Below, one piece after another: positions 1 through 64,000 of a stretch of 64,000 bases of DNA (position 1 is the stretch's first letter; the number at the start of each line of letters is the position of its first letter). The DNA is from Trileptium ribeirensis. Lineage: Eukaryota > Nematoda > Enoplea > Enoplida > Thoracostomopsidae. Position numbers and translations under genes: made by a program. The DNA is taken from assembly GCA_030248225.1 (NCBI GenBank), contig JASANE010010005.1, positions 1 through 64,000 of the forward strand, written 5' to 3'. The notes below the pieces were generated by a model. That model had not been told where the DNA came from and searched no databases. It saw only the letters and a program-made list of their open reading frames with translations.

Positions 1-1151
1 AAACATCGCAAACCTGTGCTTACGGCAGTCTCAGCGAAATCAAATGTATGAAATTTATCCAATAATAACAATGAGAAAGTATAAAGATTAGTCTGTTTAA
101 TAACTTCTTCCACAGTGGTATGCTGTAAGATACGCAGATCTAGCATGTTAGTTTCGGGAGCTTCAGGTAGTTGACAATTTAAGTTCATTTCTTGGAGCTC
201 TTTAAAGCGCTTTGCGGTTCCAAATGGCATTCATGCAGTAAAATAAAAGGATTCATTTGCTCATTCTTTGGCGTATGGATTCTGTGTCTTTTCAATTACC
301 ATGTTTTTAGCTGCTCATTTACAGAATGTTACGTTAGGATAACTCCGTTTAGGTTAACAAAAACGGCTACTGCTTTTTGTTACATCCCTCAGGCTGTGAC
401 GTTGTTTTCACTGTCTCAGACTGTGCGTTATAAAATTTCGCTTATGCGCAACCCTACTGTGGTTTTTACACCTGCATATTTTACAAATCAAATCCGCTAA
501 AGTCCGCTAACTAGTTGGAAGCAGCGTGCGGCAAACGTCTCGGATTTACCTGACCACATTTAAAGAAAAACGAAAACGAGTCACAGTGATTGGCGCCGTA
601 AAACCGGAATTATCAAACTGTTCAATGTTCGCTACGTGGTAAACTTGATATTATACAATTTAATGGAAAGGAAGTGACAACAATTGCGTATCGGTCTCGA
701 GGACGCTCGCGATACTATCTTGACACTGCTAGTAAGCACGATATGCAGGGACTCTTGTTGATCGGCATTGACACAACTTTTTAGACTCAACGATTCACGG
801 TTGCTTGTGGAAGACTAATGGGCTCTCAACATAGCTATACCCAAATGTTAATATTGTCGGCTCCTGAATGTTCTACAGTCAATTCCTTGTTTTTATGCTG
901 CAAGCGTATATTGACCTACAACATGGGTATCGCTAGGAGTAGGTGTTTGCGGTCTGAGGATCAGTCGCAGCTTTAGACAAGAATAATTATGCATCGTTGA
1001 AATTCAAATTATACAACTGAGATCCAACTTGAGATGTATATCATCCATTCGGAATTTTCTCGTTAGGATTTAAGCCCAGTGGTAGTTATAAATTCAAATC
1101 AATAACCCAACACACTGTTCAACACACAACAAGTACAAATTATATATTTAC
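1..1151. repeat. Intronic/intergenic DNA, left copy of a segmental duplication
   Basis: No convincing gene is present. Positions 1-500 match 10610-11110 with substitutions and small gaps (for example the shared stretch around the CTAGCATGTTAGTTTC motif). Positions 560-900 match 12060-12380. The block continues through the sushi exon at 1152-1352. The 102-codon plus-strand ORF at 192-500 is not kept open in the other copy, so I do not call it a gene. Confidence 0.7.
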
Positions 1152-1352
1152 CAACACAAGTGGCCTTGGATGACCACGCGCCAACAACGTCTGCGGGATC
1201 TGACGGAAGCTCGCACATCGAAGAACTGTTCCCGTTCACGACAAACCCGACGTTGCAAGTGAACGTTGCCAGTGTACCGATTTCGACGGAGTTTCCCGAA
1301 GCAGGCGGAGAATACGAGACAGAGCCATTTCCGACTGCTACTGATGGGCATG
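1152..1352 (-). CDS. Sushi (CCP) domain exon, last of six in the window
   Basis: This internal exon encodes one complete complement control protein (sushi) module of about 67 codons, a small extracellular beta-sandwich usually used for protein binding. On the minus strand an acceptor (TTTTACAG) precedes it and a donor (G|GTAAAT) follows it. Both are phase 1, so the exon is symmetric and can be duplicated without breaking the frame. The four conserved Cys are visible (start, TFTC, SSMC, ATC), with the usual Trp before the last one (GAW). It is nearly identical to the exons at 10238-10438 and 12962-13162. N-glycosylation motifs are present (NGS, NSS). No transmembrane or other domain is seen, and the protein's other exons lie outside the window or are unrecognised. 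Confidence 0.8.
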
Positions 1353-2199
1353 CTGTAAAATGCGAAAACTTCATTGAAAACATGGAAAATCTACTTTATT
1401 ACGATCGAAACGCAAATTCTATTAACAAAATATTCCATCTAGCGCTTGGTACATGTTGGTGTCCACAAAACTTTTGCAAAAATATGGGCAAATATTTACA
1501 AACCCAGACCCACAAATAGAACAAACGCGATTAAGTGATGCTTGATTAATTGATAACTGCGTGATTAAGAATATTTGTTAAATGCTACGTTTATATCACC
1601 ATTCGGGTTTTGGAACGCCATATCAAAAGAAATCGCCGTTTGTGCTTTACCAGCATATTGTATAACAAAAGATTTTCACACTAATAGTGCTCACGACCTG
1701 ATGTAAAAACGTAAGAGCTGTGGAGTTTTTTGGGTATTGGACACATAACATTATCCTTTTAGTATTGTGCTAACAAAGTTCATCGGTGAATTTTTAATTG
1801 GTTACTTTCCTAGGCTAAGTTTAAACCTGTCCGTTTTTGCAAAAGGTTTTTACACTAATTGTGCTTACCATCTGCAGTAAAACCTTAATATCTGGGGAGC
1901 ATCTTTGTATTGGCAATATAATATTAACCTTTTAGTATTGCGCTAAGAAAGTTTCATTGGTGAATTTTTAATTGGTTACTTTCCTAGGCTAAGTAAGTTT
2001 AAACCTTTACGGGTTTGCAAAAGATTTTCGAACTAATAATACTCACTAACTATCCTAAAAGTTCAAGAACATTTGTACCGGCAACATAATTTTATGGAAA
2101 GCATCTCTGATTCGTATAGTCAAGTTGAACGAATCAAAGTAATATAACTATAATATAAACTGAAAACCGATCACATATACGGCGAAGACATCCCCGTAC
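1353..2199. repeat. Intron with ~176-bp tandem repeat (1667-2100)
   Basis: Positions 1353-1450 match 13163-13260 as part of the segmental duplication. From about 1667 to 2100 a unit of about 176 bp is repeated about 2.4 times. Each copy begins near AAAAGRTTTT and contains CTTTTAGTATTG and CTTTCCTAGGCTAAG. Copy starts are near 1667, 1842 and 2019. No coding signal is seen. Confidence 0.6.
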
Positions 2200-2382
2200 A
2201 TTTACAAAGCGGTGGAGACGGATAGTAAGCTTTTGGTTGTGTTCCCGGACGCGCCACTACACAAGTTGTCACATTCTGACCGACCAACGTATAGCCAGTG
2301 TCACACGAGATTGTTGCCATGCTCGAGTTTCCGCCTGCGATGTATAGGGCGCTTCCGTTTCCGATATTCAGCGGTTCACATT
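2200..2382 (-). CDS. Sushi (CCP) domain exon
   Basis: This 183-bp internal exon has no start codon of its own and was found by translating the minus strand between splice sites. It opens after an acceptor (CTTTATAG) in phase 1 with AA|TGT. It carries four Cys in sushi order (CEPL, ISC, TTC, PLC). Tyr stands where the Trp before the last Cys is usual. The typical GNGS and DTGY motifs are present. It ends at a weak donor (T|GTACGG), again phase 1. It belongs with the other five sushi exons on this strand and probably to the same secreted or surface protein. The donor choice is the least certain part. Confidence 0.65.
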
Positions 2383-4453
2383 CTATAAAGAATATTGCGG
2401 AACGAACGTTTCAACCAAAAATGGCGGTGAAAAACAGAAGACTCAGAATAGGATATAAAATGCAAAAATATTAAAATGCGAGCAGCATTTTGGGTAATTT
2501 CGCGGAAGGTTTAAAGCATATGTTATCGTATATATCTTCCATCATTAAATCATTCATTTGTAACATAATTCTTGACATATTTCTGTTAAAACCGAAGCGT
2601 GTAGTTTGCTCTCATGTTTAAAACACGGCTTTAGGAATAGAATTAACAAACCATTTTGCAACTAGTAAAGAGGTATATGAATGCAGGATTTTAGTATGAC
2701 ATTTTCAGGCTTCCCTTCTTTGATTATAGACAGTGTAAATTCATAAAGCGGTAATAGAAACTGTTGTCTGAGCAGGATTTGCTTGTTAACATGCGAAGCT
2801 GAGCCACTGAATGCTTTCAAGAAAATTGAGTTATCATATATTTTCTGTTATCACAAGAAAAAATGTATATACAGATAGGGATCGGCGCGAACGTAATACT
2901 ATGAAAGTAATAATTCGTTACTTGGAAAAATCTGATTATTTTGGCCTACATCATCTGAAAATGCAAGGAACATGTCGAGGCCCATTTCGCCAAACTACTT
3001 ATAGGGCTCATGGTATGATGGACAAAAGGTTTTGCCTACACTGCAGTTAATAATGGTCGTATTACTTCCTCTAATACTGGGGATTTAGGCAAAATTAGGT
3101 TTGAAAAAGAACCCTATAAACTGGGGTGGGGTTGCAAAAATAAAATTTTGTCCACGATCCAATGACTTCCAAAGCGAGGCAGTTAGCCCCGGCTGAAAAC
3201 AAGGGTACTGCCAATATGGAGCCCGTCTTGCTTAGTGAGATTTTATATTGATGGCGTGAGAAGTGTCATGGTGTTCTCAAGAAGCTATCATGACGTTTTG
3301 ATGAAATTAATTGAACTGACTAAATAAGCACAATTAGCACGAAATTGTGCACTACTAAACTTAAAGTGACCCCGTGAACCAACCTCTTTTGCGATACCTT
3401 GGTGGGATCCGCATACATTGTTACGAAACAAATAAAAATGGTCGATTCCGTTCGCTGCTAGCCCAAATTTGGAGATTTGCAATCAGGCAATGACAGTTGA
3501 GTAACACGTTATAGCTTAAAAATAGGATTCGTCTGCGTTTGCGAACAAATTTAATGTAACTGTGGCATCATAAACGTAACGATCCTATTATTTATCAATG
3601 ATTGTTCGCGAATAACATCGTTTGTTAAGTCAAAACCGACAAGATTTTGTTAACAAACAAATGTAATCGCGATGAAAAACTTGGTTTTTCGATCGACTGG
3701 AAAATGTTCGATAAACTCAATTTTTTTATAAAAACAAAATAGGATGGTCGGCGGAGTCATCTTAGACTTTTACATATTTACCCTGTTGCAAATATAAAAC
3801 GTTGATTTATAATAGTTTATGCATCGGTTTGAACTAATATATCGATACTTGTTGTGCTGGGCAATTTTTATCCAGATTTGCAGATTTACTGCAATTTCAC
3901 TATTGTGTATATTTCTATGAAATTCGTCATGTCCAAATGGCGAGCATTATTCGCCTTGATTGGCGAGACCACGACTACCGTCCCAACTATTTCAAAATAT
4001 TAGATTGTGGCTTGTAAGGTAAATTGTTTGATCCTTTTATGCGGAACCTAACATTAGCCAAATCCGTGAATCCATTTTTAAATTTGTATAGATGTTGCAA
4101 TCAAAATTTGTCGAATGCCCATGTTTTATATCCGTAAAATGGTGGAAATAATATGTTCTTCTGTTTTAAAACGGACGAAGATATAGTGCTATAAATCTGG
4201 GTCCCGAAAGTACAGAGGTTCGTAACGACTTGGGGTATCAGAGTTGTCATCGACATCTAGTCGACCGTACATTTGTTAAGTTATCCATGAGACAGATTTC
4301 TTTGCAATTAAATGTTGTTAGGCCCAACTGTCAAGACCGTAGCTGGGAATACTGAAAATTTAGTATAAAATTGCAAATAATTTCTTGTAAACTTGAATTG
4401 ATTTAGTAAGAATTGGGTAAAGTACTCTTTAAAAATCCAAAAATGAGCATTAC
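2383..4453. other. Intron between sushi exons; one dispersed repeat
   Basis: No gene is seen. Positions about 3530-3770 share blocks (GCGAACAAATTTAATG; AAAATAGGATGGT-GGCGG) with about 54590-54840 in the same orientation, so a dispersed repeat family is present. The remaining short ORFs lack domain or splice support. Confidence 0.5.
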
Positions 4454-4651
4454 CTAAGCACTCTGGAACAGGTCTGTTCCAAAAACCATTCGTTGTTGTA
4501 GGATTTTCGATGCAGATTCGGCTTGAATTTCCTGCCAGAACGTAGCCAGTGTCGCACGAAAATGTCGCTGTTGCATTAATCGGCGCTGACGTGAGACTGG
4601 TAACTGCATCGTGTACAACTGAGCCGTTGCCAAGCGAATCCACCGTGCAAC
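4454..4651 (-). CDS. Sushi (CCP) domain exon
   Basis: A 198-bp internal exon on the minus strand. It opens after TTTTTAG in phase 1 (GT|TGC) and closes at a good donor (TTAG|GTAATG), also phase 1. The translation has the four sushi Cys (GC, TFSC, RIC, PEC), a Trp in the FWNRP segment before the last Cys, and the GNGS and DTGYVLAGNS motifs shared with its neighbours. The module is more diverged from the 1152/10238/12962 trio than those are from one another, so it is an older repeat of the same gene. Confidence 0.8.
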   Translation of the reverse strand, partial: VARWIRLATAQLYTMQLPVSRQRRLMQQRHFRATLATFWQEIQAESASKILQQRMVFGTDLFQSA

Positions 4652-5436
4652 CTAAAAATCCATACTGATATTGACAAGCAAAGACATTCACAACTTTACT
4701 GCAATAGAAACAAATGAAACTTGTGTGTCCATCAAAATGATCCTTTCACGCTGTGTTTTATCGAATGTTCTAGCCTTGTCAGCTTATGAAATCACTATAA
4801 CTGCAGAGTAAAACAAAGAATGCAGAAGACAAAAATTACTGTTGCGTATAAAGAGCAATTGAATGAAATCGTCTCCTCTGTCGGTGCAATCATTAGTTAG
4901 TCATATTGACATGAATCACAATACCTATGTGTGCTTGTACTCATGTATTTTTTTACAATGAGGAATCCATATTGTGTAAAAAAAGTTTTCATATTCTGCA
5001 ATAAGTTGTCATTATGGTAGTTGCCACAAGATTATAATGTAGAAACGAGCATATATTATTTTGAATCGTTGGCGTCGCAAACTTCAGCTTGGACATAGCC
5101 AAAAGTAGTAAAAGGCACAACGACAAAATAACATCATGGGTTATGCTTGTTTTTACAAGGCTGTGGATTTGGTACAAAACTTGAATTTTTTCTCCAATTT
5201 AGTGCAGGACAGGCCCGACGGTAGCTGGGGATAGTTAGAACTTTTGTGCATCTGGTGAACTGCAGTCGTAGGGCCATCATCATGCTTTGCGACATTTAAT
5301 GGTCACGATGCAATGAATACTTGGACTTCTCATCTTGAATATACAGTGCAATTTAACTCAAAAGAACGTCGAGATTTATTTTATACCTTATATTTGTCGC
5401 AGACAATTTATTGCAAAAATGCTTCTTGCCACTTGC
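4652..5436. other. Intron between sushi exons
   Basis: AT-rich sequence of about 0.8 kb with no recognisable gene, repeat array or RNA. Confidence 0.6.
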
Positions 5437-5622
5437 CTTTACAAAACGGTACCGATGGGTAGTAACCGTTCAACCCGCTTCCGGGAAGCAAAATACACGT
5501 TGTTGAGCTCTCGCCAGCCAGCGCGAATCCGACATCGCAGGATGCATTCGCTGTAGTCGAATTCCCGCCCACCGAAAGGGCGTAGCTGACGGATCCATTG
5601 CCTACATCGAACGACGTGCATT
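5437..5622 (-). CDS. Sushi (CCP) domain exon with a GC donor
   Basis: A 186-bp phase 1-1 exon on the minus strand. The acceptor is TATTTTAG followed by AA|TGC. The four sushi Cys are visible (EC, ASC, TTC, PFC), with the usual GNGS and CDVGFALAG motifs. No GT donor keeps phase 1 right after the last Cys. Instead the exon ends AAAG|GCAAGT, the strong consensus of a GC-AG intron. Using GC keeps the same phase as every other exon of this gene, which supports it as the real site. Family assignment is secure; the splice site is an inference. Confidence 0.75.
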
Positions 5623-7341
5623 CTAAAATAGATACCATAATTGAGTTGGACCCAGCTTCAGAACCTGACAATAAAATTATATATATGTTGTGCCTCAGCT
5701 GAGACATACCTATATACTATATCACAACCGGCGACATGTACGTATGTATATTTTCTTGCAACTGGTGATGAAATGACCTAATTAGGACGAAAAAGGTTCC
5801 TATAAAATGTGGCTAATGTCACCAAGAAGAACCATATGCCATTTTATACCAACTTTTTCGGCGTGCTTTCGTTTAGCTTCTGTAATGTATCATGCACGAA
5901 TTGCACACTGTAAGCTATTGCAGCGACCATGTTGTAAGAAATCTATATTGTCATAGCATTATGTTATTGCAAACATAGCACAATCAATAGCACAAACTAT
6001 ATGGTGGCCGTTAACAGCGGGTACTCGTTGCTGTGTCGCAACTCGTACACGCGTATAAAATCGTGATTTCCGTGCGCACATACTTTTACGACCGTGAACT
6101 GGTTAGGTTTTATATTTTTCTTGCCTAGCCTACCTTTGACGAAAGAACAACCTAGGTGTGTGCACAACGTTTATCATAAAAGAGATATAGCGTATCGTTA
6201 GGTAAAAGTGGATGCATTTTATCGTCAATTCAAAGTAAGTTGGTTAATACATCGATGGCTAACTCGATGTCAAAAAAGCTCTTCTATCTTCAACAGCAAA
6301 GTCAGGCTATCATCAAGGCGGTGGAATTGACCACGAGGAAAAAGGAAAAAGGACATTCATTTGATTACACGCTGTATAAATTTTCGTTGTTGTAACCTGA
6401 TAAATTTGTGTTGTATAATTGCGACATTACTGGGTTGCATAATAAACAACGAAAAGACTAAACAGTAGCTATTAACTCGTCTCATGATTTCTTTGGCAGG
6501 TGTGAAATGTTTTAAAAAGGTTGTGTATTCTGTAGCTTTGATCATTGTTTGGTTTGAGTTCGATCACTATTGCTCTAAATTTTAGCAAACATCTAATTCG
6601 TGGAATCTCAAACTTCAAAAGCCCTAAAATTACCGGTACACTAAAAATATTTTCTCTAGAATCATTCACTACCAGTTTCTTGGCATAGACTTCATCATTC
6701 GCTAAAAATTTTGGGAGAAATTTTCAGATAGTCAGAAATCACGATTATTGGAAAAATTTTGTATATTCGTACTCAAAATGACATGCCGATGTCAACGGTA
6801 TCAAATTTGATCTCCTGAAGTCATTTTTATATTGGACCCATGAGTCTAAAAAATTGAACAACATTATTTGCGATCACGCTGAAATAAATACCCATGGATT
6901 CTTCCCGTTGAAAAGAATCGAGCAGTATTAAATTTGGAGCCATAGACCATGTAGTTAACTAAATAATAGAAAACGCAGCTAAACCCCAGCCAGTAATTGA
7001 AGTACTAAAGTCGAAGTACTGTGTAATACTAGTACTGTGTCGAAGCAGCAGGCATAAGCCTAAGCCTTAGGACTAAGCCTAAGTATTAAGCACTAAACCT
7101 AAGCACTAAGGCTAAACTAAAGCACCAAACATAAGCACTGAGCCAAAGCCTAAGTTAGATTGTTATTTATTCTAACAGCTTTCTATATATAATTTTTATT
7201 TTTAATTGAATTCCTTTTAGGTAAATAATATTGGCTGATCGACCCCGTAATCAACAATTTATATCATCCCGGTCAACACCGCCCTTCTTTCCAATCAGTT
7301 ATCAGACATCAACTACATTTTCATTCAAATCGCATGATTTT
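5623..7341. other. Intron with no recognised gene; CCTAAG-type degenerate repeat at its end
   Basis: No coding signal is found. Positions about 7052-7155 hold a degenerate run of AAGCCTAAG/AAGCACTAA hexamer-like units, reminiscent of the longer array at 52855-53030. Confidence 0.5.
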
Positions 7342-7741
7342 ATGAGACATTCAAGATAACTTGTGTGCAGCGTGTCATACCATTGTCCCGGTCTGCCGCG
7401 ACTATAGTCAATAATCCGTTAGCGTCATATTTGACACTCAATGGACAATGACAAAGTGTCACAGCGTACAATTTAATTTATTCGTGTAGTCGTGAGTGGC
7501 TATATTAAATACCATTTAATCCGATCCGAGTTTATCCAAAACGGAGACCCGCGTGCTACTCTCTGACAATTTTTATATAGTCGCTCTCCACTACATGGGA
7601 TAAATTAAATTGTCCGCTGTGACACTCTGTCATTGTCCATTGAGTGTCAACTGTGACACTAATGGATTATTGGCTATAGTCACGCCCGACTGTGGGACAA
7701 TGGTATGACACGCTGCACACACGTTATCTTGAATGTCTCAT
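7342..7741. mobile_element. Foldback / MITE-like element with ~145-bp inverted arms
   Basis: Positions 7342-7488 and 7598-7741 are inverted copies of each other, at roughly 85-90% identity by eye. The outermost 19 bases (ATGAGACATTCAAGATAAC) are perfectly mirrored. About 110 bp of unrelated spacer separates the arms, and no transposase is encoded. I could not define a clear target-site duplication. The shape fits a non-autonomous foldback DNA element. Confidence 0.75.
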
Positions 7742-8092
7742 TACCACTCCCCTTTTTTCAACTTTATAACTGTTAGCCCGTTGACGGCTTATTAGGAACT
7801 CAAAAATTTGCATTTACTGTCCACTCCACAATTACCGTATTTATTTTTCAAACTTTCTAGCACGCATATTTGTCGAGAATATAACAAATATAACCGTGTG
7901 ACGTCTTCCTTACACCCAGCAACCCCAATATGTCGTGACTCAGACACCTTTTAAATTTGACACCATCAACCTGCTCAATACTCCATATTTAACCTACAAA
8001 GTTGTTTCCCGAGTTTTCGAACTGTTACAGCCCGAATTATTGTCAACTTATACTTTTTCACTTTTGATACTTGTTTTTTTGCAATAAATAGC
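7742..8092. other. Non-coding intronic sequence
   Basis: I see no gene or repeat in this short stretch. Confidence 0.5.
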
Positions 8093-8266
8093 ATGGTCCC
8101 ACAACACACCGAACCAGTAACCCTATGGCCTAACCATATCAATTATTGAACACTATGGTTTTTATGTAGGTTGACCAAGATGGTCCCACAACACACCGAA
8201 CCAGTAACCCTATGGCCTAACCATATCAATTATTGAACACTATGGTTTTTATGTAGGTTGACCAAG
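8093..8266. repeat. Perfect tandem duplication, 87 bp x 2
   Basis: Positions 8093-8179 and 8180-8266 appear to be identical copies of one 87-bp unit that begins ATGGTCCCACAACACACC. Identity without visible change suggests a recent duplication or an assembly echo. Confidence 0.9.
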
Positions 8267-10237
8267 ATCAACTTAATCCATACATTCAATGTCGAATTAT
8301 GACCGAAATTAAAAAAAAAACTAAATTGAGATGTAGACATTTTCCGCCTCCGTCAGCTTTAGGGGGTCATGGTGAACCCCCTTTAAATATAGTGCCCTCA
8401 AAATGTTTTGCATTCAAGTGTGCTTCAAAAACCCCATGGGAATACGGGGTGGACAATTTTAAGCGCAGCCTTATCTATTTAAATACAGAAAAAGGCACCT
8501 ATTGTCCGATTAAAATCCGCGAACAATTGACAGCAATCAAGCCTTGCTGAAAAAGGATGATTTTCATCTCGTTTGGAGGTGTGAGATGTTTGGGGTAAAA
8601 AGACTATGGCCGCATAGCTGAAAAGACGATGGGTGCTTTCCCTGAATATTTCATCCAAATAGGACAGGGCCAAAATATTTGTAAGGAGGTTTGAACCAGA
8701 AATCCGATTGCTCTAAATCATTAGACTTTGAATTTTGCCTGGGAAGCAAGAAACCGTGTGCTTGAATTCTAGGATTTAATAATGTCAAAATTAAATTCAA
8801 CTTAATATACAGTGTCAGAAATTTTAATAGTAAACAAATCTTCTCACAATATGGCCTTTATGTTGTGGAAAAATAACGTTTAGCAATTTTGGCGCAAATT
8901 TATGAATTTTCAGTGTAGGATAATCAAATTGTTGGTGTTTTGTTTCAGTTGGAGAGGGAATGGTGGCCAATAAATTACCAATAGAAATTAAACTTATGGA
9001 GCACAATTTTTTTGCGAGATGGTAGGAATCAATGGTTTTCGTTTTGTATCACGGGGTACCAAAAAATTTCAGCCGTCACCTGTCAAATGGTAGGAAGAAA
9101 TGATTTTGTTTGGTTGTAAAAGCTTTTGTTGAAACGGAGCGAACGAAACGAACGTAGTTTCCACGGAGGACCCTAGTGGGAAAATCGCGAGAAAATTCTT
9201 CTTCGTCTGCTGCTGTCATTCATAACTCATTTTTGGATGGACAGAATTCGACAATTTTTTGTTGATAGCAACAGTGATGACGATGTGCCCTTTAGTTAAA
9301 TGCGAACAGCTTCGACCTCATGTTCTGGTTCAAAATGACAAACAACAGGTTTTTAAAGGTTCTTTGCGTAATCTGGCATATACGGGTACCCGTTTTTGGT
9401 AGCCTTATATCTCGCGACACAGGCTTCAAGCCTGACTTTATTGTGGCACCACTCCCTTGGCCGCCGTGTGCCCGAATATGGTTCGTGATCCTTTGCCAGA
9501 AATCCCGATTTTTCAAATTTCGCCGTGTTTTTGCTTGTTTTTTACTCTGCAATGACTGCCTATTAAGCTAAGCTTTTTGTGACATTTCAAGGGTTTTACG
9601 GTCGACGAACCCGATTTCGAAAATGTAATGCGTTGTTATTTGTCTGATTATGAATTGCGTGCAGAACATCAAGAAAGATATATATAGGTATTTCTGAAAG
9701 CTGAACACAACAATTTGATTATCTAGAGTCCGATGGTCAAATTTCGTGCCTTTTCATGTGGTTTGCGGTCAATGAAACCAATTTATAATATATAATATGT
9801 CTTCAGTTGTTTAGTTACGTATTGCGTACGGGTCATGAAGAATTGTCTATACATGTTTTCCGGTAGGCTGAATACGATGGTTTTTGTATTTACAGACCAG
9901 CACAAATACATGATGCGTTGTCAGTTGGTTTCGTATTAAGCTTCGTATAACGCTTAAATTAAACTTTCTTATGCATAGGACCCATAGCCTTTATTCTTCC
10001 ATATTCTGAACGTAGTGTCTTATAAGTCTCGAAATAGCAGGTCACAACCCGTGGCAGTTCCAGACAAGAACAATTTTGTAGGGTAGAAATTATACAATTG
10101 AGATGCAACTTATATTCGGGGTGTATATCATTCATTCGGCATTTGCTAGTAAGGATTTAAGTCCAATGGTAGTTTTAAATTCAACTCAATAACCCAAAGA
10201 TTTGTCAATACACAACAAGTGCAAATTATGCATTTAC
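8267..10237. other. Intron with a dispersed repeat, no supported gene
   Basis: Positions about 8530-8660 resemble about 53570-53690 in the same orientation (shared GTGAGATG-TT-GGG, CTGAAAAGA-GATGGG and TTCCCTGA blocks), so a diverged interspersed repeat is present. Around 9990-10237 the sequence becomes homologous to 12770-12961 and about 960-1151, the flank of the duplicated sushi exon. The 83-86 codon ORFs near 8.3 and 9.3 kb have no supporting features. Confidence 0.5.
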
Positions 10238-10438
10238 CAACACAAGTAGCCACGGCTGACCAGGCGCCAACAACGTCTGCGGGATCTGACGGAAGCTCGC
10301 ACATCGAAGAACTGTTCCCGTTGAGGACAAACCCGACGTTGCAAGTGAACGTTGCCAGTGTACCGATTTCGATCGAGTTTCCCGAAGCTGGTGAAGAATA
10401 CGAGACTGAGCCATTTCCGACTGTTACTGGTGGGCACG
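10238..10438 (-). CDS. Sushi (CCP) domain exon (duplicated copy)
   Basis: A 201-bp phase 1-1 exon nearly identical to those at 12962-13162 and 1152-1352, including the flanking intron. The acceptor is TTTTACAG and the donor is G|GTAAAT. The four sushi Cys and the Trp in GAW are intact. The reading frame is open with only a few amino-acid changes from its sisters (for example AVATC against STATC), so it looks functional rather than a dead copy. It adds one module to a sushi-repeat protein. Confidence 0.8.
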
Positions 10439-12961
10439 CTGTAAAATACGAAAATTTGAAAAAATATGTGCCTAGGAGAGCATAAAGGCTATGACACTGT
10501 TTTCGCCCTTTCTCAACCTGTGCTGGAACGCACGAATGCGCTGTGCACAAAATACACCGTCGTAGTCTGCATATAGCATTCTTTTCAGATCCTATTGCTG
10601 TGTTTCGACGAACCCAAACGTCTCAAAGCTGCGCTTAATGCAATCTCAGTGAAATCGAAAGTTGAAATTTATTCAATAAAAAAGATGGGAAATATATAGC
10701 TGAGTCTGTTTAATAACGCATACCACAGTAGTACGCTGTAATATGTGCATATCTAGCATGTTAGTTTCAAAAACTTCAGTTAGTTGACAATTTAAGTTCA
10801 ATCCTTGGAGCTCTTTAAAGAGCTTTGCGGTCTCAAATGACATTGACGTAGAAAAGGATTCATTTCCTAATTCTTTGGCGTATGGATTCTGTGTCTTTTC
10901 AATTACCATGTTTTTAGCTGCTCATTTACAGCATATTACGTTAGGATAACCCCGTTTAGGTTTCTAATAAACGGCTACTGCTTTTTGTCACATCCCTCAG
11001 GCTGTGACGCTGTTTTCACTTTTTCTCAGACTGTGCGTTACAAACTTTCGCTTAATTGCGCAACCCTACTATGGTTTTATAACTGAATGTTTCACAAGTC
11101 AAATTCGCTAGAGTCCGCTAACCATTTGATAGCGGTCTGAGACTACATTTAACTTTTCCAGGACTGAGGGGGTCCTACGTACCCCGGACCATGGTTTTTC
11201 ACTACAAAATCAGGAGGAAGGGAGTGAAAATCTTGAAATTTGTTGTGAATTCATCTTTTAAACATATCTTTGAGTACCCCTTTTCATAAATTTCTAAGCC
11301 ATGCTATTTGACCTATGGTCCGACAGACCCTTCTTCCCCACAGTCCTAAGGAGGGCAGCAACTTAACTTTAAAATTCACTACAATTTCATACCTGTCTCC
11401 GGACTGAGGGGGTCTGCGGGACTCTCAGCAATTAGTATTCGTAAAACTTGAAGTTTTTGTATGACATGCAGAAGTATAATGTACAGCACATTGGATTTAC
11501 TGAAATATGTAAACGAGAATCAATGGTGCCTAGATTTGGAAGCAGAATTCGTATTTTTCAACAGGCATTATATCATCTTTATCTTACGTTTAGATACGTT
11601 ATATTATATAAGATTTGGCTGACCAGTGACTAAGTTTGGAAGAAGCTGTGAGATTTGCGCTAGCGGACGACGGACAACGACGACGATAACAATAAAAACG
11701 CGAAAATTACATTACAACAGAATTTTTCGATAATTCCTTGTTAGGCCTAAAAAGCACCGATCGTTAACCTTGCACATCGTTTATTAGCAAGTATCTCTGA
11801 AATTTCTTCTGGAAAACAAGCCTAGGCTGCACTGTCCACAGTTTATCGAGTCAGCATCATCCTTATTTACATAAGATTCCTTAATAGGGATGCTTCGCTT
11901 ACCGCATGTTAACTCATATGAGCAGTATCCAATAAATGCATTAAAGCAACGCGTTTAGAAACGATATTTAGACCATTTTCCGAAACGGGTCTGACGGACC
12001 TCCCCCACAGCCCTAGGAAGATGTACGAAAAGCTCAGTCGTGGGAGGATTAAGATGAACCAAAACTGTGATTGGCGCCGTGAAACCGGAATTATCAATCT
12101 GTTCAATGTTCGCTACGTGGTAAACTTGATATTATACAATTTAATGGCAAGGAAGTGACAAGAGTTGTGTATCGGTCTCAAGGACGATTGCGATCCTATC
12201 TCGCCACTGCTAGTAAGCACGATATGCAGGGACGCCTGCTGATCAGTGCCTAAACAACTATTTAGACCCAACCATTCACGGGTGCTTGTGGAACAGCAAC
12301 AGGGCATCAACATAGCTATACCAAATTGTTAATATCGACGGCTCCTGAATGTTCTACTGTCAATACCTTGTTTTTTTATGCTGCAAGCGTTTACGACATA
12401 GCGCTGAACCTGCCCATGCTGTGTCATGTTTCTCACGAGAAGACAAAAACTAGGGTAACAACCCCCGTCTACCGCTTCATTTTCAGACAGGATGGCTTGT
12501 TCAGTATGTGTTTATTACACTCACACTTTAAAACTACGTAGTTTATTGCTCTCATGTTATTATTACCGTCAAACATGTAAAATTCTACCTCACATTCATC
12601 GACCTAAAGGCGTAACTTTAGACGTGTTGACACTTACAATGTTCAAGATTTGTATAATGCTGAAACAAAACATTTTTGTATGGAGAACCCGTAGCCCATA
12701 TTCTGAATATATTGCCTTACAACACGGGTATCGCTACGGCTAGGAATTTACTCTGTAAGGCCCAGTCACGAAATAGCAGGTTACAATCCGTCGCTGCTTC
12801 AGACATGAACAATAATGCAACTTGAAATGCAACATATATTCAGGGTATATATCATTCATTCGGCATTTGCTCGTTAGGATTTAACCCCAATTGTAGTTTT
12901 AAATTCAATTCAATAACCTAAGGATTTGTCAACACACAACAAGTGCATATTATGCATTTAC
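10439..12961. repeat. Intron; second copy of the segmental duplication with a ~0.9-kb insertion
   Basis: Positions 10610-11110 match 1-500, and 12060-12380 matches 560-900. Between them, about 11130-12060 has no counterpart on the left and looks inserted. It contains repeated GGACTGAGGGGGTC motifs (about 11161 and 11401) and inverted relatives ending CCCCCACAGCCCTAGG (about 12001). No ORF or terminal repeat identifies the insert. Confidence 0.6.
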
Positions 12962-13162
12962 CAACACAAGTGGCCGTGGATGACCACGCGCCAACAACGT
13001 CTGCGGGATCTGACGGAAGCTCGCACATCGAAGAACTGTTCCCGTTGAGGACAAACCCGACGTTGCAAGTGAACGTTGCCAGTGTACCGATTTCGATCGA
13101 GTTTCCCGAAGCTGGTGAAGAATACGAGACTGAGCCATTTCCCACAGTTACTGACGGGCATG
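12962..13162 (-). CDS. Sushi (CCP) domain exon, most upstream in the window
   Basis: A 201-bp phase 1-1 exon. Its four Cys, the GAW Trp and the GNGSVSYSSPASGNS region match the 10238-10438 copy almost exactly. The acceptor is TTTTACAG and the donor is G|GTAAAT. It is the 5'-most sushi exon visible for this minus-strand gene. The giant retroelement's left LTR begins only about 650 bp upstream, so the element sits in an intron or the 5' flank of the sushi gene. No signal-peptide exon is visible before it. Confidence 0.8.
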
Positions 13163-13810
13163 CTGTAAAATGCGAAAACTTCATTGAAAACGTGTCAAAT
13201 GAACTTTATTACGATCGAAACGCAAATTCTATTAACAAAATATTCCATCTAGCGCTTGGTGTCCCGTCCGATATGCTTGAACGCCTCCTTTCTGAATATA
13301 TCCGATTTGCATATTGCCATGAATAGCTAGATGAAAGATATTGTGACATACGTGGTGTTAGCTTGATACGAATAGACAGTTAATTGTTAAGGTTATATTT
13401 GAGTTCGTGTTGGCTATGATAGGTGTTTATATTTTTGTCTATAGTTTTCGTTATGTTCCGGAGTTAAAGCCGTTATAATAGGTATAATATGAAATAGTAT
13501 GTTTATCCAATGAGCTATTATGAAATATGGTGCCGCAAACCTATCACGAACAAGTGAAGTAAATTTCATCAATTTTCATTCTCCGACAGCGCTGTTCGGC
13601 TATCTTATTCGTCGGCCGCATCAGAGACTGTGTCCAAATATCTTGACCGCATAATTCGGTTAAGCTCAAGCAATCCACCATCTCCAGCTGACTAATTTTG
13701 CAAGACGTACAACTGTGTTGCTATCTTGACCGTACAATTCGGTTAAGCTTGCCCAACGATATTCTATTCATTGTCCACAGCAGCAAGGTAAGTGATTCAT
13801 TCACGTTATA
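13163..13810. other. Left flank of the giant retroelement
   Basis: The first ~100 bp belong to the sushi-exon duplication. The rest has no recognised gene. The final bases before the LTR (CGTTATA) do not match the bases after the right LTR, so no target-site duplication is seen. Confidence 0.6.
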
Positions 13811-16215
13811 TGTAACAGGCCCGTTCCGGCCCGTTACGTACATTTTGCAGGATTTCGACGTCAGGACGGCCTAAATGCGCCTTAGATAGAACCAGACACA
13901 TCTACCGGAACTAAGTTTGCATGTAGTGACGGGTGCCATGGCCGCTGATAATTGCTTTGTTAATACTGTTATTCTGGGTACATCCATTTTGTCATGAATG
14001 TGTTTTGCCATTATTTCTATGCCATTGTATGCTTTGTTATAATTGTGCATCATGTCGGACAAGCTCACGCAGGTACTCCGGAAGTCTCACTAGGGCAAAG
14101 GTACACTTCGACGAGAATAGGAAAGAGCCAACTGGCAACGAGATAGGGGATCCGAACGGAACTCGACCACTTCTCCCTAGTTCCCCATTGAAATTTCAAA
14201 ATTTAGACCGTCCGGGAATAGGAGGCCTTTGACAATTTAAGGGGTCGGAAAGTGATCAAAACCAGGACTATCAATTTTACCTGGTTCGAACAAACTATAG
14301 CCTAATGGTCACAGAAGTAAGCTGAAACAAGTGGGTTACGGTAGTTTCCGATTATTCGGAAATAACGGACCACGGGCCTGTTTATCGGCCCGTAACCGTT
14401 CAACGGTTCAGATTTACCGAAAATGCCCCGAGTACTTTTCGGTAGGGAATTTTTAGGGCTTTCGGACGAGCCCAAAACATCACAAATTGCTGGAGGATCA
14501 CCTGAGATATTCTGAGGACAAACAGGTAAACATTCAATTAACAGCCACTACTTACGCTAGGTTCGGCTAGAGACCATGGTTCCGAGTGAGCATAACCTAG
14601 GCTTATATGGAAATATAATTATGCATATATATGTGTATTGCGTGACCTTCGTGACTTGGTGTGTCTATTTTTCCGCCCCACCGTACCCAAAGCCTTCCTT
14701 TTCATAGCACCCTTTGAAGCCTAAATTTGCCTGATCACCATGCTAACAACTGGGTTTTCTGGTTACCATCGGACCAGTGAGCGAACATACGAGTGTTCCC
14801 AAGTAATCCACCCATCTAGGCATCTGGCGAGGCCACTCGGGTCTCGATCCGACCAGTCATTCCGCCGCTAGATCACTCATTTCCCTGTTTTATACCGTAC
14901 CACGGAAATTCAACATAAAATTCCGCTTGACTCGTACCATCTCCGTATTTGGCCCCCGACCCTAAATGTGCTCGTGCGACCCCTCATTTTATTCGTCTGC
15001 TCCTGGCGAGCACAACGATATCCGGCGGGTCTTTGTCCGACTTCGCGTTAGCCCGTTCTGACCGATAATGTGCCCCCCAATTTGGCATACCGACTGCAAG
15101 TGGGTACGGACCGACCGAAAATTTAACCCCAACTCAAAAGTAGGCATAATGCCCCTCATTGCATTCGCCGCGTCGAGACATCTTCAAAGATGCCCGGCGG
15201 GTCTCCATCAGTCACCCCGTTAACGCGGGACGGCCGAAAATGTGCCCCCACTTTTTGCCGACACTCTCTTTAACGGTCTTTAACAGTCGTAATTTTAGTG
15301 CCCCTCTACCCGTTGCCGTTAAGGTAAGGAAAACACCCCTTGTTTGAATCGCCTTTCCAAGACGAGTTCAACGATGCCCGGCGGGCGTCGCTCCGCCCAA
15401 CCGTTAGAGCGGGAGAGCCCGCTGAAACCCTGCATGCTAATACATGTCGGAACCCAAAACTGGGTCCCGACCCGCCACTGCGTCTACCCCTCCCCCCCTC
15501 ATGTTTGGTATCGTTCGGCCCCGTTCTTCGTCCTGGGACCGAATTTCGCGTCAGCCCTTCGAAATTCCCTCGGGAACCCCCTGTCCCGACTTCCTTCCCC
15601 TGCCCTTTCTTTTCCGTTTTCTTTTTCTTTTCTCTCCACTCTCTCTAACCGACTTCTTTGGTCGGTTGTCGTCGCTGCTGTCGCCATGTGTGTGTGTGTG
15701 TTGTTGTTGTTGTTGTCGCTGTGTTGTTGTTGTTGGTGTTGTGGTTCTGCATGTTTCTAGTGTGGACTTGAGCGACCTTTCTGTCGCTCAGGTCGTCTGT
15801 GTGTCTCATGTGTAATGTGTGCTCATGAGTAGTGTATGTGTATGTGCATGTATATATGGGTAAAATATATGTACGTATATATATATATATGTAATACGTA
15901 GGACGACACAAAAAACAGGACAGACGAGGACGGACATGTAAAATTTTCTTAAATTTCTACGTTTTACGGACGGACTGGACGCATAGGACTAAGACGGACG
16001 GGGGGCATGTTTAGGGCCCTCCTGCGCCCACTGGGAGTTCCTGAATGGAACCCCCGATAGGTAAAAAGTTACCGAGGAATGGGCTGCACCCACGACCACG
16101 AAATCAGCTCATTCCCTCTTTCGGTTCCCCCCCTTCGGGACGTCCAAAGACGTCCTGTCGGGATATCTGAAAAGCCGTTAGCTTGGAATGCTAGGAATGT
16201 TTGGCTTTATCTTAT

Positions 16216-16242
16216 AAGCCAACATATAAACGTGCAATGTTT
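16216..16242. other. Perfect 12-bp hairpin in the LTR
   Basis: ATAAACGTGCAA and its exact reverse complement flank a two- or three-base loop. The same hairpin occurs in the right LTR at about 40575-40602. Another perfect stem, CCTCCGA/TCGGAGG, follows at about 16646-16663. Such stems could act in RNA folding or dimerisation; the role is unknown. Confidence 0.6.
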
Positions 16243-17100
16243 GCACGTTTATCCATGGATAGGGCGGTAAGATTTAACCCCAGATGGACTTTAGTTAAGC
16301 TTAATTAGGTGATGGATGAGGCAGCTAACTCGCTAAATAGCAGAAATTTGGCTTTAAATCGGCGAGTTAGCTGGGGGAAAATGATGGATGGGGACTAGAA
16401 GACGACTCTGACCCGAAACGAGGACAGATTGTAAGCTTAACCCGAGCATTTATATAGAGAAATAAATTCAAAATTTAAAAGTTGACGGGTGACCCAACCA
16501 TTTTTATAGAACAGTTGGGGTTTTAACAACCGATTTAGGATTAGGTAAGAGCTTTAAGAGATCTGAGTAATGATCTTCAGATCTATTTTTGACATAACTT
16601 TCGAAAGTTACGTTAGGACTTAAGCTGAAAAGCACAGATGGTCGACCTCCGAGTATTCGGAGGGTTCAAATTTGATGTCGGCGATTTCGATTGAAGCCGA
16701 CTCTCTCTAACGGGGTCCCAGGGTTTACGATAGCTGTCAAAATCAAAATCTTGGGAATTTTTCGATTGGGCGCCCGGGTTTGAACTCGAAAAAGTGGGCG
16801 TCAAAAGATCTCCTCCGATTGGATAGCGACAAAATCGCTATCTCTCAACACAGCTGAAAATTTTGAAGCGACGACTGCCGCGTCGTCTCGACAGATCAGT
16901 TTGACTTCGGCAGCGCGGAGTTCGGTCGACTCTACTGACCGGCTCCGACGCTTGAGTTTTAGTATGGTTTGCATCTGTTTTGGCTTTCTCGTGTTTTCTG
17001 CTTTATTCGTTTGGAATGGGATTCGACAACGAGAGGACCCGCGTAGATGTCTTTCATCTCGCGGAAGGGGACCAGCTATTGCTGTCCCGGATCAAACATT

Positions 17101-17106
17101 GTAAGT
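17101..17106 (+). promoter_or_regulatory. Candidate 5' splice donor in the left LTR
   Basis: An exact GTAAGT follows a short open stretch that begins ATG near 17014 and is also open in the right LTR (donor near 41454). A donor here could let LTR-initiated transcripts splice to the Env-like region or the terminal ORF. No transcript evidence is available, and GTAAGT also occurs by chance. Confidence 0.3.
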
Positions 17107-18360
17107 CAGGAAGCGCTGCAAGAGCATGGGGGTTTATTTTCCCCAGACATGAATGTAACAGACCGAAATTTTAGCCCGTGATAACATGATTTGTTCTCCA
17201 TAGAGTGACCGGTCGTCCGTCGATGGACGTCCCGCCTTCCACGCCGATTAGTTACAAATTTTTACATGTTCTTTGACAAACCGTCTCGAGTCGAGTTCCG
17301 TTTTGGGCATTTCGAGCGATTACACGGGGGGTTGTTGTGTGAACACCAGTCGAAGTCATTCTGATTTCCCGTGGTCATAGGTAAGGCAAATCAAAATGGA
17401 CGCTTCTCGTCCACGCGTTTTTACATGACTTATCACTCTTGAGTTAGGGCTGTCGAATTTTCCTGAGCTGACCACGGTAAAACTTTACCACGAAATCATA
17501 AGGATTCGCTTATTCGCTTGTTTCTGATTATGCTTATGGTTTACAAAATTACAGTTTAGTAGACCGTTCGATGCTCATGCCGCTGCTTGAGCTCGGACTG
17601 ACGTTGCAGTTAGGGACGGAGGATTAGCCTCTGTCGGGCTTTAGAAAGCCCTAAAATTTATTTTGTCAGTTGAGTTAAGAAAATTTGGGGAAATACAAAA
17701 GACCAAACAAATTCTAAGTGATTTTAGCTTGAGCATAAGGTATTGGCACTCCGCAAGGAGCGATTTTATTACAATCCTCGCACGATTTTGACCAGTGTTT
17801 GATTTGTTTGTCAACAGGACGGTTGATGCCAGCTTTACATAAGGATCAGCTACCGATGTCACGAGCCCTTGGCGGCCCCTCAGGACTAAACTTACTAGGC
17901 GCTTGTAAAAGATATCGCCTCACCATGTTTGCTTCGAAATTGTCTCTGTTCAACTATTCAGTCTACCGATGTTCACCGTAGCATGCAGCCGTGGTTAAGT
18001 TCGGCGATAGTGAATGGTAAAACTCCCTGTACGAAAATGAACCGACCGCATTGTTAGAGATCACAATCCACCACCGTGCCCGCTTCCAAAAGCTCGGCAC
18101 TATGCCTCGCCTTTAAACAGAAAAATGGGCTAGAATATCCTCTTTTAAATAAAGAATAAAATCGCGACCTCCCGCGAACCATTTTGACCCCAAACCGAGC
18201 AAGTGCAAAACCCCGGTTTCTTTTCAGAGCGAGTCGATCGCTGAGTTTAAGTGTTTTTCTATTTTATCCCTGGTTGGCCGTTAGGCTATGTACTATGTAT
18301 GCCCCGATTTAGCTTTTTCAACATTTTTGTCTCTCTCTCCTTTTTCGTTTTCCCTGATTG

Positions 18361-18432
18361 AGTTTCGATCCTGCACGGAGGATGTAACCGCTGCAGATCT
18401 TTCAGTTCTAACCACTCGACTATCGAGTTCTG
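18361..18432 (-). ncRNA. tRNA-like sequence with pol III A and B box matches (degenerate)
   Basis: Read on the minus strand, TAGTCGAGTGG fits the A-box pattern and GATCGAAAC fits the B-box core, about 41 nt apart, with a D-arm-like GTGGTTAGAAC. I cannot fold a convincing anticodon or acceptor stem, so it is at best a tRNA-derived or SINE-head-like relic. The right LTR carries it at about 42716-42790 with a two-base insertion. Confidence 0.25.
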
Positions 18433-20589
18433 ACAAAATTTAATAAAATTTCAATGATAACTCAACCTCAACTGTACACTTTCGACAGTGCAGTTGAGAC
18501 ACTGTACAATTTCGATGTGTACAGTGTAATAAGAACTTAGGATGAGCGATAGAGAGAGAAAAGAAAAGAAAACAACGACAAAGGAAATAAAAGAAGAGAG
18601 CAAGGAAACGAACAAAGAAACAACAGCCAAAAAAGGGACGCGGACGCGTCCGAGGGCGAAATGCCCCTTATCCCCACTTACGCTAGGACCAAATGCACCC
18701 CATGGTGCAAACCTGGTTCCGACCGTAAAATAGGCGCAGATACCCGCTTGAAACGACTCGATCAGTGATATCGGTCGCCTAAGAAACCACCCAAGACGGC
18801 ATTTGTTCGTGCCCCCTTGTCTAGGCCGAAGAAAAGCGACTAGGGACGGCCAATTAACGTGACTGGAACGGCGTCCCCGACCCACATTGCGTAGTTCAAC
18901 AATTACTCCACTACCAAAATCGACCGCCTCGTCACACGCCAACCATACTCGGGAATTTAGGACTAGGGACAACCAAGCGCACTTCTGGACTGCCGGAGAC
19001 ACTGAGTTAAAAGTGATCATCAACTATTGCAAAATCTATCCTAAGGGCGGAACGTTGCCAAGAGACTCAATTAGGATGTTAGGTAGTACGTACAGGACGA
19101 GGAATACTCCTTGGATGGAGTCGCAAAACCGCTAATTATCATATTGTTACTTCGTTTATAAGATATTGTCCATTGATTGTTGTTCGTTCGGATTAGCACG
19201 GACCAATTTTCAATGACCATGTATTAAAATATACCATAATTGATATGCTTAACATAGCCATGACTTAGCTGATACGCTCTAGGTAACCACGACCTGAGTG
19301 TTATGCTTAATGTAACTATGATTTGATCTGTAAGATGAATCGAAGTTCTGCCTTGCAAGACAGTTCGTGCCCCCTCGTCTATTGAACCGGCTCAGTCGCG
19401 TTCTCCAAAGTCGGCATGTTCTTACAATAAGTTTAGCTTTCCTGCCCTCGCCGACTAGCCCGTTACCCAGCCCGCACGTCGCGCTGTTTTAATTCTTCCC
19501 CCTCCTCAATTTGCAAGTTGCGTTGAATATTTACAGTGCCGCGCGGTAGCCGGAGCGAACTTCGAAGCATGCCAGAACACATGACTCGAACCATTACTGA
19601 ATCAGTTAATGCCGATGGTGCACGCTTTGGGCATAGATTTTGGTCCGGAATTTCCGGGATCGCATTCGCTTGTACTGCCCCTCCCTCTCTTGGGGACATA
19701 GACGCGGGAACGAACGACCCAATAGGCAGAGTGCTAACTCTCCAATCTATCATGTATAGTGCATTTTCTTCGATTGCTAATGCCTGACCAGTATTGTACA
19801 GTAATTCAAATAAAATCTTGGAAAAGTACCTGCTGTGTCTGGTGTTGTTTATGTTCAAGCGTCATAAGGACGTCCAATGGACGGGCCAACTCTGCGTGCC
19901 ACGGCTTGACGAGGGGAATATTCCAAGCCCTGACACGTGCGGTTCGCCATCAGTATTTGTATATGAAGATCGCGGAATTGTAGCGAGAGTGGTCCACCCA
20001 ATTTGTCAACCGAACTCGCTCGTGAAATCAGTACACGCAAATAGAGATAAAATTTACTAGGAAAACGTTATCACTAAATACGGATAACATCAGTTATTCA
20101 GGGACACAAGTGGATAGTCCGACGTTAAACTTTCAGGGCATGTCGGAACCCTGTGGGGGCCATATGGCTACAACGGATTAAGTGTTCTGCTGAGGATAAA
20201 ACTAGGTGAGAACTCAAAATTTAAATAGTAAAGCTAAATTATCACGCATTTCACTTCATATCATGCTAGATAAAGCAACTTCCATTAGACTAGGACAGGG
20301 AATATCGGTTTGACATTATGACCTGTGAGCAGGTTTCGGTGTCAACCTCCCTGGGGGACCTCAGTGATCATACCAAAATACTAGACACGTGCGCAACCAA
20401 TCGGGCGGGGTCCGAACACACCCCGTGAAGCGCGCCTGCGGCCTGCTAAGCTCCGTAACTTCTTGGGTCTGACCAAGAAAAGTGGTTAAAATTCAAAACT
20501 TAGGGTCCGCCCTTGAGGTTATGATAGCCGGGGTCGTATGGGCATGGTGTTAGGAAGTTGCGCCATGCAGCTGCGTCACCGTTATTACA

Positions 20590-20612
20590 TCGTTGGGGGC
20601 CACGCCGTGAGG
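20590..20612 (+). promoter_or_regulatory. Putative primer-binding site
   Basis: Three to four bases after the LTR end comes TTGGGGGCCACGCCGTGAG. It contains the TGG expected to pair with a tRNA CCA end and sits where Ty3-type elements prime minus-strand DNA. I cannot name the tRNA. The first eight bases resemble sites for tRNA-Pro, but the rest does not. Confidence 0.45.
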
Positions 20613-21971
20613 CGTTCATTATTCTGTTCGACTACACGATGCGAGTTGAAATTTTTCATCTAATACGTACGTCGTGAGAGCGCCTATTTTGTTTCGACCG
20701 CGGTGACTATGAGTGCTGATGAGCCTCTGGGACATTTGAAATTTTTGCACGCCAGACTAAGTATAAATCAACTTCACGCTGGCCCAACTTTCCTTCTTTG
20801 ATGGACCTCTCGCAAGTGGAAGACGGTATGACCTTTATGTTTGTGTGTTCTGGCTATGCGTGTTGTACCTATCTTTGTGTTTGCTATTATTTTGTGCCCT
20901 TGTTCGGATGATGGTGAGTGTTCTACGTTTGCTTCGGTTTGACCCACTGACCCTTGCTTATGGACAGTGACTTTTGCTGCCGCTTGCCGTCTCGTTAAAC
21001 GCGTCATCGCGTGGGCTTATCAATTTAGACGGGCACTATTTCAGGACATGTTCTTGTGTTGCTAACGGCTAATTAATTAATTTGTTAATCATTAGCGTAT
21101 ATTTAATTGCCGGAATTTTACCGACAGTACTGATTTTGTGTTACCGAGCTATTGTAACGTTAATTTGCGTCTACGTCAATTTTCGCCGCGATCTTCCGTC
21201 TATTTCGGAACAATTTCGCCCGTGAGCCTACAATAATTTAGCTGCTCTACGTTGGTTCCGGGTACGAGGTACAATCGCACCAATTATTTAACGTTAATTG
21301 GCCGGACATCTTCGATTGTTTCGGGACGCCTTGCTGCGACATCTGCTTCGCATTCGCCCACACTTCAGCCCGACTATTGTCGTCACTGCCGGGACACTGT
21401 TGATTATAACGACGTGGACTCAATACTACTGCTCGTATCTATCCTTTTCGGTTGGCAAAGCGGCTTCTCTTGTGAACACTGTCAACAATTTTCATTTCGC
21501 GGGTCACGACATCGAACAATCTGCGCTTATCGACTACGTGGAATTGGACAATTGCCGGACGAAGCCTACCAGACACTGTAAACTTGATTTATATATTTTT
21601 GCCTGTTTCGTTAACTATTTGTAGTTTTTGTAACGTTATTTGGTAACAATTTTAGTTTGTACCGATTGACCTTATCGTGACATAGCCTATTGTAATTCGT
21701 TGCCAGCTGGAGAGCTCAAGGTTACTGATTATTGCGCTTATTAACCTAAACTGCTAGTAAGGACCGTTGAGTTTTACTTGTCACAGGTTCTTGATATCTG
21801 TTTTTGGTAGACGAAATTTGAGCTGCCCAAATTTGACTGTAGGAAGGGCCGCTAATACTAGTTATCTCATCCCGTCTTACCTAACTGATACCTTGCTTAG
21901 TAACTATTGCTGACTGACATTTAAACCGCGATCCGTTTGGCAGTTATACTAATACTGGGAAAAAGGGCGAA
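20613..21971 (+). other. 5' leader of the giant element
   Basis: About 1.36 kb lies between the primer site and the first codon. It is AT/TTG-rich with only short ORFs (about 108 codons near 21.25-21.62 kb) that show no domain. It would hold packaging signals if any exist. Confidence 0.6.
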
Positions 21972-23590
21972 ATGGACTCCAACGATACTCATAACGGAGA
22001 CTTGGGAGCCGACGACTTCCTTGGCTGGACTGACGGACATATGGAAGACGAATTACGTGCCAGGCCGCGACGGGCCGCTGGCACCGGTGAGCGACCGCTC
22101 ACTCCCCCGCCCCGACCCCCTGGACAATCGCGTCGAGGAGAGGCGTCCGAGTCGCCTGGACTGGACGGAGATACTGCTAACGCTATCTTGCACCACCTGA
22201 CTACCCAACCGGCTGGTCCTCCTATGATCCCACTAAGGGACATGCCTACTTTTGATGGGAAACCAGGAGGCCAAGACTTTGAGGACTGGGTTCGAATGTA
22301 TAATCGTCTCGCCAACGCCAATGGTTGGGACGATCGACGCAAATTAATTTGTGTTCCAGCACTCTTGCGTGGACCGGCAAGGGAGGCCTTTGAGGGCCTT
22401 CCACCGGGGAAACGTCAAAGTTTTCTAGGATTAGTAGCCAATTTACGCTTCTTATTTTCGTCATCTCGCCGTCCTGAGAAGTCATTATCAGGACTGTGTA
22501 CCAGACAACAAGGAGCAAATGAGCCAGTAGCAATGTACGGCTTAGAGTTGCAGAAATTGTGTGATCGCGCCTTTCCCGATATGGAAGATGAGCAGCGGGA
22601 CACCATGCTTCGCATGTTTTTCCAAAGAGGCTTGCGACCTGAGGTGCGTAGGCAGGTTCTCAACCAAATTCACGAGTGCGAGACATTTCGGGATACCGTG
22701 GGTGTTGCTAAGCGATACGAAGACGCTAGCGCTGCATGCCCCGAACCAGACGCGCCTGCCGCTAGTAAGCCTCGGGCTAAAACCGTTAATTCTTTACTTG
22801 AGGAAGGAGGCGAAGGCCTGATCACACAACTTCAAAACATGATGGAGGACCACCGCAAAGCAAACAATAACAATAGCGACACTATAAGTCGGTTGCTGGA
22901 TGTGATTGATAAGAGGGTCGAGAACACGCGCCAGCTTAACGCTCTCGCGCCGCCATTTGTACCTGGCTCACCCGCTGCGCCGCCGTGCTTGCCGATGCCG
23001 CAGATTACCTGCTATCGCTGCGGAGAACCAGGACACGTTATGCGCGAATGCCCGTATAACGTGCGGTACCCGCCTGCTGCCGTGAATGGTGCGCCGCGCA
23101 ATGTTGAGCCAGCCGCAGCATACGCATCTGGAGCCGCGCGTCGAGAGCCAGGGCCGCTCGGACCGAGAAATGGTGTGGGTGCATACCCACGAAACGACAA
23201 CTATAATGCGGGCCGAGGAGGCCCACCGCCGCAGTTTCGGCGAACCGAAAATGGAAACGGGTATCGGAATAACCCCGGGTGGAACAATCCACCCAATGCG
23301 GGAATGCGACCTACTGGCCCGAATCAAGCGGGACCGCAGTATGGCCGACCACCACCGGGATTTGCCAATAATACTCGCGGAAACGACAGCTATAACAACC
23401 GGCCGGCACCGGCCTATGGGTATCAACGCGCCCAGAGCGAACGACCCCCACCTAATAGAGGCATGGGGCTCCAGCAATTGCAACCTGGCCGATTTTACTC
23501 ACGGGACGACAACAACCGGAATAGCGGCGCTGTACCGCGCCGGCGATATCAATTAAATTGTAGCGCATCACAAGGTAATGGAAATAGAGA
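21972..23590 (+). other. Gag region: capsid and CCHC zinc knuckle
   Basis: Residues about 85-250 match the retrotransposon Gag capsid fold, with the PTFDGKPGGQDFEDWV start and a helical, Arg/Glu-rich body ending near AKRYED. One CCHC knuckle (CYRCGEPGHVMREC, residues 347-360) binds nucleic acid. It is followed by about 150 residues rich in Asn, Gly, Pro and Arg, as in nucleocapsids. This part would form the particle and package the RNA. A single knuckle is usual for Ty3-type elements. Confidence 0.9.
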
Positions 23591-26500
23591 ACCGAGCCCA
23601 GCCACCACCCATCGATTAGAAGTACTCAGTCGGGAGCTCGGTATGATTCAAGGCAAACTAGGACATAGTGAACCGACTGGACGAGTGAACGCTATCGCGA
23701 CCACTGACGAACCAATGTACGACGATGACGGATACTTGATAAACCGACACGATGACATGGACGAGTTTGAGATGATGGAAGGACTTGTTGAGAGACACCT
23801 GAACGTGATCACGTCCACTTCGTGGGCTGATGCCGCGCGTCTTCCACGGAGCCGTGATCTAGTTCAGGGTATAGACAGCCCCGGACTTATGGAGTTGGGC
23901 CCGAGAGACTTGGACGGTGACCAATACGGAAGTGAGTTTGTTAACACTGTATATAGTAAAGAAAACACAAAATACCAAAAAGAGGGATACGTGGGAGAGG
24001 GATTGTCTATGTTGTGTGTGGATGCACCCAGCGCGGGTGTTGATCCACCTGTATATATGTCCGCGAGCGAATTAAATGGCGAACAGCGAGGCGAGCGAAG
24101 GATCGATCAATCGAACTATCCGGCCATGCGAGGGCTTGGAACGAACGCACGAACTTTAACCGCAATGGAAGATAGTGATGGAAGTATGGAAATTTGTGAG
24201 GAAATGGAAAATGGTTGTGTTCAAAATTATAGGTTGAGTGATGTTAAAGGAAGTGTTGATTTTATAACCGGTACTCCCCAGGGAATCACCTCAAGGGGGA
24301 ATTCCGGGACCCCCAGCTCTTTGGAGATGACTGCAGAGATTGTGGATGAAGATGATGTTGTTGTATTTGATGAGCCATTATTATTATTTTCCTCCTCTGT
24401 GGCTGGCCATCCGTGTGTTGAGAGTGTTGTTGTTGATGATTCCGGCAGGGAAGCCGATGATGTTGATATGGCTCAGGAAGAATCGGATTTATTCGGGTCG
24501 CCGTGTGAGGCACCCATGGAGCTTTTAGAGATCGGCGGACGATCAGGAACGATGGAGGCTGCGGCGTACGATGTTAGGGCCCTCTCGGAGTCGCCCAGTC
24601 CTAGTTCCGTTCTAAATTATAGGTCGTATGATGTAGTATGTGGGCCGGACCGCCGCGCGGGTCGTCCCTTGTGTGATGGTGAGAATTGTGTGTCGTATGA
24701 GTGTATTGATTTGCCTAAGTTAGGACGCGCTTATAGCCTTAGTGAATTATTGGAAGATGATGATGGAAGTGATGTTGATGTAATTGAACGCTGCTTCGAG
24801 CCGGCGAAGTATGCTACTGATGGACTTGAGGTGACTTTCCCGACCTCATTGGCAAGGGGTTCCACGGTCATTGGGTCCTTCCTTGATGCTGACCGGGGCC
24901 GCCCTTGTCACCCGTACCCAAGCCGAGGTAGCGACGGGTTCGCGGCCGATTGCGCCGATGAAGCGGGTATGATCGTTGGGGCTGAAAGTATTGCCCGGGG
25001 TCTGCCCAGGTACGGGGATGTAGATGGCAGGGTGGCGAATAAAGACTGTCCTCTGCATTGTGAGGCTTCCGTCGCGCCCACCGTCGTTGAAGCGCGCAAC
25101 GACGTGATTTGCAATGAGCTAAGTTTTTTCAATAAATCTTGTAGTGAAGTCAGCGTGAAGGATAGCGCTGAGTGTGTTGAACTTGTTGAAGCTGTTGAAT
25201 TGAAGGAGTCGGATGAACTCCTCTCTGAACGAAGCGGATCCGTAGCGAGCGATGCGAACTATGTTAGCGAAGCGAAAATATGCAATCTAAATCGAGATAC
25301 CTCACAGGAATATGTTAGTAATGGAAATGCGCCAGAGAACGAACTTAAATACGGCGTGACTGCTGCGCCAGATGGACCTGATGATAGGTATGATGAGTGC
25401 AGTGACAGCGAGATAGATGAGGAACGTCTATTAAGCGATGAAGAATTTTGGGCCAATTGGGTGGATCCGAATGCCGACTGGTACCGACGCGAACCCAGCC
25501 CTGACGCACGAGAGTGGCATAGTGAAGGGGTGTGGGAAGTGCGTCGCGAAAACAACAACGAACTTCCGCGTGCACCATCGGATGATGGCATTGATTTAAG
25601 CCTGCGAGCCAGTCAATTGTCTATACGCTCCGAGGAAGGAGATGGTGCTGTCGGAGGAAGCGATCTAAGCGAAGGCAGCGGTAGTGGCAGTATCGCTACG
25701 GGGAGTATGCAAGAGATGAGTTCGGATCCACTGGGTGAGAATGTTCGTGGGGACCCTATCGAAGGGACGCCTTGTATGCGCCCGGGTAATTTAGGCGACT
25801 CCACTGATACGTTGGCCGACGTTTCCAGCGATATTTTGGGACCCGTCGAAGAGGTGCCAAGTATGCCCTCGGGTAATTCGGGCAACCCAAATGAAACAGG
25901 TGTGATTACTGAGGAATCCGTCGAAGGGAGACCATGTATGTCCCCGGGTAATTCGGAGGACTCAGTGAGCATAACTAGTGAGGACTCGGACGTGTGTATG
26001 GGACATGAGAACTTGCTTAACTTTACACGAGAAGCTAACGACGAACGAGTACACCGACTTGACGAACAATTACTGGACATGTCTGGACTTTGTCTTCCCA
26101 ACAATATGCCGATTGAACTTGGACGAGTTAGAGCCATAACGGACGAGGAACGTAACCGAATTCTCGGGACTGACACATTGTTCACTATGTCTACGGACCA
26201 TACTGAGACCGCAGCCTATCAATTCCCTCGCGTAGAACTGACTGAGGACGCGCGTAACGAGTCAGCTGAGGGACTAATACCAATCAACTTTAGGGCTAGT
26301 GAAATCAATGCTGACTTCGGACAACCGCTGGCATTGCAGCCGCAAGCTCTCTTTTATCGGAGAGTGATAATTGTAATGGAACAACTGAACAATTTAAGCC
26401 GACTTTTCGAGCTCCGTTTTGAGGTTAGTACACGCCCCGCCTTGCAGCGAGACGCTGCTATGCTAAGCAGTATATTAGGCATGGCTTCTCCAATTGGGCA

Positions 26501-29500
26501 CTGCATGACCGGAATGTACCTTGGTCCCGTAACTCTTGCTTCGTTGGAATCATTCATAGACCTGGTGGGCCAATGCGTGAATGGCCACACGCTCCAACAG
26601 GTTATTGAGAGAGAATTCGAGGTGGAGTTGGACAGGAACCCGGTATGTCGACAGTGCCAGGAATGCCATACAAGAGATTCGCGGGACATAGGCTTAAGCT
26701 GCTACTTTTACGGTCAACGAGGAAGGTGGACCTACGACGGTACGTTGAGTACAGCTTGCGCGTCCATCCTCCCGGATGGATACGTCGCACCGCACTGGCC
26801 TTTCTACGTTGGAATTCAGTCAGCCAGAATGCAGAAGACTTTCCGTGAGGCGAACCTCGAGTTACATGACCTCTTATGCGAGGCGCCTTACTTGATCGAA
26901 TTTATTTACCAACACCAAGATACACGCGGTGTTCCGATCAACTCCTTTGTCGACCATGCAATGGACAATATGGAATTTGACGACGAAACTCACCGACTTG
27001 CTCGACTAGTACTGCTAAGTGCACGCTTGAGACTTTTGCGACGTCCCGACATTGCTGCACTGCTTGAGACGGAGGGAAACACATCAGTCGGACTAAAGAT
27101 AGGCAGGGACCGCCTAATCTCGGAACTATGCTTGTTTCCGGACGATGCCACCAACTGTTCCGTCCCGAATTTGGACGAACAACTAAACACGGCGCTAGCC
27201 GCTTGCCTCGACTCATCCGAAGACGAGTCGGAGAATAACTCCGATAGCGACTCCGCCCAGCAAGAAAGCATAACTGAGTCGAGTGACACGGAAATGAGCG
27301 ACGAGGAAATTAGAAGCGATATTACGGGACACATCGCAAATAAAGAGACCATGAGGGAACCCAATCGAAACGAGGTACGATCCCCTTCACCGAGTCTTAG
27401 TAATGGCCTCGGCCATCCATCAGGTATGTGGAGGGTCTGTACAATCCTATTATTACTTTGGCTCTCAGCGCTCAGTTCTACACGCGCAACGCTTTCGCCA
27501 TTCAGCGACTCAATCTCGCGCTTAGGTGCTTTTGTCAATAGACAAGTAGGAGTGGTCATCGAGCCACAGGGCTTGGTGGTCACCTCTGACCAGACCACGC
27601 ATCTGCCAGTGGTATTGCAGTTATCACTTCGTGATTGGGAACGCAAGTCCGATCCTTATGTGAGTAAGTTCTGTCCGCCTTATGAAGCAAACGGAAAATG
27701 TCGCGCCGACTGCTGCCGGAAAGTCAACTGTACCGAATATCCACAGCTACATGAGACCCTAAGAGCTTTGGAAAGCGAGTTGGACGACGCCTACCATGGC
27801 GTACTGGACACCAATTATTATTCGCTGCTTGTGCATTCTTTTTGCGTCGCGAACGAGCAATTGTGTGATCTCACACATAAAAGGGAGAAACGCTTTGCCA
27901 GCTTAATCGCCGCCGCTGCCGGCGCTGTCTCAGGTTTCTTGGGCCTGGGAATGGCTTTTTCCAATGGAGTACACATTAACAATGTGCGCCAACAGGTAAC
28001 TGTCCTCGAGAAATTCATGCGCGAGACCAACGATGTCTCCTTTCGAAACACTAAAGCCATAAGGCAACTGACCCGAGCAAACGAGGACATTTACGCATTC
28101 TTACATCATAGCATGCAAGAGGTAGTCTCTATGATCGAACAGGTTAGATGTGCCGATCAGAAAGAGATCGCACATGTACATCACCAGCTGATAGATCACA
28201 TCCTTCGAGCCAATATGCGCTCGTCGGTACAAGCTATAATGGAGTCCATGTTGAACGGCGAATTATCTCCTGCCGTCATCGATGTCGTCATGCTACGACG
28301 GTTATTTTCCATGGATCCACGCATTTCCAAAACTATCCTTATGCGCGAGCCTAGCCTCGCCTATCAGTTTGGTCGCGTCATGCCTGTTAGCGTAGACTTA
28401 ACAGCGTTTCGATTTGGATTCATACTGCAACTACCATTGCCGATGCGCAATGATGTACGTCCGTATTTTCGGATCTATAACACCGGTTGGAACGCACCTG
28501 CCACGCTAACGCAGCTGAGATTGCCGCTCCCTCAATACGCCGCCCGCTTAGGGCACGTTCGCTTCGAATCGCTCAATCTAGGAGCATGCAAGCAGAGACC
28601 AGGAATCGCTTTCTGCGAACCGCACGCGCTAATCACCGATCATAGCACCAATTGTTTGGAATGGATAATCGCAGGCGAACATGTGCCTGAGACCATTAAA
28701 CATACATGCAGCAACCGCTCGCTAATAGGTCCACTTACCAACGACACGTCTGTACACACAACTATACAAGGAGTATTGATTCGGACTAGTGAACCTGAGG
28801 TCATACTGACAAATCGTAGACAACTAGCTCACGTTACAATGGGTAAGTCGATAAAAGTACCGCCAAATGGAGTGTTATGGTTTCCACACGGAAACTACAC
28901 TCAGTTGGTTATAGGATCAATAGTGCTCACTAGCATGTTGAAACCCGAGAAGATTACAATAAAATTCGGACCGAATATCACTATTGACCGGCTATCCGGT
29001 ATCAAACTAAGACCTTTGACATGGGACTCACTTGACAACGCCAAAGCTATAAATTTGCGGGTTGCGCAGATAGCTAAAGATCAAGTACGTAGGGTGGTTA
29101 ATCTCCCCGCTGTGGAGTACACCGGATTCCTGCCCTACTTCCTTATTACCGTCGTTGTGGGACTGATCAGTTTAATCTATTTTATGACCAAATGCAAGCT
29201 CCCACCTAAGTACGGATATTACATTCCCCGATGGTTCCCATGTCGTGGACGACTAATCAGGACCGATAGTAAGCCTAGAAAAGTGATTCGATGGACTAGA
29301 GCGAGACCCCAAATACCGAGTGCCCCACCCGAGGAAGACGACTTTCCTCATACAGACAGGACTTCGCCGACCGAGGTCACGGTTGGGCCTTCGGGAACGC
29401 CGCGCGTGTCCGTCGCGTCCAGCCGTGCCCCACGTCGCTCGAACAGACTATTAACATCACGTAACTCTTCCGAGGAAGAGCTTGTTTTCATCGAGGACGA

Positions 29501-32500
29501 CGAACTATTTGTCGCTCCCACCCGTGACTTACGTCGTGGACCTCGTCAAGGTGTATTCACTAGACAATTAAACACGATGAACGCAGGTAACACGCCACTA
29601 CTCATTAATGCAACCATACTTGGTACCCCTGTCATGACACTTGTAGATACTGGAGCCGACGTCTCAATCATGTCCCAAGCCCTGGCTGCCCGTTTAGGAC
29701 TGGTCCCTCGTGACACGACCACTACCCGTATAGTATCGGCCACACAACAAGAATTGACAATCAGCGGAGTAGTAAAAGCACCGATCACCATAGGATCGTT
29801 AAGTACACCGTGCGACTTTCAGGTAACAACAGACACACCGTACGAATGCATCTTAGGCACCGACTTTATGGCTCTACTACCATATGTCGCCATAAATTTC
29901 AAAGACCGCTGCCTGGATCTATCTAACGGGACTGAGAACTGCTCGGCACCTTTCGCCGACCAAGGGGATTACCGACCCCCAGTCATCAACGTGGTAACCA
30001 GGAAATACACTCAAGTACCACCGAATACAGAATTATTTATCAACGCCGTCCCGGAAATCACCCAACCACCGACAGGTCAAGCCTTGTTTGTGCCTGACCC
30101 CTTTATTAGGGACGTTGCCATCGCCCACTCTCTGGTACTCACTGGCCAACGCATGATACCAATAGCACTAATGAACTTTGGGAACTTTCCCGTCGCCATA
30201 CACGCTGGACAGACAATAGGACATATCGAGATGCTTGACGACAATGAGGTCGAGTTCTTGTATGACAGTAACAAACGTTTGCTACAACTTGACCCTCCGA
30301 GACGCACTAAGCAATGCAACAATATTGGAGTTACACGAGACAATGTTGTCCAAATTATAAGTGAACAGAAGAAGACCATTGACACCGAGCGATCCATACA
30401 AGTCTTGAGTAAAATTGACTTTGGACAAACGACCCTAAACCCTTTCGAACTCAAACAATTGAAAACAACTATCTCTGAAAACGCAGACATATTTAGTGTA
30501 CACCCGTTTGATCTCGGCAGATGCGGTGTGCACCAGCACAGGATCGTTACTGGAGACGCAAGGCCCATTAAACAGGTACCCTATCGTCTAGCACACTCAT
30601 TACGAGAACCCTTGCGTGAGAAATTAAACAACATGGTAGAGGCAGGTCTAATAACGCCGTCAGATTCACCTTGGGGTTCCCCCATAGTCTACGTCACCAA
30701 AAGTGACGGTACCTTACGGTTGTGTGTCGACTTCCGTAAGCTCAACGTAGTTGCAGAACGAGATTTATATCCGTTGCCCCGTATAGACGACATCTTGGGA
30801 TGCCTCCGAAACACCAAATTCATGTCCAGCTTAGATCTTAACAAGGGTTTCTGGCAACTAGAATTGGACCCCGAGACTAAGGAGAAAACCTCCTTCGTCA
30901 CTGTCCACGGACAGTATGAATACAACGTTCTGCCATTTGGACTGAATTCTTCACCAGGCGCCTTTCAAAGGTGCATGTCAATCATATTAAAAGGCCTAGA
31001 ATGGGAACGATGCCTCATCTACATAGACGACATATTGGTCTTTTCACCCACGTTCGAACAACACCTAGCGGACTTAATAACAGTATTTGATAGGTTCCGC
31101 AAGGCCAATCTTAAACTAAAACCTTCAAAATGCCAATTCGGACAGAAACAATTAAAATATCTCGGACACATCATCAGTTCAGAGGGAGTTAAGCCCGACC
31201 CCGAGAAAACCGCTGCAATAGACAATTATAAACGCCCGGAGACTCTCAAACAGTTACAAAGTTTCCTAGGACTTGTAGGATACTATCACAAATTCATACC
31301 ACACTACTCTGAAATTTGTGAACCGCTCAACGCACTTCGACGAAAGGACAGTGAATTCAAATGGACACCGCAATGCGAGGAAGCATTCGGAAAACTACGT
31401 AAGGCATTGGTACAAGAACCATTACTCATATACCCGGACTTTTCTAAACCTTTCATACTCCAAACGGACGCTTCGGGATATGCACTAGGAGCCGTGCTTT
31501 CGCAAAAGACTGACAAAGGGACACTACCTATCGCCTACGCAAGCAAATCATTGGTGGACTATCAACGCCGATACCCCGCCATAGAGACCGAGGCTCTTGC
31601 CATTCGATGGGCTGCCCTACACTTTCGACATTACCTCCTTGGACATGAATTCCATGTTGAGACTGACCACAAGCCACTCAAGGCACTATTCGAGAGACCA
31701 CCGCGAAATTCAAGACTGGCCCAATGGCGAAATGAGCTATTGATGGAATTCGGTGGTTTTAACATCGAATATCGACCAGGTAAGGCCAATGCCAACGCAG
31801 ACGGACTTTCACGCGATCCCCGACATGACGTGGAATTTTCTTACTCATCGGACGAAGCTGAACAGGACGAACAGGACCATCCTCGAATGGTTGCTGTAGC
31901 TGTTAAAGGACAGGATCGCGGTAAAGGCAAAGCTCCAGCTAAACCACCCCGACGATTTCCCACCGAAGAAATTTGGAAGCGACTTACTCGACAACTCTTG
32001 GGACTTCCACCGGACGCTCCTGTTACCCTACCACCCGAGTACGTTAGAGAACGTTTCTATCGTATGTTCGGAGGATCCGATCATGACCCCCTACCGGATC
32101 CGACACGTTTCATCTTCTGTGGAGACATAGACGACCCCTGGCCCGAAGGAGTTGAGATCCCCGGGAGACGGACGACTGCCCCAGGACCGCCAGAATCCAC
32201 TGATAAACCAACCCACGGACCATCTCCTGCACCCGAACCACCCGCCAGACCCCCCCAACCTCAGGAACCCCCGACAGCTCCGACACCGCCTGCTCCTGGT
32301 GCGGCAAGCGAAAGCTCGACTCGCGCCACGGCTGGTACACCTGAACCCGCTAGACCACAGACGCTACCGACAAGTGCTAGACAGAGATACGGAGGTTTAC
32401 CGGAAGTAGAGGAATTTGACACATTAATTAAGGTTGCTTACGCATGTGGGCCACGAATACAATTACAACGCCCCGAACAAGTCTATGACACTGGAGAACA

Positions 32501-35351
32501 CATATACTTACCACACTTTCAACAATACGAAGGGAGGAACCTTCTCAATTACCTACCATACATTCAACGCAGAGATAAACAGTTTGGTCCTATTTGGTGG
32601 TACTTGCACACCCGACAGTCGCCCGCCGATGAAAAGGCAGCGACCGCCCTCAAATTGGAAGCCCACCATTATAGGCTCTGCCCCGACACTGCTATTCTAT
32701 ACTTACACCCCATCATGCCAAACGACCATAGACCAAAACTATGCGTACCCAGATTACTCATACGACAAATACTCAAGCACGAACACGACACATTATTCGG
32801 CGGACATCCAGGTAGAGATCGTCTGCTGAGCAAACTCAAGCAATTCTACTACTGGGAAACCATGGGTAAGGACGTAGATGAATATGTTAAGCGATGTGTA
32901 CTCTGCCAGCGATCACGTAACCTACCCCAAAATGTTCGAGCCGCGCTCGGAGAGAACCCGTTGGCTAGTGCACCCATGCATCGCATGTTTGTTGACATAC
33001 TGGACACTCGGGTGCTGTCCCGAAACGGAAATAGGTACGTAATCGCCTTCATCGATCAGTTCACGAAATTGGTGATTGCCGCTGCGTTACCGGACCAAAC
33101 CGCCAAAAGCGTCGCCAAGGTCTTCGTCGAAGACGTGGTGTGCCGTTACGGCGCACCCGAAGAGTTAGTCTCAGACCGAGGCGGATGTTTCGTCTCAGAA
33201 GTAATGGAAGCCTTGTGCGCTAGACTACATACATTTAAACGCGAAACGCTCAGCTACAACCCGAAGGCAAACGGAGAGATCGAACGCTTCAACCGTACAC
33301 TACTATTCCTCCTAAGAGTAGCATTACCTGAAAAGGACCATACTACGTGGGACGAAGTCCTGCCGTATTGTATCATGTCCTACAATTCAGCAGTACACGC
33401 TTCCACGCACTATCCACCATTCATGCTCATGCACGGATTCCAACCCCGAGTGCCAGGTGGAATCGAAACACAAACTGATTGGGGACGCTACCCCGGAGCA
33501 GAAGCATACCGCGCTAATGTACAACGGTGGTTAGCCACCATCAGGGATCGAGCCTATCGATCCATGCAATCCGCTCGGGAATACAGAAAACGCTACTACA
33601 ACCGTAAGATCAAGGTCCCGGACTACCGTGTTAATGACCATGTATGGGTGTATCGATACTACACTACACCAGGATTATCGCGCAAACTAGAACGCCGATG
33701 GTGTGGACCCTATCAGATCACCAAAATAATGCTTCCCTGCATCTGCGTCAAACTCCCCGGACAACCTAATGCATCCGATCATGTTGTTCACATAAATCGC
33801 ACCAAACCATGCTATCGCCCGCTAAGTAGTTTCCCCGACATGGCCGATTTACTCAAAGCAGTTCCTCCCGCATACATTGAGGCTGCACTACAGGAACCCG
33901 GAGAAACGATCCTTGCTGACAAATATTTCGCTAGGGAATTACAGGCTGCAGACCCAGAAGCAGTAGATCGGTTGCGTCAGGAGATTGATGGTGCATCCGA
34001 CGTCGCTAGTGTAGAGATCGGAGAACCTAACTTAGAATACACGCAAGCCCAGGCAGACATCCACCGCGCCGCAGTAGAACGGCTGACCATTCAAGCCCTA
34101 GACTCCTCCGGAGCCCCGCAACAAAACAGACTTCCCCTCTGTGACCCTGACAGAACCCCAGACACCGAATGGCCCGCTATATCACAGGAACTCGCAACCC
34201 AGGACTCCGCTAAGTTACCTTACGCACTTGATAAACCACCAGGTACTTTCTCGCCTGAGTATGGACAACACACCGCCCCAGTAACCCTACGAGAGCAGGA
34301 ACGAGCCGTTCGGACTGACGAGGCTACAAGGCCTCTAAAGGTAAAACGGTTAGACCCCGGACGCGCATTGCGACCATTCAATGTAAACGACCTCGGTCTT
34401 GTGGAATTACTCGCTTCACAGGACCCGGACGAAGACTCGCCTCACACTCCGGAACAAGCGGCATCCCCAACGTCAGCAGTCGAACATGCTGTCCAAACTT
34501 CGCCCCTTACGCCCGCCCAACGTCGAGCTGCAATCGCCACTCAAACATCCCGCAGTCCTCAGACACAACACTTAATGACCGAAACAGACCAGCCAGTAAC
34601 ACCATACTACACCTATTATGAACATTCAGCGTCTTACGAACAACCATATTCTATACCTCGTCAGGCGTACTCCGCCCCACCTACACCACTTCCACACACT
34701 CCCCTGATGCCACAAGGATTCGAAGCCACAATAGAGGACTACGTTCCAGACGAATGGCTCACACCATTTCACACCCCTCCAAGATCACAACCCGCACAAT
34801 CCGTCCCAGCAACCAGCCAACCTCCACTGGAACCCGCGCCAACACCGAAACCCAAACCTAAACCACGACGAAAACCAACTAAGGTTCCCGCGCCGACTAG
34901 TGAACAAGCATCATCTATAAGCTCGGAGACCACCTCACCGGAAACAGCCGATTTTCCGACACCGCCCCAACGGTGGATAATTCCACCCCTATTATCACCC
35001 TTGCAGGAACGGGGAACCAAAGATCCACAGGTACCATCCTTTGGTCGATGGACCACCCGAAGACAAAATGAACTAGCACAATGGGAATGGGAAATGCAAG
35101 AAATAAGGAGGAAGAGAGAGGAAGCCGCCCGCGCCCGAGGAGAAATACAAGATGCAAATGAGCTGATGGAATACCTAAGAGGATCTCCCATACAATACCT
35201 CCCATCGGAAGACCAAGTAGCTGCCGACGGGATTGTAGAAGAATTTATTGAAAGTTTAGCTCGACAAAGAAACGAGAGTCAAGTAAACAACGTCGACCTT
35301 CCGAGTCTTCGGAAGGCGGTCGACCGAAACGATTACGACCACGGACTGTAG
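21972..35351 (+). CDS. Giant Gag-Env-Pro-Pol polyprotein (4459 aa)
   Basis: A single uninterrupted ORF encodes the structural, envelope-like and replication proteins of the element. The start is the ATG in AAATGGACTCC, the first after the leader, and the capsid follows about 90 residues later. Domains by residue are: capsid about 85-250; CCHC knuckle 347-360; Asn/Gly/Pro-rich nucleocapsid to about 530; acidic linker about 540-1373; unassigned globular domain about 1374-1740; Env-like 1819-2410; aspartic protease with DTGA at 2559-2562; RT with Asp 2955 and YIDD 3017-3020; RNase H with Asp 3166, Glu 3207 and Asp 3232; integrase with HHCC near 3603-3645 and Asp 3675, Asp 3735 and Glu 3771; GPY motif 3912; proline-rich tail to 4459. 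Every key catalytic residue I looked for is present. That, and the 13.4-kb length without a stop, argue for recent function. The Ty3 family usually places env after pol. Confidence 0.95.
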   Translation: MDSNDTHNGDLGADDFLGWTDGHMEDELRARPRRAAGTGERPLTPPPRPPGQSRRGEASESPGLDGDTANAILHHLTTQPAGPPMIPLRDMPTFDGKPGGQDFEDWVRMYNRLANANGWDDRRKLICVPALLRGPAREAFEGLPPGKRQSFLGLVANLRFLFSSSRRPEKSLSGLCTRQQGANEPVAMYGLELQKLCDRAFPDMEDEQRDTMLRMFFQRGLRPEVRRQVLNQIHECETFRDTVGVAKRYEDASAACPEPDAPAASKPRAKTVNSLLEEGGEGLITQLQNMMEDHRKANNNNSDTISRLLDVIDKRVENTRQLNALAPPFVPGSPAAPPCLPMPQITCYRCGEPGHVMRECPYNVRYPPAAVNGAPRNVEPAAAYASGAARREPGPLGPRNGVGAYPRNDNYNAGRGGPPPQFRRTENGNGYRNNPGWNNPPNAGMRPTGPNQAGPQYGRPPPGFANNTRGNDSYNNRPAPAYGYQRAQSERPPPNRGMGLQQLQPGRFYSRDDNNRNSGAVPRRRYQLNCSASQGNGNREPSPATTHRLEVLSRELGMIQGKLGHSEPTGRVNAIATTDEPMYDDDGYLINRHDDMDEFEMMEGLVERHLNVITSTSWADAARLPRSRDLVQGIDSPGLMELGPRDLDGDQYGSEFVNTVYSKENTKYQKEGYVGEGLSMLCVDAPSAGVDPPVYMSASELNGEQRGERRIDQSNYPAMRGLGTNARTLTAMEDSDGSMEICEEMENGCVQNYRLSDVKGSVDFITGTPQGITSRGNSGTPSSLEMTAEIVDEDDVVVFDEPLLLFSSSVAGHPCVESVVVDDSGREADDVDMAQEESDLFGSPCEAPMELLEIGGRSGTMEAAAYDVRALSESPSPSSVLNYRSYDVVCGPDRRAGRPLCDGENCVSYECIDLPKLGRAYSLSELLEDDDGSDVDVIERCFEPAKYATDGLEVTFPTSLARGSTVIGSFLDADRGRPCHPYPSRGSDGFAADCADEAGMIVGAESIARGLPRYGDVDGRVANKDCPLHCEASVAPTVVEARNDVICNELSFFNKSCSEVSVKDSAECVELVEAVELKESDELLSERSGSVASDANYVSEAKICNLNRDTSQEYVSNGNAPENELKYGVTAAPDGPDDRYDECSDSEIDEERLLSDEEFWANWVDPNADWYRREPSPDAREWHSEGVWEVRRENNNELPRAPSDDGIDLSLRASQLSIRSEEGDGAVGGSDLSEGSGSGSIATGSMQEMSSDPLGENVRGDPIEGTPCMRPGNLGDSTDTLADVSSDILGPVEEVPSMPSGNSGNPNETGVITEESVEGRPCMSPGNSEDSVSITSEDSDVCMGHENLLNFTREANDERVHRLDEQLLDMSGLCLPNNMPIELGRVRAITDEERNRILGTDTLFTMSTDHTETAAYQFPRVELTEDARNESAEGLIPINFRASEINADFGQPLALQPQALFYRRVIIVMEQLNNLSRLFELRFEVSTRPALQRDAAMLSSILGMASPIGHCMTGMYLGPVTLASLESFIDLVGQCVNGHTLQQVIEREFEVELDRNPVCRQCQECHTRDSRDIGLSCYFYGQRGRWTYDGTLSTACASILPDGYVAPHWPFYVGIQSARMQKTFREANLELHDLLCEAPYLIEFIYQHQDTRGVPINSFVDHAMDNMEFDDETHRLARLVLLSARLRLLRRPDIAALLETEGNTSVGLKIGRDRLISELCLFPDDATNCSVPNLDEQLNTALAACLDSSEDESENNSDSDSAQQESITESSDTEMSDEEIRSDITGHIANKETMREPNRNEVRSPSPSLSNGLGHPSGMWRVCTILLLLWLSALSSTRATLSPFSDSISRLGAFVNRQVGVVIEPQGLVVTSDQTTHLPVVLQLSLRDWERKSDPYVSKFCPPYEANGKCRADCCRKVNCTEYPQLHETLRALESELDDAYHGVLDTNYYSLLVHSFCVANEQLCDLTHKREKRFASLIAAAAGAVSGFLGLGMAFSNGVHINNVRQQVTVLEKFMRETNDVSFRNTKAIRQLTRANEDIYAFLHHSMQEVVSMIEQVRCADQKEIAHVHHQLIDHILRANMRSSVQAIMESMLNGELSPAVIDVVMLRRLFSMDPRISKTILMREPSLAYQFGRVMPVSVDLTAFRFGFILQLPLPMRNDVRPYFRIYNTGWNAPATLTQLRLPLPQYAARLGHVRFESLNLGACKQRPGIAFCEPHALITDHSTNCLEWIIAGEHVPETIKHTCSNRSLIGPLTNDTSVHTTIQGVLIRTSEPEVILTNRRQLAHVTMGKSIKVPPNGVLWFPHGNYTQLVIGSIVLTSMLKPEKITIKFGPNITIDRLSGIKLRPLTWDSLDNAKAINLRVAQIAKDQVRRVVNLPAVEYTGFLPYFLITVVVGLISLIYFMTKCKLPPKYGYYIPRWFPCRGRLIRTDSKPRKVIRWTRARPQIPSAPPEEDDFPHTDRTSPTEVTVGPSGTPRVSVASSRAPRRSNRLLTSRNSSEEELVFIEDDELFVAPTRDLRRGPRQGVFTRQLNTMNAGNTPLLINATILGTPVMTLVDTGADVSIMSQALAARLGLVPRDTTTTRIVSATQQELTISGVVKAPITIGSLSTPCDFQVTTDTPYECILGTDFMALLPYVAINFKDRCLDLSNGTENCSAPFADQGDYRPPVINVVTRKYTQVPPNTELFINAVPEITQPPTGQALFVPDPFIRDVAIAHSLVLTGQRMIPIALMNFGNFPVAIHAGQTIGHIEMLDDNEVEFLYDSNKRLLQLDPPRRTKQCNNIGVTRDNVVQIISEQKKTIDTERSIQVLSKIDFGQTTLNPFELKQLKTTISENADIFSVHPFDLGRCGVHQHRIVTGDARPIKQVPYRLAHSLREPLREKLNNMVEAGLITPSDSPWGSPIVYVTKSDGTLRLCVDFRKLNVVAERDLYPLPRIDDILGCLRNTKFMSSLDLNKGFWQLELDPETKEKTSFVTVHGQYEYNVLPFGLNSSPGAFQRCMSIILKGLEWERCLIYIDDILVFSPTFEQHLADLITVFDRFRKANLKLKPSKCQFGQKQLKYLGHIISSEGVKPDPEKTAAIDNYKRPETLKQLQSFLGLVGYYHKFIPHYSEICEPLNALRRKDSEFKWTPQCEEAFGKLRKALVQEPLLIYPDFSKPFILQTDASGYALGAVLSQKTDKGTLPIAYASKSLVDYQRRYPAIETEALAIRWAALHFRHYLLGHEFHVETDHKPLKALFERPPRNSRLAQWRNELLMEFGGFNIEYRPGKANANADGLSRDPRHDVEFSYSSDEAEQDEQDHPRMVAVAVKGQDRGKGKAPAKPPRRFPTEEIWKRLTRQLLGLPPDAPVTLPPEYVRERFYRMFGGSDHDPLPDPTRFIFCGDIDDPWPEGVEIPGRRTTAPGPPESTDKPTHGPSPAPEPPARPPQPQEPPTAPTPPAPGAASESSTRATAGTPEPARPQTLPTSARQRYGGLPEVEEFDTLIKVAYACGPRIQLQRPEQVYDTGEHIYLPHFQQYEGRNLLNYLPYIQRRDKQFGPIWWYLHTRQSPADEKAATALKLEAHHYRLCPDTAILYLHPIMPNDHRPKLCVPRLLIRQILKHEHDTLFGGHPGRDRLLSKLKQFYYWETMGKDVDEYVKRCVLCQRSRNLPQNVRAALGENPLASAPMHRMFVDILDTRVLSRNGNRYVIAFIDQFTKLVIAAALPDQTAKSVAKVFVEDVVCRYGAPEELVSDRGGCFVSEVMEALCARLHTFKRETLSYNPKANGEIERFNRTLLFLLRVALPEKDHTTWDEVLPYCIMSYNSAVHASTHYPPFMLMHGFQPRVPGGIETQTDWGRYPGAEAYRANVQRWLATIRDRAYRSMQSAREYRKRYYNRKIKVPDYRVNDHVWVYRYYTTPGLSRKLERRWCGPYQITKIMLPCICVKLPGQPNASDHVVHINRTKPCYRPLSSFPDMADLLKAVPPAYIEAALQEPGETILADKYFARELQAADPEAVDRLRQEIDGASDVASVEIGEPNLEYTQAQADIHRAAVERLTIQALDSSGAPQQNRLPLCDPDRTPDTEWPAISQELATQDSAKLPYALDKPPGTFSPEYGQHTAPVTLREQERAVRTDEATRPLKVKRLDPGRALRPFNVNDLGLVELLASQDPDEDSPHTPEQAASPTSAVEHAVQTSPLTPAQRRAAIATQTSRSPQTQHLMTETDQPVTPYYTYYEHSASYEQPYSIPRQAYSAPPTPLPHTPLMPQGFEATIEDYVPDEWLTPFHTPPRSQPAQSVPATSQPPLEPAPTPKPKPKPRRKPTKVPAPTSEQASSISSETTSPETADFPTPPQRWIIPPLLSPLQERGTKDPQVPSFGRWTTRRQNELAQWEWEMQEIRRKREEAARARGEIQDANELMEYLRGSPIQYLPSEDQVAADGIVEEFIESLARQRNESQVNNVDLPSLRKAVDRNDYDHGL
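23591..26090 (+). other. Acidic, low-complexity linker of the polyprotein
   Basis: About 830 residues rich in Asp, Glu and Ser, with many short acidic clusters and no recognisable fold. Three related short segments containing a GNxG/S motif (around residues 1268, 1300 and 1325) form an imperfect repeat. Its size is unusual for a Gag extension. A spacer or host-interaction role is only a guess. Confidence 0.6.
26091..27330 (+). other. Unassigned Cys-containing globular domain between Gag and Env
   Basis: Residues about 1374-1740 have normal hydrophobic spacing and predicted helices, unlike the acidic linker. They include a Cys cluster beginning CRQCQECH at residue 1559, with further Cys about 15 and 30 residues later. 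This could bind a metal. I recognise no family. It ends in a second Ser/Asp/Glu-rich stretch just before the Env-like signal sequence. Confidence 0.5.
27426..29230 (+). other. Env-like fusion glycoprotein region
   Basis: Residues 1819-2410 have the layout of a class I-like viral envelope protein. A hydrophobic signal-like segment lies at about 1822-1838, followed by a Cys-rich head with N-glycosylation sites. A basic furin-type site, KREKR, is at 1970-1974. It is followed at once by a 22-residue Ala/Gly/Leu-rich stretch that looks like a fusion peptide. A heptad-like helical segment follows, then a large ectodomain with several NxS/T sites. One transmembrane segment lies at about 2385-2408, with a basic cytoplasmic tail. 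I cannot assign it to a named Env family (baculovirus-F-like or other). A good donor-like CAG|GTATGT overlaps its internal Met. How a membrane protein would be released from the middle of Gag-Pol is not explained by the sequence. Confidence 0.8.
29231..29950 (+). other. Retropepsin-like aspartic protease region
   Basis: After the Env-like tail and a charged linker, residues about 2535-2645 carry the DTGADVSIM active-site motif (Asp 2559), the flap-region glycines and the ILGTDF motif typical of Ty3-type proteases. It would cut the polyprotein as a dimer. Confidence 0.9.
30480..31850 (+). other. Reverse transcriptase and RNase H region
   Basis: RT motifs appear in order: SPWGSPIVYV, RLCVDFRKLN, SLDLNKGFWQ with the first catalytic Asp 2955, LPFGLNSSPGAFQR, and YIDD at 3017-3020. 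The connection LGHIISSEG and LGLVGYYHKFI leads to RNase H with TDAS (Asp 3166), TEALA (Glu 3207) and TDHKPL (Asp 3232). Spacing and motifs are those of Ty3/Gypsy elements and look complete. Confidence 0.95.
31851..32690 (+). other. Proline-rich spacer between RNase H and integrase
   Basis: About 280 residues, including a Pro-rich block (about 3395-3455), separate RNase H from integrase. This spacer is longer than in typical Ty3 elements. No domain is recognised. Confidence 0.6.
32691..33850 (+). other. Integrase region
   Basis: The HHCC zinc-binding part has His near 3603-3612 and Cys 3642/3645. The catalytic core has Asp 3675, Asp 3735 and Glu 3771, with exactly 35 residues between the last two (DD35E). 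The C-terminal part carries a WCGPY motif at about 3910-3914, as in the GPY/F module of Ty3-type integrases. I see no chromodomain. Confidence 0.92.
33851..35351 (+). other. Polyprotein C-terminal tail
   Basis: Residues about 3961-4459 are rich in Pro, Glu, Thr and Gln with a charged coiled-coil-like end (WEWEMQEIRRKREEA). No enzyme domain is recognised. Its composition continues into the -1-frame ORF that overlaps its end, suggesting the two were or are read together. Confidence 0.6.
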
Positions 35352-36094
35352 ACAAGGACAATGAGACAATATCAACCATTGGCGAATCAACTAAAGGCTC
35401 CTCTACCGGGAGGAAGGGAAGAGCGCCGCCGCGTAGCGCTCCCTCCACCCTCAAGGGAGTTCTAACTCGACCATCACGCGCCAAACCACGCCGACAAACC
35501 CCAGCTAGAGCCCAATCACAAGTTAGTTGGGAAGACGAAGAGGACGAGGTACCTCTTAGTCAACTTTTACCGGGACCCCGGCGAAGGCCCCACTTTGAAC
35601 TCGATCCTCCAACAGAGGAGAGCGAGGGATCTCCTGAGATGGGACCCTCTGCACCCGAAGTTAAAGAGAGGGAAGAACCCCCTCAACCTACCCGCCGACA
35701 ACCACATAGACAAGCTAGGGACCGTTGTCGTTGGTATGAAGAATACATACCACACGGAGAAGAAGCCCGAGTCGTAATACCACGTTTGGACACCCGACGA
35801 TTGGAACCTAAAATTACGGCACCAGCTCGACGGACTATACCCCTCGCTCCACCGACTCGACATCGTGACCCTGTTATGCCGATGGATTATCCATCTGGTA
35901 GTGCTCGTGCACGGCACGACATGTTCGAACCTTTTAGGGACATCTTTGACGAACAGGACATCGAGGACATGTTATCCGCACATCCGGACTTGGAACCCGA
36001 CGAGGACAGTGGACAAAGACAATTACGACCCGAAGATATCGGACTAGAAGTGGTCCGACCTCCGAGACAACCGCCTCGCGAGCGACGGTTGTAA
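35252..36094 (+). CDS. Proline/arginine/acid-rich ORF overlapping the polyprotein in the -1 frame
   Basis: The frame is open from just after a TGA at 35249-35251 to a TAA at 36092-36094, about 280 codons. It overlaps the last 100 bases of the giant ORF in the -1 frame. The first ATG is far in, at 35639, so expression by frameshifting or as a relic of a longer polyprotein is more likely than independent initiation. The protein is low-complexity and disordered-looking, with acidic clusters (WEDEEDEV, LEPDEDSG), and resembles the tail of the polyprotein in style. I found no standard X XXY YYZ slippery heptamer in the overlap. It may equally be a one-base mutation in this copy. Confidence 0.55.
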   Translation, partial: KFSSTKKRESSKQRRPSESSEGGRPKRLRPRTVDKDNETISTIGESTKGSSTGRKGRAPPRSAPSTLKGVLTRPSRAKPRRQTPARAQSQVSWEDEEDEVPLSQLLPGPRRRPHFELDPPTEESEGSPEMGPSAPEVKEREEPPQPTRRQPHRQARDRCRWYEEYIPHGEEARVVIPRLDTRRLEPKITAPARRTIPLAPPTRHRDPVMPMDYPSGSARARHDMFEPFRDIFDEQDIEDMLSAHPDLEPDEDSGQRQLRPEDIGLEVVRPPRQPPRERRL

Positions 36095-36167
36095 CGTTTA
36101 AATCACTCAAGAAACACCCCAGAAAACTCGAGCTCCCGCCACCAAACCCCCTCAAGAGCCGCCACTA

Positions 36168-37346
36168 ATGGTGATGAATACTATTGCAGGAATCACCAAA
36201 TCACTCAACGACATGGAACAAATTCCACAACCTCGTGTGCCGTATTACACCATTAACTATGGTGCCCCAATCGAAACGTTCCTGTCCAAAGGCACACACT
36301 GGCCGGAACTCTCCAACATGGCTCCGTTAGGCCAAACCGTCACCCAATATCCCATCGAATACGCCTCGACGGAGCAAGGCTACCAGCTCCTCGTCACCTA
36401 TTTATTCGACGAGGAGCAAGCAAAACAAGACATTTCGGACCTGAAGATGGGAGCTCGAGACGTCAAGACCATCTCCCGACGGAACAAACAAAAGTTCCTC
36501 GACCCCGAAACAACCGAGCGCCTCCGCCCAGTACTCCCTCACCTCATGCGGACGGTGCTACTAGAAAAATTCAAGATTCCTAGATTCAGGGACGCCCTAC
36601 TCGCCACCGGATACGCACAATTGCTCGAGGCAAACAGATCCGATTCGTTTTGGGGAATCGGCCTAGGGCCGGAGGACATCAAATTCGGCAAGCGACCGCG
36701 GCCATGCCACAACGTTATGGGCCGCCTATTGGAGGAGGTTCGATCCTTCCTCCGTCACAACGTCGCCTCCTGGCCGACGGTTTTGATTTTGGGCGACTCT
36801 CTAGCTGCGCCCTTGGTTAATATGGCCGCCTCCAAGGGGTGGTTCGCCCTGGCTTGGCCGGGAGCCACCATGCAATTCCTAGTCCGGTTGGCGACCTGTA
36901 TCGCGACGCCGCAAACCAAGACAATCATGATTCTTGGTGGATACAAGGCGGCCTTACGATCGAAGCCGCACGAAGGCCGTTTGCTGGACACGCCCAGCAA
37001 AGTAATGCGTCGAGTGCGCCGATACATATGCTCATTCGACTACTTACTCAGTAATGGAGCTCGAGCGGTTATCGCCCCGCCTCCACCACATTGGGACATT
37101 GGACAGTACGATACGGTCGAGTGGCACGACGAGTTCACCAAACTACTTCAGGACATCAAATGGCAATACCCCGACAGGATGCGGAAATCGTCGATGCCAG
37201 ACTACCCACCCGAACTGAACGAGTCAGGCGCGTGGGAAACCGTTACCAACGGCAGCGAAATTGGGGAGTCCCGCAATGCCGAACCCTATGTCGGATATTT
37301 CCAGAAATGGGCTCAACAAAACCTAGTACCTAACCAATGGGATTAA
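36168..37346 (+). CDS. NADAR-domain protein fused to an SGNH/GDSL-like domain
   Basis: A 392-codon ORF closes the element's coding part; the frame is open from 36102 and the first ATG is at 36168. Residues about 33-198 match the NADAR (YbiA-like) fold: LSNMAP (48-53), the acidic STEQGYQ motif (67-73), AR near 96-97, FRDALLATG (140-148) and the diagnostic FWGIGL (161-166) with a following helix. NADAR enzymes remove ADP-ribose from modified guanine bases or act on related nucleotides. Residues 203-322 resemble an SGNH hydrolase: ILGDSL with Ser 211, a GG pair (256-257) where the oxyanion block would be, and WHDEF (His 319) near the end. The GxND Asn is not visible, so esterase activity is doubtful. 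The frame equals that of the polyprotein but is cut off by stops, so it needs its own start or splicing. Removal of a host modification from element DNA is a hypothesis only. Confidence 0.75.
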   Translation: MVMNTIAGITKSLNDMEQIPQPRVPYYTINYGAPIETFLSKGTHWPELSNMAPLGQTVTQYPIEYASTEQGYQLLVTYLFDEEQAKQDISDLKMGARDVKTISRRNKQKFLDPETTERLRPVLPHLMRTVLLEKFKIPRFRDALLATGYAQLLEANRSDSFWGIGLGPEDIKFGKRPRPCHNVMGRLLEEVRSFLRHNVASWPTVLILGDSLAAPLVNMAASKGWFALAWPGATMQFLVRLATCIATPQTKTIMILGGYKAALRSKPHEGRLLDTPSKVMRRVRRYICSFDYLLSNGARAVIAPPPPHWDIGQYDTVEWHDEFTKLLQDIKWQYPDRMRKSSMPDYPPELNESGAWETVTNGSEIGESRNAEPYVGYFQKWAQQNLVPNQWD

Positions 37347-38111
37347 AACAATAAGGAAGAAATCCTGATATGACCGTGTGACCGCTGACTTTTTGGAAAA
37401 TATTTTTTGTGTGTGTTTTTGTATTTTGCTACGACGAACTTTCGATAACACTTGCGGTAAACCTGACCAGGATGCAATAGACGGTGTAGTTATGATTACC
37501 TAATTATGTACCCGTCACATATATATATGTATGTCGCATTTTATAACCTGTCGTAAATCTATTTTTGATCACTTTATATGACTATTCATGTATATGCACC
37601 ATGGCACCACGGCTGATGTCAGGAGATAAACCAACTAGAAAAATCGGAAAATTCATTCAAAACGTAGTACAAAGTCCTTTTCACCCCCTAAAAATTATAA
37701 GAGGAGGACTTTTCAGGCTTAAGGAGGATTCGGCGGAAACGTGGCCAAATTTGTACCGAATAGAATATTTTGAGAAACTTTCTAAAAGCAACCAACTTTA
37801 AAAGTTATTAGGCCAGGACCACAATGTGCGACTAGGACCAACGATGGTCAATAAGATACTTCGACAATAACATAAACAAACTAGGAAACCGGAATTTTCA
37901 AGTACCATATCTCATCATATTATCTGTACATATGGTCTAATTTATTATTGGGTCGTAGAGCATAGTTTATTTTCCGGTCAAAACCAGGCACGATCCTTTT
38001 TGAAAGGGGTCTTAGTCGTCGGAGACCCCATTATAGGCGAAAATTTTCATTATAGGGACAACAGAGGAAATTGCTTCCAACCCGAGTAATTAAGTCCGAA
38101 AATTTCCATTT
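37347..38111 (+). other. 3' untranslated part of the giant element
   Basis: AT-rich, with GT and TATATATA tracts near 37410-37530. One 78-codon ORF (37565-37801) has no recognisable domain and is not called. Confidence 0.6.
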
Positions 38112-38125
38112 AAAAATATAAGAGA
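38112..38125 (+). promoter_or_regulatory. Weak polypurine-tract candidate
   Basis: The bases just before the right LTR (AAAAATATAAGAGA) are mostly purine but interrupted by T. This is the position of the plus-strand primer, but the match is poor. Confidence 0.3.
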
Positions 38126-40207
38126 TGTAACAGGCCCGTTCCGGCCCGTTACGTACATTTTGCAGGATTTCGACATCAGGACGGCCTAAATGCGCCTTAG
38201 ATAGAACCAGACACATCTACCGGAACTAAGTTTGCATGTAGTGACGGGTGCCAAGGCCGCTGATAATTGCTTTGTTAATACTGTTATTCTGGGTACATCC
38301 ATTTTGTCATGAATGTGTTTTGCCATTATTTCTATGCCATTGTATGCTTTGTTATAATTGTGCATCATGTCGGACAAGCTCACGCAGGTACTCCGGAAGT
38401 CTCACTAGGGCAAAGGTACACTTCGACGAGAATAGGAAAGAGCCAACTGGCAACGAGATAGGGGATCCGAACGGAATTCGACTACTTCTCCCTATTTCCC
38501 CATTGAAATTTCAAAATTTAGACCGTCCGGGAATAGGAGGCCTCTGACGATTTAAGGGGTCGGAAAGTGATCAAAATCAGGACTATCAATTTTACCTGGT
38601 TCGAACAAACTATAGCCTAATGGTCACAGAAGTAAGCTGAAATAAGTGGGTTACGGTAGTTTCCGATTGTTCGGAAATAACGGACCTCGGGCCTGTTTAT
38701 CGGCCCGTAACCGTCCAACGGTTCAGATTTACCGAAAATGTCCCGAGTACTTTTCGGTAGAGAATTTTTCGGGCTTTTGAACGAGCCCAAGACATCACAA
38801 ATTGCTGAAGGATTTCCTGAGATATTTTGGGGACAAACAGGTCAACATTCAATTAACAGCCTAATACTTACGCTAGGTTTGGCTGGAGACCATGGTTCCG
38901 AGTGGACATAACTTAGGCTTATATGGAAATATAGTTATGCATATATATGTGTACTGCGTGACCTTCGTGACTTGGTGTGTCTATTTTTCCGCCCCACCGT
39001 ACCAAAGCCTTCCTTTTCATAGCACCCTTTGAAGCCCAAATTTGCCTGATCACCATGCTAACAACTGGGTTTTCTGGTTACCATCGGACTAGTGAGTGAA
39101 CGTACGAGTGTTTCCAAGTAATCCACCCATCTAGGCATCTGGCGAGGCCACTCGGGTCTCGATCCGACCAGTCATTCCGCCGCTAGATCACTCATTTCCC
39201 TGTTTTATACCGTACCACGGAAATTCAACATAAAATTCCGCTTTTTCTGTACCAACTCCGTATTTGACCCCCGACCCTAGATGTGCTCATGTGACCCCTC
39301 ATTTTATTCGTCTGCGCCCGGCGAGCACAACGATATCCGGCGGGTCTTTGTTCGACTTCGCGTTAGCCCTTTATGACCGAAAAGGTGCCCCCCCAATTTG
39401 GCGTACCGACTGTAAGTGGGTACAGACCGACCGAAAATTTAACCCCAACTCAAAAGTAGGCATAATGCCCCTCATTGCATTCGCCGCGTCGAGACATCTT
39501 CAAAGATGCCCGGCGGGTCTCCATCCGTCGCCCCGTTAACCCGGGACGGCCGAAAATGCGCCCCCACTTTTTGCCGACACTCTCTTTAACGGTCTTTAAC
39601 AGTCGTAATTTTAGTGCCCCTCTACCCGCTGCCGTTAAGGTAGGGAAAACACCCCTCGTTTGAATCGCCTTTCCAAGACGAGTTCAACGATGCCCGGCGG
39701 GCGTCGCTCCGCCCAACCGTTAGAGCGGGAGAGCCCGCTGAAACCCTGCATGCTAATACATGTCGGAACCCAAAACTGGGTCCCGACCCGCCACTGCGTC
39801 TACCCCCTTCATGTTTGGTATCGTTCGGCCCCGTTCTTCGTCCTGGGACCGAATTTCGCGTCAGCCCTTCGAAATTCCCTCGGGAACCCTCCTGTCCCGA
39901 CTCCCTTCCCCTGCCCTTTCTTTTCCGTTTTCTTTTTCTTTTTCTTTCCACTCTCTCTCTAACCGACTTTTTGGTCGGTTGTCGTCGCTGCTGTCTCCAT
40001 GAGTGTGTTATATATGTGTGTGTACGTGTGTGTGTGTTGTTGTTGTGGTTGCTGTGCTGATGTTGTTGTTGTTGTTGTGGTTCTGCGTGTTTCTAGAGTG
40101 AACTTGAGCGACCTTTCTGTCGCCCAGGTCGTCTGTGTGTCTCATGTGTAATGTGTGCTCATGAGTAGTGTATGTGTATGTGTATGTATATATGGGTAAA
40201 ATATATG

Positions 40208-40247
<40 letters not shown>

Positions 40248-43200
40248 ATACGTAGGACGACACAAAAAACAGGACAGACGAGGACGGACATGTAAAATTT
40301 TCTTAAATTTCTACGTTTTACGGACGGACTGGACGCATAGGACTAAGACGGACGGGGGGCATGTTTAGGGCCCTCCTGTGCCCACTGGGAGTTCCTGAAT
40401 GGAACCCCCGATAGGTAAAAAGTTACCGAGGAATGGGCTGCACCCACGACCACGAAATCAGCTCATTCCCTCTTTCGGTTCCCCCCTTCGGGACGTCCAA
40501 AGACGTCCTGTCGGGATATCTGAAAAGCCGTTAGCTTGGAATGCTAGGAATGTTTGGCTTTATCTTATAAGCCAACATATAAACGTGCAATGTTTGCACG
40601 TTTATCCATGGATAGGGCGGTAAGATTTAACCCCAGATGGACTTTAGTTAAGCTTAATTAGGTGATGGATGAGGCAGCTAACTCGCTAAATAGCAGAAAT
40701 TTGGCTTTAAATCGGCGAGTTAGCTGGGGGAAAATGATGGATGGGGACTAGAAGACGACTCTGACCCGAAACGAGGACAGATTGTAAGCTTAACCCGAGC
40801 ATTTATATAGAGAAATAAATTCAAAATTTAAAAGTTGACGGGTGACCCAACCATTTTTATAGAACAGTTGGGGTTTTAACAACCGATTTAGGATTAGGTA
40901 AGAGCTTTAAGAGATCTGAGTAATGATCTTCAGATCTATTTTTGACATAACTTTCGAAAGTTACGTTAGGATTTAAGCTGAAAAGCACAGATGGTCGACC
41001 TCCGAGTATTCGGAGGGTTCAAATTTGATGTCGGCGATTTCGATTGAAGCCGACTCTCTCTAACGGGGTCCCAGGGTTTACGATAGCTGTCAAAATCAAA
41101 ATCTTGGGAATTTTTCGATTGGGCGCCCGGGTTTGAAATTGAAAAGTGGGCGTCAAAAGATCTCCTCCGATTGGATAGCGACAAAATCGCTATCTCTCAA
41201 CACAGCTGAAAATTTTGAAGCGACGACTGCCGCGTCGTCTCGACAGATCAGTTTGACTTCGGCAGCGCGGAGTTCGGTCGACTCTACTGACCGGCTCCGA
41301 CGCTTGAGTTTTAGTATGGTTTGCATCTGTTTTGGCTTTCTCGTGTTTTCTGCTTTATTCGTTTGGAATGGGATTCGACAACGAGAGGACCCGCGTAGAC
41401 ATCTTTCGTCTCGAGGAAGGGGACCAGCTATTGCTGTCCCGGATCAAACCTTGTAAGTCAGGAAGCGTTGCAAGAGCATGGGGGTTTATTTTCCCCAGAC
41501 ATGAATGTAACAGACCGAAATTTTAGTTCGTGATAACATGATTTGTTCTCTATAGAGTGACCGGTCGTCCGTCGATGGACGTCCCGCCTTCCACGCCGAT
41601 TAGTTACAAATTTTTACATGTTCTTTGACAAACTGTCTCGAGTCGAGTTCCGTTTTGGGCATTTCGAGCGATTACACGGGGGGTGTTGCATTGTGGACAC
41701 CAATCGAAGTCATTCTGATTTCCCGTGGTCATAGGTAAGGCAAATCAAAATGGACGCTTCTCGTCCACGCGTTTTTACATGACTTATTACTCTTGAGTTA
41801 GGGCTGTCGAATTTTCCTGAGCTGACCACGGTAAAACTTTACCACGAAATCATAAGGATTCGCTTATTCGCTTGTTTCTGATTATGCTTATGGTTTACAA
41901 AATTACAGTTTAGTGGACCGTTCGATGCTCATGCCGCTGCTTGAGCTCGGACTGACGTTGCAGTTAGGGACGGAGGATTAGCCTCTGTCGGGCTTTAGAA
42001 AGCCCTAAAATTTATTTTGTCAGTTGAGTTAAGAAAATTTGGGGAAATACAAAAGACCAAACAAATTCTAAGTGATTTTAGCTTGAGCATAAGGTATTGG
42101 CACTCCGCAAGGAGCGATTTTATTACAATCCTCGCACGATTTTGACCAGTGTTTGATTTGTTTGTCAACAGGACGGTTGATGCCAGCTTTACATAAGGAT
42201 CAGCTACCGATGTCACGAGCCCTTGGCGGCCCCTCAGGACTAAACTTACTAGGCGCTTGTAAAAGATATCGCCTCACCATGTTTGCTTCGAAATTGTCTC
42301 TGTTCAGCTATTCAGTCTACCGATGTTCACCGTAGCATGCAGCCGTGGTTAAGTTCGGCGATAGTGAATGGTAAAACTCCCTGTACTAAAATGAACCGAC
42401 CGCATTGTTAGAGATCACAATCCACCACCGTGCCCGCTTCCAAAAGCTCGGCACTATGCCCCGCCCTTAAACAGAAAAATGGGCTAGAATATCCTCTTTT
42501 AAATAAAGAATAAAATCGCGACCTCTCGCGAACCATTTTGACCCCAAACCGAGCAAGTGCAAAACCCCGTTTTCTTTTCAGAGCGACTCGATCGCTGAGT
42601 TTAAGTGTTTTTCTATTTTATCCCTGGTTGCCCGTTAGGCTATGTACTATGTATGCCCCGATTTAGCTTTTTCAACATTTTTGTCTCTCTCTCCTTTTTC
42701 GTTTTCCCTGATTGAGTTTCGATCCTGCACGGAGGATGTAAGTCCGCTGCAGATCTTTCAGTTCTAACCACTCGACTATCGAGTTCTGACAAAATTTAAT
42801 AAAATTTCAATGATAACTCAACCTCAACTGTACACTTTCGACAGTGCAGTTGAGACACTGTACAATTTCGATGTGTACAGTGTAATAAGAACTTAGGATG
42901 AGCGATAGAGAGAGAAAAGAAAAGAAAACAACGACAAAGGAAACAAAAGAAGAGAGCAAGGAAACGAACAAAGAAACAACAGCCAAAAAAGGGACGCGGA
43001 CGCGTCCGAGGGCGAAATGCCCCATATCCCCACTTACGCTAGGACCAAATGCACCCCATGGTGCAAACCTGGTTCCGACCGTAAAATAGGCGCAGATACC
43101 CGCTTGAAACGACTCGATCAGTGATATCGGTCGCCTAAGAAACCACCCAAGACGGCATTTGTTCGTGCCCCCTTGTCTAGGCCGAAGAAAAGCGACTAGG

Positions 43201-44942
43201 GACGGCCAATTAACGTGACTGGAACGGCGTCCCCGACCCACATTGCGTAGTTCAACAATTACTCCACTACCAAAATCGACCGCCTCGTCACACGCCAACC
43301 ATACTCGGGAATTTAGGACTAGGGACAACCAAGCGCACTTTTGGACTGCCGGAGACACTGAGTTAAAAGTGATCATCTACTATTGCAAAATCTATCCTAA
43401 GGGCGGAACGTTGCCAAGAGACTCAATTAGGATGTTAGGTAGTACGTACAGGACGAGGAATACTCCCTGGATGGAGTCGCAAAACCGCTAATTATCATAT
43501 TGTTACTTCGTTTATAAGATATTGTCCATTGATTGTTGTTCGTTCGGATTAGCACGGACCAATTTTCAATGACCATGTATTAAAATATACCATAATTGAT
43601 ATGCTTAACATAGCCATGACTTAGCTGATACGCTCTAGGTAACCACGACCTGAGTGTTATGCTTAATGTAACTATGATTTGATCTGTAAGATGAATCGAA
43701 GCTCTGCCTTGCAAGACAGTTCGTGCCCCCTCGTCTATTGAACCGGCTCAGTCGCGTTCTCCAAAGTCGGCATGTTCTTACAATAAGTTTAGCTTTCCTG
43801 CCCTCGCCGACTAGCCCGTTACCCAGCCCGCACGTCGCGCTGTTTTAATTCTTCCCCCTCCTCCCTTTGCAAGTTGCGTTGAATATTTACAGTGCCGCGC
43901 GGTAGCCGGAGCGAACTTCGAAGCATGCCAGAACACATGACTCGAACCATTACTGAATCAGTTAATGCCGATGGTGCACGCTTTGGGCATAGATTTTGGT
44001 CCGGAATTTCCGGGATCGCATTCGCTCGTGCTGCCCCTCCCTCTCTTGGGGACATAGACGCGGGAACGAACGACTCAATAGGCAGAGTGCTAACTCTCCA
44101 ATCTATCATGTATAGTGCATTTTCTTCGATTGCTAATGCCTGACCAGTATTGTACAGTAATTCAAATAAAATCTTGGAAAAGTACCTGCTGTGTCTGGTG
44201 TTGTTTATGTTCAAGCGTCATAAAGGCGTCCTAATGGACGGGCCAACCCCGCGTGCCACGGCTTGACGAAGGGAATATTCCAAGCCCTGACACGTGCGGT
44301 TCGCCTCAGATATTTGTACTTTTAACGACGGAATTATGGCGAGGATGGCCCATCGAATTACCTACCGAGCTCATTCGTGAAATTAGTACACGCAGATAAA
44401 GACAAAATTTACTAGGAAAACATAATCTCTAGATATTAACACAATCAGATTATTAAGAGGTGAACTAAGTAGTCCGACGTTAAACACTCAGGGACTGTCG
44501 GAACCCTGTGGGGGCCACATGGCTACAACGGACAGAGTGTTCGGCTAAGGATAGTGCAGCAGAACTCAAAATTTACCTAGCAAAACTAAACTTATCACGC
44601 CTTTTACTTTGGTTTACTCTAGAATAAACAACTTCCTTTAGCTTAGGACAGGGAATATCGGTTTGACATTATGACCTGTGAGCAGGTTTCGGTGTCAACC
44701 TCCCTGGGGGACCTCAGCGATCATACCAGGATATTAGACACGTGCGCAACCAATCGGGCGGGGTCCGAACACACCCCGTGAAGCGCGCCTGCGGCCTGCT
44801 AAGCTCCGTAACTTCTTGGGTCTGACCAAGAAAAGTGGTTAAAATTCAAAACTTAGGGTCCGCCCTCGAGGTTATGATAGCCGGGGTCGTATGGGCATGG
44901 TGTTAGGAAGTTGCGCCATGCAGCTGCGTCACAGTTATTACA
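38126..44942 (+). repeat. Right LTR (6817 bp)
   Basis: It is a direct copy of 13811-20589 with the same TGTAA start and TTACA end. Its extra length comes partly from an expanded TA tract (40214-40244). Differences are scattered single bases, except about 44305-44660. There it is only about 75-80% like the left copy by eye, before near-identity resumes. Homology ends at 44942, where an opposite-strand relative begins at once. Confidence 0.92.
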
Positions 44943-47237
44943 CATCTACGTACCAATATATACTTAAATATATATATCTATATACGTGGATATACACATA
45001 AATACACACATACGACTACACACAATACACACTAGACGTACTGGCGTCCTGAGCGACAGAAAGGTCGCTCAGGATAAATACATACGCAGAACACACAAGA
45101 AACAACAACAACACAGCAACAAAGAAGAAAACCGACCAGAAACGTCGGTTAAAGAGAGAGCGAGGACAGCGAGCGAAAGGACAGCGAGGACACGAGGCGG
45201 GTGTGGGAAGGGTAGCGGGACAAGGGTAATCCGGTGGGAATTTCGAGGGGCTGGGGCCAAATTTGGTCTCAGGACGGAAAACGGGGTCGATTGATACCAA
45301 ACACGAGGGGGAAGGACGTACTAGCGGGCCGGAACCCACTTATGGGTTCTGATGTGTATTAATATGGGGGCGTTTAGCGGGCTCTCCTGCATTAACGGGT
45401 GGGCGGAGCGACGCCCGCCGGGTATCGTTGGACTCACCGTCCAACGGCGATTCGAACGAGGGGTGATATCGCCACCGGGGCGGTAAGAGTAAAGACGGTA
45501 CTAAAATTGGTGCGGTTAGAGAGAGTCGTGGCTACAATGGGGGGCGCATTTGTTGGTCGTACGGGTTAACGGGGCGGCGGAGCGAGACCCGCCGGGTATT
45601 TTTGGAAATGTCTCATCGAGACGAATCTAACGAGGGGCGATTCGCCCATTTTAGAGTAGAGTGAAAAATCTCGATTTATCGGTGCCCATCAGCGGTTGAC
45701 GACTGCTTTCTAGGCAACTTCGCGTGGCTGCCGCGGGGCAGCGGGGATTCGGGCGGGGGTTCAAAGCATATGGTTGGATTCAGCTAGTCGTGGTGAACAA
45801 AACGAGGGGTCGCATGAGCCGGTTCTGACGCGGGGTACGGCGACGGGAATGTCGGAAAGTAGGGGTTCATATTAATTGCGTGCTGCAATAGGTCACGGAT
45901 GCAAGGCGGGTTGGCCTAAAAAGTTGTCCACAGCACACACATGAATAGATACCTATACATACTATATATATAACATGTCCTAGCTATATGGAAAGTGACG
46001 GTCCGGGTTGCACGGCGACAATCCTACCTAGCGTAAGTAGCGATTGTCTCGACATGTTACAAGCGAAGTTGCGGCGTTGTCCGGAGCGGTTTTGGAGGTC
46101 CATCCGTGATTCCCAAAGTGTTCTACCGGCCTGCTCCGGTTATTTTCCGGATCAGGGTACCGTAGACGATGGCGGGCCTTCGAATTAACCCGGCATACGT
46201 CGTCCCTTAAAATTGCGAAGGCTACCCCAAGTGTGCTTTCTGCTTACTTTTGACTAGTTGCTTTCCGTGACCATTACCTAATATGTTGCTAAGACCAAGT
46301 AAATTTGATATTTTTAATTTCATTCTTAACTAGCGCGTTTTCTTGGACGTGCAGTCAGGGGCCTCCTATTCCCGGACGGTCGTACCCGTCACCCTATAAC
46401 ACATATTGTCGGCTAGTTGGATTTTCAACCAAGTTCCAGTTTCCATCGGTGTGGGGGTTTCATTTTCAGTCCTACAGGTCGGTTGAGGCAGCTCACTTCG
46501 CATAATTTAGTCGGGTTAAGACACTCGTCCCTGGTGAAATGGCAAGTTACAACAAAATGCCGAACGGTCATTCAACATAAACTGCATTTTACACAAATCG
46601 GTTCATCAATGCAAGTAATATGGTTATACAAAGCGGTTCATGCATTTTATACAAACAGTTTAGATATTTTATACAAAACAATTTATGCATTTTATACAAA
46701 ACGGTTTAATGCATTTTATACAAAACGGTTTATGCATTTTACACAAAATGGTTGATGCATTTTATACAAAATGGTTTATACATTTTATACAAAACGGTTT
46801 ATGTATTTTATACAAAACGGTTTATACATTTTATACAAAACGGTTTATACATTTTATACAAAACGGTTTATGTATTTTATACAAAATGGTTTATACATTT
46901 TATACAAAACGGTTTATGTATTTTATACAAAATGGTTTATACATTTTATACAAAACGGTTTATGTATTTTATACAAAATGGTTTATACATTTTATACAAA
47001 ACGGTTTATGTATTTTATACAAAATGGTTTATACATTTTATACAAAACGGTTTATGTATTTTATACAAAATGGTTTATACATTTTATACAAAACGGTTTA
47101 TGTATTTTATACAAAATGGTTTATTAACGTCAGTGACGGTCCTTTATGCCGATGATCATGTGTCAGCGCGTCCCGATGCAATTCTGGGCGTGGAAATCCG
47201 GCAATGCTCGTGACAGGGCCGAAGCGGCCCTGTTACA
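44943..47237 (-). repeat. Partial LTR of a related giant-element family, opposite orientation
   Basis: Read on the minus strand, 47237 downward begins TGTAACAGGGCCGCTTCGG, a diverged match to the start of the giant LTRs. Further matches follow in order. These are the GTCCGGGAATAGGAGG motif (46370-46387 inverted), the CGGCGGGCGTCGCTCCGCC region (45405-45423 inverted), the TTGTTGTTG tract and the GAGCGACCTTTCTGTCGCTC hairpin (45051-45072). It stops at the microsatellite, directly against the right LTR's end, so its 3' part is missing. A minisatellite has expanded inside it. It is either an older solo or truncated LTR or the 3' LTR of the remnant at 47.2-50.1 kb. Confidence 0.75.
46580..47125. 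repeat. 23-bp minisatellite with 46-bp dimeric order
   Basis: The unit is GGTTTATRYATTTTATACAAAAY, 23 bp long. In the right half two variants (one with GTTTATGTATT, one with GTTTATACATT) alternate regularly, giving a 46-bp higher-order unit. Because 23 is not a multiple of three and no unit frame has a stop, all three forward frames stay open. The long Tyr/Phe-rich ORFs here are a consequence of the repeat, not genes. Confidence 0.95.
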
Positions 47238-47287
47238 AACACACACCAAAAAACCCACAAAAACCCAAAAAAAACAAAAACAAAAAA

Positions 47288-47308
47288 CCCCCCCCCCCCC
47301 CCCCCCCC
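47288..47308. repeat. Poly-C tract (21 C)
   Basis: An uninterrupted run of C follows an A-rich, C-dotted stretch, just outside the start of the inverted LTR. It could form a G-quadruplex on the minus strand and is prone to length error. Confidence 0.85.
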
Positions 47309-47699
47309 CTTCGATTCCACTTCGCCGTTCGCTCAGTAGCGCTAATTGACCAGCATCACGTTGTGCTGACGCTGACTGCACGGCCGGTGGCACTGCTGTT
47401 GTAGCAGTCGCTCCTTGTTCCTCTGATGCTGTTGAAACCGTTTTTGTGGGCGTAACGGCCGACGCTTCCTCAAAGATTTTCACATCACTGGCTTTTCGTT
47501 GTGTTTCGGTAGCCACCGTTAATGTTGATACGGCTGGCGTTGACGTAAAAGACGGAGCAAATGTTGCTGCCGATGTTGATTGTTGCTCCTCATGATAAAC
47601 TAATTTCTGTCGCTGTAGTGGTCGTGGTTCCACAAACGATGAGGCACGTTGTTTACCTCATTGTCGTCGTCTCGCTTCACGTTCACTATCACTGGATTC

Positions 47700-48710
47700 G
47701 CTGGTCACTTTTTCGTAGTCGTCGCGACGTTCAGCGCGCGCTTGACGACTCGCAGTTCGTTGGGTCTTCTTTTTAGTTTGCGTTCCTCGCCACATTGTGT
47801 CAAAATAAACCCAACACCTTCGTTACTAGTATCGGTGTACAACCGAAATGGTTTCACTGGGTTAGGTTACGCTAAGATAGGCGCCGTAGTCAGTGCAACC
47901 TTGAGTTTATCAAAGGCTATTTGGCACTGTTCCGTCCAGCGAGATTCTACCGAATTAAATTTACTCGTTCCTTTTGTCCATTCGTGCAACGGAGCGGCGA
48001 TGAGACTATAACCTTCGATGAATTGACGATAATAACCGGTCAATCCTAAGAACGAATGTACTTCCGTAACGTTTCGGGGTCTTTCGCAGTCCAAAATCTT
48101 TTGGACTTTCGCTGGATCTGGGGCAATTCCGTTTTCCGATACTACATGGCCTAGGAACAATACATCCCGTCGTACGAAGTCACATTTCTTGCCCAATTGA
48201 TAAAGCTGGATTACGAAGACGATTAAACACACATTGGCTATCCCACAGGTGCTCTTCGAACGTTGGCGAGAACACGATAACATCGTCGATATAACACAAG
48301 CAGAATTCCAAAAGATACCCCCATAGAACGATTTGCATCATTCTTTGAAACGTGGCAGGCGCGTTAGTTAGACCAAAGGGCATTACCTTGAATTCGAATA
48401 AACCTTCATGACAAATGAACGCAGTCTTTTCAACATGCTCGGGCTCCATTTCTACCTGCCAATATCCAGCTTTTAGGTCCAATGTAGTAAAGTACTTTGC
48501 ACCTTGAAGGGAATTCAATGTATCACCAATTCGTGGCAAAGGAAAACTGTCCTTTTTAGTAACATCATTTAACATGCGATAATCGATACAAAATCGCATG
48601 TCACCAGTCTTTTTCCTGACAAGGACAACAGGAGATGCCCAAGGACTCATCGATGGCTGAACTGCATCATCATAGCCTACGAAAGTACGTGGCAAAATCC
48701 GTTGTACCAT
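47700..48710 (-). pseudogene. Broken RT / RNase H of the Ty3-like remnant
   Basis: The RT motifs are clear: SPWASPVVLVRKK, FCIDYRMLN, TTLDLKAGYWQ, MPFGLTNAPATFQR and YIDDVIVFSPTFEEHL. The frame then shifts near 48200-48280, and the thumb continues in the other frame with FLGLTGYYRQF. A stop stands near 47863 just before the RNase H start, where YTDTSNEGVG still shows the first catalytic Asp. Everything beyond is replaced by unrelated sequence. At least one frameshift, one stop and two large deletions show it is dead. It is a different family from the giant element (YIDDV against YIDDI, different RNase H). Confidence 0.85.
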
Positions 48711-49698
48711 CGTACCTTTCGATAATAACGGGTTCCTTCGGAGGTGGCACGTTAACTACAATAGAAGGCATTGCAGAAGCAGCCGCCGTCACAGGCGCTG
48801 GCACAGGGGCAGACGCCGCAGCATGCGTACACGAACAGTGTGTACACGTAGCAGAAGCAGTACTAGTTGGTACATTCTGAATACCGGCCGAGACTACAGT
48901 CACTGCAGCTGGAACTGACACAACCGGGGCAGGCAGACGTGCACGTGGCGATGGAACAGGGGTCGTCGAACTCCTGGCAGGTGCGGACGTAACGTCACAA
49001 GACGAAACCGGTTCACTCGGCAAGGGTACCGATACCCGAGTTGGCGCAACCTCAACTGAATCTGTTACCGGGAACCTAGGCTCAAAATCCAGACGCACTT
49101 TTGGCCTAGTATCTGCATCCACAACAGTGGCATCCATGTAAACTGAGTCTTCGATTCCCATTTCAGATGCTGGAGCCGACACAGGAGCCATACCTATCAG
49201 GTCTCGCAACTGGTCACGATTACCCCGCATCTCATCCATTTGTGCGTGTATATCACTATGTTGTCGTTCTATTTGCTCGTGTATATCGTTGTTCTGCCGT
49301 CTTATTTGTTCTTGTAAATCATTCTTTTGTCGTACCACAAAACTTTGAAAACTACGTTCACGTTCCATGGCATCTACCATTATTTTATCGTACTGACGAC
49401 TAGAGTCACGCAGGTTACCACGCACCAAGTCAGTGACTTCATCATACTTATGATTAGTATCGCGTACTAAATTAGTTATCTCATGATATTTCCGATTAGA
49501 ATCGCATAAGCTTACTTCCATTCGCCGCAATGTCGCTTCCAGCGTGGTCAACGTAGCATCACTCATTGAGGTATTGCCACCACCACTAGCAGTCGGTAAC
49601 GGCGTACTCGTGCTATCTATTCCCATAGACCACTGGGTCGTATCATCAGGAGGTCTTGGCGCGGCTGTATCATCCATATCGTAAAATAAACAAAACAC
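48670..49698 (-). pseudogene. Truncated Gag-like ORF of the Ty3-like remnant
   Basis: About 342 codons. A Ser/Thr/Pro-rich N-terminus is followed by a Gln/Arg/Asp-rich coiled coil with heptad-like repeats (DLQEQIRRQNNDIHEQIERQ type), then a low-complexity Pro/Val/Ala region. It ends in YDGTTDFATYF, the usual start of a Ty3-type capsid. The capsid itself is deleted at the junction near 48670-48710, where RT begins in another frame. The likely start is the second Met (49677). Confidence 0.7.
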
Positions 49699-50110
49699 CG
49701 TTTACAGCTACGACACTCGCCGATTCGTGCTGTAACGCGCAAAAATAACGCTAAGAAAATGTCACTAAATACCTCCACTAACCACAAACCAATCCGGCAA
49801 ACGAACCAACAGGAACTTCACAGGATCAGGATTGGCATTGACCTCGTCATGGCCACCATGTCGGAGCTAATCTTTTTCGACGGCGGTGTAGCTTCGTGCT
49901 TACGCGGCGCTCCGACTCCCAGAGACTACTATAACACTCGAAAGATACAGTTTAGGCCACCAATAAATAACGTACTAGTAGCTGGGGTGCGCGAGTTCGT
50001 GGTCTGGCGTACCAGGGAAGTGGTGATCCTTAGTTTCCTTATTGTTCCAACTTTGGTTGATTCCCAGGGCTAGCGGCTCGGCCGTTCGAGGGTATCTCTT
50101 TATGACGCTC

Positions 50111-51380
50111 TCTCTTTATAACAGCAACAACACCCAATTAGTATAAGTGTTTACTCACTAGTACAACGAAGTGCCTATATCAACTTATATTGAAACGATT
50201 TAGCCAGCGACGCCTATGCGTATTGGATGTTAGCCCTCGACTCAGCTTCGGACCAGCACTCCAACCAACTGTTCGACTACGACACGATATAAGAATCTCA
50301 AACTCAGACGAAGCTCTGCGGCATTTCATAAATTTTATACACAACACATTCCGCACATTAGTACAAATGCTAACATAAGGCGAGTTAATGCACAATGTCC
50401 GAATTCCAGACCGATAATACTAAATCAGTAATGAACGCTCCCGTCCATCTGAAGCTACTCTAGGCGTCAACGCACACTTAAAACGTTTTATTCGCTACAC
50501 GTGTTTCGACTAAACTCGGATACACGGATGAGCATGCTCCGACTTGTGACTACTGCTAATGCGGTAAGAATACTACGGGTACGTGTTAAATTGTGTTCCA
50601 ACGCAATTACCGGCATTCAGCAAACAAAAGGCAACGGGAGCAGGGCGTGCACAACCTGATGAGGCGACTACTTACCATACCAGCATTAAATTTTTATGAC
50701 TCGGAGCACTTGACACCACCAAAAATAGCTAACCCGATCGTAGACATATTTGAAAAATGCGAACGGTGTCCATAAAGTATTCAGCACACAACGTTAAATT
50801 AACAAATCTAGCTCGAGCACTACTCGCGAGAAGTTGAGGACGTGTCTCCACTATCCAGTAACGAAAATCTAATCACAATCCAATAAAAAGGTTCAAACGC
50901 AACCTCCTGTTGAGATTATCGCTAAACAGCGCAGCAGGACCCTACAATCCAACTGGAAAATAAACCCAACATAATTTACTAGATTATTGCCAATTAAAAA
51001 CCATCCAATATTAGCTAGCTCCTCTTTCAACCCAAAACATAATCTCTAAACAAAGTTATAATCAGAATCCGAAAACACAACAAATGCAATGTATATCGCA
51101 AACCACTACTTCCTACGAGAACTAAACACCATTAACAACAAGTTAAATTCAAACTACACGTCGATTCGGCTGGCTAGGTCATCAACTAACAATTCCAAAA
51201 CATCATCAGTAATAATACACAGTAATAATGCCAAATCACCCTATTCAAACGAGTAACCGTTTATGAATATGAAATACACCCAGCTGGCGAAAACAAACGG
51301 TACTGCGTACCGTATTAGAGTTATACGCGGTTTCCGCGAATATAATAACATATATATTATATATTTATTATATAATTTAG
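50111..51380. other. No recognised gene
   Basis: AT-rich sequence, possibly including the LTR of the minus-strand remnant in its first part. Short ORFs here show no domain. A TATATTATATATTTATTATATAATTT-like tract (in pieces) ends it near 51345-51385. Confidence 0.5.
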
Positions 51381-51384
51381 AAGA

Positions 51385-51950
51385 ATTTTAAAGAAAAATT
51401 TAGAAATGAGAAAAAGGGTGAGAAGGTGGAGTGTGGTTTGAGAAAAGTAGAGAGAGGTGGATGGTGAAATTTTAATATAATGAAGGGGGTAGGTAGGGGA
51501 GTTTGTATTTTAAATTTGAGGAGTGGGGGTTAAGATTTGGAAAATGGGAGATGTTTGAAAAATGTGAAAAGTTGAAAAAAAATGGAAATTTTGGAAAATA
51601 GCAATTTTAAGGAAATAAAAATGAGGAGAAACGGGTAGGGTAGATATGAGGTAAGGGGGATAAGGGGTAAAGGATATTAAAATTTGCAATGGGTTGGTAG
51701 GGTTTTGAGGAAATGGGAGATATTTAAAAAATGGAGAAAAATGAGGAAAAAGTGAAAATTTAGAAAAAGGAAATTTTACAAAAAGAGGTAAGAGGAGAAA
51801 GGGGAGTGTTGTATATTTTAATAGATGGGGTGAGGGGAAGAAAATATTAAATTTTGGAGGATTTTGGTTGGGTATTGGGGGCGGGAGGGTAGTTTGAATT
51901 TTAGCAGAAAAATGGGAAAAAGGAGAAAATGGATTTTGGGTAGAATTTTG
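51385..51950. repeat. Purine-rich, C-poor diverged repeat block
   Basis: For about 560 bp the plus strand consists almost entirely of G, A and T with very few C. Phrases such as AAATGGGAGATRTTTRAAAAATG and GAGGAGAAAYGGG recur with an offset of about 180-200 bp. This looks like an old tandem repeat with strong strand asymmetry. It has no coding potential. Confidence 0.7.
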
Positions 51951-51954
51951 GTCT

Positions 51955-52817
51955 ATGACCTACACCCAATTTGTACAGCAATGTCGGACATATGACGACA
52001 TAATAGAACAAATTCGCGGAAGTGTGAGTGCGGCGAGGCCATGCATCTAGCGGCTCGAGGTGACAATTATGAATAGCGATGCAAAAAATCTCGCCACAAG
52101 TCCTCTATACGCCATAACTCATTCTTTGCCGGCCAACACATCTCCTTGTTCACTGCACTTTTGGTAATGTTTGCCTACATCGACAATTTGCCCACTGAAT
52201 GGATTATGCAGCAGGCTAACATTGCATCAGACACAGCAACGAATTGGTATAACTACTATCGTGACATTGCTGTGGCCTACGATAATCAACACTGCCAAAA
52301 TACTGTAATCGGAGGGCCAGGCCTTGATGTTGAGGTGGACGAATCCATGTTCTTTCGGCAAAAATACAACCGCGGCATGCCCAGAAGGAAACATGGATGG
52401 GTCGTCGGCATGATCGAGCGTCAAACCGGCAACTGCCTTTTGTTTTCGGTTGCTAATCGTACGGCTGCGACCATCATACCTCTTATCCAACAACATATAC
52501 GGCCCGGCACACGCGTCATCACGAACAATTACCAAACTTATGTCCAAGGTCTCCGCCGCTTAACCCATCCGCAGCCATATCTTCATGCAACGGTCAATCA
52601 TCACAACCGCCAGTTCGTTAACTCAGACAACGTCCATGCCCACACCCAGAACATCGATGGCGTCTGGGGAACCCTTAAGAACTTCATGAGGCGTCGACAA
52701 GGCATACCCGACACATTATTCCACCGTACTTTGATCGAGTTTCAGTAGCGCCGCCGTTTCTCCCACAACATCCTCGGAGCTGTAGTGGGCAAAATTCGCG
52801 ATCAACATCCTTTTTAA
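51955..52817 (+). pseudogene. Merlin/IS1595-type transposase, inactivated
   Basis: The translated order fits a Merlin transposase: a short N-terminus, a Cys-containing zinc-ribbon-like part (CECGEAMHL and RCKKSR), the SFFAGQHISL motif, and the DDE core starting at GLDVEVDES. A frameshift lies near 52015-52025. The codon before RCKKSR (52074-52076) and the one before RRRFSHN (52746-52748) are TAG where Trp is expected. The second catalytic position reads TNN instead of TD (52524), and the third reads IDG instead of IEG (52656). The frame otherwise stays open to a TAA at 52815-52817. It is a dead copy; Merlin elements usually carry terminal inverted repeats, which I did not locate. Confidence 0.8.
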
Positions 52818-52854
52818 TTGTAAATTGTTATAATTTACGTTGCAATATAAATGT

Positions 52855-53030
52855 TAGACTAAGCCAAAGCCTTAGACTAAGCCTAAGCCTTAGACTAAGC
52901 CTAAGTCTTAGACTAAGCCTGAGCCTTAGACTAAGCCTAAGTCTTAGACTAAGCCTGAGCCTTAGACTAAGCCTTAGACTAAGCCTAAGTCTTAGACTAA
53001 GCCTGAGCCTTAGACTAAGCCTAAGCAAAA
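52855..53030. repeat. Hexamer array with 18-bp higher order
   Basis: The array is built from AAGCCT, RAGYCT and TAGACT hexamers in a repeating 18-bp order, about nine to ten rounds with one shortened. On the other strand it resembles degenerate TTAGGC repeats. It sits directly after the dead Merlin gene and is followed by a GC hairpin. Confidence 0.85.
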
Positions 53031-53062
53031 GCCGGGGGGCTCCGCCCCCGGGACCCCCCGTA
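53030..53062. other. GC-rich hairpin
   Basis: GGGGGC and GCCCCC arms surround a TCC loop, followed by GGGACCCCCC. This strong stem sits in otherwise AT-rich DNA and could mark the end of a mobile element. Confidence 0.6.
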
Positions 53063-55781
53063 CTAAGCTGTTCTCCCACTAAACCTAATCACGATATGAT
53101 CAATGCCAAAAATCCATCCATTTAAACGCATAAGAATTTCATTTAAAAATATCAGTTTTCGCTTGTATTGCCAGTATCGGGCTCCATATGTCGTTACCCT
53201 GACTACCTACGGATTCGTGCCATACACCTTTCGATAGCGCATCGGATCTTCTATTTCATGTCCAAATTTGAGCCAAATCGGTCCAGCCAATAAAAAGTTA
53301 TGGTAAAAAATGTAAAAAAACCACAATCCACATTTTTAAAAAAAATCCGACCCCTGAAATTAGGGCCCCTTGCTGAAATCCCCTTAAGAGATAGAGCCCT
53401 GAAACCTTCTGAATTTGAAAGAGCGGGAAAAATTACCCCCCAGCAGATTAGGGGGAAGAATCTTAAGGCCAAGCTTTAGGAAAAAATCGCCAGAAAATCC
53501 TCCATATCCCCCAAAAATCCCAAAATAAAAGAATGCTGAATCAGCATATCGGAGGTTATACCTGAAAAGGGGTGACCCTGATCTCGAAGAGATCGGTTTT
53601 GGGGGTGAGAGATGATTGGGCGTCCAGAGAATATGGGGGCTATACCTGAAAAGATGGTGGGCCCCTTCCCTGATTTCCCCCCAACCCAAGGAGGGCACGC
53701 TTTTCTGTACATCTTTGCTTTCAGGACTCGGGTTTGTCTTGTTCGTCGTCAATAGCGTCTTGGGTCAACGCTTTTCAAATTCTTTTCGAAATTTCTCGAA
53801 GCTTGAATCGCCTTTGTATGGTAGTAGGTTTCGAACTTCATTCTCCATGTTGACCATGACCGCTTGACTGATTGATTGCTGCGTCGTGCTCGTCTTTTTG
53901 ACGTTCCTTTTAACACTAGTTTGGTAAATACTTCGATCAATTGGTTCATCGTCATCAGATCATTGCTTTGACTAACATAGTCCAAGTCTATAAACAGTAC
54001 AACTAAGATTTGTTTTTAACGATTGCTGTCGATGTCACCTCCACGACGGACCTTGTGGTGCGTGTCAGAGAAGGGGATCGACCTGGCCGGAAGCGAAAAT
54101 ATACCTCGATACACCCCCGGCACAAGTGCCGAAATCATGGAGTGCTCTAAAATTATGGGGCCTCTCTGTGGACAAGCCAGAATGAATACCTACATAACCT
54201 GCTGAAATACATTTCACAAAATCAGCCACACACACACAAAAATGTTGTTAAACTTATCCTCGAACATAGCTAGCAACATAGAGTTTGGTTGGTTTGGCGT
54301 GTATGGGAGCTTGACAAGAGTGACAGCGGAGTCTACCATTTCCGAATTTCAATTTTAACATATTCGTCGGAAAAATCCACCTATATTACGTATGTAGTCC
54401 ATATGATTTTTTTGTTTCATCATGTAGTAAAACAGACTTAATTTCATTCAGTTTTTCGCTAACCGCAAACTGGCAAAATCAAATTCAAGTGCCAGAAATT
54501 AGACCTTATGTTCGAACAGAATTTCGGCGATTTCAGTTTACAGAAATTCTGTTGCCTAATGCATTATCGTTTAAGTTTGAATTATGCAGTGTTCGCGAAC
54601 AAATTTAATGCAAAAGTGACGTCACAAAAAATCGACAAATTTTCGTTTTCAAAAATTTGGGTAATTTTACTTCAATTTACGCGAACAAAAAATGGTTAGA
54701 TTTTAATCGCGAGCGCTGTGTTTTCGAACAATTTTACACCGAATTTCAATTGACCTAAAAGCATTCCGTAACAAATTTTATCTAAAAATACAAAATAGGA
54801 TGGTTGGCGGGATCTCGTTAAGTTTACTCGCGCATAAGAAATTACAGCTGTTTTGTTTGAAGCACACACGATGTTCGTTCAAAAACAACATTTTCATTCT
54901 TTTCGAGACTATTCGTAGACGCGTTCGTTGAAACGAAAAAATTAAATCATTTTAAAGAATAAAAATGCCAATGAATGCACGAAACGCAATTATTGATTTG
55001 AGAATTTGGTGTTCACAATGTACTCTCGAAGACGATTCATACTAGATATTTCTGGCATGGACTGTATATATTTATTTATTATACAAAATATATATATCGA
55101 TATAGTTACGAGCAGAAGAATAAAAGTAAATCTGTCGAGAACCAGTCGGGAAAATTGGCTGGGAAATAACTAAACGGATACCGCGGCACCATCAAGTACA
55201 ATAGTTCATCATAAAGATGATAAAAAGAAGAACAACTGAAACCCGACAAACAATATAACCTTGTCCATTTAAATTTAAATGTTTCATTTAAATTGCTACA
55301 CTTGAAAAAACTGCAATATTAACAATAAATTTATATAATACATTACTTCAATAATAAGATAATAACAATTAATTATCCATTACTTTAAATCTTATTTCTT
55401 AAATGTTACAGTTTAGAACACCGCAGTTCGGAGCGTCTTAACGCTGCTATGCCCGTCTTAAGTCTACGTGCCTGGACCGCAGCTTAAAATAGATCCACTC
55501 GGATATTCACAAAAGAAAATTCATAGGCTGTGTCGTAATCGAAGGTCTTTCAAAACCATTGAATCCCAATGAAAGTTAGCAATTCCATAGTTTGTCACGA
55601 AAGCACTAGCAGCTTTGTCGCAAAGACCTGACTTTAGTCTATTCTGTCTACCAACTAAAACACAACTTTTATTTTTTAATGTTCAAATCTAAGAAATCAT
55701 TGACTATTGCACACAGGCACAACATTAATATTTAAGTGACAAAAGGTGATCATCCCGCCTGTATGTCTAAGAAAAACTAAC
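53063..55781. other. Repeat-bearing non-coding stretch
   Basis: Positions about 53570-53690 and about 54590-54840 are related to 8530-8660 and 3530-3770, so both left-flank repeat families recur here. I found no WW or FF domain exon that would continue the TCERG1-like gene. Confidence 0.5.
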
Positions 55782-56060
55782 CTCCAGGTCCAGGTGGAAA
55801 CGGCCCAGGCGGAAATGGGCCCGGCGGCATTGTTCCCATTCCGGGCATCATCGGTGGCATTGTACCCATCGGCGGTCCACTAGCTGCTCCAGGCGGAAGC
55901 ATGCCACCTGGTGCCGGACCACGTGGAGGTGGGCCCCCTGCACCAGGCGGTCCTGCATACGCGCCGCTCACTGGTGGCATACCGCTGTTGGCCGTGCTAA
56001 CAGCCAGACCGACGACACCGTCTTGATCTATTTTAACTCCAGTTTCGTTGGTCGAACTTT
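55782..56060 (-). CDS. TCERG1: TCERG1-like exon: Pro/Gly/Met-rich segment
   Basis: A 279-bp internal exon. The acceptor (TTTAATTTAG) opens in phase 1 and the donor is GGAG|GTTAGT. It encodes a low-complexity run of Pro, Gly, Met and Ala (GGPPPRGP, MGTMPPMMPGMG, GPFPPGPFPPGPGG) like the linker between the first and second WW domains in TCERG1/CA150 proteins. It follows the WW exon at 57049-57178 in matching phase. The next exons, which should hold further WW and FF domains, are not seen in this window. Confidence 0.7.
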
Positions 56061-57048
56061 CTAAATTAAAAATATGCATCACGTTATTAACTTAAAAAGA
56101 AATAAATGCGACCGAAGCGAAGGGAACACTAGTCACAACACCAGTTTCGCGTAGTTACTAGAGCCAAACTGGCCTTCGATACATATCAGAAAGAGCGGAA
56201 TCGTTGTCAAATCCTAATTCATACAAGATATTCGTAAGACAAACTTGACTGACTAGCCTAACTGGGTTTCAAACATTGACGCAAAACCCTGATACACAAC
56301 TTAAAACTGATATCTAGTGTCGCCACACTTCTGATGTTTGGCCACTAAGAATAAATCGTCAAACAACAAATTCGAAGCACAAGACCGAAGCTTATAGTAG
56401 CTCTGCCTCATAGCCTACCTAAATTAATGACCGTACGAAATGTTGAAAACACCAAACATTCCTCGACAACTAGCTGTCTGCCCATGTGCCGGCTAATACA
56501 CCAAAAACCAAAGCAGAGTATCTATGCACAAACAAAAAATCCCTATAATAAAACATACAAATAGGTTGGGCCGCCATACAGCTGAAACTAAACCACGGAC
56601 ATTTGGCCCATTTTACTAAATCATAACCCCAATACTTTAGTAAATTCTACACTCGTTAAAATCCATAACAGCAACAATGCTGACAGCGCGATAGGAGGAG
56701 TGATTAAGGACAACTCCTGCTTGTGTCTCCACGTCTTCGACATTTCGGTGCGACTCCTCCTGCTTTTTAACATTTTCATCGCGGAACCGTGAAATTTCTT
56801 GCTGTATATCTTTATGTCTAGGCTATGATATAACTTTAACGACCAAAGCTATTTTTAATAATAATTCTCAATTTCTTATACCCTACAAGTTACTCCACAG
56901 ATATCAATTATACCTGGGAAACAGAAATTATATCTGGACCTGATTTATTACGCGAGAAAAAAATTCAAAACCACGATTAACCCAAATTCTAAATTTCTCA
57001 AATAAACGAATGAATAAAAGCTACAGAAACAAAAAGTTTTTCACACAC
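56061..57048 (-). other. Intron of the TCERG1-like gene
   Basis: AT-rich with no recognisable gene, array or RNA. The flanking splice sites agree in phase (1). Confidence 0.6.
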
Positions 57049-57178
57049 TTTCTTTTCGATCCGCGAGGCCAGTCGATTTAGCGACAGTTTCGATCTCGGC
57101 TTGAGTGACAACTTTGATGTTTTCACCTTGAGGACGCTCCCATGCTGATTCCCGAGTTTTTGCGTTGTAGAAGTATGG
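57049..57178 (-). CDS. TCERG1: TCERG1-like exon: second half of the first WW domain
   Basis: The exon starts after TTGTTTAG in phase 0 with PYFYNAKTRESAWERP, the beta strands and second Trp of a WW domain. It continues with a lysine/valine-rich segment (GENIKVVTQAE) found after WW1 in TCERG1 proteins. Together with the end of the exon at 57666-57998 (ELWVETKSPEGK) it rebuilds one complete WW domain, which binds proline-rich ligands such as splicing factor 1. The donor is taken as GAAA|GTGTGT because it gives phase 1, matching the next exon; the exact base is uncertain. Confidence 0.8.
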
Positions 57179-57665
57179 CTAAACAAATAACAAAATACTA
57201 TCGATAAAGTAAAATCATCGCTTTATGTGCTAATCTTGTTGGTAGTCGTTAAATCATGCTAGTTCCTACGTGACAAAAAGTTGACCATACACACCGCATT
57301 CCATACACTATTTGTTTCAAACAATAACAGATAGACTATGTATAATTGTAAAATTTGCATCTTCCAACTATTCGCTGTTCAGCGACCAAAAATTTTATAT
57401 TTCACACGATCTAAATTCATCAAGTCTTTTTAAAAACACAGATTAGTTCCTAAAATAATTATCAACAAATCGCTGTAAAAAATATTGCCAAAGGCTAAAT
57501 AATTAAATGTTTAGTTTTCCGGGAGCCAAAATTTGGAAACACAGGGGCGTTTAGATATATTTAAATTGGTCCAGCTGTAGTTTTGTATTTTATGATTCTA
57601 ACATTCATTTATGATTCTCATTGCAATCGCGGCATATACTTAGAAATTTAATTCTTTTATAATAC
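57179..57665 (-). other. Phase-0 intron inside the WW domain
   Basis: About 490 bp of AT-rich sequence that splits the WW domain after the EGK turn. No other feature is seen. Confidence 0.7.
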
Positions 57666-57998
57666 CTTTCCCTCTGGTGATTTCGTCTCGACCCATAATT
57701 CATCAGACGGGAGCACTCCGAGTGCCATTAGGGCTGCTTGTTGTGGATCGACAGGTGGCGCTGCGGTAATTGGGACTGGGCTAGGCGTTGATGAAGGTGG
57801 AGGCAACAAACCTCCGCCTCCCGGCATTGGCATTCGCATCGGAGGTGGAATAGAACCACTACCACCAGGCGGTGGAGGACCGTATCCTCGTGGTGGTGGA
57901 ATATTTTGTTGTGAGCCCGCAACTCCTCCGCTTGAATAGTTGGGCGGTGGCAATAGCGGTGGACCACTCGCGTTGCTTGGCGCAGTACCTCCCATTGG
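57666..57998 (-). CDS. TCERG1: TCERG1-like exon: Pro-rich region and start of the first WW domain
   Basis: A 333-bp internal exon. The acceptor is TAACTTTAG, phase 0, and the donor is GGAAAG|GTATTA, phase 0. It encodes a proline/glycine/serine-rich stretch (PPPRGYGPPPPGG, PPPMRMPMPGGGG), then ALMALGVLPSDELWVETKSPEGK, here described in two parts: the leucine-rich lead-in and the first Trp of a WW domain. This order is that of the N-terminal part of TCERG1 (CA150), a nuclear factor that links transcription elongation by RNA polymerase II to splicing. Confidence 0.85.
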
Positions 57999-58749
57999 CT
58001 AAAGTTATAAATTTGCGATTATAAATTAAATACTCTAAATCGTTGCTTCGTTTGGAAATCATTGACTAAACCACTAAAGCTGCAATAGAAAGCTATATTA
58101 CTATGAGCAATTTGTAAGAAATGAAATGTATCAAACAGATCAATGAGAAAGCGAAATCTGACAACGCTGTTTAAACACTGCACTTAGCCAGCAGTATCTG
58201 TCCTGATCACAATACTGCTACTGAATAAATCATTCTAGATATGACTTAGTAACTCGTTTGGCTCCGAAACAACATACATATCCCGTAGGCACTAAATTTT
58301 TAGCAAAAAAACGATTGCCCTGTTGATCCATGACATCATCAGATTCAAACTTCGATCTAACATTAGATTCAAACTTATACCCGGCTTAAAGCTACTGCAA
58401 ATCTTTTATTTTCGTTTATAATATAAACGCTCTAGCATGCACTTCCAACAACCAACGCTGGATCATCCTCGGAACGACATCAAGGCTAAGGCTTTAAGGC
58501 TTTGTGTAACACTATTCGCCAAAAAGAATAATTATACTAATAACGTGGTTATGCAATTTGAAATTATGCAGCGGTTACAAAACCACTGCAGGAGAGAGTT
58601 CGCTTCTGATTTGCCAAAGCCAAAAACATGTTAGTTTCGGCTTAAACTTATTGTATCAAAAAATCCTGTTTTATGGACACTACTGACAACAATTTAGAAC
58701 AAAACTATCTCATCGAACAATCGTATCAACGCCTCTACGTGTAACATAC
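57999..58749 (-). other. Intron of the TCERG1-like gene
   Basis: About 750 bp without a recognised feature. The 65-codon plus-strand ORF near 58.44-58.63 kb is not supported. Confidence 0.6.
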
Positions 58750-58865
58750 CCTGAAACGCCCAGGTGGGCCTCTCGGTGCACCACCGAAATTTCCACCAAA
58801 ACTCGGAGGCGGGCCCCTATTTCCAGGACTTCCACGAAAGCTGGATGGCCCTCTCGGCGGCATCC
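58750..58865 (-). CDS. TCERG1: TCERG1-like exon: RG/FG-rich N-terminal segment
   Basis: A 116-bp exon with acceptor TATTTTAG and donor AGG|GTATGT. It encodes MPPRGPSSFRGSPGNRG and an FGG/APRGPPGRF tail, rich in Arg, Gly and Pro, as in the N-terminus of TCERG1 proteins. It ends in phase 0, matching the exon at 57666-57998. The first Met may be internal, since an acceptor precedes it; an upstream first exon was not identified. Confidence 0.7.
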
Positions 58866-60893
58866 CTAAAATAATAAAACAACGATAAGAGCAAAGAAGT
58901 GGCTATGTGTGGGCTTCGTAAAATCCTTTTCATTTCAGAAGCAATCAAATTACGGCGTCGACAGAAGACGTAAATTAAAGGTACCGATCGTTGGAAGAGT
59001 TCACAGCTTCGTTGGTTTGGCAATTGGTACCCATAATTTACTCGATACACGCAAAATTCGCAAAAAGAGATATATTTGAAACTTAGGCCACGTATATGCT
59101 CAAAACAGTATCAAATGTAATTATATTTTAATTATATGCAAGTTGGCCTACGTAACCTTGCAATTGAGAAAGTATAGGTTCTTGTACCTGGAATAGGGGT
59201 GAGACAGGACCTCCTCTTCCCGGTTTAGTCTAACGCTTATTATGTATATATACTAAGAAAGACATGGAACATATTTCACTTATACGGCACACTAAGATTG
59301 TTCCAGCGCTCAGCTTTATCTTTAATTGCTCTGGCTTCGGCAAAATTTGAGGTAAAGTTCAAACGTGTTTTTGGAATACAGCATGTTTCTTTTAGGTTCG
59401 GGCTATCTTTCGGGATATAAAATCCTTGGCTTTTAGCCCAAAATATTTGCGATGTACGCGTATATAGACATCTTGAATGTATTTGCAGAAAGCCTGGACG
59501 TCGCTACCTTGCCGTGCTCCGTCTCTGTATTATCAAGCCAGTTCTTGCATGCAGTTGATTCTTTGACACAAATATATGGTCTTACTGGAAAATTACTGCA
59601 CAAAACTGCTGACAATTTATCCTCGCTACATCCGTCTTCGCCCAAGCCACTCGCAAGAGTGCCGCAACACCACAATTTCTTACTAGATTTTTTCGTATTA
59701 GGAGTAGTAGTTAGTCCTCATTCAGTATAGAAATATTTTTACATAATTGCCAAAACATCGCACAATTATAGTTCTTTCTAAGAACACATCTTGCAATAGG
59801 ACCGAATGAATATAGCAAATGGTTCAAATACAATCGTCTATATGGGACTTTCTGTGCGGTATGACTAAAGATAAGCTATATTAACATTTTTCGGAAGCAA
59901 ATTCTTTCCCTTTTAGGCTCATGAGGTGTGGAAGGTTAGGTCAAAGTCGGTTTCAGACTGCATCAAAAAATAACTGTGCTCTGGGAAGCGTATACGGGCA
60001 GGGTGACCAGCGAAGAATGAAATCACCGGGTTTTGAAAAAAAATCACGGTCTTTGCTTAAAATATTATCCGTTTCATTCGCTCAGCGACGACTATAGTTT
60101 CGTTGAACGAAAGGACCCTCCTTTCAGCCGACCTCCCTCGTCTCCGCTTGGTCAGAGGTTTCAATCAGCTACCCCTTCAACAGTAACATTTATCATATCA
60201 TTATTCCACCCGAATAGGGAACTAGAGGGGCAAACTGCAAGACATACCATGCACAGTGAATAAAAACCGCGTCCAAAATGTTGGTTTAGTTCGTGTTGTA
60301 ACTCACAATCTGATAAAGAAAAACCCGTATCAAAATTGACAAGTGGAACAGTAACACGATGCTTCAATGGCTTTTTTTTTCAAAATGTGCTCAACACTTA
60401 TATACTACGCATATTTTTTCACATAATTTTGGCTATGTGTAGTCATCTTCGGCACTGAATGACGATATTCTTAGGAACTGTAAACGTCTTATGAAAGTAC
60501 ACAAAAACAGTAAATTGTTTGGCTCACTCATCACTTTATTTATGCGCCCTCTGAATCAATAACAAACATGCGGGATTTTCTGGATGGGGTATGGCCGAAC
60601 ACGGAGGGATTTTGGCAATTAGGGCAGAGGCAAGGCCGAGTGTGGGGAATGCTCACCCCCTCCCTCGCATGATGGAAAGTCCAGTTTTCATCTGTCATTA
60701 TTAAGACTCTATATAACGAGATCCGAGCAGCGAAACACAGGTGGGTACCCGCATTGCTAAATTTGGCAAGGACCACTAAAAACCAGTTATTGGCAATTTT
60801 GTCCTGTAAAATAAGGTCGGATATACTAGTCCGTCAGTGAGCACTTGGCTCTCGCAGAGCTGGCTCCTCCTCGACAGTATCGATCCTGCTCGA
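58866..60893. other. No recognised gene
   Basis: The upstream part of the TCERG1-like gene should lie here or beyond. A 92-codon plus-strand ORF (59452-59730) has no family match and opposing ORFs, so I leave it out. The rest is AT-rich. Confidence 0.5.
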
Positions 60894-61690
60894 TCATTGG
60901 TGTCTTGCCATGTTCGTAGCAGCATATTCTCGGCCACAAAATTCGCATACTTTTCTTCTTGCGCGGTATACCCGGGCTTGGGCCTCCTCCAGCGCTGAAC
61001 CTCTTCCTTGCCCATCAGAATTGCACGATCTGCGGTGACGTGCGATGTTCGATTTCGATATGTTGTTGCAGAATTCGCATTTCCGAGAGTTTGCATCGTT
61101 ATGTTGCTGTCCACCACACACTTTTACGTGATTGCGTAAACTGGCCTCGGAGTCGAAGGACAATTTGCACCCACCACACTGGAACAGAACCCGCTCCTCT
61201 ACTTTTTGATGTGATCTTTTCATGTGGTTGGTTAAGCCCGCACGGCTTCGACATACCTTTCCACAACCTTCGTATTTGCATTGAAGCGGATTTATTTCTT
61301 CAGCTCGTTGCTGACTTCGGCTAAATTGGGGTGCTGTTGCGCGGTTACCTTGCTTGAGCTCCCATTCCCAGGTGTGCTTGAGGCGTTTTTCGATGATTTT
61401 TTTCCATTTCTTCCTGTCGGTTGTTAGGACGTTTATGTTGCACCAATCAATTCCGGCTTCACGTAGAATGTTCTTCCAATACACAATCGTCTTGCGTTTT
61501 TACCAGCTGTTTTCGGCATGTTCTCTATCTTCGCGCTCCACCCGAGGATGGCTGCCTTCGTAATGCGGTTATTCTCCATCCTGAATACGTGGCCAAGCCT
61601 TTTCAGGATGCGCTTTTCAATTTTCCATCTCAGCGACTTCACATTCAGGGCATTCCGGACGTCTTGCATGTTACATTGTTCTCGTTGCAT
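60894..61690 (-). pseudogene. LINE C-terminal segment with C2H2 zinc fingers
   Basis: Two frames are joined near 61480. The first carries LGHVFRMENNRITKAAILGW, and the second carries VLTTDRKKWKKIIEKRL followed by zinc-finger-like units. One is a clear C2H2 finger (CKYEGCGKVCRSRAGLTNH), followed by C-x2-C-x12-H-x3-C, a shorter CEFC unit and a last CEFCGREYAATNMARH that stops at a TGA. The fingers probably bind nucleic acid. The last finger is cut short, which may be the natural end or a mutation. Confidence 0.8.
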
Positions 61691-61741
61691 TTGGATAAGT
61701 GGTGGTCCCTTCTTGTCGCTCCATGTGCCGATAGGTCTTGT

Positions 61742-62713
61742 CTATCCATTTTTGCAGCCTTTTGACATCTTTTTTCCACCACGTTCTCGTGTTGCAGTCG
61801 AATAACAGTCCACTTCCAAGCATGCTTGCACGATTCTTGCTTGTGTTCTTCGTGATAGCTTCGTATTGGTCAGTTGTCTCTTGACTTTTTGCCACAGGGA
61901 CGCTGCTCGCCGAATTCTGTTCTTTATATCGGATTCATGGTTTAACCAGCAGCAGAGCATTCTCACGTCCGCTTCGACATCACCAAAAATCATCGTTTCT
62001 TCTTTATCGTCGTTAGTTGTTTCCTTAAACTGGTTCATTACCTGCTTCACGTGCCGCAAACCAATGTCAATCTCTTCCTGGTTGCCGAGAATTGTTGTAT
62101 CGTCGGCGAAAAAATTGATGATTGTAACTGTTTTTGCTTCGCTGTTGTAACGCTCCCACCGAGATGTTGATGGGAAACGGTTGTCGGGGACCCATCGCCA
62201 TTTTATGCCTGCGTTTGGGTCGTGCTGAAGGCGAGATTTTTCGGCTAGACGCATTACAGTCTGATGGTAGATATTGAATAGCATTGGCGATGTCGGGCAG
62301 CCTTCACTTAGTCCACGTTGTGGGCACCATGTTTCACTGTCCCGGCCTTTGCTTTTGATGCAATAAGACGTTGTTTCATGTATGTCTATGATGGTGTTGA
62401 TGAAGTTTCCACTTAGTCCGTAGCGTTGAAGCATCATCCATAGAGCGGGTTTATTGACACGCGGGTATGCTTTGCGTAGGTCTAGTAGTCGTGCTACTTC
62501 ATCATTTGTCCGTTGTTGTTGATTATTACCGTTGCACCTTTTCTTCCGATCCAACGCGTCTTCCCGGATCCTGATCATAGTTTTGGTTGCGTCAGCTGTT
62601 GACCTGCCCTGCCTGAAGCCTTGCTGGTTGTCGTCAAGTAACTCCAGGTGTTCGGCCCACCATCTTAGTCGACTGGAAAAAACTCTTGCCAGAATTCTAC
62701 TTCCCATGGACAA
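61742..62713 (-). pseudogene. LINE reverse transcriptase domain
   Basis: RT motifs occur in order: LLSMGSRILARVF, NQQGFRQGRST, LLDLRKAYPRV, RGLSEGCPTSPMLFN and FFADDTTILG with the catalytic Asp pair. The normal DFxKA of motif A reads DLRKAYPRV but keeps its Asp. The frame overlaps the endonuclease frame at its start and is lost near 61830 at its end, where the sequence continues as WWKKDVKRLQKWIDK in another frame. Confidence 0.88.
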
Positions 62714-64000
62714 GAGGTATACTCCACGGTAGTTGGAGCAATTGTTCCGGTCTCCCTTTTAAACATGGGAATCACTTGGGCTTCTTTTAGCGCTGTTGCC
62801 CATTTGCTTGCTCGAGTTTGGAACACATACTTTACCATAGCGATGATAGCATCTTGGATGTCCGAGCCGCAAGCTCTGATGTACCCCATTCTCACGCCAT
62901 CCTTGCCTTCCGTTGAATCATTGATGTGTTTCATCTCATTGACTATTTCCTCAGTAGAAGGAGTTTCATTCAGCCACTCATTTGCTTCAACGGCATTGTC
63001 CCACTGTCGGAGGTCGGGGGCTTGCTCGACTGAAGCTTTGATTTCGTCTGGACTTCGTTCGTATCGTTGTTTTGATACCGCTTCGAAATGTTGTTTGAAT
63101 TGATCCGATGTTATCGTTGTTGAGTGTCCCGGCCGGGTACCTCTGCTGCCTAGTTGCCGTAGTGTGCGGTATAGTTCGCCTATATCTCCTCTGTTCGATG
63201 CGGCTTCGCATATCGTCAGAATGTTGTTCCACCATTCTGTTTCAATTACCTTTAGACGTTGTCTTAGCTCCTTCCTCGCTATTCGCAGTTGTTGCTTTGC
63301 TAATAGCAACTGTTGGGCATAATCGTCGTCATTTGGTCTAGTTTGCTCTTCCTCCAGCTGGTTTCGCTTGTCAATCAGTTTGCTTATTTCACTTGACATG
63401 CGTCTTATCTCTTCTTCATGTCCAACTTTCCACGGTTCCATTATCGTTTTTTGTCGTGTGCCGCATATTCGTTTCGCTGTTGACGTTAAAGCGTCGGCAA
63501 TTATTTCCCAGTTCGTTTGATGTTCATTGATGTCCTGCAGTCTGTCGTTCCACATTTCTTGAGTTTCCTCAGCAAACTGGCGCTTCACTTCATTGTTATT
63601 TAGTCGTTCCCATCGAACTTTAGGCTGTTTGAGTGTTGACGGGTTTATGTGCCACGTTCTTGGTTTATTTAGACCTACCGTGAGAACTTTCGGGTTGTGA
63701 TCTGATAGGTTGCTGCATCTGTCCACTCGTAATTTCTTGGCGAAATGATGTCGTTGACTTTGTCGCATGAAGAAAGTGTCCAGTTCATACCACCGCTGGT
63801 GCATGCGGTTGAACCAGGTGCCTCTACGTCTCATGTTGAGGAAACTATCAACGTGGGCTAAGTCGTTCTCGACACACCAGTTGAGTAGTTCTTCGCCAGC
63901 GCGGTTACTCGAGCGCATTCCGAATTTTCCGCTTACTTGTGGTCTGTCTGATCCGCCACCGAGGTGAGAGTTGTGATCTCCGCCGATTATGCTGAGCGCT
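62665..64000 (-). pseudogene. LINE endonuclease C-terminal half and linker to RT
   Basis: The reading frame enters from beyond the edge with IIGGDHNSHLG, matching the GDxN motif of APE endonucleases. The phrases MRSSNRAGEELLNWC and LSDH (the catalytic His motif) follow. After about 200 residues of charged linker come the first RT residues (AQVIPMFK), where the frame breaks near 62700. The enzyme would nick target DNA to prime reverse transcription. Confidence 0.85.

Follow-up and report, generated by a model that had tools for sequence, protein, structure and literature searches.

ORF2, a reading frame of 377 codons that follows the polyprotein and precedes the 3' LTR in a giant Ty3/Gypsy element, is a resident gene of that element. 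Its N-terminal domain is, by family profile and predicted fold, a NADAR of the YbiA type, joined to a second domain of predicted SGNH-like fold, and the substitution ratios of its many copies indicate strong purifying selection through many transpositions. The initial annotation of the window (the whole stretch of 64,000 nucleotides analysed) had known of no described LTR element with NADAR cargo, which no longer stands: a Gypsy element that carries a NADAR has been published (PMC12477816, as excerpted). New, as far as the literature searches reached, are NADAR-SGNH as an ORF of its own in a giant Gypsy element of animal type, the strong constraint on ORF2, the missing active-site lysine and the presence of Polinton-type NADARs in the same genome. 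Thus NADAR capture by retroelements, first seen in a brown alga and in a LINE family of the oyster, extends to a giant LTR element of an apparent animal.

The element and its copies

The element occupies 31.1 kb of the forward (+) strand, with an interior of 17.5 kb between a 5' LTR of 6.78 kb (13811..20589, with the directly read ends TGTAACAGG...TTATTACA) and a 3' LTR of 6.82 kb (38126..44942). LTR-LTR alignment gives 96.0% identity over 6,844 columns, and no target-site duplication was seen by eye at the ends of the window copy (13790-13810 and 44943-44960). According to Pfam and reading by eye, the polyprotein ORF (21972..35351, +; 4459 aa in the window copy) contains a CCHC zinc knuckle, an acidic region, an aspartic protease, a reverse transcriptase (RT, 30696..31175, +; PF00078, E 8.7e-32), an RNase H and an integrase with zinc-binding and core domains (32745..33230, +; PF17921, E 2.6e-19, and PF00665, E 4.1e-11). 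The pair of LTRs and the PR-RT-RH-IN order identify a Ty3/Gypsy element. By eye, an env-like stretch with a furin-like or basic cleavage-like site and hydrophobic and membrane stretches can be distinguished in the gag-protease interval (27000-29600), where Pfam gave no env match, and the protease-RT interval (29870-30700) looks like the dUTPase-like part described for Burro.

In the window copy the polyprotein frame is interrupted near its 3' end, at about 35.3 kb, and an ORF of 151 aa lies further on (35639..36094, +); in other copies this stretch continues the polyprotein frame and forms its C-terminal tail. The frame upstream of ORF2 varies between copies. Of the 19 other flanked loci, 13 have a single frame open across the entire 1.4 kb upstream, and RT-containing frames of more than 4,700 codons occur in several copies. 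Among the best 150 of 4,861 RT candidates in the genome, 145 are 99-100% identical and 148 are stop-free, many having 100% protein identity to the RT of the window. The element family therefore looks young, on account of these identical RT copies and long frames.

In size, layout and accessory cargo the element matches the planarian Burro Gypsy elements as a review describes them (PMC6431247), a likeness drawn from descriptions. Burro elements are of about 30 kb, with a polyprotein of some 4.5-5 thousand residues, an N-terminal gag and accessory domains or ORFs; the present element differs in having LTRs of 6.8 kb and an interior of 17.5 kb. Burro carries an in-frame env between gag and pol, termed a first case, and the env-like stretch seen by eye in the present element lies at the corresponding place. 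The cargo also differs, comprising ankyrin, BIR, BCL2-like, MATH_TRAF, Ubi2/SUMO-like and other domains in Burro, and NADAR-SGNH here; the word NADAR is absent from that review, which is distinct from the original Burro paper of Grohme et al. 2018.

Neither Rfam, at gathering scores, nor a tRNA scan gave matches in the 64-kb window. A 23-bp tandem repeat of about 22 copies (46624-47124) lies directly downstream of the element, and reading by eye suggested a second Gypsy-type RT fragment (47867-48710, -), an IS1595/Merlin-like transposase (52146-52748, +), a LINE-like RT (61742-62713, -) and, in the other flank, sushi/CCP-like exons (1099-1383, 4308-4691, 10146-10550 and 12918-13184, -). These exons, together with the likeness to Burro, are what points to an animal host. 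A fragmentary COX1-like stretch with stops, probably a mitochondrial insertion, occurs in a large contig of the same genome (L088).

The genome searched comprises 687 Mb in 20,229 contigs, and a first look yielded 2,886 ORF2 candidates. The best 105 are all near full length, 86-92% identical (window copy excluded) and in 95 cases stop-free; intact copies are over-represented among them, since they are the best of all candidates. The 3' LTR starts downstream of ORF2 in 19/19 other flanked loci, and at least 43 of the 105 copies have a same-strand RT match some 4.9-5.5 kb upstream. This pairing used the best 150 RT candidates, contigs being matched by eye and minus-strand distances corrected for match length; 37 plus-strand ORF2 copies lie too close to the contig start to show an RT, and one extra RT/ORF2 pair on a shared contig is unrelated. 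Because of this double linkage ORF2 is taken as a gene of the element, in agreement with the initial annotation, which had called the domain retroelement-encoded.

Selection was estimated as dN/dS by the Nei-Gojobori method on 3,160 pairs of 80 copies (the 20 best and 60 of the other 85, nine of the 80 having one stop). From M16 to residue 392 (36213..37346, +) the ratio is 0.102, with 0.062 for NADAR residues 45-196 (dS 0.411, dN 0.025; bootstrap over codons 0.042-0.089) and 0.113 for residues 197-392. Across all dS bins the NADAR ratio goes from 0.040 to 0.129, with its peak in the closest pairs, as decay after insertion would predict, while for the second domain the bin of the closest pairs, nine in number, reaches 0.416 and the other bins give 0.095-0.165. 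Codons 1-15 of the listed ORF (36168..36212, +) give 0.93 (153 pairs) and are probably untranslated. Within the 20 flanked loci the ratio is 0.096 for ORF2 from M16 (190 pairs), against 0.129 for the polyprotein tail (105 pairs) and 0.140 for the 151-aa stretch (171 pairs), so that ORF2 is at least as constrained as the polyprotein tail of the same loci. A control stretch just past the polyprotein stop, for which the old polyprotein frame was kept, gives 1.57 (153 pairs); it is out of frame, because other copies use a different frame there. Picking the best-scoring copies lowers dN, but we judge that it cannot alone make dN one sixteenth of dS.

The two domains of ORF2

The NADAR domain, placed at 36168..36761 by the initial annotation, covers residues 45-196 (36300..36755, +). 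ORF2 scores 61.6 bits against PF08719 (curated cut-off 35.1), and the predicted structure of its N-terminal domain has the YbiA/NADAR fold. The claim of a NADAR domain is thus borne out by profile and model together, and neither of the outcomes that had been named against it was found: profile and fold both match, and the ORF, far from absent or decayed elsewhere, is present in at least 105 copies, the 80 compared giving a dN/dS of 0.10. Among curated NCBIfam models, TIGR02464 (riboflavin-intermediate N-glycosidase) matches best, with 51.8, below the equivalog cut-off of 73.7. As regards anti-phage NADARs, ORF2 scores 32.2 against NF053876, which has a cut-off of 240, and 21 bits (E 7.3e-5) against PDC-M42C of PADLOC, a library without cut-off.

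In a protein database, the full ORF had 4,166 candidates, not one of them reaching E <= 1e-3, and the NADAR part alone had a single weak match (E 4.6) among 40 candidates. A profile built from seven sequences gave 6,441 matches among 7,999 scored; every organism named among the 120 matches listed is a phage or a bacterium, and so no close relative was found outside this genome. IMG/VR scans with ORF2 and with the RT-RNase H piece gave no matches.

The active site was compared with 99 reference NADARs, to which the window NADAR is 22-31% identical, and within the family of 80 ORF2 copies. The window domain retains N50, E69, Q70, K100, R104, T147, E154, D159, W162, G163, N182 and G185; at positions 50, 69, 159, 162, 163, 182 and 185 it has the residue invariant in 99/99 references, kept in 76-80 of the 80 copies. 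The conserved features of the family are therefore present: the Glu of S-x-E-Q/H, the Asn of SN, D..WG, and the late Asn and Gly. Among the copies E69 is retained in 78, E154 in 80, D159 in 80 and W162 in 76, and E154 falls in the final strand of the modelled NADAR (136-139, M16 numbering), as in YbiA, which is the mark of the YbiA type.

The sole mismatch among the catalytic positions is position 76 (E+7), V in 78/80 and I in 2/80 copies, against K in 96/99 and Q in 3/99 references; some other conserved positions of the window copy also deviate, S103 and C180 among them, both being G in 99/99 references. Position 76 corresponds to K50 of 8bau, a Phytophthora protein (numbering from the alignment), and to K95 of the E. 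coli C7 NADAR. According to the excerpted text of PMC11543638, the latter lysine coordinates phosphate and is essential for efficient guanine-ADP-ribose hydrolysis, Arg substituting for it in vitro. ORF2 hence lacks the E+7 lysine that characterizes the DarT1-associated, guanine-ADP-ribose-hydrolysing type, and canonical hydrolysis of this kind is not to be assumed, the essential lysine being V or I in 80/80 copies. The replacement suggests an altered substrate or a weaker phosphate grip than in DarT1-associated NADARs, and offers a natural test of the requirements of NADAR chemistry. In fold and most active-site residues the domain is like the DarT1-associated NADAR antitoxins and E. coli YbiA, as far as the excerpts of PMC11543638 and PMC11125620 describe them; it differs in the replaced lysine, the added SGNH-like domain and a host genome in which a search for DarT homologues gave 0 candidates.

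Residues 197-392 (36756..37343, +) are predicted to form a flavodoxin-like alpha/beta fold of the SGNH/GDSL-hydrolase type. The SGNH motif set consists of the block I Ser (GDS), the block II Gly, the block III Asn and the Asp and His of block V. ORF2 keeps S211 of GDS (79/80), G232 (80/80) and H320 (79/80), and has Y at the block III Asn position and V, I or A at the block V Asp position, each in 80/80 copies, so the set is incomplete. Profile searches with this domain gave nothing significant (best E 0.34 among PDB sequences, 0.11 in Pfam).

NADARs in DNA elements of the same genome

A PF08719 search of the genome yielded 2,317 candidates, of which the best 150, all above the cut-off with 123-141 bits, far outscore the window copy. 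Thirty of these loci (L089-L118) were taken and the frames scanned in seven. A poxvirus A32-like packaging ATPase was found in the upstream frame, at or above cut-off in L089, L091 and L092 and weakly in L103, and a TATA-binding protein downstream of the NADAR in L092, L101 and L103, whereas L090 and L091 had no match for it in their downstream frames. Two wider stretches each combine a chromodomain integrase with an A32-like match, one of them also giving a weak DNA polymerase B match (21.2 bits, below cut-off). Most of the few loci examined look, from their sequence, like elements of the Polinton/Maverick type. L117 is unlike these: upstream of its NADAR lies a frame of 404 codons in which AAA_12 and related domains of helicase type were matched. 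A literature search for papers naming both NADAR and Polinton found none.

The lysine equivalent to position 76 is present in 12/12 DNA-element NADARs tested. Five of the 12 (L089-L091, L112 and L113) keep this lysine and have F for the conserved W162 and no last-strand Glu (E154), so that these NADARs may vary in chemistry too. In a tree that included 33 of the 99 references, eight retroelement NADARs formed one group, with a branch length of 4.0, outside the 12 DNA-element NADARs; with long branches and bootstrap values that are not settled, the placement is unsure. An origin of the retroelement NADAR among those of the DNA elements in this genome was considered and is unsupported, the two being separate groups in this tree of unsure placement.

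Proposed function and known systems

ORF2 may be a NADAR-SGNH protein that spares the giant Burro-like element from a host ADP-ribosylation response, a reading to which we give an even chance. The protein would be translated from a separate or re-initiated message, bind an ADP-ribose-type ligand, and cleave or sequester an ADP-ribose conjugate, which might be element RNA, cDNA, particle proteins or a small ADP-ribose derivative, thereby shielding the element from the putative host response. Counter-defence is favoured because NADARs also occur in DNA elements and because those of animal RNA viruses have been proposed to oppose host ADP-ribosylation (PMC9503650).

The chief chemical rival is loss of catalysis: the NADAR would either bind ADP-ribose or some other nucleotide, as a reader or decoy module, or have a structural role in the particle, next to an equally non-catalytic SGNH-like domain. 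The V or I in place of the essential lysine and the two SGNH positions lost in every copy, as the motifs are commonly defined, speak for it, and conservation of the ORF despite these losses implies some function; yet the other tested active-site positions are nearly invariant, and a mere binder has no need of the catalytic Glu and the D/W pair, which makes this reading a doubtful if serious one. The chief functional rival holds that ORF2 serves the RNA processing of the element (splicing, trans-splicing, export or translation) rather than defence evasion. There is precedent in nematode SNA-3, whose three NADAR domains accompany a requirement in SL1 trans-splicing that NADAR mutations impair (PMC9303266, in excerpt), and the Ectocarpus authors propose processing of RNA intermediates for NADAR elements (PMC12477816, likewise). 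This is unlikely here, for no splicing link was seen in this analysis and a shared host challenge fits better with unrelated DNA elements of the same genome also carrying NADARs.

It is less probable still that ORF2 acts on soluble metabolites, such as riboflavin intermediates or free ADP-ribose derivatives, altering cellular NAD metabolism. Hydrolysis of riboflavin intermediates is stated for YbiA-type NADARs (excerpts of PMC9303266 and PMC9503650), TIGR02464 is the best curated match and E154 lies where it does in YbiA; the score nevertheless falls below the equivalog cut-off, and a retroelement has no obvious gain from such an activity. Chance resemblance, or a host gene merely adjoining the element, has practically no probability left, being ruled out by profile, fold, copy number (at least 105), the LTR downstream in 19/19 loci and selection.

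A wider reading is conceivable, which we hold tentatively and would sooner expect to fail than to hold: two unrelated kinds of parasite in one animal genome, giant Gypsy and Polinton-like elements, would have acquired NADARs of separate groups in the tree, kept under selection, ADP-ribosylation being a major arm of host defence against intragenomic parasites. The retroelement protein, with its SGNH-like partner and without the phosphate-binding lysine, would then be the first of a new class of counter-defence proteins that handle ADP-ribose, with a substrate of its own. A conserved, element-borne NADAR suggests a contest between host and parasite over ADP-ribose marks within the genome, and the occurrence of Polinton-like and retroelement NADARs together provides a testable case for ADP-ribosylation as an animal defence against genomic parasites.

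Among the closest described systems is an Ectocarpus Gypsy lineage (e.g. Gypsy-12_Ec32), also of Ty3/Gypsy LTR elements with a conserved YbiA-family NADAR; compared by description, in the excerpts of PMC12477816, its NADAR forms the N-terminal part of Pol and its host is a brown alga, whereas here the NADAR is in a separate ORF past the polyprotein, fused to an SGNH-like domain, in a giant element of an apparent animal. The same excerpts describe NADARs in ORF1 of Crassostrea gigas Tx1 LINEs, likewise animal retrotransposons, but non-LTR ones with the NADAR inside ORF1. Furthermore, an orchid Gypsy element (PMC9289625, in excerpt) is similarly large and carries an extra ORF for an enzyme type that removes a nucleic-acid mark, an AlkB m6A demethylase active in vitro, which is a 2-ODD dioxygenase of a plant and not homologous to NADAR.
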